From positions 25,362,440 through 25,426,439 of the forward strand of contig CM042089.1 of assembly GCA_023512835.1 (NCBI GenBank): a DNA stretch of 64,000 nt. The letters are read 5' to 3'. The translations under genes and the position numbers were made by a program. Of this stretch, positions 1-64,000 are shown in pieces; the stretch's first letter is position 1; each line of letters opens with the position of its first letter. This DNA comes from Taxillus chinensis (taxonomy: Eukaryota; Streptophyta; Magnoliopsida; Santalales; Loranthaceae). A model generated the notes under the pieces. It made no database searches. It was not told where the DNA came from and saw only the letters and a list, made by a program, of their open reading frames with translations.

Positions 1-758
1 GTGGCGACGACATGGGCCTTTTTTTTTATTATTTTAAATATTTTGTTCTAAGGTTGGTTGATATGATTAAGTGTATTTATTGGTTTATAAATTTTAGTAT
101 GTCCAATGATAAATGTCAAATCATTTAACTGTGAAACTAGAACACACCAGTCAAGCAGACTGTATGTGTGTGTATATATATATATATATATATCCAAAAA
201 TATATCACATAAATATGCGTCTCAATTTCAAATATGGCAAGCCATTAAAATACACAAAAACGCATTTAAGGTAAGTTGATAACCAGGGTAATTAATGACT
301 CCTTTGACAGCGCAAATACAGGGTGTTTTTTAAACTTTCAATGCGCCTGGCCTGTTGAGTGTTGATCCAACAACGCAAGAAACGAACGCGTGACTGTAGG
401 GAAACCAAGATTTTCAATTGACTTTACCTAATTTATTATACAAATAGTTATGTTTATCAGAGTTTCAAAAATCAATAAGCGAATGCGAATAATTTATTTA
501 TTTAATAAGTAATGCCTCATGTTTTAACAGCTTTGGTTTAGCCCTAATTTAAATAAATTGAAGCTTCCAAATTCACAAACATTAAATTCAAGATATTGAA
601 ATTTAAAAAACACTGTGTAAAATATTTAAATCCTGAGAGACGCGCCCTTGTGCGCACATGGGTACGGTACTCTCTATTCATCTATTTTGATCGGACAAAT
701 TGTCGAATCCGAAGCGTGAAGGGTGATTTGATCTACGGAATCCTATGATCGTAAAAAG

Positions 759-815
<57 letters not shown>

Positions 816-2240
816 AATTAAAAAAAAAAAATATATATATAATATTCACGATATTATATACCACTTCTATTATATTTCATTTCATTCAATTTATTCCCGC
901 CAGAAACTTTACTCCATACCCTTATTAGTTTTGGATAATAATTGAGTAAAGGTAAGATGAAATCTCATCATCACTCCATGTATATTGGTTCCACTAGGTT
1001 TGTTTTTTTAATTTTTTATAATAAAATATTTATTAATTGTTAAAATTGATGTCACCACTCCTAAGTACAATTTTTTTTGTATTATATATAATGACCAATT
1101 TTTTAAATTTCCCTGCGATGTAATTTTTGGGCATAAATACTATAATGTTTTTAATGATATTATTGGTAGACTTGTGTGTATTTGGTGGGTTGAATTGAAT
1201 ACTATAGTGTTATATATTTAAAAGAATATAATGGTATATATGTGTTTATTCGTATTAAAATATGATAAATTATACAATCTAAAAATTATTTGACATATGA
1301 CAAATACTTTTTTTTTTCTAAAATATTGTCATTTGATCTTATGTAAGTATTTTGCAATTAATAGTTTTGTTTACGTAATTGTCACTGAATAAATTTCAAT
1401 TAGATCTATTATATTAAGAAAAAATATGAGAAAATTCATATCGTAAGTTATGAAATAAATTGTATTTGCCATAAATAAAAGACGTATAAATAAGATACGC
1501 GCGTGTGGTTTTAAAATTTAAAAATAATCATATAACGATATAATATTATCAAAAATTAGTTAAATTAAATAAATAAATATATATCTAAAAATTGTAAATT
1601 AAATTACGAGTTAACTTCTTTTGTAATTGTTATCATTTAGTATGTAAATTATTAATATAAATTAGTAGATAATAAAATTAATGAACCATTATTTATAGTA
1701 GGCAAATTATTTAAACATTTAGTAGTTAATTTTATCAATTACTTATTCATTAGATAAATTATTTTAAAAAACTATAAAAGTAGAAATATAATATAAGAAA
1801 TCCTTTTTTTTATTTCACTCGTAAATTCCTCCATAAATATACGTACATATGAATGTATGATTTGGTACTAAGAAAATAAGAAAATAAGAAAATATTGAAC
1901 TAAAATATATGAGATCAAATAAAATATGTTCCGGAAACTTCAGGTACGTGTACACATTATCTTTCACAAACTTTACAATTAATATGCAGACTCGTTTGGA
2001 TGGGATTTTTAGAGTTAATTGGGCAATTCTAGGTATCGGAGTTGCGTAACCTTTGGGTAATTGTGATGATGTGCTAGCCTATCAAGTAAAGAAAAAAAAA
2101 AATTATAGCTGTTCAATCTCTCACGATTACGCGAACGGATTGTATAAATATTTATTGTATAATGAAAGATATGTGTCACATTAAAAATCACTATTAAAAA
2201 ATTAAAAAAAAAAAAAACATAGCCCAAATCGAGACCTTAA
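1..2240. other. AT-rich intergenic DNA
   Basis: No gene is supported here. The stretch is strongly AT-rich with scattered stops in all frames. It contains short AT microsatellites, with a long one at 760-812. The part next to 2240 would hold the 3' untranslated region of the minus-strand MYB gene. Confidence 0.7.
760..812. repeat. (AT)n microsatellite
   Basis: About 26 perfect AT dinucleotide units are visible, followed by an A-rich run and a short second AT block to about 841. Confidence 0.95.
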
Positions 2241-2838
2241 TTAGAAAAAAGAACCTGGCTGTGGGGGAGACCATAACTGAAACGGATCAAAGTAAGAAGA
2301 CAGGGCTGGATCTGCAAAATCGACCAACCCCAACTCACCCTGTGCCGCGGAACTCAACCGTTTCCTCCTCCTCTCCTCATCCACTCCCGTCATCACTACG
2401 TGACCGCTGCATGGCTGGGCTTCACATGCTTTTACGTCCAAGGACTCCAGCATGTTCCAAAACGCATAATCCGACTCAAACGGGATTTCTCGCCCTGTTT
2501 CGACCGCGACCAGTGAATTTGGGACGCCCCAATTAAACGACAAGGAGGACGAAGAAGAGGAAAAAGAGTTGCTCCATTTATAGTCCTTGGTTGGGACATT
2601 TTGGTCAGTATCATGATGAGCTACGGATGGCCCGGGATCCGAGGAGCAAGATGAGGACTCTTTGGCGTCTTCGCAATCCTCGTTGCTGTTGCTGTTGCTG
2701 TTGCTGTCGTCAGGAGCAACGGTATTGTTTCTATTTTCATGATACACCTCTAAAGATCGTTTCTTCAAGTGGGTGTTCCACACGTTCTTGATCTCATTAT
2801 CGGTTCTCCCCGGCAAGGAAGAAGCAATCTTTGACCAC
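2241..2838 (-). CDS. MYB exon 3 (end of R3 and C-terminal region)
   Basis: The exon starts after an AG acceptor at 2840-2839 and opens with [20 protein letters not shown], completing R3. About 170 residues follow: a low-complexity Asn/Ser stretch (trinucleotide GCT/AGC-like repeat on the DNA), then the acidic IPFESD motif and an ELGLVD segment. The stop is TAA at 2243-2241. Confidence 0.93.
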
Positions 2839-5800
2839 CTGCTTTCAGAATTAACGTTAGGCATTTGTCTACACGTGCAATGATTGTTGATCACCTTTTG
2901 CATGGAGGACACGCCTACTCGTTGGCCAACAGAAGGAAGATATGACACATTATTTTCATAAAAATAAGAGAGAGCGGGGAAAAAAATAAAATGAAACAAA
3001 GAAGGGTACTCAGTTTGGAATCCGCTTCTAAGAGTGATGATTCTGTAAGTTCTAGCTATTAAACAATTAATTGCTTATAATATATTGGTTTACTTAAAAT
3101 CAAAAACCAACTTAGATTAGGTTAGGAAACACTAGGCAACATGCAATCGTAATAAGTAAAGCCAAAATAGCCTGACCCCTGCAGAATAAGATGAACATTA
3201 CCTTTTTTCAAGGTAAAGTCATCGATGGCTTCCTAATGCGGAGAGCCTCTAAAAAACTTACTAGTATATTAATGTCTTAGTTTCAGTCCGTTCAAGTTTT
3301 AATCTCAATTCCAATTTTAATTAATACGTAGAAGGGTCTTATATTTTAGGATTTTCTCTATGACCATCCAAATCTTGACCTGTTGTGTCCGAAAAAAGTA
3401 GTTAGTGTTTTTGATCATATGAGTGGGACATTAAAGAAGAGACAATTCAATTACATGCATTGATTAACAATATACTTAATTATATAATGAACTAATTGCC
3501 TAATCTAACTTTTTTTTTATAAAAATAAAAGAATGGTAATGTTAATATCACACCTGTTTCCGAGGGTGCGGTGGAGGGCGATGATGGAGTCCTCTTCCTC
3601 ACGAGTGAAGTTGCCTCGCTTGACGTCAGGCCTGAGGTAATTAATCCACCTTAACCGACAGCTCTTCCCACAACGTAACAAGCCTGTGCGGGGTGACAAT
3701 AATAATTATTACTCTAATATATGCATATATATATATAGTGTATGCTTTTGAACATGTATAGCTAGAAAGTAAAATTTTATTTCAACTCACGAGAATGAGG
3801 TGAAGAGAGGGCATGGAGAACTGCAGAAGACTCCGTGATGAAAGTCAAGAAATATAAATAACTGATTAATTGGACTAATTATGTGGTCTGAAAACAAACT
3901 TATAACCAACTTTAAAAATATGACATTAATTTGAACAAGTGTCCAAATTGAAAAATTAGTTCTTCAATAACAAACTTATTAATAAATGGATTGCTTTGAA
4001 AATTTGTGCAACCTTCCTTCTCAATAATGTTAGGAGTCTAATTCTGCAATTCCATATTGACTGCGATGCAGAGTTACGAACCTCCACCACCAAACTCACA
4101 CACGTCCCATAGAAATATGAGTCATGATTGGCCCATGTTATGCACAAAACATGTACGTACCTTTGATTGCGTGCATTAACAATTGAACGTAACTAATCGT
4201 GCCCAACTATCTAGTCAATTACCGGTATAATAGTCAAACGGACTCTTACCTATTCATTTATTATATGTTAATTAATGATTATTGAGTACGGAGCTGGACC
4301 ATAACATACATTTTTTAAAGTCTCAGTCATACATGCATATATGTATATATATATACTCACGTATATATAATTTTACTATAATTAAAATGTGATATCACAT
4401 AACTTTAATTTTAACCATTAAATATATCTTGCAATCAATGGTTCAAATAAAACTTTCATTTAATCTTAAAGCTCTTTCGATAAGAAAATGTCCTCACATT
4501 CTCAATATAGGAAAACTCTATATATACACATATAGATAGGTGTGTATGCTTTTTCCTCAAGAATAATGTTTGGTCAGTTTGCATTGTTTTTGAAAGGAAA
4601 ATAAGCAAGAATTTGATAAATTTTTTAAAAAAGTGCTTATAAGGAAAATTTTTGCTATTTTCAAGAAGTAATTTTAAAATTTATAAAATATCAATATTAA
4701 CATTATTTAAAATTAAAGATAAAAGAGTTGCATGTTTAAAATTTAAAAATTAAGAATATTTTTGTTTTTTTAATACTTTATAATATTTTTAAAAAATTAT
4801 TAAACACCTATTATATACTTTTAAAATCTATACTAATTTAAAATTTATTATTTACTAAATACTTATTTATTTTCATAATAACTTTTTTACTAGCACAGCT
4901 AAAAGCCACTCCTGTTAAAAGCATAATATTACCAAACTAGGTCAATGTCACACATTCATCGGTCGTGTACCGAAATTAAATATTGATTCACATAAATAGT
5001 TTTGTTAATAAGAGAAATAAATATTATTATTATTTTTTAATAAACAAATAAATAGTAATTGCATAACTAATATTATTTTCAATATTTTTGATCATCATAA
5101 GTGGAATACCTATATTATTTTTCTAAATTAAAATTTCAACCAAAGTATAAGTTGTGAACATAAATGAATAGATAGAACTAATTAATCTCTAACGAAGGAA
5201 AATCTCTTAAAGCTAACGACAAATTAGTAGTTAGGCTGCCACATGTTAAATTTAGTTTCACATTTAGGGCCACAACATGAGCAAGGGGATCAAGAAGCCA
5301 TTCATGTTCATGCGGCCATAGGACGAGTTCCGACCCGGATCTCTCGCCCTCACTCACTCACCGCCAAAATTACAGGCTCTTTGTTCTCATTAGCGGTTGC
5401 TAGAAGCTAAGGTGGCCGCTGCTATAGGCGGGTGGGCGGTGGAGCAGGCGATGTGGGACAAGTGGTCCATAAATGATGAAACATAAAATATTCATAAACC
5501 AAAGTTCAACATTGCACTTGTCTTGGTTCCAAAGGTGAAACTAAATTTAACACATGACAACTTTAGTTGTTACCATGTCATTAGATTGAATAAACTTCCT
5601 CCAACTTAGGTTTTTTTGGTTCATTAGTTAGATTAAATGCACCTCCTCCAATTTAGTTGGAGCTAAGTTCTATCTTAAATGGATTACAAGCAAAATCAAG
5701 AGTGTATGACGTCTTTATAGTGGAACAATTTTGCATAGTGTGAGGAACACGTGAGAATGAAAAATTTGCCACATGTCCACTTGTTTTTAAAATCCCAAAT

Positions 5801-7428
5801 TAAGTGCAATAATAAAAAAATTACTATATACCACTAGAGTTATGTGACTTGTGTATAAACGTAACGATATGACAGCATAGTATATCATCGAATGGGAAGA
5901 AAAAATTATGAATAAATCACGATCATCCATATTGACTATGATTTCATGGTGAAGTCGTGAGCCAGTTGCACATATAATGAATTTTCTAAAAAAATGATGT
6001 GATAACAGTAGATCCTCAATCAGATGATTTCATTTAGATTGACAGCAGGACGCTGAGTGTCACAATCTCATCCGGATAGTTGGTATGTAAAAAAAGTTAA
6101 AATACGATTTACTATTCGCATGCCAACACGCCGGCATCCAAATAACTAAATTTTGACAACAAATTGAGACTCAATCCTCAATCGCCTCAACCCGACATTA
6201 TTAATTTTGATTTCTTTTTATGAAAATTAAGGGGATATTTGGTATGTATTTTTAATTATGTGTTTTGATTTTTATTGAAATTGATGTTTAAATTTTACAT
6301 TTTTAAAATAATTCTATTTAGAAAGAGAGAAAATGTAATTTGAAAAATATATGTTTTTTTAAATTGAATCCCAACAAAATTAGTAAAAAAAAAAATATGA
6401 TGAGCTCAAACATTTAAATAGAGTAAAGAAAAAATAATAACAAATAATAAATTAGATCCCATGAAGAAAAATTGAATTTGAACTTGAAAACATAAAATAA
6501 TTAAAACTTGCTTTTAAAAACAACTATCTATTCAAATAGGAATTTAAATAAAGTGTCAATTTATTTAGAAAATCAGCATACCAAATATATTTGTTAGCCG
6601 AATTCTATTTTTTAAAACCTAATTGCATTTTCAAAACTATATATCAACTGAACAGGCCTAAGTGGAAACAAGTTGGATTATCATCATTATCATTATTATT
6701 ATTTTAAAAAATTACTTTAACAGTAATGCATAAATATAATTCATAAAATATAATATAAATGTATATAATTGAATATAAATTATTGCTACTACCCAACCAG
6801 TTACGACAAATTAAGTTAATGTGCGCAATAATCCTCCACTCAATAAAATTCATCTAAAAATGATTTTGAAATTTTGAAAGCAACCAGATGAATCGAACTA
6901 TAATGAATTAAGAACTCATACAAGATGACTTAATAAGTTAACTTTTTACGAATAAATATTATTAGAAAAACAAACAAACAAAAACAATGGACAGCCAAAG
7001 TTTCACTACACGCTAAAGTGATGATCACAGACATAAAAACACTCGAATTAATTAATTTTATAAATTTTAGACACTTTAAGGGCATTAATTAGTAATGTAA
7101 TTAATTTGAAATATATTTAACTAGTGATATTTGAGTCAACAAATATAGTTAGTTATTTTATTGAAAGTCAAATTCAATGTAACTTTGTTGAGACTAGGAG
7201 TATTTTAAACTTCTTAGCTATAATTTAACTTTTGTTAAGTCCATGTGCTAAATCTTTTATCAACATATTTTTGGTTTTGAAATCTCTTCCCTTTACCAGG
7301 CAACTAACTCACAAAATATCTAAATTCTTTTTACAAAATAGATTAATCATTTTACACTATTTTTCATAAAAATGATAATTTAATTTTGAAGTGGAGCAAT
7401 TTTACTGGGAAATAAGAGTTCACTAATA

Positions 7429-7469
<41 letters not shown>

Positions 7470-8657
7470 TGTTATATATAGGACGTGAAGCCAACTTTGA
7501 GAACCTTTAATATGGACTATTAAATCAATATTAAATGATTCAGATTAGACTTTTATTTGCCTTAGCTCAATCACTGTAGCAGAGTTATAATTAAATAAAA
7601 ATCTAATCTGAACTGTTATTTGTAATATCTAACGATTCAGATTAAAATTATTACAATAGAAAACTAATTTTACGTTCTTATTCTAATAAAACTATATATT
7701 ATATATATACATATATATATTCAAATAAATTCAATCTAACTATCTATACTCTATAATTAATTTGCTCCCAAATTAAGAATTACTTTTCAGAGAATGTTAC
7801 CATAGGAAGGAATCATATAAACAAATGAGATTAACTAACATAATGTGTCATTAGAGCTAAATACCTTTGGTAAATATTTAAAATCATTTTGATAAGATAT
7901 CTTTCTAATTTTATAAAATATAATATCATTTATTAAAACAGTATAATTTTGAATGCTAACTTACTTAATTAGTCCTGATAAGACATCATAATAAATTTTA
8001 TATATAGAGGTAAGTTTGAAACTCGGAGCAATCAGAAACGTGTGTAAATTAACATTTAAAATCTCTTAAAAAGAATCCCCACACTCGATGGTTACAACAA
8101 AAAAACCCACTTTAAATTGGCTGACGCTAGCTGCTAGCCACTCCAATTCACAACCTATTGATGAAATGGTTGCTCATCTAACATCACCCTGGGATTTCAT
8201 CTAGCTTGAACTCCATGTATATATGAGAAGTTCTATATATAATTAATTATTGGATATACATATCCGGAGGAGATAATATAATGCAAGAATCAAGAAGATC
8301 CTAGATATCTTTTATAAAATCACAGGTCAAGAGGACAGAAAACAGGACCAAAAGATGGTAGAGCATGGTCGGTCGTGCCTAACTCAAAGATTAATTGAAT
8401 GATTGATTTTTCATGTAAAACTATGATAACATTGTACGTTTGGAGAGAGAACTAATTAAGCTGGTTGCCCAGCGGGCTGATGCAGTGGCAAAAAGAAAGG
8501 GGAAAAAAAGAAGCTAACCAGCTTGTTTGGGGAGAGCCCTCCAGTTGTGATGGCCGTGCCTGGCTATAAAGTTTGAGAGCACCAAGTCTTCCGAAGGGCT
8601 CCATGGCCCTCTCTTCACCTCATTCTTGTCACAGCACGGAGCACGGCCTTTCCCCAT
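2241..8657 (-). CDS. R2R3-MYB transcription factor, subgroup 3-like (MYB58/63/72 group)
   Basis: This is a three-exon gene: exon 1 8657-8519, exon 2 3683-3554, exon 3 2838-2241, all with GT-AG junctions. It encodes 288 residues. R2 has tryptophans at about residues 19, 39 and 59; R3 has F72, W91 and W110, the normal plant R2R3 pattern. The 139- and 130-nt first exons and their phases match the conserved R2R3-MYB layout. The N-terminus [18 protein letters not shown] and a C-terminal IPFESD..FWNMLES motif (about residues 208-224) resemble the Arabidopsis MYB58/MYB63/MYB10/MYB72 subgroup. MYB58/63 are known lignin-biosynthesis activators and MYB72/10 act in iron deficiency, so the role here is inferred only as a nuclear DNA-binding regulator. 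A serine/asparagine-rich linker follows R3. Intron 1 is unusually long (about 4.8 kb) and full of repeats; intron 2 is about 0.7 kb. No disabling mutation was seen. Confidence 0.9.
3554..3683 (-). CDS. MYB exon 2 (end of R2, start of R3)
   Basis: This exon is 130 nt, the canonical size for plant R2R3-MYB exon 2. It encodes [19 protein letters not shown] followed by the first half of R3 to ...LHRTLGNR. It is bounded by AG at 3685-3684 and GT at 3553-3552. Confidence 0.95.
3788..3850 (+). pseudogene. Inverted fragment of a MYB exon 1 inside MYB intron 1
   Basis: The plus strand here shares a 20-base perfect run plus a further CATGGAG with sense exon 1 of the surrounding gene (exon region about 8602-8629), in opposite orientation. 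After a one-base gap it still reads like R2 start codons (W, then ED, in the right spacing), although downstream bases differ from exon 1. This suggests a fragment of a related MYB gene. It sits about 105-165 nt from the intron 1 acceptor and has no start or donor of its own. Confidence 0.65.
4567..4941. mobile_element. MITE-like element with TTTGGT...ACCAAA ends
   Basis: The segment begins GTTTGGTCAGTTTGC and ends ATTACCAAACTAG, giving imperfect terminal inverted repeats with an AT-rich, non-coding interior. The right end (AGCTAAAAGC...ACCAAACTA) recurs almost unchanged near 31785-31830, so this is a dispersed repeat. No target-site duplication was confirmed. Confidence 0.5.
5214..5584. mobile_element. 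Non-autonomous TIR element with GC-rich interior (Pack-TIR-like)
   Basis: Imperfect terminal inverted repeats of about 55 bp lie at 5214-5269 and 5529-5584. They share a perfect core reading TGTTAAATTTAGTTTCAC on the left and its reverse complement on the right. Between them at about 5270-5465 is a GC-rich stretch quite unlike the surrounding AT-rich intron, with coding-like composition but no recognisable protein. This is the expected look of a small DNA transposon that has captured host sequence. It lies in MYB intron 1. No target-site duplication was found. Confidence 0.5.
6235..6588. mobile_element. MITE-like element, 12-bp perfect TIR
   Basis: ATATTTGGTATG at 6235-6246 is matched by its exact reverse complement CATACCAAATAT at 6577-6588, enclosing about 330 bp of AT-rich non-coding DNA. 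It lies in MYB intron 1. The superfamily is not assigned. Confidence 0.5.
7430..7465. repeat. (AT)n microsatellite
   Basis: An uninterrupted AT dinucleotide tract within MYB intron 1. Confidence 0.95.
8519..8657 (-). CDS. MYB exon 1 (start codon and most of R2)
   Basis: The minus strand reads ATG at 8657-8655 into 46 codons ending ...NWRALPKQA plus one base, then a GTTAGC donor at 8518. The phase joins exactly to exon 2, which begins at 3683 after a CACAG acceptor (G|GC TTG TTA). The upstream ATG context and the MGKGRAPCC start agree with the family. The exon is too short to show up as a long open frame, so it is easily missed. Confidence 0.9.
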
Positions 8658-8719
8658 CTCTCACACTCTCACTGAACACAGTCATGCGAAGAGTGAATTT
8701 CTAACCATCTTATATGATC

Positions 8720-8762
8720 TAGAGAGAGAGAGAGACACAGAGAGAGAGGGAGAGAGAGAGAG
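8720..8762. repeat. (GA/CT)n tract in the MYB 5' leader region
   Basis: AG dinucleotides run with small interruptions. On the gene's sense strand this is a CT-rich tract about 60-105 nt upstream of the start codon, typical of a pyrimidine-rich plant 5' leader. A transcription start could not be fixed. Confidence 0.85.
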
Positions 8763-9842
8763 CGCACTGCCGGGTAGGACACGTTATAAGCCTAAGGAGA
8801 GAAATTTAAAAACATGATAGGACACGTTATGGTTCAGCTGGTTGATTAATTCTAAAGGTGAAACCAGTTTAAAAAAAAACAATTAATACTATTTCAAACT
8901 TTTGGAATATACGTGGGAAAACTATGCTACTTTTAGAGAAAGTCAGCATAAATGTGGACAATATCGTTTTTTTAATTCTTATAAAAGTACAATATGAATA
9001 TCTTTATCACAATCATCCTCAAAATATAAAATGGTCAATGCTACGGACGCTACGCAGGGCCATCTTTGTTGGATTGAAATTTAACTTTTTTATTAATTTT
9101 TTCATAGCAATATATAAAAAGTTATTCATGCAGAAATTATCTATATAATATACTGTAAAATATATAAATTTGGATCAATATAATATTGTACGTTTAAATT
9201 TACCAGTTTCATTAAAACATGAAAATTTTATGTTGTTAAAACATGGAGAAATTTTTATAATCATCAAATTTCATATTCGTTTACACGCATAGGCGATTTT
9301 GAAACATATTAAAATAAAAATATTATGAGGTGACAAAGTGCCCACTTAAATTTAATAAATGAGGCCCGTTTTCATTTTATGCATTCGGTGATGTTTGTCT
9401 CATTTTATTTACCTACGAGGAAGATAAATATATATACTTTCAAGGCCTAAAGGATATTTTTATCCCAATAAATTATCATAATTACTAACTATTTACTCAT
9501 TCAGTCGTTTAATTTAGTGAAAATTTATGTACAAGCCACTTTTGTGTAAACTTTTATGCACACCTTTCATAATAATATTTTACTAGCCTAATAATTTGAT
9601 CATACTTACTCGTAATTTAGTTAGAATCAATAATATACTATCAAGACATATTATGTACAGGAGAGGCATACACAAAAAAGTTTCGTATATAATATTGCTC
9701 TTCAATTTATCATATGACTGCTTATTTATTATGGATTTAATTGAAAGCTAAAATTGTTTTTTATTTTATAGCATTTAAGACATCGGTAAGACATGGAAAA
9801 AAAAACTAGATGCTGGAGTTTTTTAAAATGTGGATCCAAAAC
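8763..9842. other. Intergenic, upstream region of the MYB gene
   Basis: This is presumably the MYB promoter. No reliable TATA box or known motif cluster could be singled out. Open frames here are short and have no family resemblance. Confidence 0.5.
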
Positions 9843-10107
9843 TAGGGATGATAATTTTGACCCGACCCATCCCTATTCGTCTTCTTCAACCCGAAGAGAT
9901 AGCAGGGTGGGCACAGGTATTAGCCGACTCGTCCCAATTTGACCTTTTTTAATATTTTAAATTAATTTTAGGCTAAAATATCCGATCCAACCCGACTTGA
10001 TCCCTCTCAACCTGTCGTGTTCTTTAGTCCCGTTCTAACTTGAATCCTTCGTAGACAAATTTGGATCATCCACTATCTGGTCCTGACTCACTCCATTGCC
10101 ATCTCTA
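9843..10107. mobile_element. hAT-type MITE
   Basis: The element begins TAGGGATGATAAT and ends ATTGCCATCTCTA, the TAGxGATGxCAAT-type inverted ends common in plant hAT MITEs. The flanks read ATCCAAAAC on the left and ATCCAAAC on the right, an 8-bp target duplication apart from one extra A. The interior is rich in CCCGACCC-like words and non-coding. Confidence 0.65.
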
Positions 10108-11778
10108 ATCCAAACACTCAAAAATTGATAAAAATATATATTCATCTAATAATATATAAGTAAAAAAACCTACAAATATTAATGTTGAATTATATATGCG
10201 ACTCAATATTAGTGTCAGATTTTTACTGATATTTTAAATTTGAACTACATGCTGATGGGGTCAAAGTGAATGTTTTAAATGCGAGAAATACTTTGTGCAG
10301 TTGTCATCTAAAAATATATATAATAAAATATATTAAAATTTATCAACTAATATATAGACTTGCTATTAATTATTTGTTATTTAAAGAAAATATTAAATAA
10401 GCTGTGATCATTAATTTTGTCTGGCCGGAGAAACTATTACTTTTTATGATTTGTTATATTTTAATTGCTTAAAAGAGGAAAGGTCAAAGGGACTTTGCTA
10501 CACCAGTAAGGGGCGCGTGTGAGACAGCGTACTTGAGCCAGCCAAAAGAAAATTGTCGGAGTCTTCTGTAATAATTCCTATTGCCATTGCATTAATTTCA
10601 TTCCAATCTATATTTCTTTTTCTTTCTTTTTTTCTCTCATAGGATTGGACGTAGACTCGCAAATGATCCGAGCTAAGTGAACCGAGTTCGAGTTCGAGTC
10701 CGATTAAATAGTAATTGAATCAATTTATATAATAATCGAATAAATTGAACATTTATAATTTTAATTTCAAACTCAAATCAAACTTAATTAAGTGAGCTAT
10801 CAAATATATCGTTTATTTAAAAGACATGCTGAATAAATTTGTAATGGAGCCAAGTAAGAGTCAAGTTTATATAATAACTAAACCAAACTTGCATGATAAC
10901 GAGTAAAGTCTATATCGGACTAAGTGTTGAAAAAGTTGTCTGAGTATCTGCTCATTTACAAAACGTTTCAATCAAAGATTAATCATTGGCCCGTTAAAAG
11001 AAATTATTTTTAGGTGTGTATGAAAAAAAATATGAAAATAACAATTTAGTAAAATATAATTTTAAAAGTATTAAAAAAGTAGATTATATTTATTTAAATT
11101 TTTTTTAAAATAATTATGAATATTTAAAAAGATAAAAATATCATTAAAATTATTCAAGAAGAACTTTTTATTATTATTTAAGATTAATGATGATATTTTA
11201 AAATTTTATTATTATTTAATGATTAATGATGATTTTTTTAAAAGTATTTTTAAAAATTAACCCTTTAAATTGCTATTTTTATTATTAAAAAAATTTGAAA
11301 AATATTTATTTTTTTTCCACAAAAATATTACAAAACAAGCCATTGCTAAGTTAAAAATTCGGCGAAAATTATAATTCAAATTTAATAAAAGTTATAACTT
11401 CTCGTAATTGAATTAGCTGAATTTTAAAAAAAAGGAAAATAAAATATTAAAATAAAAATGAATTCTTAAAATTTAAAGAATTTTAAAAATATTAATCCAA
11501 GGTATTGCTATTATACACCTTCATTCCAGTTCTCGTCAATCGCTTTAATGGGAAAGTATTTTCTCAAATTTGACTGACAAAAGAGAAGAACCGAAAATTA
11601 ACGTCGCCCCTCTAAAGCAATTTTCATAAAAATGGCTGTAGGATTAATTGTCAATCAATTATAATGTATATATAGTCATACACATATCATCAATTGCGTG
11701 AAAATATATACTATCGACTGGTTAAATGATAGTTTATATTCGGTTATTAAACAAGTAATCAATTGCGAGGAATATACA

Positions 11779-11828
<50 letters not shown>

Positions 11829-12732
11829 CATATATATGTTTGTATGTTATTCTTTATATTGTTAATATGTACTTTTAACATATTCAATTATGTTTGTTAG
11901 TATTATTTGAATAATAAAAGGTAAAATATTTATATCATTGATATAGGCTAGCTAATAAGAAAATTATAGATAAAATTGTTTAAATTTAAATTATTGTGTT
12001 AATATTAATATATTATATATGTTTTTTGAGATTTTATAAATTACAATTTTTTGCTGAATAAAACTATAATAGTCAGCATATCAATCATATATATAAACAT
12101 TTTAATCAGCTAATAATTTTACAAAAATTCACATATATTGAGTTTTAATAATACACTCCCAGTTATTACATTAACTTTTCTAAAGTACGTATCAATATTA
12201 GTTAAACTTTAAAGCCTTAACTTTTGTTTTAATGCTCGGATCCTAATGTTTCGAGGGATGATTATTATTTTTGTTATTATTATTATTTGATTGATGAGAT
12301 TAAAATGCAATAGTTGAAGGCAAACTGTATTTATCAATATTGCTATTAGTAACACTAACGTACCACACTAGCTGGGCAATGGTTAGAAAAGCTTATTCGA
12401 AAATACACCCTAGCATAGAACTTAATTAATTAATAATAGATATGCATACACAATTGAAAAACCCCAAGAACAGATCTGGACACATTTCATTCCATCATAT
12501 ATATTTACAAATTCCAATTGAAATCAAATAATATGAAAAAAACCGCCACAACACCTTGATCCACATAAGACTCATGTAAATTGTAATCTATTCAATAGAT
12601 ATTATCACCGATTATATATATTTTCATCAATACGTCACAGGTTTAGAACGAACATGTTTTTTTCCATATATTTCATCAATCCATCAATATTTCCATTTAC
12701 ATCATCTCACAGAACGAACAGATTTTTTTAGC
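10108..12732. other. AT-rich intergenic DNA
   Basis: No gene was seen. The region contains degenerate TTTGGT/ACCAAA-like repeat material near 11000-11340 and a CA/TA compound microsatellite at 11776-11830. Confidence 0.6.
11776..11830. repeat. (CA)n(TA)n compound microsatellite
   Basis: A perfect CA run to about 11813 is followed by TA repeats. Confidence 0.95.
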
Positions 12733-13040
12733 TTGACGCCCGTGGACGGAGATGGAGGAAGGAGGTGGAGGCTGCGCTGCTGCGGGGGGAGGCGATGCCA
12801 ACTGACTGAGAATAGAGTTGGCGCGATGGGGGTGACTGCTGGTGAGGAAGCTTCACCAATCAGTCGGATTCTGGCGTCGTTTGGGTTGGTGCCGATGGTG
12901 CATGCTTGCGTCTGCGTGGGACTGGATCTCAATCTCAGATCTGAGATGGTATAGGAAGAACGGCCGAACAAGATAGACGGACAGTCAACGCTGCTAGTTT
13001 TGTTATACCTGGATGCCACTGGACGGAGATGGAGGCAGGA

Positions 13041-13128
13041 GGCGAAGGGCCGGAGGCTGCACCGTTGTGGTGGGAGGAGATGCCGACTGAGGGCCAGAGG
13101 CTGCACCGTTGTGGTGGGAGGCGATGCC
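13041..13128. repeat. 44-bp minisatellite, left part of the split array
   Basis: Units of about 44 bp containing CCAGAGGCTGCACCGTTG and GGTGGGAGGCGATGCC are repeated in tandem. The array continues at 17906-17960 on the other side of copia element I, so the transposon split it. Upstream to 12733 the DNA is GC-rich with related words (GGACGGAGATGGAGG appears twice). It yields chance open frames of biased composition that I do not call as genes. Confidence 0.7.
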
Positions 13129-13428
13129 TGTAAAATCACAAAGACACAACGAACCAAAAACGGAGAAAAAACCGAAACAGAGACAAGAGACAAGACGTTT
13201 TTTGTGGTGTTAAAAAACTGCAACACTGATTTATTCTTATAACCCGATTACAAAGAAAGTACATACCCAAATAAGGCATTACAAATACGTCTACTTTACT
13301 GCTAGAAATAAAGAAAATCTTTCCACACTAAGTACAACCCAGACAAGGTAACTAGCGAGAAAAGAAAAATATAATAACTAAAGAATAAATAGCTGGCAAA
13401 TGAAAAAGATAACTAGCTTATTCCAACA
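13129..13428 (-). repeat. Copia I 3' LTR
   Basis: This 300-bp copy closely matches the 5' LTR. It lacks a short segment present there (about 17 bp shorter overall, including bases around GTCTACTAAATAAGAG). In element orientation it starts TGTTGGAATAAGC and ends TTTTACA. Confidence 0.93.
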
Positions 13429-13429
13429 T

Positions 13430-13915
13430 TCACCCCTGTAAGCTAGTTGATGTGGACACACACACGCCAAGCTTCTCCTGGAGTGCTAAAAATTTGAGAC
13501 GGTCCAGTGGTTTGGTCAAAATGTCCGCCAGCTGATCATGTGACCCAATATGCTCTACTGTGATCGTGCCATCCTCAATACAACTTCTAATATAATGAAA
13601 ACGCGTGTCGATATGTTTACTTCGGTCATGAAACACAGGATTTTTGCATAAAGATATAGCAAACTGGTTATCAATATACAATCTGACATAGCGTGGGTGA
13701 TGCTTCATCAGATCGCCAAGGAGGGCTCCTAGCCACACCCCTTGACAGGCTACAGTAGCTGCTGCAAGATATTCGGCCTCGCAGGAAGAGAGTGCAACCA
13801 TTGGTTGCTTGCGTGACTGCCAACTGATTATGCTAGTACCCAAGAAAAAACACACACCTGTTGTACTTTTACGATCATCAACATCCCCAACCAAATCACT
13901 ATCGCTATAACCCAC
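13430..13915 (-). pseudogene. Copia I RNase H fragment
   Basis: The protein contains SDSDLVGDVDDRKSTTG, SSCEAEYLAA and an NPVFHDRSKHIDTRFHYIR block, the standard copia RNase H landmarks. It normally degrades the RNA strand during reverse transcription. It ends two bases before the 3' LTR and is in a different frame from the reverse transcriptase, so the polyprotein is frameshifted near 13915-13944. Confidence 0.88.
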
Positions 13916-13943
13916 TAAACAAGCATCAACGTTTTTCTTCCTC

Positions 13944-14852
13944 TCATACCAACACCCCAGTTGAACAATAATATCGTAAAATATGCTTGACAGTTGCCAA
14001 GTGTTCTCCCTTAGGAGCCTCCATGTACCGGCTGACTATACCCACTGAATAAGATAAATCGGGGCGCGTGTTGATGAGGTATCGAAGGCTGTCGACAATA
14101 CTTCTGAACATGGTGGAATCAACAGAACTGGACATGCTGTGTTTGCTCAATTTTAATCGAGCTTCCATAGGTGTTTGAGTGGAATGACAATCCATCATCC
14201 CTGCTTCCTGGAGTATCCTCTTTGCAAACGCAGTTTGACAAATAAAAATGCCATGAGACGATTGATCCACTTGGATGCCAAGATAATAATTGAGTAAACC
14301 CAAATCACTCATCTTGAGATTCTTGTGCATCTGCTGTTTAAAAGACAAAATTGTTGTGGGACAATTCCCAGTGATAATTAAGTCATCCACATAGACACCA
14401 ACTAACAGCAGTACATTTCCTATATTCTTCTTGTATACGGCGTGCTCAAAAGGGCTCTTAACAAAACCCAGTGACATAAGGGTGTTGTCCAACTTGATAT
14501 TCCAAGCTCTAGGTGCTTGTTTCAAACCATATAGTGCTTTATGGAGTTTAAGCACTTTATGTTCACTTCCTTGTATCACATAACCGAGTGGCTGTTGGAC
14601 ATAAACATTTTCTTTTAAGTCTCCGTTTAAAAAGGCAAATTTTACATCCATGTGATGTAACCACCACCCTTCGTGAGCAGCTAAGGCAACCAAAAGCCTT
14701 ATGGTTTCAATCCTCGCCACTGGTGCAAACACTTCCTCATAATCCATAACATGTTTTTGAATATATCCCTTTGCCACCAAACGTGCTTTGTGCTTGACCA
14801 CATTGCCACTTGAGTCTTTCTTAATTTTAAAAACCCATTTCATCCCAATCAC
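13944..14852 (-). pseudogene. Copia I reverse transcriptase
   Basis: The open frame covers the copia reverse transcriptase: [45 protein letters not shown] and the catalytic YVDDLIITG. It lost its link to the integrase: 14853-15270 carries in-frame stops and shifts in the linker region. It would copy the element RNA inside the virus-like particle if intact. Confidence 0.9.
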
Positions 14853-15270
14853 TTGCTATCCCATGGGTGGATCGACAAGACTCCAGGTATTATTGCTTTG
14901 AATAGCCTCCAATTCTTCCTCCATAGCTCGACTCTAGTTTGCATCGTGTTTGGCTTCTTGAAAAGTTGCTGGTTCTTCCATACTCAGCAGACACACCTTG
15001 GAGAACTCAAAATGCACAGGCTCTGTTGCATCATACAGATCTTGAATATTTCTCATACGTACTGGTGTTATTGGGGATGTGTAAGTATCAGTCATTCATT
15101 CTTGCATAGACATTGACGTGTGTGGTAATAAGTTTGGTGGTCAGTACCAATTCTTTCATTATTGTTGGCACCAATTCTTTCATTATGGTTTTGGTGCACT
15201 GGAGTCTGTGGGTGCGGTTCAGGAGGAGTATCAAGCACGGCATCGTTTAATTGTGACTGTTGTCCATAAT

Positions 15271-17565
15271 CTACATGAAAAATCTTCGCGTAGAATAACC
15301 CTCAACATGAGATGTGTTTCCCCATTCCCACGGTTTTCCTTCTTCAAATATGACATCCCATGAAATCACTACCCTTCCGGAAGATGGATCATACACCCGA
15401 TATGCTTTGGTGTTACACTCATATCCAATAAACACCATTGGTACGCTACGAGAGGCAAATTTGTTTGCATGTCCATGCACAGGTTTTACATGTACTTTGC
15501 AACCAAAAGTACGTAAATGATGAACAACAGGCTTACGGTGATGATAAACTTCATATGGCATCTTTCCAATTACACTTTTAGTGGGAGCACGATTTAGAAT
15601 ATAAACCGTTGTTGTTACAACTTCTCCCCACAATGGTGCTGGCACATTCATACTCTTCATCATGCTACGAGCCATAGCTGTAACTGTTTGATTTTTCCGT
15701 TCGATAACTCCATTCTGTTGAGGGGAATAAGGGGCTGTTAGATATCTTTTGATGCCTATTTGCTTGCAATAATTTATGAAATCTTGAGAACAAAATTCAC
15801 CACCCCGATCGGTACGCAAAGCTTTCACCCTCACACCAGTCTCTACTTCAGCTGCAACTTGAATGTCTCGAAACCTCTGAAAAGCTTGATCCTTGTTTTT
15901 CAGTAATGAGATCCATATATATCTGCTACAGTCATCTATCAGCAAAAGAAAATACTTGTTTCCAGCAGGGGTTGGTGGTGTAATAGGCCCGCACAGATCT
16001 CCATGCAATAACTCCAGTAAATAATTCGCTCTAAAAGTAGCTTCCTGTGGGAACTGGGTACGTTTCTGCTTTCCTGTGAAACATCCTTGACATAATTGAT
16101 TTTTCTGTGAAATTGTTGGGAGCCCTTCTACCATACCATCACGACTTAATTTATAAAGTGCCTGGAAATTTAAATGCCCATACCATGTATGCCATTTCAT
16201 GGTTGAGTCAGTAACACATGCCATCAGCGACATATTTTGTGCAGAATCCATATGTAGAATGTACAATCTATTGCGTGATCTCTCAACTTGGATTAACTGT
16301 AGTCCATTTGAATCAAGCACTTGTAAAAAACCTCCACTGATGTTAATTTGGCATCCACGTTCTTCAAGTTGCCCCAAGCTAATAATGTTGCTCATAAGTC
16401 TAGGTATGTAGTACACGTTAGTCAGTGTCCTATTTCCCCCTTGGCAAGCCTTGAACCTTACTGACCCACGACCTCCTATGGCTACCTTTGAGCTATCACC
16501 AAATTTGACAGTTCCACCAATTGAAGTGTCTAGATTTTGGAGACATTCTTTACAGCCTGTCATGTGATTACTGGCTCCTGAATCAAGATACCAAGTGCTA
16601 CTTTGGTTTTGATTTTTTTCATTTTGAGTATACATATCAACGTTGTGCAACTCCTCACCTGCTTTTCTTGTCCAGATCTGACTGTTTTCCATCATAAGAA
16701 GGGCTGGTTCTTCTTCCTCCTTTTCTGCAACAAATGCTCTTGCTTTCTTTGGCTTGTGACACTCTGACGCAAAGTGTCCATACTCAGAACAATTAAAACA
16801 TTGTATTTTTGATTTGTCAAATTTCCGATAGGGTTTTTTTACAAAACCTGGCCTAATATTAGACCCTTCATGATCCTTTCTTTCCTTGACAGATAAAGCT
16901 TCCCATTGTGCTCGTGTGAGTAGCACGTGTTCTCCTTCATCTCTATTTCCTTTACGTGTGTTCTGATTTTCCTCATATATGCGCAACCGTCCTACTGCTT
17001 CTGCAACTGTCATATGTGTCATATCACCCCATTGTTCTATAGTACTCACCAATGGTAGAAACTTATCTGGAACAGCACTAAATAATTTTTCAACAACAAG
17101 GCTTTCTTCCATCTCTACTCCAAGAGACCGAATTTCTGCCACTGTACTGGTAAGTTTTGTAGAAAAATCCAAGATGCTAGATGAATCTTCCATTATCATC
17201 CGATCAAAATGACGTTTCAGTACTTGTGCCCTTGCTTTCCTGACACGTTCTTCTCCAATACTCATTTGTTGGATTGCATCCCAAGCTTCTTTTGCAGTTT
17301 CCTTGTCTGCAATTGCCATTATGACAGAATCTGGTACAGATTGAGATATGGCGGCTAGAGCTCCATGATTTTTCTCTTCTTCAAGGTTTGTAACACCTTC
17401 AATGGCCTTCCATACACCAAGTGCGCGAAGAATGATTTTCATTTTTACAGAGCACAATCCGTAATTAGTTTCATTCAACATTGGATACTGGATCTGAATG
17501 CCACCACCACGTGCCAGTACTGTAGGCGACTGTAACTTCGTCTTGTCATCCGAGAGATCTCCCAT
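15271..17565 (-). CDS. Copia I gag-protease-integrase polyprotein (764 aa, truncated)
   Basis: ATG at 17565 lies just after the primer binding site. In order: a gag (UBN2-type) region with the retrotransposon start MLNETNYGLCSVKMKIIL; a zinc knuckle CFNCSEYGHFASEC (CX2CX4HX4C); the aspartic protease motif WYLDSGASNHMTG; a GAG-pre-integrase segment (WHTWYGHLNFQALYKLS, then CFTGKQKR); and the integrase core with D (LHGDLCGP), D (RTDRGGEF) and E (GVIERKNQ). It stops shortly after the integrase (FEEGKPWEWG...), before the reverse transcriptase that should be fused to it. Everything up to there is uninterrupted, so gag could still be made. Confidence 0.92.
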   Translation of the reverse strand: MGDLSDDKTKLQSPTVLARGGGIQIQYPMLNETNYGLCSVKMKIILRALGVWKAIEGVTNLEEEKNHGALAAISQSVPDSVIMAIADKETAKEAWDAIQQMSIGEERVRKARAQVLKRHFDRMIMEDSSSILDFSTKLTSTVAEIRSLGVEMEESLVVEKLFSAVPDKFLPLVSTIEQWGDMTHMTVAEAVGRLRIYEENQNTRKGNRDEGEHVLLTRAQWEALSVKERKDHEGSNIRPGFVKKPYRKFDKSKIQCFNCSEYGHFASECHKPKKARAFVAEKEEEEPALLMMENSQIWTRKAGEELHNVDMYTQNEKNQNQSSTWYLDSGASNHMTGCKECLQNLDTSIGGTVKFGDSSKVAIGGRGSVRFKACQGGNRTLTNVYYIPRLMSNIISLGQLEERGCQINISGGFLQVLDSNGLQLIQVERSRNRLYILHMDSAQNMSLMACVTDSTMKWHTWYGHLNFQALYKLSRDGMVEGLPTISQKNQLCQGCFTGKQKRTQFPQEATFRANYLLELLHGDLCGPITPPTPAGNKYFLLLIDDCSRYIWISLLKNKDQAFQRFRDIQVAAEVETGVRVKALRTDRGGEFCSQDFINYCKQIGIKRYLTAPYSPQQNGVIERKNQTVTAMARSMMKSMNVPAPLWGEVVTTTVYILNRAPTKSVIGKMPYEVYHHRKPVVHHLRTFGCKVHVKPVHGHANKFASRSVPMVFIGYECNTKAYRVYDPSSGRVVISWDVIFEEGKPWEWGNTSHVEGYSTRRFFM

Positions 17566-17574
17566 GGTCCTAGT

Positions 17575-17586
17575 GCTCTGATACCA
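17575..17586 (-). promoter_or_regulatory. Copia I primer binding site
   Basis: TGGTATCAGAGC on the minus strand, two bases inside the 5' LTR, is complementary to the 3' end of plant initiator tRNA-Met. Confidence 0.9.
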
Positions 17587-17588
17587 AA

Positions 17589-17905
17589 TGTAAAATCACA
17601 AAGACACAACAAACCAAAAACAGAGAAAAAACCAAAACAGAGACCAAGACGTTTTTTGTGGTGCTAAAAAACTGCAACACCGTTTTCTGCTGATTTATTC
17701 TTATAACCCGATTACAAAGAAAGTACAAACCCAAATAAGGCATCACAAATACGTCTACTAAATAAGAGAAATTTACTGCTAGAAATAAAGAAAATCTTTC
17801 CACACTAAGTACAACCCAGACAAGGTAACTAGCGAGAAAAGAAAAATATAATAACCAAAGAATAAATAGCTGGCAAATGAAAAAGACAACTAGCTTATTC
17901 CAACA
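17589..17905 (-). repeat. Copia I 5' LTR
   Basis: 317 bp, TG...CA, flanked outside by ATGCC. It matches 13129-13428 with few substitutions and one small length difference. Confidence 0.93.
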
Positions 17906-18234
17906 ATGCCGACTGAGGGCCAGAGGCTGCACCGTTGTGGTGGGAGGCGATGCCAACTGAGGGCCAGAGGCCGTGCAGCTGGAGCTACACATTTACTGGA
18001 ACAAAGTGATGGGGGTAACTGGTGGGGACTTAGATTAGGGTTGCTGATAATACATAATGTGTCAGTTTAGTATTATTCGTAGGAGGCTCTTTTGCTTATA
18101 AAATAAGAAAAACCATTAAAAGATGTATTATAAAATAAGTTTTTATTTTTTTATGATTAAAAGTAAAAACAATTATATAAAATTAAAATATCAATATTAA
18201 TATACTACTTTTAACCCTTGTTCTTGATCTCATA
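17906..18234. other. Right part of the split minisatellite and intergenic DNA
   Basis: 17906-17960 continues the 44-bp repeat. From about 18000 the DNA is unclassified, with an AT-rich stretch ending in the hAT target site. Confidence 0.5.
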
Positions 18235-18660
18235 GGGGGATGCAGGGGCAGCTTTATGGATTGGGGCCCCAACAAAATTAAGTTAAGCTTTACTTCCTGT
18301 GGTTTACCTGCCTCATGCGTCACGCCTCACGTTACACTATTGCTTACTTGTTGCGCGTTGGACGCTTGGATCTAGACGCTAGTGGCAACTGGTGCTTGCC
18401 TTGGTTGTCGTTGGTTGATCATTTCTCTCTGCTCCGACCTACTCCCTCTAGCTCTCCCCTTCTTTGCTCCGTTGCCTCAGTGGATCCGCGCTTCAGCTCT
18501 CCCTAGACCTTAGCCCCCTATGTGCTCAGTGCTCCGCGTCAGCACCAACGGCTCCCCTCGATAGTCTGGACTCCAACTCTTTCCTTTGTGCTCTGCCTCA
18601 GTTGTTGATGTTTTAGTTTTTTTTAAACTCAAATACAATTGGAGCCTCTCTTTCAGAATA

Positions 18661-18715
<55 letters not shown>
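18661..18715. repeat. (GT)n(TA)n compound microsatellite
   Basis: About 16 GT units are followed by about 10 TA units, inside the hAT element. Confidence 0.95.
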
Positions 18716-18742
18716 GATAATTTGGGACACTTATTCCATCCT

Positions 18743-19208
18743 TAGGGTTGCTAAATGGCCAGGTCGGGCCCAACCCGCCAGGACTCGAGCCTAAAGAGGC
18801 CACAAATTTCTAACCCGACCTAGCTTGCTTTTGGGGCAGGCTAGCCCGTTGGCTAGCTCATTATAATAATAATAATTATTATTAATACATATATTAATTA
18901 TGTAAATATTTTTAGTAAGTATTACATGGTCTAGTGGTTAGAGAGTAATGTTATTTTAGAAGATGCCTAGGTTCGACTCACACTAATTATATTTAATCAA
19001 GGCTTGATGGGGTTGGTGGGTGCGGGTCTAGGTTTGTGGGCTGAGGCACGCGGGCTAGCTCGTATCCGTGCGGGCTAAGCCCATTTAAATTGTAGCTTGC
19101 AAGCCATAAACCATGTAGCCCCACTACTAAATGGGCTAAAAATTATGCGCCCGGCCTGGCCCATATTACAGGCCAGCCCGCGAGCCTCTAGCCCGTTGAA
19201 CACCCCTA
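18743..19208. mobile_element. Nested MITE rich in GGCC/CCCG words
   Basis: It starts TAGGGTTGCTAAATGGCCAGG and ends CGTTGAACACCCCTA, inverted ends of the TAGGGGTGxxxAAxxGG hAT-MITE type. The flanking 8-mers do not match well, so boundaries are provisional. It contains a tRNA-like promoter motif at 18930-18980. Confidence 0.45.
18930..18980 (+). promoter_or_regulatory. tRNA-like A box and B box (SINE-like)
   Basis: TGGTCTAGTGGTTAGAG resembles a RNA polymerase III A box. GGTTCGACTCAC about 37 nt later resembles a B box (GGTTCGANTCC) with a mismatch at the end. A full tRNA cloverleaf is not formed, so this is not a tRNA gene; it may be a SINE-derived remnant inside the MITE. Confidence 0.4.
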
Positions 19209-19709
19209 ATTCTTGCTTCCTAACTGAGAACATTGCAGAGGCTTCTTTTGGAATTGTGCCTGCCTCATTGCTCATCTTAATGGATTGAGGTGCATATACT
19301 TGAAATGGGAAACCATTTATGGGAAGCTAGAAATGTATGCCCCCCCAGCAACAGAAAAACCCCCTCGAGGCAGCACATTTTGAGAGTATAATTCTCAGGT
19401 GGGGTTATGCAATGAGTCTGCAGATATCTTGTTTCCACATTCAAATGCTAGAACCTAATATTCAAGTCTAGAGAAAGAATCTTGGGGGCTACAGTGAGGG
19501 GATGATGATGAGGGAACAAGCATAACTGCATAAGCTTCCCATATAGACGGGTTGACTCTAAATATGATTAGAACTAAAGGCCAACAGGTTGCTCCACACT
19601 TCAAAGCCACAACATAGTGGAGAAGATAGAACACCAAAGACTCTAATGAAGCCTAAGGCCTCATTCTAGGATTTCGATTAGGGCCACCTAAAATCCAGAG
19701 CCGGCCCTG

Positions 19710-19781
19710 GGGGGATGGGTTGGGGGTCTTAAGTGACGGGCTTAGGGGGCAGGGTTGGGGCCGTTAGGTAGCGGGGAGGGG
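19710..19781. repeat. G-rich low-complexity flank
   Basis: Words such as GGGTTGGGG and CTTAGGGGGCAGGG recur. The same kind of sequence resumes at 31348-31430, on the far side of the split solo LTR, showing that the two flanks were once adjacent. Confidence 0.6.
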
Positions 19782-20396
19782 TGTCACGCCCCCGAATTCC
19801 AAGAAAACCCGGAACCAGGAACATGACTTTCCCTTGCCCGCACCCGAAAGGTCAAAGGGTTGGTGACTAGCACCAATAGAGACTACACCACGGGTGCTGT
19901 CTCAAATATGCAACCCTGTACAGTCATACATCAAGGGTAATCCTATACTTTCCCATACATCATCATGCATATGATAAGACAAACAGTCATACAGACATTA
20001 CATCACAAACAGTATGCAAATATAACTGTCTACGGACCTATGTCCGGGATACAACACCTAATAAAATATAGAATACAATACTGTATCATACATCAGAGTA
20101 GTGGGCACGTCCTCATGGAAGAGAGTCCTCCACTAGTCTCGGGTCATACCTAAAAAGGATAAACAACAAGTAGGGGTGAGCGACAAGCTCAGTAGATGAC
20201 CCCAACACTCCACATCATGCAGACATACAAGTCTATACTACATGCTCTGTGTACTCATACACTGTGTAGCGTGCACAATCATCAGGACTCAGCCTGCAAA
20301 CAAACATCAGGACCTAGCCTGCCCATACAGGACAGCTTGTCCACGATCCTCAACAGGATCCCAGCTCAGGGCACTCAGCCCTACCACAACGTTATA

Positions 20397-20516
20397 TGCC
20401 CGGACATAGTCGCCACACAGGCCTGCCATCAGCGCATATGCCTGCCACAGCACAGCGCAATATGCCCGGCCACAGTCGCCACACAGGCCTGTCATCGGCG
20501 CATATGCCTGCCACGT
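20397..20516. repeat. Two tandem copies of a roughly 64-bp unit
   Basis: ATGCCCGGACATAGTCGCCA...CATATGCCTGCCA and ATGCCCGGCCACAGTCGCCA...CATATGCCTGCCA are adjacent near-copies within the solo LTR. Confidence 0.8.
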
Positions 20517-21109
20517 CAACCACATAGCACCATCGGTGCATCACGGAGAGAACCCAAACAAGTCACGGAGTCCATGCCCCAATACCTCACACCAATATAC
20601 TAACATTAGTATGACATGTCATTCTCAACATTTCCTTTAGAACTGTAGCCAGTCTTTATAAGTAAATCCTCAATCCTTGATTTATGAAGGAAGTACCCAT
20701 AGCAGCTATTTTCTTGAAATCAAAAGTCCCGGCATTGGGTTCCCATATCATGAATAAGATAATCTGATTTTTGGGGATTTTTCTGAGATGTCTAACCCTA
20801 CTTTCCAAAAATTCACTACAATGAACTTTTGGGTTTTTCCGAGATTTTACACTAAAACCCAATTTTCACATTTTGAAATAGTAGGAATTAATTTTTCTAG
20901 TATTTTTCTTTGAATCCAAAGGGGGGGGGTATTTCGTTATTTACATTGTAAGTTAAGTATGCTACTTGATATAGGTTGCAATGTAAATAGGTCCAGTCCA
21001 GTACGGTACAGTGTCCAGTTACATTACAGGAGTTGCGACTTGTAGCTGCGGAACGGCGACTCATAGCTGCGGAGCGCGGAGCTGCAGCGCGCCTCGAAGA
21101 CTCGAAGCG

Positions 21110-21300
21110 AGGCTACGACGTTCGACCTACGAGGCAACGAACTTCGACCCTTCGGCTACGAACTACGAGGCTACGAACTACGGGTCTACGAACTACGACC
21201 CTACGAACTACGAACCTATGAGCTACGAACTACGGGTCTACGAACTACGACCCTTCGAACTACGAACTACGACCCTTCGACCCAAAACTTCGGGTCTCCG
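21110..21300. repeat. CpG-rich tandem array of CTACGAACTACG units
   Basis: Imperfect units of about 10-11 bp (CTACGAACTA, CTACGGGT, CTTCGACCC) repeat many times. They create chance Thr/Asn/Tyr- or Leu/Arg-rich open frames that are not genes. Lies inside the solo LTR. Confidence 0.85.
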
Positions 21301-22205
21301 TCATTTCGAACCAGGAACGCGCCCAAGGTACTGTTCATTGTCGTTTTCACCTGCTCTTCGTCTGGAATGTGCCCAGAAACTCCCAGATGCTCACTAACAC
21401 CCCTATTTCGCAACAAACTACGATATCTACCTCACAACGCGTCCAGAACGCCTCTAAATCGCGCAGAAACAACAGAAACACGTATAAAATTCCAGCTTTC
21501 TAGAAATCTATATCTAAACCCAGATTTCCATGGTTGACTTATCAACCCTCATGAAAAACACAGTTAATCAACCCCAAAATCACAGAAACATATATTGACA
21601 ATGATATAAAACAGTTCTTAACCACATATCTTATGCTAAATCTAACCCAAAATTGGTTTTCCCAAATTCTAAGGTTCATGCTAAATTACATAAATCATGA
21701 TGAATTCGTGCAGATCCAAAATAAGAGTTCAAGGACACCTACTTGAAGTGAATCTTTGAGCTCTACGAACCCAAATCGCCAAGGCCTCCAAGCTCTCTCT
21801 CTCAAACGCACAAACGTGAAACGTAAAGTGAAAGCTTCTTCTTCTTCTTCTTCTTTTTGCTGCTATTTATATTTCTGCCAGTCAACTGACCTAGTCAACC
21901 ATTGACCCAATCAATTATTGACTCCCAACACAAAAATTGACCTCCAAGGCCCCGAACTCCAAATTGAGTCAAACTATAGTCAAAACGCTTGAAATGATGA
22001 GCACAACACTAGACTGATATTATTACTCCCAAATGACCGCCCAAACACCAAGTCAACCAATAAACCCCGAAAAGTCAACAATCAGGTCAAATGGGGCCCT
22101 GACTCGAAATCGGGCCCAAGTACAGTCAAAATGCTCACATCGACAGCTACACTACCGTCCAGATAGTTACATTCCCATAGAATGACTATCTCTCAAGACT
22201 GCCCA

Positions 22206-23996
22206 TATCACGCCCCGGATTTCCAACCCGAGGAAACCGGCACGTGACTCCCCTTTTACCCACACGGAGGGCAAAGGGGTTAAGATACAAACCAAGAATT
22301 TTACATTTCAAGCATCCACAACACATTCAAGAAAGTAATATTCATAAAAATATTCCAAACCAGTTTATTACAAAGAATTCTTTCCAATCCCATCCCCACC
22401 TGGGGTTACATCATTCCCATAAAAGAAAACAACATAAATGGAAGAGTAAAATGGATAAGGTCTTCCACCTTGGTGTATCCACCTAACGCCTGTAAGTCCC
22501 TGGAAAACAAGCAAACACAAGAGGAGGGGTGAGCAACCACAGCTCGCAGGGATCAAGTCTCCCCAACCCTTCCCATGCTCCTAGCGGCTACATGCATGTG
22601 CACAGGTGCGGTGACGTGTTACAACAATCTCAACAAACAATAACAAACCACATCAGTCGTCACAATTATCCACCACACAAAACACAAGTGATTTAACCGC
22701 CTCTTCAGGCCAAGTTATTTAACCGCCTCTTCAGGCCAAGTGATTTAACCGCCTCTCAGGCAAAGTTCTTTAACCGCCTCTTCAGGCCAGATACCACAGT
22801 CAAGCACACAACACACATGGTCACTCAAGCATACCACCAAACACTTGGTGTGCACCCGTTCACAAGCGCACAAACCCAACCATTCAGGAAAATAGAGCAA
22901 CACACAGCATACATACATACACTAAACCACAAATCCAGCCCACACGGCATATTATCAAACATGTAATGGGCATATACATACAGCTATATTCACACAGGCA
23001 TTTCATCGAACACATAGCATGTAATCCACGGAATCACACCAACATGCCATCGAAGGCCAACATTCATATAGGAGGTCACACCTATATGAATTTACATATA
23101 AATAATATAATATTCTGGCCCTAGGACCCTAGGACAGAGGAGGATTTAGGAAGAACAGAACCCCTACCTCAAGGAAAACGCAACAACACAAAGAACGGTC
23201 TCGATCCCAAGCCGAACGCCGTCCACCCACGAAGCACCGACCACCCACGCAAGACGCCCGGCAAAGAACCAGGAGCTCCCCTTCCCTCTCTTTCTCTCTC
23301 TGCGACGGCTGGTGAAGCAACAAACCCTAAACCTAAAACAGGGGGACTCCTCCTCCTTATATAGACAACACAACATCAAAACGACGTAGTTTTGATTAAG
23401 TGAATCCCAGGATCAAAACGACGTAGTTTTGATCACACAAGTTACCACCTTTCCGCACCCATATAGGCCAAAATACTCAGAATTTCAACATGGTCCTTTG
23501 GAGAAAGTTCCTTAGAATGGCAAAACCAAGGGAACCATGCAAAAATATGCTTGCACGCCAATTTGCACGCCAATTCCCCAATTGGCGTGCAGCTCCAAAT
23601 GCACCCAAACTTTACCCCAAGTCTCCTTGCATCTTGTAGAGGCCTTGAGAAGCAAAAATATGCTTGCACGTGAAATAGGTGAATTCACGTGCAGCTCCAA
23701 ATGCTCTGAAATTTCTGTGGTAGATAGAGGACCTCATTCTAAGAAACTTTTGTTCTTGCACGCCAATTGTTTGAGGCCATCTACTAGGTCAAAAGTGAGC
23801 TCCAAGATCAGCCAAAACAGCTTAAACCGCTGGGAACGCATAAGATCTTCCTAGGGCATAAATGTACGCTATCGCTTGACACATGCACCTCTCAAAAGTC
23901 CCCTCTTGGGCTCATCTCTTACCTTAAACTTGTGTACCAACATCCAAGGTGTTCGTGGTTAACTCCTTACACACGGGTTACACACGGGTCATTACA
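22206..23996 (-). repeat. Ty3 element I 3' LTR
   Basis: In element orientation it starts TGTAATGACCCGTGTGTAAC (23996) and ends GGGGCGTGATA (22206). The final dinucleotide is TA instead of the usual CA, in both LTRs of this copy. It contains a TATA box near 23356-23364 (CTATATAAGG), two near-palindromic repeats at 23373-23433, a hairpin at 23062-23091 and four 26-bp repeats at 22688-22790. Confidence 0.93.
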
Positions 23997-24010
23997 TCCT
24001 CTCCCCCTTA
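23997..24010 (-). promoter_or_regulatory. Ty3 element I polypurine tract
   Basis: AAGGGGGAGAGGA on the minus strand, directly abutting the 3' LTR, is the plus-strand primer for reverse transcription. Confidence 0.85.
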
Positions 24011-24326
24011 AGACTTTTCGTCCTCGAAAAGAAATGACATACGAGGAAAACAAACACAAGCTACCCATTTGCCACACGGCGAGCTACAACACCCAAATGG
24101 GTCATACACCACACACAGCACAACGGCACATAACAGTACCACCATAATCCATAACCACAATAATGCACATAACACATGTCCACATGGCACGAATACACAT
24201 CTCAAGGCACATCACAAATAAGAACACATGTCTTTAAAAGATAATACAAATACATCAACTAATACAAGAAAACACATCACAAGAAAACATCACTATCCAT
24301 CCCTTGGCCAACACCACCTCCCACGC
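24011..24326 (-). other. Ty3 element I 3' non-coding region
   Basis: About 315 bp lie between the chromodomain stop and the polypurine tract. No coding sequence is supported. TCGAGGACGAA occurs at both ends of the region (near 24017 and 24340). Confidence 0.6.
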
Positions 24327-24608
24327 TTAAGATTGTTCGTCCTCGAACAAGTCCGGGTATCGCTCACGCATCACGGACTCACGTTCCCATGTCTCCTCCT
24401 CAATGCCACGGTGCTGCCACAGCACGCGAACCAAAGGAATAGCACGACCACGCAAAAGCTTCTCTCGCCGATCGAGAATACGGATAGGGACCTCAATGAC
24501 GGACATGTCATCCTCGATGTCCAACGTCCCCCAATCAATCACATGAGTGGGGTCAGGGTGATACTTCCGCAATCGGGACACGTGAAACACGTTGTGCACT
24601 CGACTCAC
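24327..24608 (-). pseudogene. Ty3 element I integrase tail and chromodomain
   Basis: The frame reads VHNVFHVSRLRKYHPDP (end of the integrase C-terminal domain), then PIRILDRREKLLRGR and VLWQHRGIEEETWERE..MRERYPDLFED, matching the chromodomain-like tail of Tekay/Del chromoviruses. Such tails are thought to steer integration toward particular chromatin. It is separated from the integrase core by a frameshift near 24605. Confidence 0.85.
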
Positions 24609-25570
24609 CGCGGTGGTAACGCTAACCGGTAGGCCACAGGCCCTACACGATCCAGAATCTCAAAAGGACCAATAAATCGCGGAGATAGCTTGGAACCTCG
24701 CCCAAACCGTCGATGTCCACGTCGTGGAGAGACACGAAGGAACACATGATCACCAACAGAAAACTCCAAAGGTCGCCGCCGCCGATCCGCATAAGATTTC
24801 TGCCGACTCGAGCCGACAACAAACGCCGACGAATCAACTTGACCTTCTCGGTAGCCTCTTGAACCAACCGTGGCCCCAAGAGGGGCTGTCTCCCCCACCT
24901 CGGTCCAACACAAAGGGGATCGACACGGCCGTCCATACAACGCCTCAAAAGGAGCCATCCCAATGGATGCTTGATAATCGTTGTTGTAGGCAAACTCCAC
25001 CAAAGGAAGGTGAGTTGCCCACGAACCCCCGAAATCTAGCACACAAGCCCTCAACATGTCCTCCATGGTCCGATTCGTCCGCTCGCTCGACCGTCGGTCT
25101 CGGGGTGAAAGGCGGTACTCGGATGAAGCTTGGTCCCCATAGCCTCCTGCAAACCTGCCCGGAAACGGGAAGTGAACCTCGAATCCCGGTCCGAGACAAC
25201 CGATGAGGGTACGCCATGCGTCTCACAATCTCGTTCATGTACACCGACTCAAGGTCCCAATGGAGTCCCGCTCGCGAACAGCCAGAAATGGGCCGACTTT
25301 GTGAGTCGATCCACAATTACCCAAATCATATCCTTCCTCCCAGTGGTGGGTGGAAGACCGGTCACAAAATCCATCGCTATATGGTCCCACTTCCACTCCG
25401 CTATGGGCAAGGGTCGTAACATTCCCGCCGGCCGCCGATGCTCGGCCTTCACCTGCCGACACGTGAGGCACCGCGAAACAAAGGCAGCCACATCGCGTTT
25501 CATCCCAGGCCACCAAAAATGTGCCCGAAGCGCATGATACATCTTCGTACCCCCCTGGATGCACAACCAA
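24605..25570 (-). pseudogene. Ty3 element I integrase
   Basis: The zinc-binding part ([31 protein letters not shown]) and the first catalytic Asp ([14 protein letters not shown]) lie at 25566-25249. The later part, LPLVEFAYNNDYQASIGMAPFEALYGRPCRSP, lies at 25066-24605. Shifts between these blocks break the frame. The enzyme would insert the cDNA into the host chromosome. Confidence 0.85.
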
Positions 25571-25983
25571 CTCTAGACCTGGTGAAACTCCCTCATCACC
25601 TCATCCCCGAGGGAAGAAGCTACTACCAACCGCCCCTGAAATGACAACTCATGCTCAGGACCCTCTGTCCAGTCCCCAGATAGCTCCCCGGCCTCAATAC
25701 GGGCACGGAGAACCTCACACTCAATGTCACCAGTTGTTCCTCCCGGACGCGCTGGTACAACTCAGGCACAACCACCAAAGGACTCAGGACTGTCCCACCA
25801 TTATGAACAACATGCCGCAGCCGTAACGTCGCCAATTGCTCCATCGCCTTCCACTCTCTCACGGCCACCTCAGCTTTCCCTTTTCTCGCTCAACGCATCG
25901 CCACAACATTACCCTTGCCGGGGTATAGGCAAGAGTAAAATCAAAAGTCCGCAAATACTCCACCCATCTCCTTTGCCTCAAAT

Positions 25984-27292
25984 TCAAGTCCTTCGAGTAA
26001 AGATGTATCGAAGGCTCTTGTGATCTGAGAACACCACAAACTTTTCCCCCAAGAGGTAGTGCTGCCAACTTTTCAGGGCGAAGATGACAGCAGCTAACTC
26101 AAGGTCATGAGTAGGATAATTCTGCTCATGAGGCTTCAGCTGCCTTGACCCATAAGCTACCACACTGTGCTCCTGCATAAGCACACACCCCAAACCAACC
26201 CTGGACGCATCACAGTACACTTCATATGGAATATCCTCCCGAGGTAACCTCAACACCGGTGCAGTGGTCAAACGGGTTTTGAGAGTCTCAAACGCCTGCT
26301 GACACTTGTCAGTCCAATCAAACTTCACGCCCTTCCGAGTCAACGCTGTCATAGGAGCCGCCAAACGGGAGAACCCCTCGACAAAACGACGGTAGTACCC
26401 CGCCAAGCCAAGAAAACTACGGATTTCAAAAACGTTGGTTGGCCTCGCCCACGATGCCACGGCCTCAATCTTGGCCGGGTCCACCCTAACTCCCTCACTG
26501 ACACCACATGGCCAAGAAAGTGAACCTCCTGCAGCCCAAAACTCACACTTGCTAAACTTAGCAAACACCGCTGGTCCCTCAAGGTTTGCAACACTGTTGC
26601 CAGGTGCTCCACATGTTCCCTCTCGGTCTTGGAATACACCAAGATATCGTCGATAAACACCACCACGAACGAGTCTAAGTATGGGGCAAAGACTTGGTTC
26701 ATCAAATGCATGAACACTGCTGGCGCATTAGTGAGCCCGAAAGGCATCACTACCCACTCATAATGCCCATACCTGCACCGGAAAGCCGTCTTAGGGATGT
26801 CCTCCTCCCTAACCCTGAGCTGGTGATACCCCGACCGTAAATCTATCTTGGAAAACCACCTGGGCCCCACTCAATTGGTCAAACAGGTCATCTATCCGAG
26901 GCAACGGGTACTTGTTTTTCACATACCACCGAATTCACTTCTGTAGTCAATGCGAGACGAAGCGTGCCATCACCCTTCTTAGCAAAGAGCACCGGAGCAC
27001 CCCAAGGTGAGGTACTTGGTCTGATATACCCCTGGCCCACCAACTCTTCGATTTGCCTCTGAAGCTCCCTCAGCTCGGCTGGCCCCATACGATACGCTAC
27101 TTGGGAAATCGGACCCGTCCCCGGCACCAACTCAATGGTGAACTCCACACTCCTCTTAGGTGGCAAACTCCTCAACTCTTCAGGAAAAACATCCTGAAAT
27201 TGGTCCACAACAGCGGGCCACACCCTCTTTTCCACCTTCCCCTCCTCAGGCAAAGGTCGGGGCCGCCAACCTTGTGGGTAATGGCACCCCAC
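25984..27292 (-). pseudogene. Ty3 element I reverse transcriptase and RNase H
   Basis: Reverse transcriptase blocks: [66 protein letters not shown] and the catalytic FIDDILVYS. RNase H blocks: [51 protein letters not shown] and [13 protein letters not shown]. The frame is broken around 26870-26888 and again before 26568. Confidence 0.9.
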
Positions 27293-27960
27293 CGGTCCAA
27301 CATCGGCCCGGCCCGACTCGCCTCACAATCCCACTCCCCCCGAGGGTGCAAGAGGTCCCTTGCAGGTGTCACGAAGGACACACGCCGCCGATAACAATCT
27401 ATCTTGGCCTGGAAAGCCATAAGCCAATCCATACCCAAGATCAGGTCAAACGCCCTCAAAGGCATCACATGCAAGTCAAAACACAGCTCCACCTCTCCTA
27501 TGGTTAACACACAGTCACGACACACTCGTCGTACCTCAATCATGCCTCCCACCGGAGACTCCACAACTAGGGGCCTCGCGGCCTCCACACAGGCTAACCC
27601 CAAGCTATCTATCACAGGCTCAGCAACAAACGAACACGATGCACCCGTATCGAAAAGAACAGAAGCTAAGGTACGGGAGATCAAGAGGGTACCTCTAACC
27701 ACCGATGGTCCTGCTCCACCCTCAGCTGGTGGGGGTGGTAGCTCAGCCTCCTCCTGGTATGTCGCCTCCAGCGCAAACACCCTCCCTTGGCCCGTGCCAC
27801 TGGTCGGCTCACTCACTGGACGCTTCCCGCTAAGGTTGCCTCCGGCCTCGGTCCGTTGCCGCTCCGGCCTCCCCCCGGGGTCGGGTCCGACTAGATCCTG
27901 CCTGGCTGGCCTGCCACTGACGAGCTGGTCTCTCAGCTGGTGCACGGAAGCTAGCATCAC
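27172..27960 (-). pseudogene. Ty3 element I protease region
   Basis: One open frame carries LASVLFDTGASCSFVAE (active-site DTG) and RAFDLILGMDWLMAFQAKIDC, the usual Ty3 protease and linker signatures. It would process the polyprotein. It overlaps the end of the gag frame, showing a shift between gag and protease. Confidence 0.88.
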
Positions 27961-29106
27961 TCCTCACGCTGGTTGCTATGCTCCCCGCTCCCCTGTTGCC
28001 ACTCCTGCAAACCCGGCGCAAGTGGCCCTCTCGTCCACAGCTGTTGCATCGCCAGTCCTTCTTGGGGCACTCCCCTTTGAAGTGACCCTGCTCTCCACAG
28101 CAGTGGCATCTGCTCGATAGACTCCCAGCTGGACCACCCTGTCTTCCGCCGCCAAAGGTGAACCTCCCAGGGTTCACAGATGTCTGACCCCGATCGCGAA
28201 AAGAACTGTTATCCCTCTCCTCCGTCTTGAGCCTCTTGGACCCTGCATCTCGATCAGGCCCACACTGCAACCGGCGCCCCCTGATGGGCCTGCCTCCCAT
28301 CATCCAGCCTCTCTCGCCTATTCGGGCCGTCTCCACGGCCTCAAGATAGGTCCTCAAGCGTAGAATCGCCACCCTCTCCCTAAGGGCTGGCCTGAGACCC
28401 AAGGTGAACTTGTGGGCCTTCAGGTCCTCCCTTACCACCGTCTCAGGAGCAAACCTACTCAATCTCCGGAACTCCCGCTCATACTCAGGTACCGTCTTGG
28501 ATCCCTGCTTCAAGCTGCCAAATTCTTCCCTTTTCTCGCCATCTCACCGATTCCGGGAAGAACTCATCTTGGAAGAGTTGTAAGAATTCCTCCCAAAACA
28601 TGAGTTGCACCGCACGGCTCCCCGCAACACTCGTCCACCACTCCAAAGCGTCCCCCTCCAGGCGCCGAATTGCGGCCGCACTTTATCCTCCTCCCTGGGC
28701 AGGAGAAAGGAGAACACATGCTCAATCTGCCTCAACCACTGTTTCCTACCACAGGATCTTCCCCCCCTTAAATCGCGGAGGTTGTTCCTTTCGGAACCGT
28801 GTCACCACGTCATCCTCTCGCACGGGTCGGTACACCACCCAGCGAACTCTCACGCTCACGAGGCAGCCTCTCGACCGGGGGTGGTGGTGGTGGCACCACC
28901 GTCGTGCCGCCATCTCACGGCGCACCTCCTCCCGAACGTCCTGCCGGAGTCCCTCCCGTAGCTCTCGTACCTCCAGCCGGATGCCTTCTTGTAGCCGTGC
29001 CGGAACAACGCATGCCCTCCAACGGATGGTCCCGCACCCGGACCCTCATGGGCAGATGACTCATCGACCATCGCCCGGACGCACGTGTCACTCTCCTCGG
29101 TGGCAT
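27830..29106 (-). pseudogene. Ty3 element I gag with two zinc knuckles
   Basis: The start is probably ATG at 29106 (MPPRRVTRASG), conserved in element II. The nucleocapsid end has CHCCGEQGHFKGEC and CNSCGREGHLRRVC, two CX2CX4HX4C knuckles. The capsid part (IEHVFSFLLPREEDKVRP, then KTVPEYEREFRRLSRFAPE..LGLRP) is recognisable but spread over several frames. Confidence 0.82.
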
Positions 29107-29518
29107 TCTTACTACATGAAGTAAGATGCACAAACGTCAGAACGCGTTTGACTACTAACAAGTTGACTACCTCTACCTCATTATCAAATCAAGCCGTACA
29201 TGGCATTACACATATTTTAACCATTGCATTAACAATATTGCACACAGCACAGTCCACATTGTAGTCATACCCAAAGCATTCCAAGAATATTCAGAGTTGC
29301 ACAGTTCACACATAATCATGTTATGCACATCCTTCACACATGACAACAAATGCAACTAGTGCCCTAATGCCAATGCATGCAAATCCTACCACAAGACTGG
29401 ACTACCCTAAGTACACCTTGGAGGCTCAAAGAGGACCATGTTGATCAGGCATGTCCCTCCAGGCTCCTCCAAAGGACTCAAGATAACCAAGTCCGCCCAC
29501 TACCCTAGGCCAACTAGA
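29107..29518 (-). other. Ty3 element I 5' leader between primer site and gag
   Basis: About 410 bp, AT-rich compared with the coding part, with no open frame of note. It is the expected position of the leader and packaging region. Confidence 0.5.
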
Positions 29519-29534
29519 CCATGCTCTGATACCA
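29519..29534 (-). promoter_or_regulatory. Ty3 element I primer binding site
   Basis: TGGTATCAGAGCATGG on the minus strand begins three bases after the 5' LTR. The first 12 bases match the initiator tRNA-Met 3' end. Confidence 0.88.
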
Positions 29535-29537
29535 TAT

Positions 29538-31326
29538 TATCACGCCCCGGATTTCCAACCCGAGGAAACCGGCACGTGACTCCCCTTTTACCCACACGGA
29601 GGGCAAAGGGGTTAGGATACAAACCAAGAATTTTACATTTCAAGCATCCACAACACATTCAAGAAAGTAATATTCATAAAAATATTCCAAACCAGTTTAT
29701 TACAACAGAATTCTTTCCAATCCCATCCCCACTGGGGTTACATCAGTTCCCATAAAAGAAAACAACATAAATGGAAGAGTAAAATGGATAAGGTCTTCCA
29801 CCTTGGTGTATCCACCTAACGCCTGTAAGTCCCTGGAAAACAAGCAAACACAGTAGGAGGGGTGAGCAACCACAGCTCAGTAGGGATCAAGTCTCCCCAA
29901 CCCTTCCCATGCTCCTAGCGGCTACATGCATGTGCACAGGTGCAGTGACGTGTTACAACAATCTCAACAAACAATAACAAACCACATCAGTCGTCACAAT
30001 TATCCACCACACAAAACACAAGTGATTTAACCGCCTCTTCAGGCCAAGTTATTTAACCGCCTCTTCAGGCCAAGTGATTTAACCGCCTCTCAGGCAAAGT
30101 TCTTTAACCGCCTCTTCAGGCCAGATACCACAGTCAAGCACACAACACACATGGTCACTCAAGCATACCACCAAACACTTGGTGTGCACCCGTTCACAAG
30201 CGCACAAACCCAACCATTCAGGAAAATAGAGCAACACACAGCATACATACATACACTAAACCACAAATCCAGCCACACAGGCATATTATCAAACATGTAA
30301 TGGGCATATACATACAGCTATATTCACACAGGCATTTCATCGAACACATAGCATGTAATCCACAGAATCACACCAACATGCCACTGAAGGCCAACATTCA
30401 TATAGGAGGTCACACCTATATGAATTTACATATAAATAATATAATATTCTGCCCTAGGACCCTAGGACAGAGGAGGATTTAGGAAGAACAGAACCCCTAC
30501 CTCAAGGAAAACGCAACAACACAGCAACGGTCTGATCCCAAGCCGAACGCCGTCCACCCACGAAGCACCGACCACCCACGCAAGACGCCCGGCAGCAACC
30601 AGGAGCTCCCCTTCCCTCTCTTTCTCTCTGCGACGGCTGGTGAAGCAACAAACCCTAAACCTAAAACAGGGGGACTCCTCCTCCTTATATAGACAACACA
30701 ACATCAAAACGACGTAGTTTTGATTAAGTGAATCCCAGGATCAAAACGACGTAGTTTTGATCACACAAGTTACCACCTTTCCGCACCCATATAGGCCAAA
30801 ATACTCAGAATTTCAACATGGTCCTTTGGAGAAAGTTCCTTAGAATGGCAAAACCAAGGGAACCATGCAAAAATATGCCTGCACGCCAATTTGCACGCCA
30901 ATTCCCCAATTGGCGTGCAGCTCCAAATGCACCCAAACTTTACCCCAAGTCTCCTTGCATCTTGTAGAGGCCTGAGAAGCAAAAATATGCTTGCACGTGA
31001 AATAGGTGAATTCACGTGCAGCTCCAAATGCTCTGAAATTTCTGTGGTAGATAGAGGACCTCATTCTAAGAAACTTTTGTTCTTGCACGCCAATTGTTTG
31101 AGGCCATCTACTAGGTCAAAAGTGAGCTCCAAGATCAGCCAAAATGCACTTAAAACCGCCTGTAAACGCATAACATCTTCCTAGGGCATAAATGTACGCT
31201 ATCGCTTGACACATGCACCTCTCAAAAGTCCCCTCTTGGGCTCATCTCTTACCTTAAACTTGTGTACCAACATCCAAGGTGTTCGTGGTTAACTCCTTAC
31301 ACACGGGTTACACACGGGTCATTACA
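29538..31326 (-). repeat. Ty3 element I 5' LTR
   Basis: 1789 bp, near-identical to 22206-23996, with the same TATA box, the same two near-palindromes, hairpin and 26-bp repeats (30022-30124). It is flanked outside by GCCCA. Confidence 0.93.
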
Positions 31327-31331
31327 GCCCA

Positions 31332-31347
31332 AATACAAGTCTTTACA
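31332..31347 (-). repeat. Other end of the split solo LTR
   Basis: AAATACAAGTCTTTACA resembles an LTR start (TGTAAAGACTTG on the minus strand, compare TGTAATGACCCG of the Ty3 family) and abuts G-rich DNA. Confidence 0.45.
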
Positions 31348-34300
31348 GGGGGGGTTGGGAAGCGAGCTTGGGGGGTAGGGAGGGGGTGTTGGGCGATAGG
31401 CTTAGGGAGCGGGGTTGGGAGAGGTTGTCGTCGGCGAATCCAAAACACAATTAATCTTTTCTGGTGGCAAATCCAACGGAGGAGGAGAGACTGTTGTCAG
31501 TGAACCCACAAAATCTTCAGGTCTTCGGTATCCTGAACCAGAACAACTTTTGTCTTCGGTGATGGTCTTAAGGGGGTTAGGTGGGTGGGTTATTAGGATA
31601 AAGTTAAAAAAATATTAAAAAATTATAATAATAAAAGGATATTTTTGACTTTTTATATCTCAATAGTAATTTATTTTAATTTACTAAACATATATTATCT
31701 GCTTTTAAATTCTACAACACTTTTTAAATTATATTTTACCAAACAGACACCTGCTTATTTTTACAGTAGTCTTTTTTTCTAACATAGCTAAAAGCAGCTT
31801 TTCTTAAAAGCACAACATTACCAAACTAAGCCAATATGTAATACTCTTGCCCCCGAGCAGGCTCATGCACGCGCTGATTGTAGCTGGGGCAAACCCTAAA
31901 TAGGCCCGTAATTTAAATAAGCCTTATTTTAATTGGCCTGGTCCATAAAAAACAACAAACTAGCCCGTAAAGCTCATAAGCTTAAAGTCTATTTTACACC
32001 CCTAACTATAAGCATTTTTAAAACCAAGTCTAACATGTCAACAAGCCTCTCAATGAGCTAAGTTTAGCTTTGTCAAGTCGAGCACATTTAAAGAAAAAAA
32101 TAATTGAGTCAAGCTCAAACTCGAGCCAAGCTTGAAACTCTTGGCTCAAATTTGACTAGTTTAGCACTTTGTTGAGCTTGAACTCAAACTCGAGCTCGAT
32201 CTCTTTTGAGTTGATTTTTTTGAAGCGAACCAAATCGATTTTTTTATTTTTTGTGTAAATTATTTTATTATCTAAAAAATTAATCTAGTTATTTTTATAA
32301 AAATATGATTATATTTATTAATACTTAATAATATTAAATTCTAAAAATTAAATTATAATATTTATATATAAGTTTAAATTATAATGACTTACACTAATCA
32401 CTGTTAAATTATTAATTAGCAAGCAAATAACATTTACATTTAACAATGTTAGATATTAATGTAATTTTTATATCACTAATAAACAAAAAAAATTCTAATC
32501 CTAATTAGTAATATATCACTAAGAAAAATTAATAAATTAAGTAAAACATAGTTATTGATTATAGTTTCGTTTGACAAATACATTACCATATAAATATTTT
32601 CATACTTAAGTGACACCTCATACACAAGGTCACCCGACCCTCCTATAAAATCTCAAAATTAGCATTTCAGGATTTCGATTTCAAATCAAGCTCATTCACA
32701 GTCAAAAGTTTCCATTTGACGTATACATCATTGTATTGATATTCTTATTCTATCTCATGGCTAATTCTAGAAACTACAAGCAAGAGTTATTACATCGAAA
32801 CCTAATTTTTATTCAAAACATTAGTTATAAGATTCTTTTTACAAATATCACATAACAAGAGACATACTTCATTTCCTATTGACATTAAACATTACAGAGA
32901 CATAGAATAGATAAAAAGGGATAGTACCATCAAAAAAACAAGAACAATTAGGAACCTCTAAGCTTTTACCTTTCTTTTTCTTCTTCTTCTTCATTTCCTC
33001 TCCCATAATGACCAAGTTTCTAAATATGTATGCGTATAAGTGTAGAGGAACCTTAACAATGTCCCAACTCCCCTAAGTTTCCATAAAATAGTATTTTAAT
33101 CTCTATTTCTTTTATATTAATGTCATTAAGTCATCAAAATTTATTAACTCTTCGGGCCTTTGAACTCCAAATTAAGCCTAATTAGAGCTAAAACGATTAT
33201 ATCACTGGTCACATCATCATTAAGACGTTATTAACATCAATTGAAGACTCTTTCTATTTATCATAAGTATAAGTCTTCACATTAACTTTTATTTGTCTCA
33301 CTCTATAGTTAACTTATTATGGTTTTTTAGCTTTACCACTAAGTCTTCAACACGAAAGTAACCTAGCCTATAACATAAACTATACCAAGATATTTTTCAC
33401 TGATAGTTAAGAATATAGATTTAAACTTCCTCTATACACTCACTCAATTATTCAATTATACAAACTCTAACTTTTATAACTGCTTGTCACCATTCTTGAC
33501 AACAATTACATCCAATTACAAGAATGAGTACAATAATTTCCCTACCCTTCCTCTACCTCTTCTTATTTTACTATAATGAGACATTTATCAACATTTCCTA
33601 AGGATTCACACAATGCCCTTACTTATCAAAGTAGGTCAAAAGTCTCCCTTATCCTACCTCCCTCTTCACCCCCTCTAGATCCAAGTAATACTCTCAACCC
33701 TTTACACTCCACTAACTCCACCACCACCTCCTTCTTCTTTTCGTCCTTTACCATTGTGTCATTCTTCTCACACTATAAAGTGTCCTATTTGTTTATCTTT
33801 ACTTTTTGCATTTGATTCTATTTCTATTCCCATATCATATAAACAAACTGCTAGTAGTTTAAAATGGAGCAAGGTAATGTAGAAAGAAATTACAACTTTA
33901 TAGTAAAAACCAACATACTTGGGAACCATATGTATTTCCTCTTGACCACTTTGCGGTAGGCTCTAAATAGGTATATGAGTGAAATTAAGATTTAATGGCT
34001 CCTTTACAAGATGCATATCGTTGCCTAAGGATTTTAATAGGAATATGAAGAAACATTTGTCCATATTGCCAAAATGACTATTGTTCATACCTTGATTGTT
34101 ATGTCATTCACAAATTCATATCAACATCAAGTCGGTCTAGAAAAGCATGTTCAATGCCACCAAACATGTTTGGCATTAGATATATATTAGGTGAAGAACA
34201 TGCAAGCAAATGTCCTTTTTTTTCTTATAAGCAAATGCAATTAGATGATAAATAAAGGAATTCATGAAAATGTACTTATGATTTTACATATGCATTGGGA

Positions 34301-35814
34301 GAGTAAGAAAAGATAAGAAAATAGAAAATTTTACTTTCTAGTGTAAACAAGAAAAATCAAAACTAATATTTAGGAAAGAAAAATACACGTGAAAAAAGAC
34401 AATATCAAGCTCATAAGACATCTTGCACTCACAATTATAAAACATAAGACACTAACTTTAGGTCATCCAACCAACAAAATGTTGGCAGCAACCACAATTT
34501 ATGTCCGTTTATTTTACTTACATGATAGTTCTCCTCTCTTAAGCTAAAAGAAAAACCTAAAAATCCTTCCAGAGAGAAAAAAAATGTATTTGTAGGTTCT
34601 TTTCTACTAGTGAATGAGCTTGAAAGTAATTTCAAATTACCATGTATTGCTTTTCTTCTTCTTTAGTTTTTTTTCCCGTGAAGAGAGAGAAAGAGAGAGA
34701 GTTGTGATGGATGCATGGAGGTAAGAATTGAAGGTCTATCATTTGTTAAATTTATTTATTGACAGTTACTTCAACTATGAAACCTAAAATCATACAAATC
34801 ATAATATTTATTGTCTAATTTGAATGAACAATGCTACATATAAATTTCTTTTATACAAGTTTATCATATATACATGATGTAGCAATATTTTATTGATTTT
34901 GATTAAATCATTGGTGTAACATAATCAAATCACTAGCCAATAAAATGCTACCAAGTATGCATGAGAGGCCCACACAAAAAAGACTTGTATATAAACTTTT
35001 CCAATTTGAATTATCACAACTTCAACAGAATCCACTCTAAACTTGAGTTTGGGGAAATCCTTGTTAAAAACACTTTTTTGAATATTCTGCAATTTTAGAG
35101 GAAAATCCTAGTTGACTAGCAATTATAAACAAATATTTGATGCTACAAGCCTACAACCATAAAAAAATGCTTCCCTTTCATAAAATATGTATTAATTATT
35201 GGGTCTGCGCTTGACTTTTTAAACTATGTTGTGTTACTGTTACTTGTGTATAATATTTCTGCATTTATTTTTCTTTTAAGTGAATAATGTGTTGTATTTT
35301 ATAAAAATATATAATAGTAAGATTGGAGGGACACATTTCATATTAAAAAAATTGTTGTTAAAAATCCAATTGAACAGGCTGTTAATTATATATATTTAGT
35401 TTTCATATTGTTATTATTTTGATATTTCAATGTAATATTTGAAATGACGATAAAGATACGACTCTCGTTGTACGTCTCTACCTATTCTCAGTTTTTTTTC
35501 ATATTCCGGCCTTCTACTTGTTCTGAGTCTCAATAAAAAAAACAAATTAGAGGCTAAAGTGTAATCATTCAACAAACAAATTATGTTGCCGATTTTTTTA
35601 AAAGAAAAACATGGAATTATTAGCACTGGAACAGACTAGATATCATCAAATGATTACTAATTATAAGTTTGCAATAAAAGGCATTTAATTAACCAAAACA
35701 AAACAGCTTTATTCAACACAACTATTGCATATTCATTTTCTTTTCTGACCCCTGGACTAAAAGTGCTCGACCCAAAACTTCGACTCCCCTTTCTTTGGGT
35801 TAAAAGACACATAC
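31348..35814. other. Intergenic DNA with degenerate MITE-like repeats
   Basis: 31348-31430 is G-rich. The segment ending near 31830 repeats the right end of the 4567-4941 MITE (AGCTAAAAGC...ATTACCAAACTA). 31850-32000 (CCCGTAA, ACACCCCTAAC) and 32010-32230 (CAAACTCGAGC repeats) look like further decayed hAT MITEs. From 32230 to 35814 I see no supported gene. Confidence 0.45.
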
Positions 35815-38800
35815 TCAGCCCTCTGCAGCCCTCTTCCTTAGCATCTCTTTATACTTGTCGGCGTTTGTCTCATTTACATATTGTTCCCCAGTCTTCTTGT
35901 CAAAAATCTTGAAGTTGAGAAGGGTTACTCTTGCAGCTTAGGCCTCGTCCAAATGGTATCTTAGTGGTGCCATCATCAAACAATATAAAATATTCCATTT
36001 GGGGTGGGGTGGGGTGGGGTTTGAAAACAAACAAAACAAAAAAGACCAAAAAAAGCCAAAAACAAATAAAAAACAACCTGCATAACAAAAAAAAGAGTCA
36101 AAATAAAAATAAAAAAACACTATAAGTTCAATGGATAATGTTTTTACACTGTTTGTAGGATAAAAAGGAGCTTTTATATTGTAATTTGTGACATGGTAGG
36201 AAGTAGCGAACGATCAATGCATGATAAAATCTTTTTTATATTGAATTCAATGTAACTAACAATTACAAAAAACTAACTTGTCACCCAGTCCTGTTTATGT
36301 TCACAAGTCATAAATAAGTAACATGATATCCTTAAGGAATCTAGTATTAAAATAATACTTACAAGCATGCTAGAAATTCCATATTGAATCAATGGGGAAG
36401 AACGCGTGTGACCAGCGGAGAATATAAAGCAAATCTTGCCTCTTTACTCGTATGTTTTCCCATGTTTACTTACTATCTTTCTATCACAATCAGACCATTT
36501 GCCTTAGTTTTTTATTTTTATTTTATTGCTCTATGCAAGTAAACCTGAACCGGTCTAAGGTCTTCTAACTTAATTGATAATCCGGGCAATTCAAAACCAG
36601 TTTTGTTCTGAATTGAAGGTAAAAGTAGATTACACGTTTGTATGTCTTTAAATTTTAGGCAGATGAACTCGAGTTAATTTGAAAACATAATAATATAAAA
36701 TGGAATAAGATGGGAGAGATGAATAGTACAGCTGAGCAACGATTCTCTGAACAAAAGCATATCTTGCAGTGGCACCTGAATCATGTACACCTGCCAAGTG
36801 CCAAATAAAATAAAACAGGATTCAATTATCACATATACCAGAATGGAGGTAACATAAATTCAAATTCAGAAGAAAGGCAATTAAAGAGAGAAACTCAAAG
36901 TTACCTACCTTGTGGCATCTTAGCAAGGCCGTTACCATTGGGATGGGGACAAGCGGGGAAGGTAGTTGGCTGCAGGGAAAAAAATGAGAAAAAGATATCA
37001 TTATAACCAAATCAACGCTCATAAAAATTATTTCTACATTGCCAGCGTGATTGAGCTTTACTAAATACTTACCGTTGTTTGACAAGGAGCCATCATGCCG
37101 TCAGAAAATGAGGATGGCGTGTTGAATGTCATCTTAGACTGATCATCGGAAGGAGCAAAAGCACTTGGTGGAAGCCAAGTAGCAGTGGGTCCGACAGAGA
37201 CAATGGGTTCAGTACTGACCACAGTTGAAGACGGTACTTCGGAATTTAGGAATGAGAATGATTTCCATGCGAAATTTGTCGGTTGTGCCAATGAAGATGG
37301 GGCGTCAAATGACATCTTTGATTGATCAATAGAAGGGGCAAAAGAATTTGGTTGAAGCCGAGTAGCAGTGGGTCCAATTGAGACAGTGGGTTCAGTATTC
37401 ACCACGGTTGTGCAGGGTACTTGAGAATTCAGGAATGGGAATGATGGTTGTACTGGAAAAGATGGAGCAGGAGAAGGACGTGATGTGTTTGATCCAGTAG
37501 CAGTGGTACTGACAGATGAAGTGTTCCCCAAATTGTTGACTGCGGGATAAGATGACCGCGTGAAATCTGTCGGCTTTCTAAATAAAGATGGCGTGTTGAA
37601 TGCCATCTTCGACTGATCAACGAAAGGGGCAACAGAACTATGTTGAGACCAAGTAGCAGTTGGTCCAACAACCGAAGGTGTTACTGCCCTAAATGACGGG
37701 GAAAAAAGGAGATGATGTGTTTACTTGAGGGTAGCTTGCACAAAAGAAGCTTGGTCCAGATGATGGACCAGGAAAAGGTGTGTACTTTGCGGGTGACTGA
37801 CTGGTCAGTGGAAGTGCAGAATAGAACCGGTTTTGCTTGTCACCATCTGAAGTTAAAAACAAAAGCACAAAATATAAGAATACATATATCACCATTCAAT
37901 GGCATCACTGTGTTGGTACACGTAAAAGAGAAACAGCAGGTCATGCACCGTACAACATACCTTCATTAACCGACTTACAATCCTCCCACCTCAACTCTTC
38001 ATGACATTTATTGTTATAGATGGGCATGGCTGACAGCGACTGTAGCACACTCATAGATTCATCGTCTCTAGTCTCAGAATAAGCTATTAGTCTGCTTCCC
38101 TGAGGCTGGCAACCTAATGTAGGATTACTGCCACTACGAGCATCACAACCAATAGTGGGGTAGGCCCTAAATGAAGGGCTAGTTAAAGTACCATATTGAC
38201 TGCTGCTTTTATTTCCAAATGCTGAGCTATTGAAAGGACTTGTTGAAACACCGAACAGACTGCTGCTTGAAGTTCCAAGTGCGGGAGTACTAGCTGTAGG
38301 AACACCAAAAGATGGGGTTTTAAAGGCCACGAATGAAGGGCCGGTTGAAGAACCAAACTGACTGTTGCTTGAAGTTCCAAACGCTGGAGTACCACCAATA
38401 GAACCACTGAGATTCAGTGTGCCAAATGAAGGGCTAGTGGAAGTACCAAATAGCTTGCTTCCCGATGCTGGAGTAGTACCAATAAAAGCACCAAGATTTG
38501 GGGTAGCAAAAGCTCCTGATGAAAGGTTAGTTGAAGCAACCAATGGACTGCAGCTGCTTGATATTCCAAATGCTTCGGTACCAGAAGGAGCAGCGAAACC
38601 CGATATGGCTGAAGTAGATCCAAATGCAGAGGTGTTCGAAGCCCCGGATGTTCCTTCAGATCCAAACGCTTGAATTTTAGATGCACCAAATGCAGCAGAC
38701 CCAAAATATGGATCACTTCCGAAAGGATTAGCATTGGACGCAAAGCCTCCAGAGCCATGACTCAGGCCAAATGTGTTCGAACCAGCTACTAATAAAGAAT

Positions 38801-39369
38801 GAAAGAAAAAAAGCAGTGCTAGTTTTAGTTAAAAGGAGAAGCACTAATAGTACTGAATCTGATCTTATTAAGAAAAACACCGCAAATCGATCGTAAGGAC
38901 AAATTCCCTCTGTTTAAGGAGAAACACCGAAGCAAAAATTATGTTCTTGGCTTTTGCTTTCAATAGATGAGGCTATTAATAATACATTTGGTGCAACAAT
39001 ATTAAGTTTTGGGTGTCATGAGATTAAAAAAAAAAAATCATACCAGGACCGAAACACACAAAAAACTCTCATTATAGCTATACATTATAATTTCGATCAG
39101 CAATAATATGAGTCCTGTACCAAAAGAAAAAAAATGGAACAATACATGCAAAACATATATGCACAGTACTCATATATGAGTCTTATCAGATAAACAGGCG
39201 TAACATCTCCCATTTAAAACAAAATATGTAGATTAATCACGTCGAAACACATGTTGTCCAAATAGAAACGAACAGTTTCTGTCATAAATCCAAGACGGCA
39301 CCAGCATATATTGGTATATGAGAAAAAAGGACACATCTGATTACCGAATGGTGCGGAGCTAGAGAACAT
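35815..39369 (-). CDS. NUP98-like FG nucleoporin gene (six exons, one frameshift)
   Basis: Exons on the minus strand: 39369-39345, 38785-37961, 37846-37073, 36969-36909, 36790-36730 and 35929-35815, all GT-AG and phase-compatible. The start MFSSSAPFG matches the NUP98 N-terminus. Exon 2 is packed with FG and SFG repeats, then carries GSRLIAYSETRDDE and LQSLSAMPIYNNKCHEELRWED, the segment that follows the first FG region in plant NUP98. Such proteins line the nuclear pore and bind transport receptors. Exon 3 is a diverged Ser/Pro/Thr-rich region. The short C-terminus (GATARYAFVQRIVAQ, then FKIFDKKTGEQYVNETNADK) is unlike canonical NUP98, and no autoproteolytic domain is seen. The exon lengths total one base over a multiple of three, matching a one-base excess in the T6C4 run near 37700. 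The full model would be about 619 residues. It may be a sequencing error or a recent pseudogene. The last two exons are the least certain. Confidence 0.7.
35999..36022. repeat. (GGGGT)n tract, G-quadruplex candidate
   Basis: Four consecutive runs of four Gs separated by single T bases. It lies in the last intron of the NUP98-like gene, on the strand opposite to transcription. Confidence 0.8.
37961..38785 (-). CDS. NUP98-like exon 2 (FG repeats)
   Basis: It opens after an AG acceptor at 38787-38786 (GSNTFGLSHG) and runs through more than fifteen FG-type motifs such as PAFG, PSFG and SLFG to the conserved SAMPIY..EELRWED block. It ends at a GTATGT donor at 37960. The frame is completely open. 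Confidence 0.88.
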
Positions 39370-40059
39370 GATTCCTGACGGTGATGAGCGACAGCAGAGG
39401 AGGATATTCTCGGAGATTCAATCCAAAGTAAAGAACTTTGGTCTATGGGATGGGATGCGACGTGCTTCTGAAGTGGGGGACGTACGTATCGCATGCGTGC
39501 ACATATATATATCGACAGAGTAGCGTATGTTTGACGCACACTTGCAACCCACAGTATAGCTCAACACAGCGTACAACGTACGGACCAACTATACTCAGCT
39601 TACTTTTAAAGCAGAGTGCACATATTTTGCGTGCATTTTATGATAATTTTTATCCATTTCTTTCAAGGCTATAAAAGATTTCCGTTACGAAAATAAAATA
39701 ATTTTTTAAAAAATACTAATTAGATTTTTTGAAGGTAAGGTAAATGAATTATATTTTTAGGAGCTCACAAAGGACTGTCCAGGCCTAGCTCATACGGGAG
39801 CGGGCCATGGTTCGAAGTTGCGGTTGTAGGCGTTGTCGCGTTGCGGTTGCAGATGTCGTGGTTGCTGACAACTCATTGCATCTCGGTCGAGATACAATTT
39901 TAGGCGTGAAATAATATTTAAAAAAAAATAAAAATCCTAGAAAAATCAGAATAAATCAAATCATTACATTATGACCATCAAACAAGCAAAATAAATTATT
40001 TGAATTGCATGCTATGACTTCAAACATAAAAAATGCTAGAGCATAATATTTTTTTATTA
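39370..40059. other. Upstream region of the NUP98-like gene
   Basis: No coding sequence is supported. A GC-rich patch lies at 39780-39890 (GTTGCGGTTG repeats). This region presumably holds the promoter, but no TATA box could be assigned. Confidence 0.45.
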
Positions 40060-40350
40060 AAAAGTAAACAAATTTTATTAAGAAAAGATTACATACAAAG
40101 AGTGCTCGAAGAGTAGAAATATAATACCAGGCTCAAAAGGAGTACACATAATATCACAAATGAAAAAAAGACATGGTACACGTCTGAAGCGAACATTCAC
40201 TCCCTCAAACGACAGAAAAAATAAAAGAAAGATCGGTAGTAGAGCACTCCCAATCATCAAATACACGCATTCCATTCTCGCCAAAGACTTCAAAGAAGGC
40301 AATAAAGAATAGCCCGTTAAAGTACCGAACGTTGCCCCATGCCCCCTATC
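40060..40350 (-). mobile_element. Possible 3' end of a LINE-like retroelement
   Basis: On the minus strand the segment reads GTGTACTCCTTTTGAGCC...CTTTTCTTAATAAAATTTG and ends in an A/T-rich tail, resembling the 3' ends of plant L1 elements. No reverse transcriptase is present. The assignment rests on general resemblance only. Confidence 0.3.
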
Positions 40351-40498
40351 CAACACACAAACAACTAATGTAGTATTACAACAAATATATAATTATATTT
40401 TGCATGATTTATAATTTAGCATCTCAAATTGTCATTTAAGTTTGACTTTTGTTGTATTTACTTGCCAAAAGAATAGGTAAACACATACCTTTTTCTTT

Positions 40499-41862
40499 TT
40501 AATTATAGGTGGAGTGGCGGTAATGATGAAATTCTCTTCCTCCTTCAAGTCCAAAGAAGAATGCGAAAGAGAAGTTTGCGCATGTTTCTTGTGAACAGTA
40601 GCCACTAGAATTCTGTGGATATATTGGTTGGTTAGGTGGATAGTGCATCTGTGTACCACTATCACTCGAGTTATAACTTCTATCAAATTGACCCATTGAT
40701 AACATTTGATCAAGATATCCATAACCAATACCACTACTACTGCCATAAGAATAAGATTCGCTTCCATGGTGAGGATGTCTATCCCAATCATAATAACTAC
40801 TGGTTCTAGGATGATAGTGGTGACGATGATCTCTATCACGATCTCGATGCACTCCACTAGAAGTAGCACCACTACGATTACAAGATCTCTGCAATGGGGG
40901 TGATGACAGTGGTGAGGATGATCAGCCATGTTCTAAATTCATGCGACCCATTTCAACATCAAGTGTATGACCCATGGAAACTAGTTGACCACCCTGTCTT
41001 TGTCACCTCCACAAAACTTCCTCGTATGCATAATCAGTTGAATCACTGCCTTAACTTGAATAGCTAGTTATCTGATCCCAATACCTCCTCTGTGCTTCAA
41101 GTGGATCAAAGTCCTGCTCTAATAATTTTCTTGACCCATGACCTGCATCTTGTGTGGCAATGAAATCATCATTTCCTTTTTGCCATGTTTGATTTTCAAC
41201 TTGGGTTGATTCTAGATAACGACCACCACCACCACGACCATCATTCTCCTCACCTTCATCATAACCAACACCACTGCCACCATATCCATATCCACCACCA
41301 TTAAAACCCTCACCTCCACCTCCACTATCAGTGGATTCATTCCCACTTCCAGAATTTTCCTCTTCAGAATTTCCCACATAAATTCCTTTTCCACAATTTG
41401 CTTGTGAATCCCTAGTCTCTTGTGCTCATCTGCTTGTGTCAATGTCTTCTCTATACTCATCATCCCCACTGAACTCTTGAATACCATCTTATAACCATTG
41501 ATCAGTAGGACTTAGGAATGGTTTTTCAGACTCTCTAATCCATTCATCCAATATGTTTTCATCATTAAATATATGGTTCAAGTCAACTGGACTGTAGTAG
41601 TCATTATCATTATTTTTATTCAAGAGGTTTCTTACTCGAAGGCATAAATTATAATGTACATACACCAGTTGCTCCAACTTTTTCATAACCAGTTGATTTC
41701 GAATTTTGGTATGGATTAAGGCAAATGTGCTCTAATTTTTTTTACATTCCGATGAGGAACATGTCTGACTAAGTACTTTAATTGCAATTTTCTTCAAATT
41801 TGGAGCAGATTCCCCATAATTATACTACTATTCAGCTACAAACATAATTTGTGCACAATATG
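40499..41862 (-). pseudogene. Decayed hAT-family transposase gene, C-terminal part
   Basis: The minus strand shows the hAT C-terminal dimerisation region: AIKVLSQTCSSSECKKN, a stop, STFALIHTKIRNQL, then KKLEQLVYVHYNLCLRVRNLL and NPVDLNHIFNDENILDEWI-like sequence. The conserved Trp of the NWSTFA motif has become a TAG stop. A long Gly/Ser/Asp-rich tail follows (41377-41051) and a His/Arg/Tyr-rich tail (40894-40499), in several frames. Copia element II is inserted at 41862, and 35 bases of the same gene reappear at 63966-64000; the rest lies outside the window. Confidence 0.7.
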
Positions 41863-43170
41863 TGTTGGTCCCGGAGAGCCTAAAGGGGGGGGGGGTGAAT
41901 AGGCTCTTTGAAAATTCTTTCTCTCTCTTAATGGCTTAGACACTCACTCTGGTTAAACGGATAAAATCAGTGCGGAAGATTAACCAGGTAGTGGAAGTAT
42001 GTTGCTTTATTATCTGAAGATAATTACAACAAAGCAAAACAGCGTTTTAGCTGATTACAACACAACACTCTGTTATAGTTACACACATTTGGCAGTGAAT
42101 CTTTGTGTTTGGCTCTTTACAAGATATACGCTTATGAGTGTATAAGTACAAGTAAGCACCCGCATTCTTATTTACATTGCTTCAGGCATATATATAGACA
42201 TCCTAGAAATCTATTTTGGAACTGCATTTTCCGAGCAGTGTGGAGCATTGAAGTTCTTCATCGGAAAATGCTGAAGCTTTAACTGTTGCGGATGTGGAAC
42301 TCGAAATATTGGAAGCATAAGTTGTAATGAATTCTTTGCTTGATTCCAATTGCATTTGAGACTGCGTCCACATCTCCGTGTGTTCCACGTGTCAGACAAT
42401 TTAGGTATTCAATGAGTTTGTCTTACATCGGGACATATCGAGCTGCTAGCATTAATTACGGCTTGAAGAGATGAAGCAGCGTCTTCTTGGTCCGTTGCAA
42501 GGTTCCTTACTCCGCATGAACGAAGCTCGGATCCTTACTCCGTATCAGTGATTGCTTACTCCGTATGAATGAAGTCCTGGAATCCTTATTCCGTGTCAGC
42601 GTTTCCTTACTCCACATGAGTAGTGGTTCGGAGAGCTTACTCCACATCAGTGCTTCCTTGCTCCGCATGAGTAATGGTTCGGATTCCTTATTCCGCATTT
42701 GATGTCCTTACTGCGCAACAGTTGCCCTTACTCCGCTTGAATGACAGACTCGGATTTCTTCGTCCGTGTCTTCTTTTCCTTAGTCCGGTTGGAGTGACCA
42801 CTTCGATTCTTTCTCTCTCACAAGTCTCTTTTACTCCGTGCAAGATGTAGACTCAGGAACTTACTCCACATTAATTGACATAATCTAGTTGAGTGTTAGA
42901 CGTGGGTTCCTAGTCGTTTTGTCAAGTGTTTAATCAGCACGAAGGGTCTTTACTCCGGATGATGACTTGGTTATGTACCAAGTGAATTGAGGACACTCAT
43001 GATGATCCGGATCAGGATTATGTATCCTGTCCTTAGCTTTGTCCTCACATGAGTAGGTCCGGATTTAGAGTTAACTCATCTGCACATACTTAATGGTAAA
43101 CATGAAACATCTCGAGTCAAATTACATAGGGTTTGTTCCGCATTATCCAAATTCTCGGTTTGATCTTACA
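41863..43170 (-). repeat. Copia II 3' LTR
   Basis: 1308 bp, close to the 5' LTR at 62659-63960. On the minus strand an array of TGCGGAGTAAGG-type repeats (42505-42790) precedes a TATA-like CTATATATATGCC at 42187-42199. The G run in GGGGGGGGGGTGAATAGG differs in length between the two LTRs. Confidence 0.93.
42505..42790 (-). repeat. Tandem CCTTACTCCGCATGA-type repeats in the copia II LTR
   Basis: About nine imperfect units of roughly 25-35 bp, each with CCTTACTCCG(C/T)AT, lie upstream of the LTR TATA-like box. The same array is at 63296-63550 in the other LTR. A U3 enhancer array is the likely reading. Confidence 0.8.
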
Positions 43171-43180
43171 GTCTCCCCCA
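43171..43180 (-). promoter_or_regulatory. Copia II polypurine tract
   Basis: TGGGGGAGAC on the minus strand, directly next to the 3' LTR. Similar G-rich purine tracts also occur at 47231-47240 and 47279-47290. Confidence 0.75.
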
Positions 43181-43310
43181 ATATGGATATGCCAAACCCT
43201 TTGTAATCTGATCCGGTAAGGCAGCAAGAAATAACACAGAGGTAAGGATTAAAGAGAACAGTTCCACTCAGTTACAGCAGGAATACATTAAGCCTTAGTA
43301 CAAATATAAA

Positions 43311-46049
43311 TTATGGTACATACGGCTTACTATATTTGAAGATCATCCTTGCTGCATGCTCTCGTAGTGCCATTGTTTGCTTTTTAGAGAACTCGATGAT
43401 ATTTTTCCAGTCATCATCGAAGGAGATAACAGATTTCAAGAAGTAGCAGACAAAGGCTCCACAACTGTTTCCATCGGGTTGCTGGGGCACATTCTTCTTG
43501 TTCCGGATCGTCCCTATGAGTACTTCATCCTGACCAAGAGGCGGTAGATTCAAGTCTTCGTAGAGAGAACTCTGTCTGATTGCATCTGACAAGGTTCGAA
43601 TGAGATTCCTCATCTGATTCTTTCTAATCAGGCGGTCAACAACTTGATGAGAATCCAGAAGCAAGATTTTTTTCTCTTTGATCAGGAAAACAGTCAGCAT
43701 GAAATGTGGGGAGTCGACCCGGAAGGGAATGAAAACGATGGACAGAGAGGTCCATGGTCGGCTATTCTCTACTGTACCATTGATGTAGGATAGAATAACA
43801 TCCATAGCAGAAAACTGGTTTTCAACCCAGCAAGGAAGAACATCAAAATCAAGGCCTTCCTCAAGTAAAGAGGGGAATAGCCTCAACTCTATCTTTACCG
43901 CCAGAGCATAGTTGTCGATGTCGTCAGTTGAAAATTGTCCCTCTTCAGACAATATGGTCCGGATGTCTTGAGGTTTGAAGGGGGACGAGGCAGACACACA
44001 TCGGCGCTCGGCAGTGGAGAAGGCATAGGCCTTGGCTACAGCAAGAATGCTCCCATCAGCATCATCCGGATGCAATTCCGCGTATGATGGGAGGAAGGAG
44101 ATGGTACCAGATGGAACAGCAGGAGTGGGAGAGCTGGTCTGGCCAGTGGAGAAACGGCTGCGTTTAGGCACTGGAAGGCCCGGAGGAAGAGCAGGTGCAG
44201 ACCATTTGCGAGAGACAACGCCAGTAGTGGAAAGAGGGGAAGGATCAGATGATTTCTCCCCCGGTTTGCAAATCGGCGAGAGTAGGAGGGACTGGCCACG
44301 ACCTGCGTTAAGTCCGCAATGGAGGTGGACAAGTCAGAGAAAGACGCGGCAAGCCGCTCTAGCTTCTGATCCATGGAGAGAGAGGTAGAGGAGAAGGCAA
44401 AAAGAAGCTCGGCACCCATGGCCCGGACATGGTCGGAAAGAGCCTGGGTCTGAAGACGACTGTCCTCAGCAAGGCGATCGAGTTGGGCGAAGAAAGCAGC
44501 CTCAGATAAAATAGTGGCAAAAGAGGCGCGCCCAAGACCAGAGGCGGGAGCTTTCGAGGACTCGCCCGCATGAAGAGGGGCAGGTGTGGGCAGGGTAGAG
44601 TCGGCGGCAGCAGGAGAGGGCGGTGGTTGTACATCAGCAGCAGGAGGAGGGGCGGCAGATCCACTTTGACCAGAGAGGTCAATGGTAGGGATATCCGCAG
44701 GATAAGAGGGACTAGCCTCAGCAGGGACAGGTGTCTGTGCGTCATGGGCAAGCCCGAAAGAGGCAGTAGCAGGAGGTGTAGCCTTTAGGAGCGACGGCAT
44801 TACAAAGCCGTGATAGCAGTTTCAAATAAGCATTTCCTCCGGGGTCTGGGTGTGTTGAGCATAAAACACCCAGAGGGTAGGTTCTGGGATGTCAATAGTA
44901 ATGGCGAGGCTGAAGCGCAGCCAACAATCATTCAGTATGCCGGTGGAGAGATGGTCGAGATAGTCCTAGAGGGCCGGAGAGTGAGCGGGAGAGGCTTCCA
45001 CAGGAGAAGATGGAAGGTCCGGAAGAACAGCAGCAACAGCCGCTGTGACCGGAGAGATAGGTGCGGGAGCATCAGCAGCAGCATCAGGAGCAGCAGCAGC
45101 AACAACAACAGGAAGAGAGGCAGGGTCATCAGCAAGAGAGGCGGATGTGGTGACCTCATGGAAGGGCGGCTGAGAGGGCCCTGCAGCAGTAGACGGGTCA
45201 GCCCGAACGTTGTGCAACGAACTGCGGGAGCGTGCCGGAGCGGCAATAGACCGGATGCGAGAGTGAACTGACCGGAGAGCAGAACTAACTTCGTGGCCCG
45301 AGCTGGCAACAGGTTCACCAATAGAACTCACTTGCTGTTCTGAAGCGACAGCAAGGGTACGGGAGACTGGAGGGCGGCGAACGGTGAGGGTCCCGTCGGC
45401 AGTAAGATGGCGGAAATAATAGGACGCCGGGAAGGGAATCACCAGTTCACCCTGGAAGTGCGCTGGGTGAAGATGCCGGAAGATTTGGGACAGAATCCGT
45501 CCAAAAGACGAGTTCCGTTTCCCATTCCGCAACACCTGGAAGAGAAAGTTGTCCCAGTCAAGTGGTAGTGACTCAAAAACCGCATACATCGCCAGCAGGA
45601 GATCGTATGGAACCGAGTCGAGAGCCGTGAAGTGAGCTAGAAGACACCGGCTGAGTATGGTGGCCATACAGCGGTGAGGACCATGGAAAGACTTCATTTT
45701 GTACTCCTTTACCTTATTAGGACACCCCATGGAAGCAGCCATGGCAGCAGTGTTTGGTCGGATGTCATCACCGACAGGAAGGTTGAAAACATCCCGGATC
45801 ACCTGAGGTGTGATCTTGGTAGTTTACCCTCGAACCACAGAAAAGGATAAACTCCTCAGTGGAGGTGGAGTGATGATGGAAGGCCAGGACGTCCGACACT
45901 AGAAGATCGGCCGAGGCAGAAACAAGCGCGAAAAGGTTGCTATGCTCGAGTAGCTGGCAAACCTCGTGGAGCCATGCTGGAGGATCAGAGATTCCGGACC
46001 AATCGACAAGATGGCCAGGAACAACACCATAGAGAGCTTGGGATGCCAT
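43311..46049 (-). pseudogene. Extra ORF of copia II with C-terminal Ulp1-like (C48) cysteine protease
   Basis: One long reading frame of about 913 codons begins at ATG 46049 (MASQALYGVVPGHLVDWSG) and ends at 43311. It is broken by a frameshift near 45825, a TAG at 44968-44966, a TGA near 44830 and a one-base shift in a G run near 44262. The N-terminal domain (VIRDVFNLPVG, YDLLLAMYAVFESLPLDWDNF) resembles the uncharacterised plant transposon-protein domains of some retroelement ORFs. An Ala/Pro/Ser-rich middle and a helical stretch (AQLDRLAEDSRLQTQALSDH, DQKLERLAASFSDL) follow. The last 286 residues (44171-43311) contain SPHFMLTVFLIKEKKILLLDS and VPQQPDGNSCGAFVCYFL, aligning with the Ulp1/SENP catalytic core: His156, Asp173, Gln231, Cys237. 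Ulp1 enzymes cleave SUMO from proteins; the substrate here is unknown. The ORF lies wholly between RNase H and the polypurine tract, so it belongs to the retrotransposon unless a further insertion was missed. Confidence 0.8.
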
Positions 46050-47861
46050 TGAGAGTGAAAGAGTAAGGGAGAAGGAGAGAAGAGCTTTGCCGGAATAGGT
46101 GCGGCGAGGGTTTAGGGTTTTGAGAGTTGGTAGTGATAACCTCGGCCGATGCCGATAGTGCGGTATAAATAGGATCCTTTCCGTGGAAGCGAGTGGGTCT
46201 CGAGTTTAAGCAAAATGAACAGTGAGCCACTCGACTTCCTTATGTCATTAGAAGTGATGGATTAGTGCCGTCGAATAGACTTATGACGTGGCGGCTGTGC
46301 TAACCATTCAAAAATGATAGCTGTAGGCATACTTCCGGATTTTTGAAAAGATAAGTATCGGGCTCGATGCGTGCATTAAATGAACCATCATTATCCCTCC
46401 TCAAAAATAAGCGATGTAAGATAATTACTTGGTTTATTGCGAATTGAGAATTCCAAGAGTCAGGAGGAAATAAACCGACTTTCATCCGGAGCAGGATAAT
46501 CCATATAAAGATCATCCGGATGAGACTAACTAACTGTATCAGTATAACAGTGTTAAAAAGAGATGATTCCTTTGCGGTCTTGATGTCGAGGGAGTATGAA
46601 GTACCACAACACCTCAGAAATCCGAGACATCTGACAGGATAGAGCAATGAAATGCAAAGAGAATCTGAACCTGTGACTTAACAAATAGATGCTTTGAAGA
46701 GCAAGTCTCGTCAGGTTCGGGTTAGTCCGGATAAACAATATAAGAGTATAACACACAATCCGTACTAAGAAGAAACAGAACTTATGCATAAGAAGTTAAG
46801 TGCTAGACACATACATAAGAGGTGAAAGCCATCATACTGAAATCAATGTATGTGTGGGATAATTAACACATAAATCCAATAAGTCAACATAGCCAATCCT
46901 TCATACTGAAAATGACAGCAAAGATCAATTTGATTTATATGACTTCATCCATCAGAGAATGTATGAGTGAAAATGGAAGGAAGAGCACATGATGTATGAT
47001 GTTACAACCGACTGTCATGCCTAAAATGCTAGGAAGAGAAAGATAACAGCCAAGCAATCCGCAATTCCGATTCAACAGTGCAAATCCAATCAGCTTTATG
47101 AGTGAGAGTTATAGGGCGGAACATCCGAGACATATCAGAGAGGCATTACTTAATAATAAGCATTCTCTCGCCCTGTAGTCATGCCTTTTGCTGAAACAGG
47201 GGGCCTTACTTAAGATTCAATGAAATATTCTCTCCCCCTGAGATCAGCGAATCATTTTGATGCGTTCTTCTCGAGGATGACTCCCCCTCAGATAGACAGC
47301 CAGGAGAGAGGTCATGAAATATGAATCTGGGAGTATTACTAGATAATAGTGAGAGCAATTTCTCTCCCGTGGACTTTTAGAGCCTATTAAGACGTTTCCT
47401 GTTTTATGATGAAACGAGAGAAACTGCTGCCTATCCTTGATTTACTCCACTCAAGCGGTGATCGCGAGACAGTGAATTTCCACTTTCGACCGAGCTATCC
47501 CAAATCATTCCTCAACCATGCATCTTAGATATTTCAGTCAGTCATGAAATCATAAGACATGTGATGGAAGATGGAGTTGAATTCATGACATCAGAATAGG
47601 ATTTGTGTCAAAGAAATTTAATCATGTTTGCTTGATTCACTGTCAGTCCGGATTAGCAAGCATCCTCCCAAAATGAACTTAGTGAGAAATATCAGAACAT
47701 TTACACGACTAAAGTAAGATAGTTAAACATGAAGTTCAGTATCTATCACTAACCATGAAGTACAACGATGCATGTTCTGAAAACAACTACTGATGGATAA
47801 CAGGTGAGAAGCTATGCAGAAAAGTCAAACATACCTAATTTAAGAAGAAGTTCAGAAAATC
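46050..47861 (-). other. Copia II non-coding stretch between RNase H and the extra ORF
   Basis: About 1.8 kb without a supported gene. Two G-rich purine tracts (CAGGGGGAGA, GAGGGGGAG on the minus strand) at 47231-47240 and 47279-47290 resemble the polypurine tract at the 3' LTR. Short words such as CATCCGGA recur. Confidence 0.5.
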
Positions 47862-48365
47862 TTACATCAGGTAGGGACTTTGTAAGTATATCCCTGATTG
47901 ATCTTCGATAGCAACATGTTCCAGGGATATGTGCTTTTTAAGAACATGATCGCGAATGAAATGATGCCTGACCTCAATATGTTTTGTCTTTGGATACATG
48001 ACGGGATTATTGCTGATAGCAATAGCACTGGTATTGTCACAGTAGAGTGTAACAGATGTCATGTTGAAGCCGTAGTCAGTAAGTTGACTTTGTATCCAGA
48101 GAAGCTATGCACAGCAACTCCCAACAGCTATATATTCCGCTTCAGCAATAGAGGTTGATACGGAATTCTGCTTCTTACTGAACCAAGAGATCAATCTGTT
48201 TCCAAGGAATTGGCATGTACCACTGGTGCTTTTCCTGTCTATGCGACACCTGGCAAAGTCAGCATCAGAACATCCGGATAAGGCGAAGTTGGACTCTTTT
48301 GGGTACCAGAGTCCCAAATTCATCGTCCCTTTGAGATACCTTAATATCCGTTTTACATGAAGCAT
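47862..48365 (-). pseudogene. Copia II RNase H
   Basis: Blocks: RILRYLKGTMNLGLWY, GCSDADFARCRIDRKSTSGT, IAEAEYIAVGSCCA, then in a shifted frame LYCDNTSAIAISNNPV and KHIEVRHHFIRDHV. A frameshift near 48062-48105 separates the halves. Confidence 0.88.
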
Positions 48366-48532
48366 ATGTGACTCTTTGGGATTCGCCTAATATCTTGCGC
48401 AGAAGCAAGTTGCAAACATTATGTCCGGGTGACTTGCTGTAAGATACAGCAAGGATCCAATCATCCCTCTATACTCAATCATATTCACTGATTTGCCATC
48501 AACATCTGGGTCTAACTTGGCACTGACTGGCA

Positions 48533-49485
48533 TTAGAGTTTTGACAGGAGATGAACCTTCATACCAAACTTCTTGATTAAGTCACGAGTGTACTTAGCTT
48601 GGTTGATGAAGATCCCTTCCTTTAGTTGTTTGACCTTGATCCTAAGGAAGTAAGACAGTTCTCCCATCATACTCATCTCAAACTTGCCAGTCATCAACTT
48701 GGCAAACTCATCAGAAAGTTTCGGATTAGTTGATCCAAAAATGATATCATCCACGTAGATCTGTACAATCAGAGTATGTGTCTTCTCTTTCCGTAAGAAT
48801 AGCGTGGTGTCAATCTTCCCTTTTTGGAAGTTGTGAGCGAGTAAGAATTCCGAAAGTATGTCGTACCAGGCTCTTGGAGCTTGCTTCAATCCATACAAGG
48901 CTTTCCTTAGTTTGTAGACCAGATGTCCAGCCTTTGGTTCAATGAATCCTAGAGGTTGTTCAACATATACCTCCTCTTGAAGATCTCCATTTAGAAATGA
49001 CTCTTGACATCCATTTGATAAACTTTGAAGTTTTCGTATGAAGCGTATGCCAAGAACATTTTGATTGTCTCAAGTCGGGCTACTGGAGCAAAAGTTTCGT
49101 CATAGTCTATTCCTTCTTCTTGACGATAACCCTTGGCTACCAGTCGGGCTTTGTTCTGGATTATGATTCCGTCCGTATCAAGTTTGTTCCGGAACACCCA
49201 TTTAACTCCAATGACTTGTTGAGACTTTGGCCTTGGTACAAGAGTCCACATATCATTCCTTTTGAACTGATTTAACTCTTCTTGCATGTCGTCTATCCAA
49301 TTTGAATCTTGAAGAGCTTCTTCCACCACTTTTGGCTCTATCTGCGACAAAAAGCAAGAGTAGAGGCACATGTTGGAGGTGGTTGCTCTTGTTCTAACAC
49401 CAACAGAAGGATCACCAATCACTTGTTCTTGAGGGTGTGCTTTGAGTCTACCTATAGTTTTGTGCAAGTGGTGGTGAATACTCAA
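48533..49485 (-). pseudogene. Copia II reverse transcriptase
   Basis: Blocks: [47 protein letters not shown], then after a frameshift near 48991 [19 protein letters not shown] and the catalytic [11 protein letters not shown]. The order and sequence fit SIRE-type copia polymerases. Confidence 0.9.
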
Positions 49486-50134
49486 TGATTTGAAGCTCTG
49501 TCAGATTAGGTGGTCCTTGGTCGTCCACTGATTGAGCTTCTTCCGGGCCAGCGTTATTCAAATTAACAGGTTCTGGAGTATTTTGAGGTTCTCCATTACT
49601 GTTCATTTCTGTATCAACTGGTCCGGATGGACTGGAAAGTACTCCGGTATTTTGAATATCCGAAGGAATATATCTGGAGTTATGTGGAAGTCCCAAGTCC
49701 GATTTATCCGTAGCATCATCTGCATCATTTCTTCGTTCTTCATTGGTGCCACATGGTTGGTTAGTAGAAGTGACAGGAACATTCATAAACTTTGAGTAGT
49801 CAATGTTGTCGTCTTGATCCTGCACATTAGAACTTGAAGAACCAACTTTCGACCATTCCGTGTTAGCTTCATCAAAAGTCACATGGATAGATTCTTCAAC
49901 TTTGAAAAGTTTTGTATTGAAAATCTGATAAGCCTTGCTATGTAATGAGTATCCAACAAATATCCCATCATCAGATTTAGGTTCAAATTTATTCCGGGAT
50001 TCTTTTCCATTGTTCAGTAAGTAGCAAGTACACCCAAAAGTTTTGAAGTGTGAAATAGAAGGCTTTCTGCCCTTCCACATCTCATAAGGTGTTTTCATGG
50101 TAAATTTATTTATAAGAGTTCTGTTCTGAACATA
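49448..50134 (-). pseudogene. Copia II integrase, C-terminal part
   Basis: The frame begins at the Ty3 insertion point and reads PYEMWKGRKPSISHFKTFGC, DGIFVGYSLHSKAYQIFN, the usual region after the copia integrase core. An Asp/Asn/Pro-rich linker to the reverse transcriptase follows. It continues the frame broken at 59316-59320 once the inserted element and one ACATA copy are removed. Confidence 0.88.
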
Positions 50135-50700
50135 TGTAATGACCCGTGTGTAACCCGTGTGTTAAGGAGTTAACCACAAACACCTTGGATGTTAGTACAC
50201 AAGTTTAAGGTAAGAGATGAGCCCAAGAGGGGACTTTTGAGAGGTGCATGTGTCAAGCGATAGCGTACATTTATGCCCTAGGAAGATGCTTATGCGTTTA
50301 CAGGCGGTTTTAAGTCGTTTTGGCTGATCTTGGAGCTCACTTTTGACCTAGTAGATGGCCTCAAACAATTGGCGTGCAAGAACAAAAGTTTCTTAGAATG
50401 AGGTCCTCTATCTACCACAGAAATTTCAGAGCATTTGGAGCTGAACGTGAATTCACCCATTTCACGTGCAAGCATATTTTTGCTCCTCAGGCCTCTACAA
50501 GATGCAAGGAGACTTGTGGTGAAGTTTGAGTGCATTTGGAGCTGCACACCAATTGGGGAATTGGCGTGCAAATTGACGTGCAAGCATATTTTTGCATGGT
50601 TCCCTTGGTTTTGCCATTCTAAGGAACTTTCTCCAAAGGACCATGTTGAAATTTTGAGTATTTTGGCCTATATGGGTGCGGAAAGGTGGTAACTTGTGTG

Positions 50701-50796
50701 ATCAAAACTACGTCGTTTTGATCCTGGCATTCACTTAATCAAAACTACGTCGTTTTGATCCTGGGATTCACTTAATCAAAACTACGTCGTTTTGAT
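50701..50796 (+). promoter_or_regulatory. Triplicated ACGT-centred near-palindrome upstream of the LTR TATA box
   Basis: Three 22-bp units with arms ATCAAAAC and GTTTTGAT around a central ACGT, spaced 37 bp apart, sit just upstream of CTATATAAG. The ACGT core is typical of plant bZIP sites. Element I has only two units. Confidence 0.7.
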
Positions 50797-50807
50797 GTTG
50801 TGTTGTC

Positions 50808-50816
50808 TATATAAGA
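50808..50816 (+). promoter_or_regulatory. LTR TATA box
   Basis: CTATATAAG about 12 bp after the last near-palindrome. Transcription would start shortly downstream, near the TTAGGGTTTGTTGC segment. Copies lie at 58158-58166 and, on the minus strand, near 23356 and in the 29538-31326 LTR. Confidence 0.75.
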
Positions 50817-51382
50817 AGGAGGAGTCCCTCTGTTTTAGGTTTAGGGTTTGTTGCTTCACCAGCCGTCGCAGAGAGAGAGAGAGGGAAGAGGAGAGCTCCT
50901 GGTTGCCGCCGGGCGTCTTGCGTGGGTGGTCGGTGCTTCGTGGGTGGACGGCGTTCGGCTTGGGATCGGACCGTTCTTTGTGTTGTTGCGTTTTCCTTGA
51001 GGTAGGGGTTCTGTTCTTCCTAAATCCTCCTCCTGTCCTAGGGTCCTAGGGTAGAATATTATATTATTTATATGTAAATTCATATAGGTGTGACCTCCTA
51101 TATGAATGTTGGCCTTGATGGCATGTTGGTGTGATTCTGTGGATTACATGCTATGTGTTCGATGAAATGCCTGTGTGAATATAGCATTATGTATATGCCC
51201 ATTACATGTTTGGTAATATGCCTGTGTGGCTGGATTTGTGGTTTAGTGTATGTATGTATCTTGTGTGTTTGCTCTATTTTCCTGAATGGTTGGGTTTGTG
51301 CGCTTGTGAATGGGTGCACACCAATGTGTTTGGTGGTATGCTTGAGTGACCATGTGTGTTGTGTGCTTGATCGTGGTATCTG

Positions 51383-51484
51383 GCCTGAAGAGGCGGTTAA
51401 AGAACTTTGCCTGAGAGGCGGTTAAATCACTTGGCCTGAAGAGGCGGTTAAATAACTTGGCCTGAAGAGGCGGTTAAATCACTT
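51383..51484 (+). repeat. Four 26-bp tandem repeats (GCCTGAAGAGGCGGTTAAA)
   Basis: Four units of TGGCCTGAAGAGGCGGTTAA with AATCACT/GAACTT/TAACT spacers are present in every LTR of this family (also 22688-22790, 30022-30124, 58731-58833). One unit in each is shortened (CCTGAGAGGCGG). Confidence 0.9.
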
Positions 51485-51970
51485 GTGTTTTGTGTGGTGG
51501 ATAATTGTGACGACCGATGTGGTTTGTTATTGTTTGTTGAGATTGTTGTAACACGTCACCGCACCCGTGCACATGCATGTAGCCGCTAGGAGCATGGGAA
51601 GGGTTGGGGAGACTTGATCCCTACCGAGCCGTGGTTGCTCACCCCTCCTACGGTGTTTGCTTGTTTTCCAGGGACTTACAGGCGTTAGGTGGATACACCA
51701 AGGTGGAAGACCTTATCCATTTTATTCTTCCATTTATGTTGTTTTCTTTTATGGGAACCGATGTAACCCCAAGTGGGGATGGGATTGGAAAGAATTCTGT
51801 TGTAATAAACTGGTTTGGAATATTTTTATGAATATTACATTCTTGAATGTGTTGTGGATGTTTGAAATGTAAAATTCTTGGTTTGTATCCTAACCCCTTT
51901 GCCCTCCGTGTGGGTAAAAGGGGAGTCACGTGCCGGTTTCCTCGGGTTGGAAATCCGGGGCGTGACAATA

Positions 51971-51985
51971 TGGTATCGAGCATGG
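51971..51985 (+). promoter_or_regulatory. Ty3 element II primer binding site
   Basis: TGGTATCGAGCATGG, three bases after the 5' LTR. It lacks one A of the TGGTATCAGAGC seen in element I. Confidence 0.85.
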
Positions 51986-52381
51986 TCTAGTTGGCCTAGG
52001 GTAGTGGGCGGACTTGGTTATCTTGAGTCCTTTGGAGGAGCCTGGGGGGACATGCCTGATCAACATGGTCCTCTTTGAGCCTCCAAGGTGTACTTAGGGT
52101 AGTCCGGTCTTGTGATAGGATTTGCATGCATTGGCATTAGGGCACTAGTTGCATTTCTTGTGAATGTATGCTAAAGCGTGGATAAGATCACATGATTAAG
52201 TGAAATGTGCAACTCGATTTGTTTGGCAATGTGTCTTGGATCGTGAACTGTGAAATGTGATTGGTGCAATGTATGTGTGTAATGTCATGTGTTAGTGAAA
52301 TTGATAATGGGGTAGAGGTAGTCAACTTATTAGTAGTCAAACGCGTCCTGACATTTGTGCATCTTACTTCATGTAGTAAGA

Positions 52382-53662
52382 ATGCCACCGAGGAGAGTGA
52401 CACGTGCGTCCGGGGCGATGGGCGATGAGTCATCTGCCCATGAGGGTCCGGGTGCGGGACCATCCGTTGGAGGGCATGCGTTGCTACCGGCACGGCTACA
52501 AGAAGGCATCCAGTGGAGGTACGAGAGCTACGGGAGGGACTCCGGCAAGACGTTCGGGAGGAGGTGCGCCGTGAGATGGCAGACACAGCGGTGGTGCCAC
52601 CACCACCACCACCAGGTAGGAGAGGCGCCTCGTGAGCGTGAGAGTTCGCTGGGTGGTGTACCGACCCGTGCGAGAGGATGACGTGGTGACACGGTTCCGA
52701 AAGGAACAACCTCCGCGATTTAAGGGGGGGGAAGATCCTGTGGTAGGCGAGCAGTGGTTGAGGCAGATTGAGCATGTGTTCTCCTTTCTCCTGCCCCGGG
52801 AGGAGGATAAAGTGCGGCCCGGCAATTCGGCGGCTGGAGGGGGACGCTTTGGAGTGGTGGACGAGTGTTGCGGGGAGCCGTGCGGTGCAACTCATGTTTT
52901 GGGAGGAGTTCTTGCAACTCTTCCAAGATGAGTTCTTCCCGGAATCGGTGAGATGGCGAGAAGAGGGAAGAATTTGGCAGCTTGAAGCAGGGATCCAAGA
53001 CGGTACCCGAGTATGAGCGGGAGTTCCGGAGATTGAGTAGGTTTGCTCTCGAGAGCGTGGTAAGGGAGGACCTGAAGGCCCACAAGTTCACCTTGGGTCT
53101 CAGGCCAGCCCTTAGGGAGAGGGTGGCGATTCTACGCTTGAGGACCTATGCCGAGGCCGTGGAGACGGCCCGAATAGGCGAGAGAGAGCTGGATGATGGG
53201 AGGCAGGCCCATCGGGGGCGCCGATTGCGGTGTGGGCCCGATCGAGATGCAGGGTCCAAGAGGCTCAAGACGGAGGAGAGGGATAGCGATTCTTATCGCA
53301 ATCGGGGTCGGACATCCGTGAACCCTGGGAGGTTCACCTTTGGCGGCGGAAGACAGGGTGGTCCAGTGGGAGTCTACCGAGCGGATGCCCTTCCTGTGGA
53401 GAGCAGGGTCACTTCAAAGGGGAGTGCCCCAAGAAGGCTGGCGATGCAACAACCGTGGGCGAGAGGGTCATTTGCGCCGGGTTTGCGGGAGTGGCAACAG
53501 GGGAACGGGGGCGCGGCATCCGGCGTGAGGAGTGATGCTAGCTTCCGTGCACCAGCCGAGAGACCCGGCTCGTCGGTGGCAGCCCGACCAGGCAGGATCC
53601 GGTCGGACCCGACCCCGGGGGAGGCCGGAACGGCAGCAGACCGAGGCCGGAGGCAACCTTAG
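52382..53662 (+). pseudogene. Ty3 element II gag
   Basis: ATG at 52382 (MPPRRVTRASG). Blocks across several frames: VRELREGLRQDVREEVRREM, FRKEQPPRFKGGEDPVVGEQW, IEHVFSFLLPREEDKVRP, LEGDALEWWTS and KTVPEYEREFRRLSRFALES, a typical Ty3 capsid. The zinc knuckle region is degraded by shifts (compare CHCCGEQGHF in element I). Confidence 0.82.
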
Positions 53663-53679
53663 CGGGAAACGTCCGGTGA

Positions 53680-54219
53680 GTGAGCCGACAAGTGGCACGG
53701 GCCAAGGAAGGGTGTTTGCGGCTGGAGGCGACATACCAGGAGGAGGCTGAGCTACCACCCCCACCAGTTGAGGGTGGAGCAGGACCATCGGTGGTTAGAG
53801 GTACCCTCTTGATCTCCCGTACCTTAGCTTCTGTTCTTTTCGATACGGGTGCATCGTGTTCGTTTGTTCCGAGCCTGTGATAGATAGCTTGGGGTTAGCT
53901 TGTGTGGAGGCCGCGAGGCCCCTAGTTGTGGAGTCTCCTGGTGGGAGGCATGATTGAGGTACGACGAGTGTGTCGTGACTGTGTGTTAACCATAGGAGAG
54001 GTGGAGCTGCGTTTTGACTTGCATGTGATGCCTTTGAGGGCGTTTGACCTGATCTTGGGTATGGATTGGCTTATGGCTTTCCAGGCCAAGATAGATTGTT
54101 ATCGGCGGCGTGTGACCTTCGTGACACCTGCAGGGACCTCTTGCACCCTGCAGGGGGAGTGGGATTGTGAGGCGAGTCGGGCCGGGCCGGTGTTGGACCG
54201 GTGGGGTGCCATTACCCAC
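53680..54219 (+). pseudogene. Ty3 element II protease region
   Basis: Shows LASVLFDTGASCSFV, then after a shift near 53880 VCRDCVLTIGEVELRFDLHV and FDLILGMDWLMAFQAK. Matches element I 27172-27960. Confidence 0.85.
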
Positions 54220-54239
54220 AGGTTAGCAGCCCGACCTTT

Positions 54240-55515
54240 CTTTGAGGAGGGTAAGGTGGAAAAGAGGGTGTGGCCCGTTGTTGTGGACCAATTTCGGGAT
54301 GTTTTTCCTGAGCGGTTGAGGAGTTTGCCACCTAAGAGGAGTGTGGAGTTCACCATTGAGTTGGTACCGGGGACGGGTCCGATTTCCCAAGTAGCGTATC
54401 GTATGGGGCCAGTGAGTTGAGGGAGCTTCAGAGGCAAATCGAGGAGTTGGTGGGCCAGGGGTATATCGGACCAAGTACCTCACCTTGGGGTGCTCCGGTG
54501 CTCTTTGCTAAGAAGGCCGATGGCACGCTTCGTCTCTGCATCGACTACAGGAAGTCGAATTCGGTGGATCGTGAAGAACAAGTACCCGTTGCCTCGGATA
54601 GATGACCTGTTTGACCAATTGAGTGGGGCCCAGTGGTTTTCCAAGATAGATTTACGGTCGGGGTATCACCAGCTCGGGGTTAGGGAGGAGGACATCCCTA
54701 AGACGGCTTTCCGGTGCGGTATGGGCATTATGAGTGGGTAGTGATGCCTTTCGGGCTCACTAATGCGCCAGCGGTGTTCATGCATTTGATGAACCAAGTC
54801 TTTGCCCCATACTTAGACTCGTTCGTGGTGGTGTTTATCGACGATATCTTGGTGTATTCCAAGACCGAGAAGGAACATGTGGAGCACTTGGCAACAGTGT
54901 TGCAAACCTTGAGGGACCAGCATTGTTTGCTAAGTTTAGCAAGTGTGAGTTTTTGGCCCCAGGAGGTTCACTTTCTTGGCCATGTGGTGTCAGTGAGGGA
55001 GTTAGGGTGGACCCAGCCAAGATTGAGGCCGTGGCATCGTGGGCAAGGCCAACCAACGTTTTTGAGATCCGTAGTTTTCTTGGCTTGGCGGGGTACTATC
55101 GTCGTTTTGTAGAGGGGTTCTCCCGTTTGGCGGCTCCTATGACGGCGTTGACTCGGAAGGGCGTGAAGTTTGATTGGACCGACAAGTGCCCGGCGGGCGT
55201 TTGAGACTCTCAAAACCCGTTTGACCACCGCACCCGTGTTGAGGTTGCCTAGGGAGGATATTCCATATGAGGTGTATTGTGATGCGTCCAGGGTTGGTTT
55301 GGGGTGTGTGCTTATGCAGGAGCACAGTGTGGTAGCTTATGGGTCGAGGCAATGAAGCCTCATGAGCGAATTATCCTACTCATGACCTTGAGTTAGCGGT
55401 CGTCATCTTCGCCCTGAAGAGTTGGCAGCACTACCTCTTGGGAGAAAAGTTTGTGGTGTTCTCGGATCACAAGAGCCTTCAATACATCTTTACTCGAAGG
55501 ACTTGAATTTGAGGC
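54240..55515 (+). pseudogene. Ty3 element II reverse transcriptase and RNase H
   Basis: Blocks: [94 protein letters not shown] and the [16 protein letters not shown] region. Single-base shifts occur near 54415, 54720, 54950, 55195 and 55352. Confidence 0.9.
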
Positions 55516-55919
55516 AAAGGAGATGGGTGGAGTATTTGCAGACCTTTGATTTTACTCTTGCCTATACCCCGGGCAAGGGTAATGTTGTGGGCGATGCATT
55601 GAGCGGAAAAGGGAAAGCTAAGGTGGCCGTGAGAGAGTGGAAGGCGATGGAGCGGTTGGCAATGTTGCGGTGCGGCCCGTTGTTCGTGATGGTGGGACAG
55701 TCCTGAGTCCTTTGGTGGTGGTGCCTGAGTTGTACCAGCGCGTCCGGGAGGAACAGTGGGTGACATTGAGTGTGAGGTTCTCCGTGCCCGTATTGAGGCC
55801 GGGGAGCTATCTGGAGACCGGACGAGAGGGTCCTGAGCATGAGTTGTCATTTCAGGGGCGGTTGGTCGTGGCTTCTTCCCTCGGGGATGAGGTGATGAGG
55901 GAGTTTCACCCGGTCTAGA

Positions 55920-56743
55920 GTTGCTTGTGCATCCAGGGGGTACGAAGATGTATCATGCGCTTCGAGCACATTTTTGGTGGCCTGGGATGAAACGCGATGT
56001 GGCCGCCTTTGTTTCGCGGTGCCTCACGTGTCAACGGTGAAGGCCGAGCATCGGCGGCCGGCGGGCATGTTACGGCCCTTGCCCATAGCGGAGTGGAAGT
56101 GGGACCATATAGCGATGGATTTTGTGACCGGTCTTCCACCCACCACCTGGGAGGAAGGATATGATTTGGGTAATTGTGGATCGACTCACAAAGTCGGCCC
56201 ATTTCCTGGCTGTTCGCGAGCGGGACTCCATTGGGACCTTGAGTCAGGCGTACATGAACGAGATTGTGAGAGCTGCATGGCGTACCCTCATCGGTTGTCT
56301 CGGACCGGGATTCGAGGTTCACTTCCCGTTTTCGGGCAGGTTTGCCAGGAGGCTATGGGGACCAAGCTTCATCCGAGTACAGCCTTTCACCCTGAGACCG
56401 ACGGTCGACCGAGCGGACGAATCGGACCATGGAGGACATGTTGAGGGCTTGTGTGCTAGATTTCGGGGGTTCGTGGGCAACTCACCTTCCTTTGGTGGAG
56501 TTTGCCTACAACAACGATTATCAGGCATCCATTGGGATGACTCCTTTTGAGGCGTTGTATGGACGGCCGTGTCGATCCCCTTTGTGTTGGACCGAGGTGG
56601 GGGAGACGGCTCTCTTGGGACCGCAGTTGGTTCAAGAGGCTACGGAGAAGGTCAAGTTGATTCGTCGGCGTTTGTTGTCGGCTCGAGTCGCGAGAAATCT
56701 TATGCGGATCAGCGACGGCGACCTTTGGAGTTTCTGTTGGTGA
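55920..56743 (+). pseudogene. Ty3 element II integrase
   Basis: Blocks: RCLTCQ-like zinc-binding region, [55 protein letters not shown] and FEALYGRPCRSPLCWTEVGE, in three frames. Confidence 0.85.
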
Positions 56744-56893
56744 TCATGTGTTCCTTCGTGTCTCTCCACATCGTGGACATCGACGGTTTGGGCGGGGTTC
56801 CAAGCTATCTCCGCGGTTTATTGGTCCTTTTGAGATTCGGATCGTGTAGGGCCCGTAGCCTACCGGTTAGCGTTACCACCGAGGCCGAGTAGA

Positions 56894-57171
56894 GTGCACA
56901 ACGTGTTTCACGTGTCCCGGTTGCGGAAGTATCACCCTGACCCCACTCATGTGATTGATTGGGGGACGTTGGACATCGAGGATGACATGTCCGTCATTGA
57001 GGCCCCTATTCGTATCCTCGATCGGCGAGAGAAGCTTTTGCGTGGTCGTGCTTATTCCTTTGGTTCGCGTCCGTGGCAGCACCGTGGTATTGAGGAGGAG
57101 ACATGGGAACGTGAGTCCATGATGCGTGAGCGACCTGGACTTGTTCGAGGACGAACAATCTTAAGCGTGGG
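56894..57171 (+). pseudogene. Ty3 element II chromodomain tail
   Basis: MHNVFHVSRLRKYHPDP, PIRILDRREKLLRGR and HRGIEEETWERE match element I 24327-24608. The final MRERYPDLF is altered by an indel near 57130. Confidence 0.83.
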
Positions 57172-57467
57172 AGGTGGTGTTGGCCAAGGGATGGATAGTG
57201 ATGTTTTCTTGTGATGTGTTTTCTTGTATTCGTTGATGTATTTGTATTGTCTTTTAAAGACATGTGTTCTTGTTTGTGATGTGCCTTGAGATGTGTATTC
57301 GTGACATGTGGTTATTGTGGTTATGGATTCCGGTGGTACTTGTTATGTGCCGTTGTCTTTGTGTGTGGTGTATGACCCCTTTGGGTGTTGTAGCTCGCCG
57401 TGTGGCAAATGGGTAGCTTGTGTTTGTTTTCCTCGTATGTCATTTCTTTTCGAGGACGAAAAGTCTT

Positions 57468-57481
57468 AAGGGGGGAGAGGA
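57468..57481 (+). promoter_or_regulatory. Ty3 element II polypurine tract
   Basis: AAGGGGGGAGAGGA immediately before the 3' LTR. Confidence 0.88.
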
Positions 57482-59315
57482 TGTAATGACCCGTGTGTAA
57501 CCCGTGTGTTAAGGAGTTAACCACAAACACCTTGGATGTTGGTACACAAGTTTAAGGTAAGAGATGAGCCCAAGAGGGGACTTTTGAGAGGTGCATGTGT
57601 CAAGCGATAGCGTACATTTATGCCCTAGGAAGATGCTTTATGCGTTCTGAGGCGGTTTTAAGGTTGTTTTGGCTGATCTTGGAGCTCACTTTTGACCTAG
57701 TAGATGGCCTCAAACAATTGGCGTGCAAGAACAAAAAGTTTCTTAGAATGAGGTCCTCTATCTACCACAGAAATTTCAGAGCATTTGGAGCTGAACGTGA
57801 ATTCACCCATTTCACGTGCAAGCATATTTTTGCTCCTCAGGCCTCTACAAGATGCAAGGAGACTTGTGGTGAAGTTTGAGTGCATTTGGAGCTGCACACC
57901 AATTGGGGAATTGGCGTGCAAATTGACGTGCAGGCATATTTTTGCATGGTTCCCTTGGTTTTGCCATTCTAAGGAACTTTCTCCAAAGGACCATGTTGAA
58001 ATTCTGAGTATTTTGGCCTATATGGGTGCGGAAAGGTGGTAACTTGTGTGATCAAAACTACGTCGTTTTGATCCTGGCATTCACTTAATCAAAACTACGT
58101 CGTTTTGATCCTGGGATTCACTTAATCAAAACTACGTCGTTTTGATGTTGTGTTGTCTATATAAGAAGGAGGAGTCCCTCTGTTTTAGGTTTAGGGTTTG
58201 TTGCTTCACCAGCCGTCGCAGAGAGAGAGAGAGAGGGAAGGAGAGCTCCTGGTTCTTTGCCGGGCGTCTTGCGTGGGTGGTCGGTGCTTCGTGGGTGGAC
58301 GGCGTTCGGCTTGGGATCGGACCGTTCTTTGTGTTGTTGCGTTTTCCTTGAGGTAGGGGTTCGTTCTTCCTAAATCCTCCTCTGTCCTAGGGTCCTAGGG
58401 TAGAATATTATATTATTTATATGTAAATTCATATAGGTGTGACCTCCTATATGAATGTTGGCCTTAATGGCATGTTGGTGTGATTCTGTGGATTACATGC
58501 TATGTGTTCGATGAAATGCCTGTGTGAATATAGCATTATGTATATGCCCATTACATGTTTGGTAATATGCCTGTGTGGCTGGATTTGTGGTTTAGTGTAT
58601 GTATGTATCTTTGTGTGTTTGCTCTATTTTCTGAATGGTTGGGTTTGTGCGCTTGTGAATGGGTGCACACCAATGTGTTTGGTGGTATGCTTGAGTGACC
58701 ATGTGTGTTGTGTGCTTAATTGTGGTATCCGGCCTGAAGAGGCGGTTAAAGAACTTTGCCTGAGAGGCGGTTAAATCACTTGGCCTGAAGAGGCGGTTAA
58801 ATAACTTGGCCTGAAGAGGCGGTTAAATCACTTGTGTTTTGTGTGGTGGATAATTGTGACGACCGATGTGGTTTGTTATTGTTTGTTGAGATTGTTGTAA
58901 CACGTCACCGCCCCGTGCACATGCATGTAGCCGCTAGGAGCATGGGAAGGGTTGGGGAGACTTGATCCCTAACGAGCCGTGGTTGCTCACCCCTCCTACC
59001 GGTGTTTGCTTGTTTTCCAGGGACTTACAGGCGTTAGGTGGATACACCAAGGTGGAAGACCTTATCCATTTTATTCTTCCATTTATGTTGTTTTCTTTTA
59101 TGGGAACCGATGTAACCCAAGTGGGGATGGGATTGGAAAGAATTCTGTTGTAATAAACTGGTTTGGAATATTTTTATGAATATTACATTCTTGAATGTGT
59201 TGTGGATGTTTGAAATGTAAAATTCTTGGTTTGTATCCTAACCCCTTTGCCCTCCGTGTGGGTAAAAGGGGAGTCACGTGCCGGTTTCCTCGGGTTGGAA
59301 ATCCGGGGCGTGACA
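57482..59315 (+). repeat. Ty3 element II 3' LTR
   Basis: 1834 bp, near-identical to 50135-51967, with all its internal motifs including three near-palindromes (from about 58050). Followed by ACATA. Confidence 0.93.
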
Positions 59316-60291
59316 ACATAGCAGGCAGTAGACACCGCTTTAGCCCATAGACCGAGAGGAAGCTTTGCCCCTGCTAACATTGATCTGCCAGCCTCGACTA
59401 AAGTGCGATTCTTGCGCTCAGCTACCCCATTTTGTTGTAGAGTTCTGGGCGCAGAGAAGTCGTGCTGAATGCCCTGTTCAGAACAATATGACCTCATATC
59501 TAAGAAATCAAATTCTGTACCATGATCACTCCTGATGCATTTAATGCTCAATCCTTGTGAATTGCTTATCCAGTTGAAGAGATCGACAAGGTGTTCAAAG
59601 GTTTGATCCTTAGATTTCAGGAACAACACCCATGTGTATCTGGTGAAGTCATCAATAACCACTAGGGTGTATCTCGCACCAGCAAGTGAAGAAACAGAAA
59701 TGGGACCACATAGGTCCATGTGAAAAAGTTGTAAAGGAGCAGTTATTGAATTAACTGATTTGCTCTTAAAACTATGTTTGGTCTGTTTGCCAAGTTGGCA
59801 TTCTCGACAGAGAGTGTCTCTGGAGTATTTGTGTTTAGGCAAACCAGTGACCAAATCAAGCGACACTAATTTAGATAAGGTCTTAAAATTTAAATGTGCG
59901 CAACGCTTGTGCCATAGCCAACTATCTTCATGTGATGCTGTAGTGAGGAAGCATACAGGGTCAGAAGAACTGTGCAGGTGTTTGACAAAAAGGAAACTGT
60001 GAATCCTTTGTCACATAAATTACTGACACTCAGCAGATTATGCTTCAAACCTTTGACTAATGCAACCTTAGTAATTGATACACAACCGTTGGTTAAAGTG
60101 TCATACCCCATAATCCTATCTTTACTGTTGTCACCATATGTTACGGATGGGCCTCGTTTGTCAGTAACATCCACGAGCAGAGACTTATCACCCGTCATAT
60201 GTCCGGAGCATCCGTTATCGAGTATCCACTTGCTTTGATTGATCTTTGACTTCAAGTGAGATGACAGTGAATTCCATAGATGCTCCTGCAA
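59316..60291 (-). pseudogene. Copia II protease and N-terminal integrase
   Basis: Protease signature WILDNGCSGHMTGD at 60291-59890; the usual DSG is DNG here. After a frameshift, 59866-59321 reads CRECQLGKQTKHSF, LFHMDLCGPISVSSLAGARY (first Asp), IRSDHGTEF (second Asp) and NGVAERKNRTLVEAGRSM (Glu), a complete DDE core. It is cut by the Ty3 insertion just after AKAVSTACY. Confidence 0.9.
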
Positions 60292-60300
60292 GACAACAAA

Positions 60301-62598
60301 TTACATTTTTGGTGTCCAAACTTGTTTTGGGCGGTTAGGAGAAGCAACAACAGTGTCAACTATTCCGGATTTTATGTTGCTAGGAATTTTAACTTTCCAA
60401 GTTGACTTAGCTTTTTCCGTCTTAGTTGCTTCTTCAACTTGGGTTTTCTTAAGTGAAATACTCCGAGGAGTTTTAGATTTAGCTTTCCGAGAAGAACCCT
60501 TTTTAACAACCGGATTTTTATTGATTGAAGAGTGATTACATAACCAGTCATCAGATAGACTCCACCACTCATAGTGATAATGACCTATTTCGCGACATAT
60601 CAAACAAACACTGTGATGAGAAGTTACAATAGGGGATACAGGTTTCTTAGGTTTTACAGGTTTTCTACTCTGTTCCCTATGGCTTAATCCTTTGCGAACG
60701 GGTGACGCGCTCTTGGCCCTGGATACGTCAGCCTTAGCCTTTCCTTTGTTTATGGGTGCTGCAATTTCGGCTTTAACTGCAGCAGCCTTCCCGTCATCGT
60801 TTGGTACGGGTGCTACTACTTTGGGATTAGCAGTAACAGCCTCTTTTCCACAATCATAAACTATGGTGCCACCTAAAACAAAACCAGCCAACGGTTTAGA
60901 TGTACTAACAGGATATAGGTTGGTTAGTTTTAGAGTGTAGTCCAGAGGGCACTTAGTAGCTGGAGCAGTGGAAGTGGATTCGGATCCTAGGCCAGGTTTG
61001 ACTCGGATATTGTCAGGATCAGTTCTAAATGTAGAGGCTATTTCTCCGGATTTTAGCCATTTACGATTTATTTCCTTTTCCTTCTCAAGTTCAATCTCGA
61101 GTCTTTTAAGATTTACATTCATGCTTGTGAGGTTGGTATTCAGCAGGTGATTCTCAGCTCTTAGGTCGTGATACCAAACCTCCCTGCTTCGATAGTCAGC
61201 TATGTCCTTTTCAAGTTTAGAAACAGTAAGTTCTAGGCGTTTAGTCTGACTACTCATATTTTGATACATTTGAGTAATTATTAATCTCTCATTCTTTTCA
61301 TCATCACGTTCCTTAGTAAAAGATTCTAGTTTACTAAAGAGTTCAGAGATAGAAGGTACCTCAGCGTTTGCCATGAGGCAGACATTCGCCTTTTCTGTTG
61401 GTTCGTCGTCTGAAGATTCCTCTTCTTCTTCCGAGCCACTGTTGTATTTTGAGACGAACACCTTCCTCTTCATTTTGCTGTTGTCTGAGGTGGAGCATCG
61501 GGGTTTAACCTTGTCATCCTTGTCGGCCATCTTGGGTTTGGATCTACAGTCCTTGGCCCAATGACCAGGTTTCCCGCAATTGTAGCTATCTTGGGATGTC
61601 GACTCCAACCGCTCCTTCCTTCTTGAGGATGAGGAAGAACCTCTTCTGAATCCTTTTCTGCTTTTTCGCAAAAATCGTGTGAAGGATTTCACCAGGAGTG
61701 CTATTTCTTCTACCATGTCCGAGTCCGAGTTTTCTGACTCTTCCGTATCATCCTCCGTCAGCATGCTTGGTCCAGTCGTAGCCTTAAGAGCTACCCCCTT
61801 TTCTTTCCAAGCTATCTTCTCATCTCGGTCAGTGTATTTGAATCTGACCTCATGAGTTCGTAGCTCTCCATATAGCTCTTCAAGGGGAGCATACTGCCAG
61901 TTGTCTTTGGATTGCATCTGGAGCTGCTTGGAGTAATAGCGATCCGGCAAGGAACGAAAGAACTTATCATTTATTTGGCGAGCGAGTGTAGTGCTCGTTG
62001 ACAGTTTTCAATTCCAGGATGAGCTTGCCGAATCGCCGATAGATGCTCTCCAGGGATTCGCTAGGTTTGTGGTTGAAGCTCTCAAAATTTTGTCTGAGAG
62101 CGCAAATGACGTTCTGCATCTGGGACTGACTTCCTTCATATAGAATAGTCAATTTGTCCCACACAGCTTTTGCTGTTGTGCAGCCCTGGACTTCCATGAA
62201 AGCCTCTGAATCCAAGGACGATGTCACATAAGCTAGAGCCTTTTCACTGCGTATTGCCAGGCTCTTTCATCGTGAGTGAGTTCAGCATCAGTCTTTGGCC
62301 TCCTGGCCCCATTTTCTCCGATGGTCATCGGAATGGGAAGCTCCTGATGAAGACAAGGCCACATTAGATGATCATGACAGGTCATGAACATCTTCATGCG
62401 AGCTTTCCACTGGGAGAAAAGCTCTGGTGTGAACTTTGGCGGGTTAAAGTGTAGCCTGAACTCCGTGGTTTAGGAGCAGTGGCAGCAGCAGGTTGAGGTG
62501 GATCAACATTTTCACTGCTGCTTCGGTTGGGAAGGGGCTTTTGAGCTCCCCCGGAGTTAAGGCGGGTATTGAATAGCATGCTGCTTTCTTCGGCCATT
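60301..62598 (-). pseudogene. Copia II gag with long coiled coil
   Basis: ATG at about 62598 (MAEESSMLFNTRL). Three frames: the start to 62394; a UBN2-type middle (QWKARMKMFM; AVWDKLTILYEGSQSQMQN at 62227-61967); and 61950-60301 (549 codons). The last has SYNCGKPGHWAKDC, a zinc knuckle whose first Cys is replaced by Ser, a long coiled coil (LFSKLESFTKERDDEKNERL, LEIELEKEKEINRKW), a Lys/Pro/Ala-rich segment and a second CLICREIGHYH motif. The long gag with a coiled coil is typical of SIRE-like elements. Confidence 0.85.
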
Positions 62599-62644
62599 GT
62601 TAAGTTTAGAGGGAGTGAGGGATCTCTACGAGCAGGTAGAACTT

Positions 62645-62656
62645 GCTCTGATACCA
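62645..62656 (-). promoter_or_regulatory. Copia II primer binding site
   Basis: TGGTATCAGAGC on the minus strand, two bases inside the 5' LTR, matches initiator tRNA-Met. Confidence 0.9.
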
Positions 62657-62658
62657 CT

Positions 62659-63960
62659 TGTTAGTCCCGGAGAGCCTAAAGGGGGGTGAATAGGCTCTTT
62701 GAAAATTCTTTCTCTCTCTTAATGGCTTAGACACTCACTCTGGTTAAACGAATAAAATCAATGCGGAAGATTAACCAGGTAGTGGAAGTATGTTGCTTTA
62801 TTATCTAAAGATAATTACAACAAAGCAAAACAGCGTTTTAGCTGATTACAACACAACACTCTGTTATAGTTACACACACTTGGCAGTGAATCTCTGTGTT
62901 TGGCTCTTTATAAGATATACGCTTATGAGTGTATAAGTACAAGTAAGCACCCACATTCTTATTTACATTGCTTCAGGCATATATATAGACATCCTAGAAA
63001 TCTATCTTGGAACTGCATTTTCCGAGCAGTGTGGAGCATTGAAGTTCTTCATCGGAAAATGCTGAAGCTTTAACTACTGCGGATGTGGAACTCGAAATAT
63101 TGGAAGCATAAGTTGTAATGAATTCTTTGCTTGATTCCAATTGCATTTGAGACTGCATCCACATCTCCGTGTGTTCCACGTGTCAGACAATTTAGGTATT
63201 CAATGAGTTTGTCTTACATCGGGACATATCGAGCTGCTAGCATTAATTACGGCTTGAAGAGATGAAGCAGCGTCTTCTTGGTCCGTTGCAAGGTTCCTTA
63301 CTTCGCATGAACGAAGCTCGGATCCTTACTCCGTATCAGTGATTGCTTATTCTGTATGAATGAAGTCCTGGAATCCTTATTCCGTGTCAGCGTTTCCTTA
63401 CTCCACATGAGTAGTGGTTCGGAGAGCTTACTCCGCATCAGCGCTTCCTTACTCCGCATGAGTAATGGTTCGGATCCCTTATTCTGCATTTGATGTCCTT
63501 ACTCCGCAACAGTTGCCCTTACTCCGCTTGAATGACAGACTCGGATTTCTTCGTCCGTGTCTTCTTTTCCTTAGTCCGATTGGAGTGACAACTTCGATTC
63601 TTTCTCTCTCACAAGTCTTTTTTACTCCGTGCAAGATGTAGACTCAGGAACTTACTCCGCATTAATTGACATAATCTAGTTGAGTGTTAGACGTGGGCTC
63701 CTAATCATTTTGTCAAGTGTTTAATCAGCACGAAGGGTCCTTACCCCGGATGATGACTTGGTTATGTACAAAGTGAATGACGACACTCATGATGATCCGG
63801 ATCAGGATTATGTATCTTGTCCTTAGCTTTGTCCTCACATGAGTAGGTCCGGATTTAGAATTAACTCATCTGCACATACTTAATGGTAAACATGAAACAT
63901 CTTGAGTCAAATTACATATGGTTTGTTCCGCATTATCCAAATTCTCGGTTTGATCCAACA
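62659..63960 (-). repeat. Copia II 5' LTR
   Basis: 1302 bp, TG...CA. It begins TGTTGGATCAAACC in element orientation, where the 3' LTR has TGTAAGATCAAACC. Flanked by ATATG at 63961-63965. Confidence 0.93.
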
Positions 63961-63965
63961 ATATG

Positions 63966-64000
63966 TTAGCTTTTACATTTAAAAAACTCTATGAATTCAA
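63966..64000 (-). pseudogene. Continuation of the interrupted hAT transposase gene
   Basis: These 35 bases are the sequence that adjoined 41857 before copia II inserted. Too short to identify alone; placement rests on the ATATG duplication. Confidence 0.55.

What the first reader, a model, noticed from the sequence alone, without database searches (positions are those of the whole stretch)
43311..46049. A copia retrotransposon carrying a Ulp1/SENP-like SUMO-protease domain
Seen: a long frame between RNase H and the polypurine tract of a SIRE-like copia element ends in a domain with SPHFMLTVFLIKEKKILLLDS and VPQQPDGNSCGAFVCYFL, matching the His-Asp-Gln-Cys core of Ulp1. Known: Ulp1-like domains are frequent in plant DNA transposons (MULEs, CACTA) and SIRE elements may have an env-like ORF in this position. 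Inference: an LTR retrotransposon has acquired a deSUMOylating enzyme, perhaps to act on gag, integrase or host silencing factors. I know of no description of this combination, but could not search.
Basis: partly seen in the sequence, partly recalled or inferred. Interest (0 to 1): 0.88.

Follow-up and report, generated by a model that had tools for sequence, protein, structure and literature searches.

The report
Copia retrotransposon with SUMO-protease-like domain
A jumping element of the Sirevirus type in a plant genome carries, in the place where such elements may have an envelope-like gene, a decayed gene that ends in a protease domain of the family that removes the small tag protein SUMO; the combination was not found described, but only this one broken copy could be examined.

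Summary
The finding lies in a complete Sirevirus-type copia element (minus strand, 41863-63960; 12.9 kb without a nested 9.2-kb LTR element), with LTRs, CATAT target-site duplications, tRNA-Met primer site and a polypurine tract with its bordering inverted repeat. Between pol and that tract, on the same strand, lies the env-position ORF 46049-43311. Its last stretch matches Pfam Peptidase_C48 (E 6e-11); His, Asp, Gln and Cys align with yeast Ulp1. It is not one frame: two frameshifts and two stops make five pieces; the protease lies in the last, of 340 codons. No flanking terminal inverted repeats were found. The ORF has 4 lesions, near the 3 that LTR divergence predicts for an ORF intact at insertion, and no denser than in gag-pol. 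That fits a gene intact 1-2 million years ago; it does not prove selection. Ten literature searches gave no description of the combination, but they saw open papers only, and a supplement that could list such cases (Neumann 2019, file 4) was unreadable. Ulp1 domains are known in MULE, CACTA, Ginger, Crypton and non-LTR elements. No other copy could be fetched: conservation, dN/dS and activity are untested.

The parts
41863..63960 (-). Whole Sirevirus-type Ty1/copia element, including a nested LTR element (12,912 bp without the nested one and one of its TSD copies)
   Evidence: LTR pair 96.8% identical over 1303 columns; borders, TSD and PBS
62659..63960 (-). 5' LTR (starts TGTTGG)
41863..43170 (-). 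3' LTR (ends CCAACA); C-rich stretch near its end as in the Sirevirus integrase signal; CGGA and GGAGTAAG repeats; TATA-like motif near position 973 of the LTR
   Evidence: Sirevirus features from PMC2829016
63961..63965 (.). Target-site duplication CATAT, 5' side
41858..41862 (.). Target-site duplication CATAT, 3' side
62645..62658 (-). 5'LTR/PBS junction AGTGG-TATCAGAGC (tRNA-Met primer site)
   Evidence: equals the G variant of the Sirevirus junction described in PMC2829016
60301..62597 (-). gag, broken by three frameshifts (copia gag domain, CCHC zinc knuckle)
   Evidence: Retrotran_gag_2 E 8.6e-15, zf-CCHC E 3.1e-6; frames
59316..60300 (-). pol, first part: beta-barrel domain, pre-integrase, integrase core
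   Evidence: Pol_BBD 3.3e-14, gag_pre-integrs 4.1e-16, rve 3e-12
50135..59315 (+). Nested LTR element inserted in the integrase region, TSD ACATA (not part of the finding); judged Ty3/gypsy from a second copy of the family with an RT_RNaseH match (that this family marks gypsy is recalled)
47812..50129 (-). pol, second part: integrase SH3-like, reverse transcriptase, RNase H; broken by frameshifts and stops
   Evidence: SH3_retrovirus 3.8e-25, RVT_2 2.1e-26 and 4.8e-27; RNase H by recalled motifs only, no RNase H Pfam match; frames
47232..47288 (-). Two exact copies of the Sirevirus PPT octamer AGGGGGAG (47281-47288, 47232-47239), upstream of the env-position ORF
46108..46172 (-). Candidate internal promoter elements: CTATTTATA (46164-46172) and AAACCCTAA (46112-46120), 60-120 bp upstream of the ATG
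   Evidence: CTATTTATA is not above chance (24 of 100 shuffles reach its 2 matches); AAACCCTAA is (6 matches, 0 of 100 shuffles), but 5 of the 6 lie elsewhere, mostly in the other LTR family
45768..46049 (-). env-position ORF, piece A: ATG at 46049, open to 45768; frame lost near 45830
   Evidence: no Pfam match
44966..45823 (-). env-position ORF, piece B; ends at TAG 44966-44968
   Evidence: no Pfam match (its first 155 aa)
44822..44965 (-). env-position ORF, piece C; ends at TGA 44822-44824
   Evidence: no Pfam match
44250..44821 (-). env-position ORF, piece D (Pro/Ala-rich); frame lost near 44250, mechanically open to 44036
43311..44333 (-). env-position ORF, piece E: 340 open codons ending in TAA, with the Peptidase_C48 match in residues 187-333
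43335..43775 (-). Peptidase_C48 (Ulp1 catalytic) match; His 43704-43706, Asp 43653-43655, Gln 43479-43481, Cys 43461-43463
43181..43207 (-). Left arm of the inverted repeat that borders the polypurine tract; right arm at about 43121-43152 inside the 3' LTR (14 of 15 matches in its ungapped part; the longer arm read by eye with a 5-nt gap)
   Evidence: PMC2829016 section 8
43173..43180 (-). Terminal polypurine tract TGGGGGAG, starting 10 bp upstream of the 3' LTR

Best explanation
What it is (shown): a Sirevirus-type Ty1/copia retrotransposon whose extra gene between pol and the 3' LTR (the env-like or eORF-3'F position) ends in a Ulp1-type cysteine-protease domain with the four residues of the active site. 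This copy is dead: gag, pol and the extra gene are broken and another LTR element sits in pol. How it most likely worked (inferred): the intact parent made a protein with a Pro/Ala-rich part and a C-terminal protease that cuts SUMO or a related ubiquitin-like tag from host or element proteins, helping the element in trans, most plausibly by easing SUMO-linked transcriptional repression or by protecting Gag/integrase complexes. Rough odds: structure 0.95; intact and made by the parent element 0.7; active ubiquitin-like-protein protease 0.5; anti-silencing role 0.25.
For: Element anatomy and its match with published Sirevirus features. C48 match above the curated cut-off and aligned His-Asp-Gln-Cys. 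ORF on the pol strand, ending 103 bp before the PPT-bordering inverted repeat, the position where 74% of SIRE elements have an extra ORF (PMC6317226 passages). Lesions: 4 in 2739 bp of the ORF against 11 in about 5600 bp of gag-pol, binomial p 0.79; expected from LTR divergence if intact at insertion: 0.86 stops and 2.1 indels in the ORF (2 and 2 seen), 2.5 and 4.3 in gag-pol (3 and 8 seen). Context for mechanism: Ulp1-carrying VANC genes (KIU) of Vandal MULEs (review PMC13317346 passages); yeast Ty1 transcription is restrained through Ulp1 at the nuclear pore (PMC8585004 abstract).
Against: Only one copy seen; a recent one-off capture would also look intact at insertion. The His is followed by Phe where Ulp1 has Trp, so SUMO specificity is doubtful. 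The first 67 of 217 profile positions are unmatched. Single-sequence structure models failed (pLDDT 36.8 and 40.2); Foldseek put SENP proteases on top of the first but with 0 of 438 matches at E 0.001 or better, and the second gave 0 of 74. Codon-usage preference for the stated frame is weak. In yeast Ulp1 at the pore helps repression, the opposite sign to a simple anti-silencing model. The role of the Ulp1 domain in KIU genes is itself unknown.
Confidence: 0.5

Rival explanations
1. Passenger: the domain was captured once, from a host gene or a DNA transposon, into one or a few copies of the family and does nothing for the element. Element RNA simply carried it along.
For: Gene and domain capture by plant LTR elements is documented (PMC7264820, part 1 of 3; PMC13317346 passages). 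The N-terminal and middle part of the ORF (46200-43801) has G+C 0.50-0.60 in all eight 300-bp steps, against 0.36-0.43 in the linker and 0.41 in the second part of pol, as an acquired block might; the protease end itself (0.40-0.44) does not stand out. SIRE extra ORFs fall into 19 groups with little similarity, which the authors read as independent acquisition or fast evolution (PMC6317226 passages).
Against: It fills the usual extra-ORF position, in sense, at the end of an ORF that was probably open at insertion; a passenger carried for long would have decayed more than gag-pol, and it has not.
Confidence: 0.27
2. The domain is a protease that acts on the element's own proteins (a processing enzyme, as adenovirus protease is for its virus) or an inert binding module in an env-like or movement-like protein, not a deSUMOylase.
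For: His-Phe in place of His-Trp and an unrecognised first third of the domain leave substrate choice open; adenain belongs to the same clan (recalled). Non-LTR elements NeSL and Utopia-1_TSP also carry a Ulp1-like protease in their own protein (PMC4640811 passages).
Against: All four catalytic residues are kept; copia elements already have an aspartic protease for maturation (recalled).
Confidence: 0.15
3. A separate DNA transposon (MULE or CACTA with a Ulp1 ORF) inserted into this one copy.
For: Such transposons are known in plants (PMC8978399 passages; PMC13317346 passages).
Against: Of 8 inverted-repeat pairs of 12 nt or more in 43100-47900, none has one arm in 43171-43310 and the other in 46050-47811, which speaks against CACTA and TIR-MULEs. 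The ORF sits in the extra-ORF slot, in sense, ending 103 bp before the intact PPT inverted repeat. An old fusion with such a transposon's ORF, before the family spread, is not excluded.
Confidence: 0.07
4. Chance resemblance in a noncoding stretch.
For: The ORF is broken and codon-usage support is weak.
Against: C48 at E 6.2e-11 with the four active-site residues in place; 340 open codons reached in 0 of 1000 simulations.
Confidence: 0.01

Closest known systems
Sirevirus (SIRE, Maximus) Ty1/copia elements with an env-like gene or eORF-3'F
   Same: Size, LTR length, 5'LTR/PBS junction, C-rich LTR end, PPT-bordering inverted repeat, CCHC gag, extra ORF in sense between pol and 3' LTR
   Different: The extra ORF ends in a Ulp1-type protease domain; the word Ulp1 has 0 occurrences in PMC2829016 (listing), in the main text of PMC6317226 and in PMC7264820 (listing)
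KIU / Ulp1-carrying VANC genes of Vandal (non-TIR MULE) DNA transposons; Ulp1 MULEs of melon, rice, grapevine
   Same: A plant transposable element with a Ulp1 catalytic domain in an ORF other than the transposase (PMC13317346 passages)
   Different: DNA transposons; here a retrotransposon. Sequence relation not testable here
CACTA elements with Peptidase_C48 in ORF2 (Chenopodium, Vitis, Citrus)
   Same: Same Pfam family in an accessory part of a plant element (PMC8978399 passages)
   Different: Class II elements with TIRs; no flanking inverted repeats here
NeSL and Utopia non-LTR retrotransposons of nematodes
   Same: Retrotransposons that carry a Ulp1-like cysteine protease (PMC4640811 passages)
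   Different: Domain lies at the N-terminus of the RT-bearing protein; non-LTR, animals
Ginger1 and Crypton DNA transposons
   Same: Ulp1/C48 domain attached to or beside the mobility enzyme (PMC2836005 passages; PMC3212892 passages)
   Different: DNA transposons, the Ulp1-bearing ones from Hydra and oomycetes among the passages seen

Membership tests
Sirevirus (Ty1/copia) | Copia-type gag, integrase and RT, on one strand between LTRs | tested here: met
   Retrotran_gag_2, Pol_BBD, gag_pre-integrs, rve, SH3_retrovirus, RVT_2; order gag-integrase-RT
Sirevirus (Ty1/copia) | 5'LTR/PBS junction CA-ATTGG (or AGTGG)-TATCAGAGC | tested here: met
   CA-AGTGG-TATCAGAGC at 62660-62645 against PMC2829016
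Sirevirus (Ty1/copia) | Terminal PPT AGGGGGAG exactly 10 bp upstream of the 3' LTR, attachment site AT/TG | tested here: inconclusive
   Position met; sequence TGGGGGAG-AC/TG differs by one base in the octamer and one in the attachment site
Sirevirus (Ty1/copia) | Multiple PPT copies in the linker, mostly after the env gene | tested here: inconclusive
   Two exact octamers, both before the ORF; 4 in the window on both strands, 9 of 100 shuffles reach that
Sirevirus (Ty1/copia) | Inverted repeat with left arm bordering the PPT and right arm in the 3' LTR | tested here: met
   15-nt arms with one mismatch, extending by eye to about 27 nt up to the PPT; also occurs in almost half of classic copia elements
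Sirevirus (Ty1/copia) | Palindromic CGG-CCG repeat boxes in the LTR | tested here: not met
   No CGG-N0-4-CCG in the 3' LTR; non-palindromic CGGA and GGAGTAAG repeats instead; two such boxes near the ORF start, 46148 and 45913. Not universal: Tnd-1 lacks the signature and six env-containing Sireviruses lack the boxes
Sirevirus (Ty1/copia) | Clustering with SIRE in RT/RH/INT trees | not tested
   No reference sequences could be fetched
Peptidase family C48 (Ulp1) | Profile match above the curated cut-off | tested here: met
   43 bits against 20.7
Peptidase family C48 (Ulp1) | Catalytic His-Asp-Cys with oxyanion Gln in order | tested here: met
Peptidase family C48 (Ulp1) | Trp after the catalytic His (Ulp1/SENP type) | tested here: not met
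   Phe in its place; how far this Trp defines the family is recalled, not tested
Peptidase family C48 (Ulp1) | Ulp1 fold | tested here: inconclusive
   Models at pLDDT 36.8 and 40.2; Foldseek not significant
Peptidase family C48 (Ulp1) | Cleavage of SUMO or other ubiquitin-like proteins | not testable with these tools
   Needs a biochemical assay
Ulp1-bearing DNA transposon (MULE, CACTA) | Terminal inverted repeats around the ORF | tested here: not met
   does not apply to non-TIR MULEs. Duplications around the ORF were not searched apart

The most novel reading that the evidence does not exclude
A lineage of Sirevirus retrotransposons keeps a third gene under selection that makes an active ubiquitin-like-protein protease, perhaps expressed from its own internal promoter (CTATTTATA and AAACCCTAA just upstream of the ATG), and uses it to loosen SUMO-dependent host silencing; this would answer what at least some plant env-like genes do.
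Probability: 0.17. Interest if true: 0.85.

Novelty: new variant of a known kind. Interest (0 to 1): 0.56.

Why it matters
The function of the env-position genes of plant LTR retrotransposons is an open question (PMC2829016 section 20; PMC6317226 passages; PMC7264820 part 1 of 3). An enzyme domain with a known catalytic mechanism in that slot would turn the question into a biochemical test. It would also add LTR retrotransposons to the groups of mobile elements that have taken up Ulp1-type proteases (MULE, CACTA, Ginger, Crypton, NeSL/Utopia), which suggests that control of ubiquitin-like tags helps mobile elements in general.

Tried and rejected
Separate TIR-type DNA transposon: found unlikely for lack of flanking inverted repeats. 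Second C48 copy in the window: none seen; 748 stop-to-stop pieces of 40 aa or more searched with pieces E and B by blastp, only self matches below E 0.01. Relatives in IMG/VR: none with the 286-aa piece, nor with two RT pieces. GTDB genome contigs: none with the 286-aa piece or one RT piece. Plasmids: none with the 340-aa piece. These collections hold viruses, prokaryotes and plasmids, so this says nothing about plants. PHROGs (pieces E and B) and NCBIfam (pieces E, B and D): nothing relevant. Pfam for ORF pieces A, B, C and D: 0 families up to E 5 or 10, though HMMER's filters drop most matches above about 0.1. Structure prediction without an alignment: unusable, Foldseek on those models not significant. 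Codon-usage score trained on gag-pol: the stated frame scored best of the three forward frames for pieces B, C, D and E, but narrowly for the C48 part alone (0.114 against 0.099), and reverse frames came close or above (C), so it counts little; piece A was mis-framed in that script and is not counted.

Literature searches for the combination (10 of 10 used; open-licence PMC only), papers listed of papers holding the terms: 7 of 7, 8 of 8 (14), 20 of 51 (15), 20 of 122 (23), 0 of 0 (26), 20 of 71 (27), 4 of 4 (43), 25 of 4,979 (44), 6 of 6 (50), 25 of 1,124 (67). I opened 15 papers, as passages, sections or outline only; the fullest was part 1 of 3 of PMC7264820. No title, abstract start or passage that I saw describes a Ulp1/C48 domain in a plant LTR retrotransposon. 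Of the 7 papers six were opened for the word Ulp1; PMC5240378, PMC5821449 and PMC10438386 mention Ulp1 only as a gene or gene family name; PMC11363490 was not opened. PMC8127270 was opened for the term C48, which there is a sample label. PMC11963269 and PMC11728184 have 0 occurrences of Ulp1 and SUMO. PMC6317226 Additional file 4, which lists domain matches of extra ORFs, could not be read.
Full report
Question. I checked the sequence, the element around it, its relatives as far as the tools reached, and the literature held.

The element. A self-comparison of the window gives an LTR pair at 62659-63955 and 41863-43165, 96.8% identical. Inspection sets the LTRs at 62659-63960 and 41863-43170 on the minus strand, starting TGTTGG (TGTAAG in the 3' copy) and ending CTAACA or CCAACA, flanked by a CATAT duplication on both sides. 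Directly after the 5' LTR comes AGTGG-TATCAGAGC. The published Sirevirus junction is CA-ATTGG-TATCAGAGC, with G in the second place in six elements (PMC2829016 passages), so the match is exact to that variant. The terminal polypurine tract TGGGGGAG starts 10 bp before the 3' LTR, as in Sireviruses, but with one base changed. A 15-nt inverted repeat with one mismatch lies across it; reading the printed stretch by eye, it extends up to the tract itself, as described for Sireviruses (PMC2829016 section 8). Two exact AGGGGGAG octamers lie at 47281-47288 and 47232-47239, before the ORF, whereas most published copies lie after it. Palindromic CGG-CCG boxes were not found in the LTR. The domains found are copia gag, zinc knuckle, Pol_BBD, pre-integrase, integrase core, SH3-like and two RVT_2 pieces. 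RNase H is called from recalled motifs; Pfam gave no RNase H match for those pieces.

A second LTR element, 50135-59315 on the plus strand with a TSD of ACATA, is inserted in the integrase region. Without it the element is 12,912 bp, inside the Sirevirus range of 8.45-14.42 kb given in Table 2 of PMC2829016. I file it as a Sirevirus-type element on these features; no tree was made.

The ORF. Between the pol end (47812) and the polypurine tract there is an ATG at 46049 and a TAA at 43311-43313, on the pol strand. Five pieces carry it: 46049 to about 45830, 45823-44966, 44965-44822, 44821 to about 44250, and 44333-43311, the last two overlapping in different frames. The breaks are two frameshifts and two stops. 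The last piece has 340 open codons; 0 of 1000 Markov simulations reached that length. Peptidase_C48 matches it at E 9.7e-11, or 6.2e-11 for the part from its first GTG. The match covers profile positions 68-211 of 217. Against solved structures the best match is yeast Ulp1 (1EUV) at E 0.19, weak alone, but it places His, Asp, Gln and Cys on the Ulp1 active-site residues (which residues these are in Ulp1 is recalled). Phe follows the His where Ulp1 has Trp. The other pieces match no Pfam family; piece B recalls the layout of other plant env-like ORFs, from memory only.

Was the gene intact in the parent? The LTRs differ by K2P 0.030, or about 1.2 to 2.1 million years at 1.3e-8 or 7e-9 changes per site per year (rates recalled). 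From that divergence, an ORF intact at insertion should have gathered 0.86 stops and about 2.1 indels; 2 and 2 are seen. For gag-pol 2.5 and 4.3 are expected; 3 and 8 are seen, of which one stop may be the normal gag/pol boundary (lesions counted by me from frames). Lesion densities do not differ (4 in 2739 bp, 11 in about 5600 bp, binomial p 0.79). The indel expectation rests on only two LTR indel events, one of them in a run of C. So the extra gene decayed no more than gag-pol, as expected if it was open when the copy was made. This does not show selection: a gene captured shortly before would look the same.

A separate transposon? Eight inverted-repeat pairs of 12-20 nt occur in 43100-47900; none flanks the ORF. 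The ORF stop is 103 bp from the inverted repeat that borders the polypurine tract. So the ORF most likely belongs to the element, though a non-TIR MULE, the kind that carries KIU genes, would leave no inverted repeats. The N-terminal and middle part of the ORF is rich in G+C (0.50-0.60 in all eight 300-bp steps from 46200 to 43801) against 0.36-0.43 in the linker and 0.41 in the second part of pol, while the protease end (0.40-0.44) is like the rest. That may point to a foreign origin of the front part or to its Pro/Ala-rich make-up.

Relatives. None could be fetched. The protein database was switched off, the whole-genome search did not complete (12 attempts), and IMG/VR, GTDB contigs and plasmids, where plant elements are not to be expected, gave nothing. 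Conservation among copies and dN/dS are therefore untested, and the host plant is not identified. Structure models without an alignment are not usable. With the first, Foldseek listed SENP proteases in eight of its ten best rows, but 0 of 438 matches reached E 0.001; with the second a NEDD8 protease came first at E 0.26, with 0 of 74 at E 0.001. I count this as a hint at most.

Literature. Ulp1 domains are described in MULE/Vandal elements (PMC13317346 passages), CACTA (PMC8978399 passages), Ginger1 (PMC2836005 passages), Crypton (PMC3212892 passages) and in the non-LTR retrotransposons NeSL and Utopia (PMC4640811 passages). Of SIRE elements, 74% have an extra ORF in this position, in 19 groups with little similarity, and 21.4% of all extra-ORF proteins match some CDD domain (PMC6317226 passages); the list of those domains is in a supplement I could not read. 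In ten searches I saw no statement that a plant LTR element carries a Ulp1 domain. These covered open-licence papers only, and of the longer lists I saw only the top rows.

Mechanism. The most likely reading is a trans-acting accessory protein with a C-terminal protease for SUMO or a related tag. Two published settings make this sensible: Ulp1-carrying VANC genes act within transposons that escape silencing, though the role of the Ulp1 domain itself is unknown, and yeast Ty1 transcription depends on Ulp1 tethered at the nuclear pore (PMC8585004 abstract). In yeast, that Ulp1 helps repression, so the direction in plants cannot be taken over. Expression may start from an internal promoter, as was suggested for Sirevirus env genes (PMC2829016 section 20): CTATTTATA (46164-46172) and AAACCCTAA (46112-46120) lie just upstream of the ATG, but the first is not above chance and the second also occurs five times elsewhere in the window.

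Verdict. The combination is real in this copy, and not described in what I could search; function and conservation are open. I rate it a new variant of a known kind, interest 0.56.

Noticed in passing
50135-59315 (+) and 22206-31326: Two copies of one LTR-retrotransposon family in opposite orientation, 94.6% alike over 7.4 kb; the second has an RT_RNaseH match. One of them is nested in the Sirevirus element.
   Followed up: partly
13430-17595 (-): Another copia element with a long open gag-integrase frame (774 aa) and further RT/RNase H-like pieces (the latter by eye).
   Followed up: no
2241-3074 (-): Open piece with a Myb DNA-binding match (E 8.5e-8), probably an exon of a host MYB gene.
   Followed up: no
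37061-38828 (-): FG-repeat-like pieces with a weak, sub-threshold Nup98 GLEBS match (E 0.003), perhaps a host nucleoporin gene or relic.
   Followed up: no
43801-46200: The front and middle of the env-position ORF are markedly richer in G+C than the linker and pol next to it; the protease end is not. Cause unknown.
   Followed up: partly
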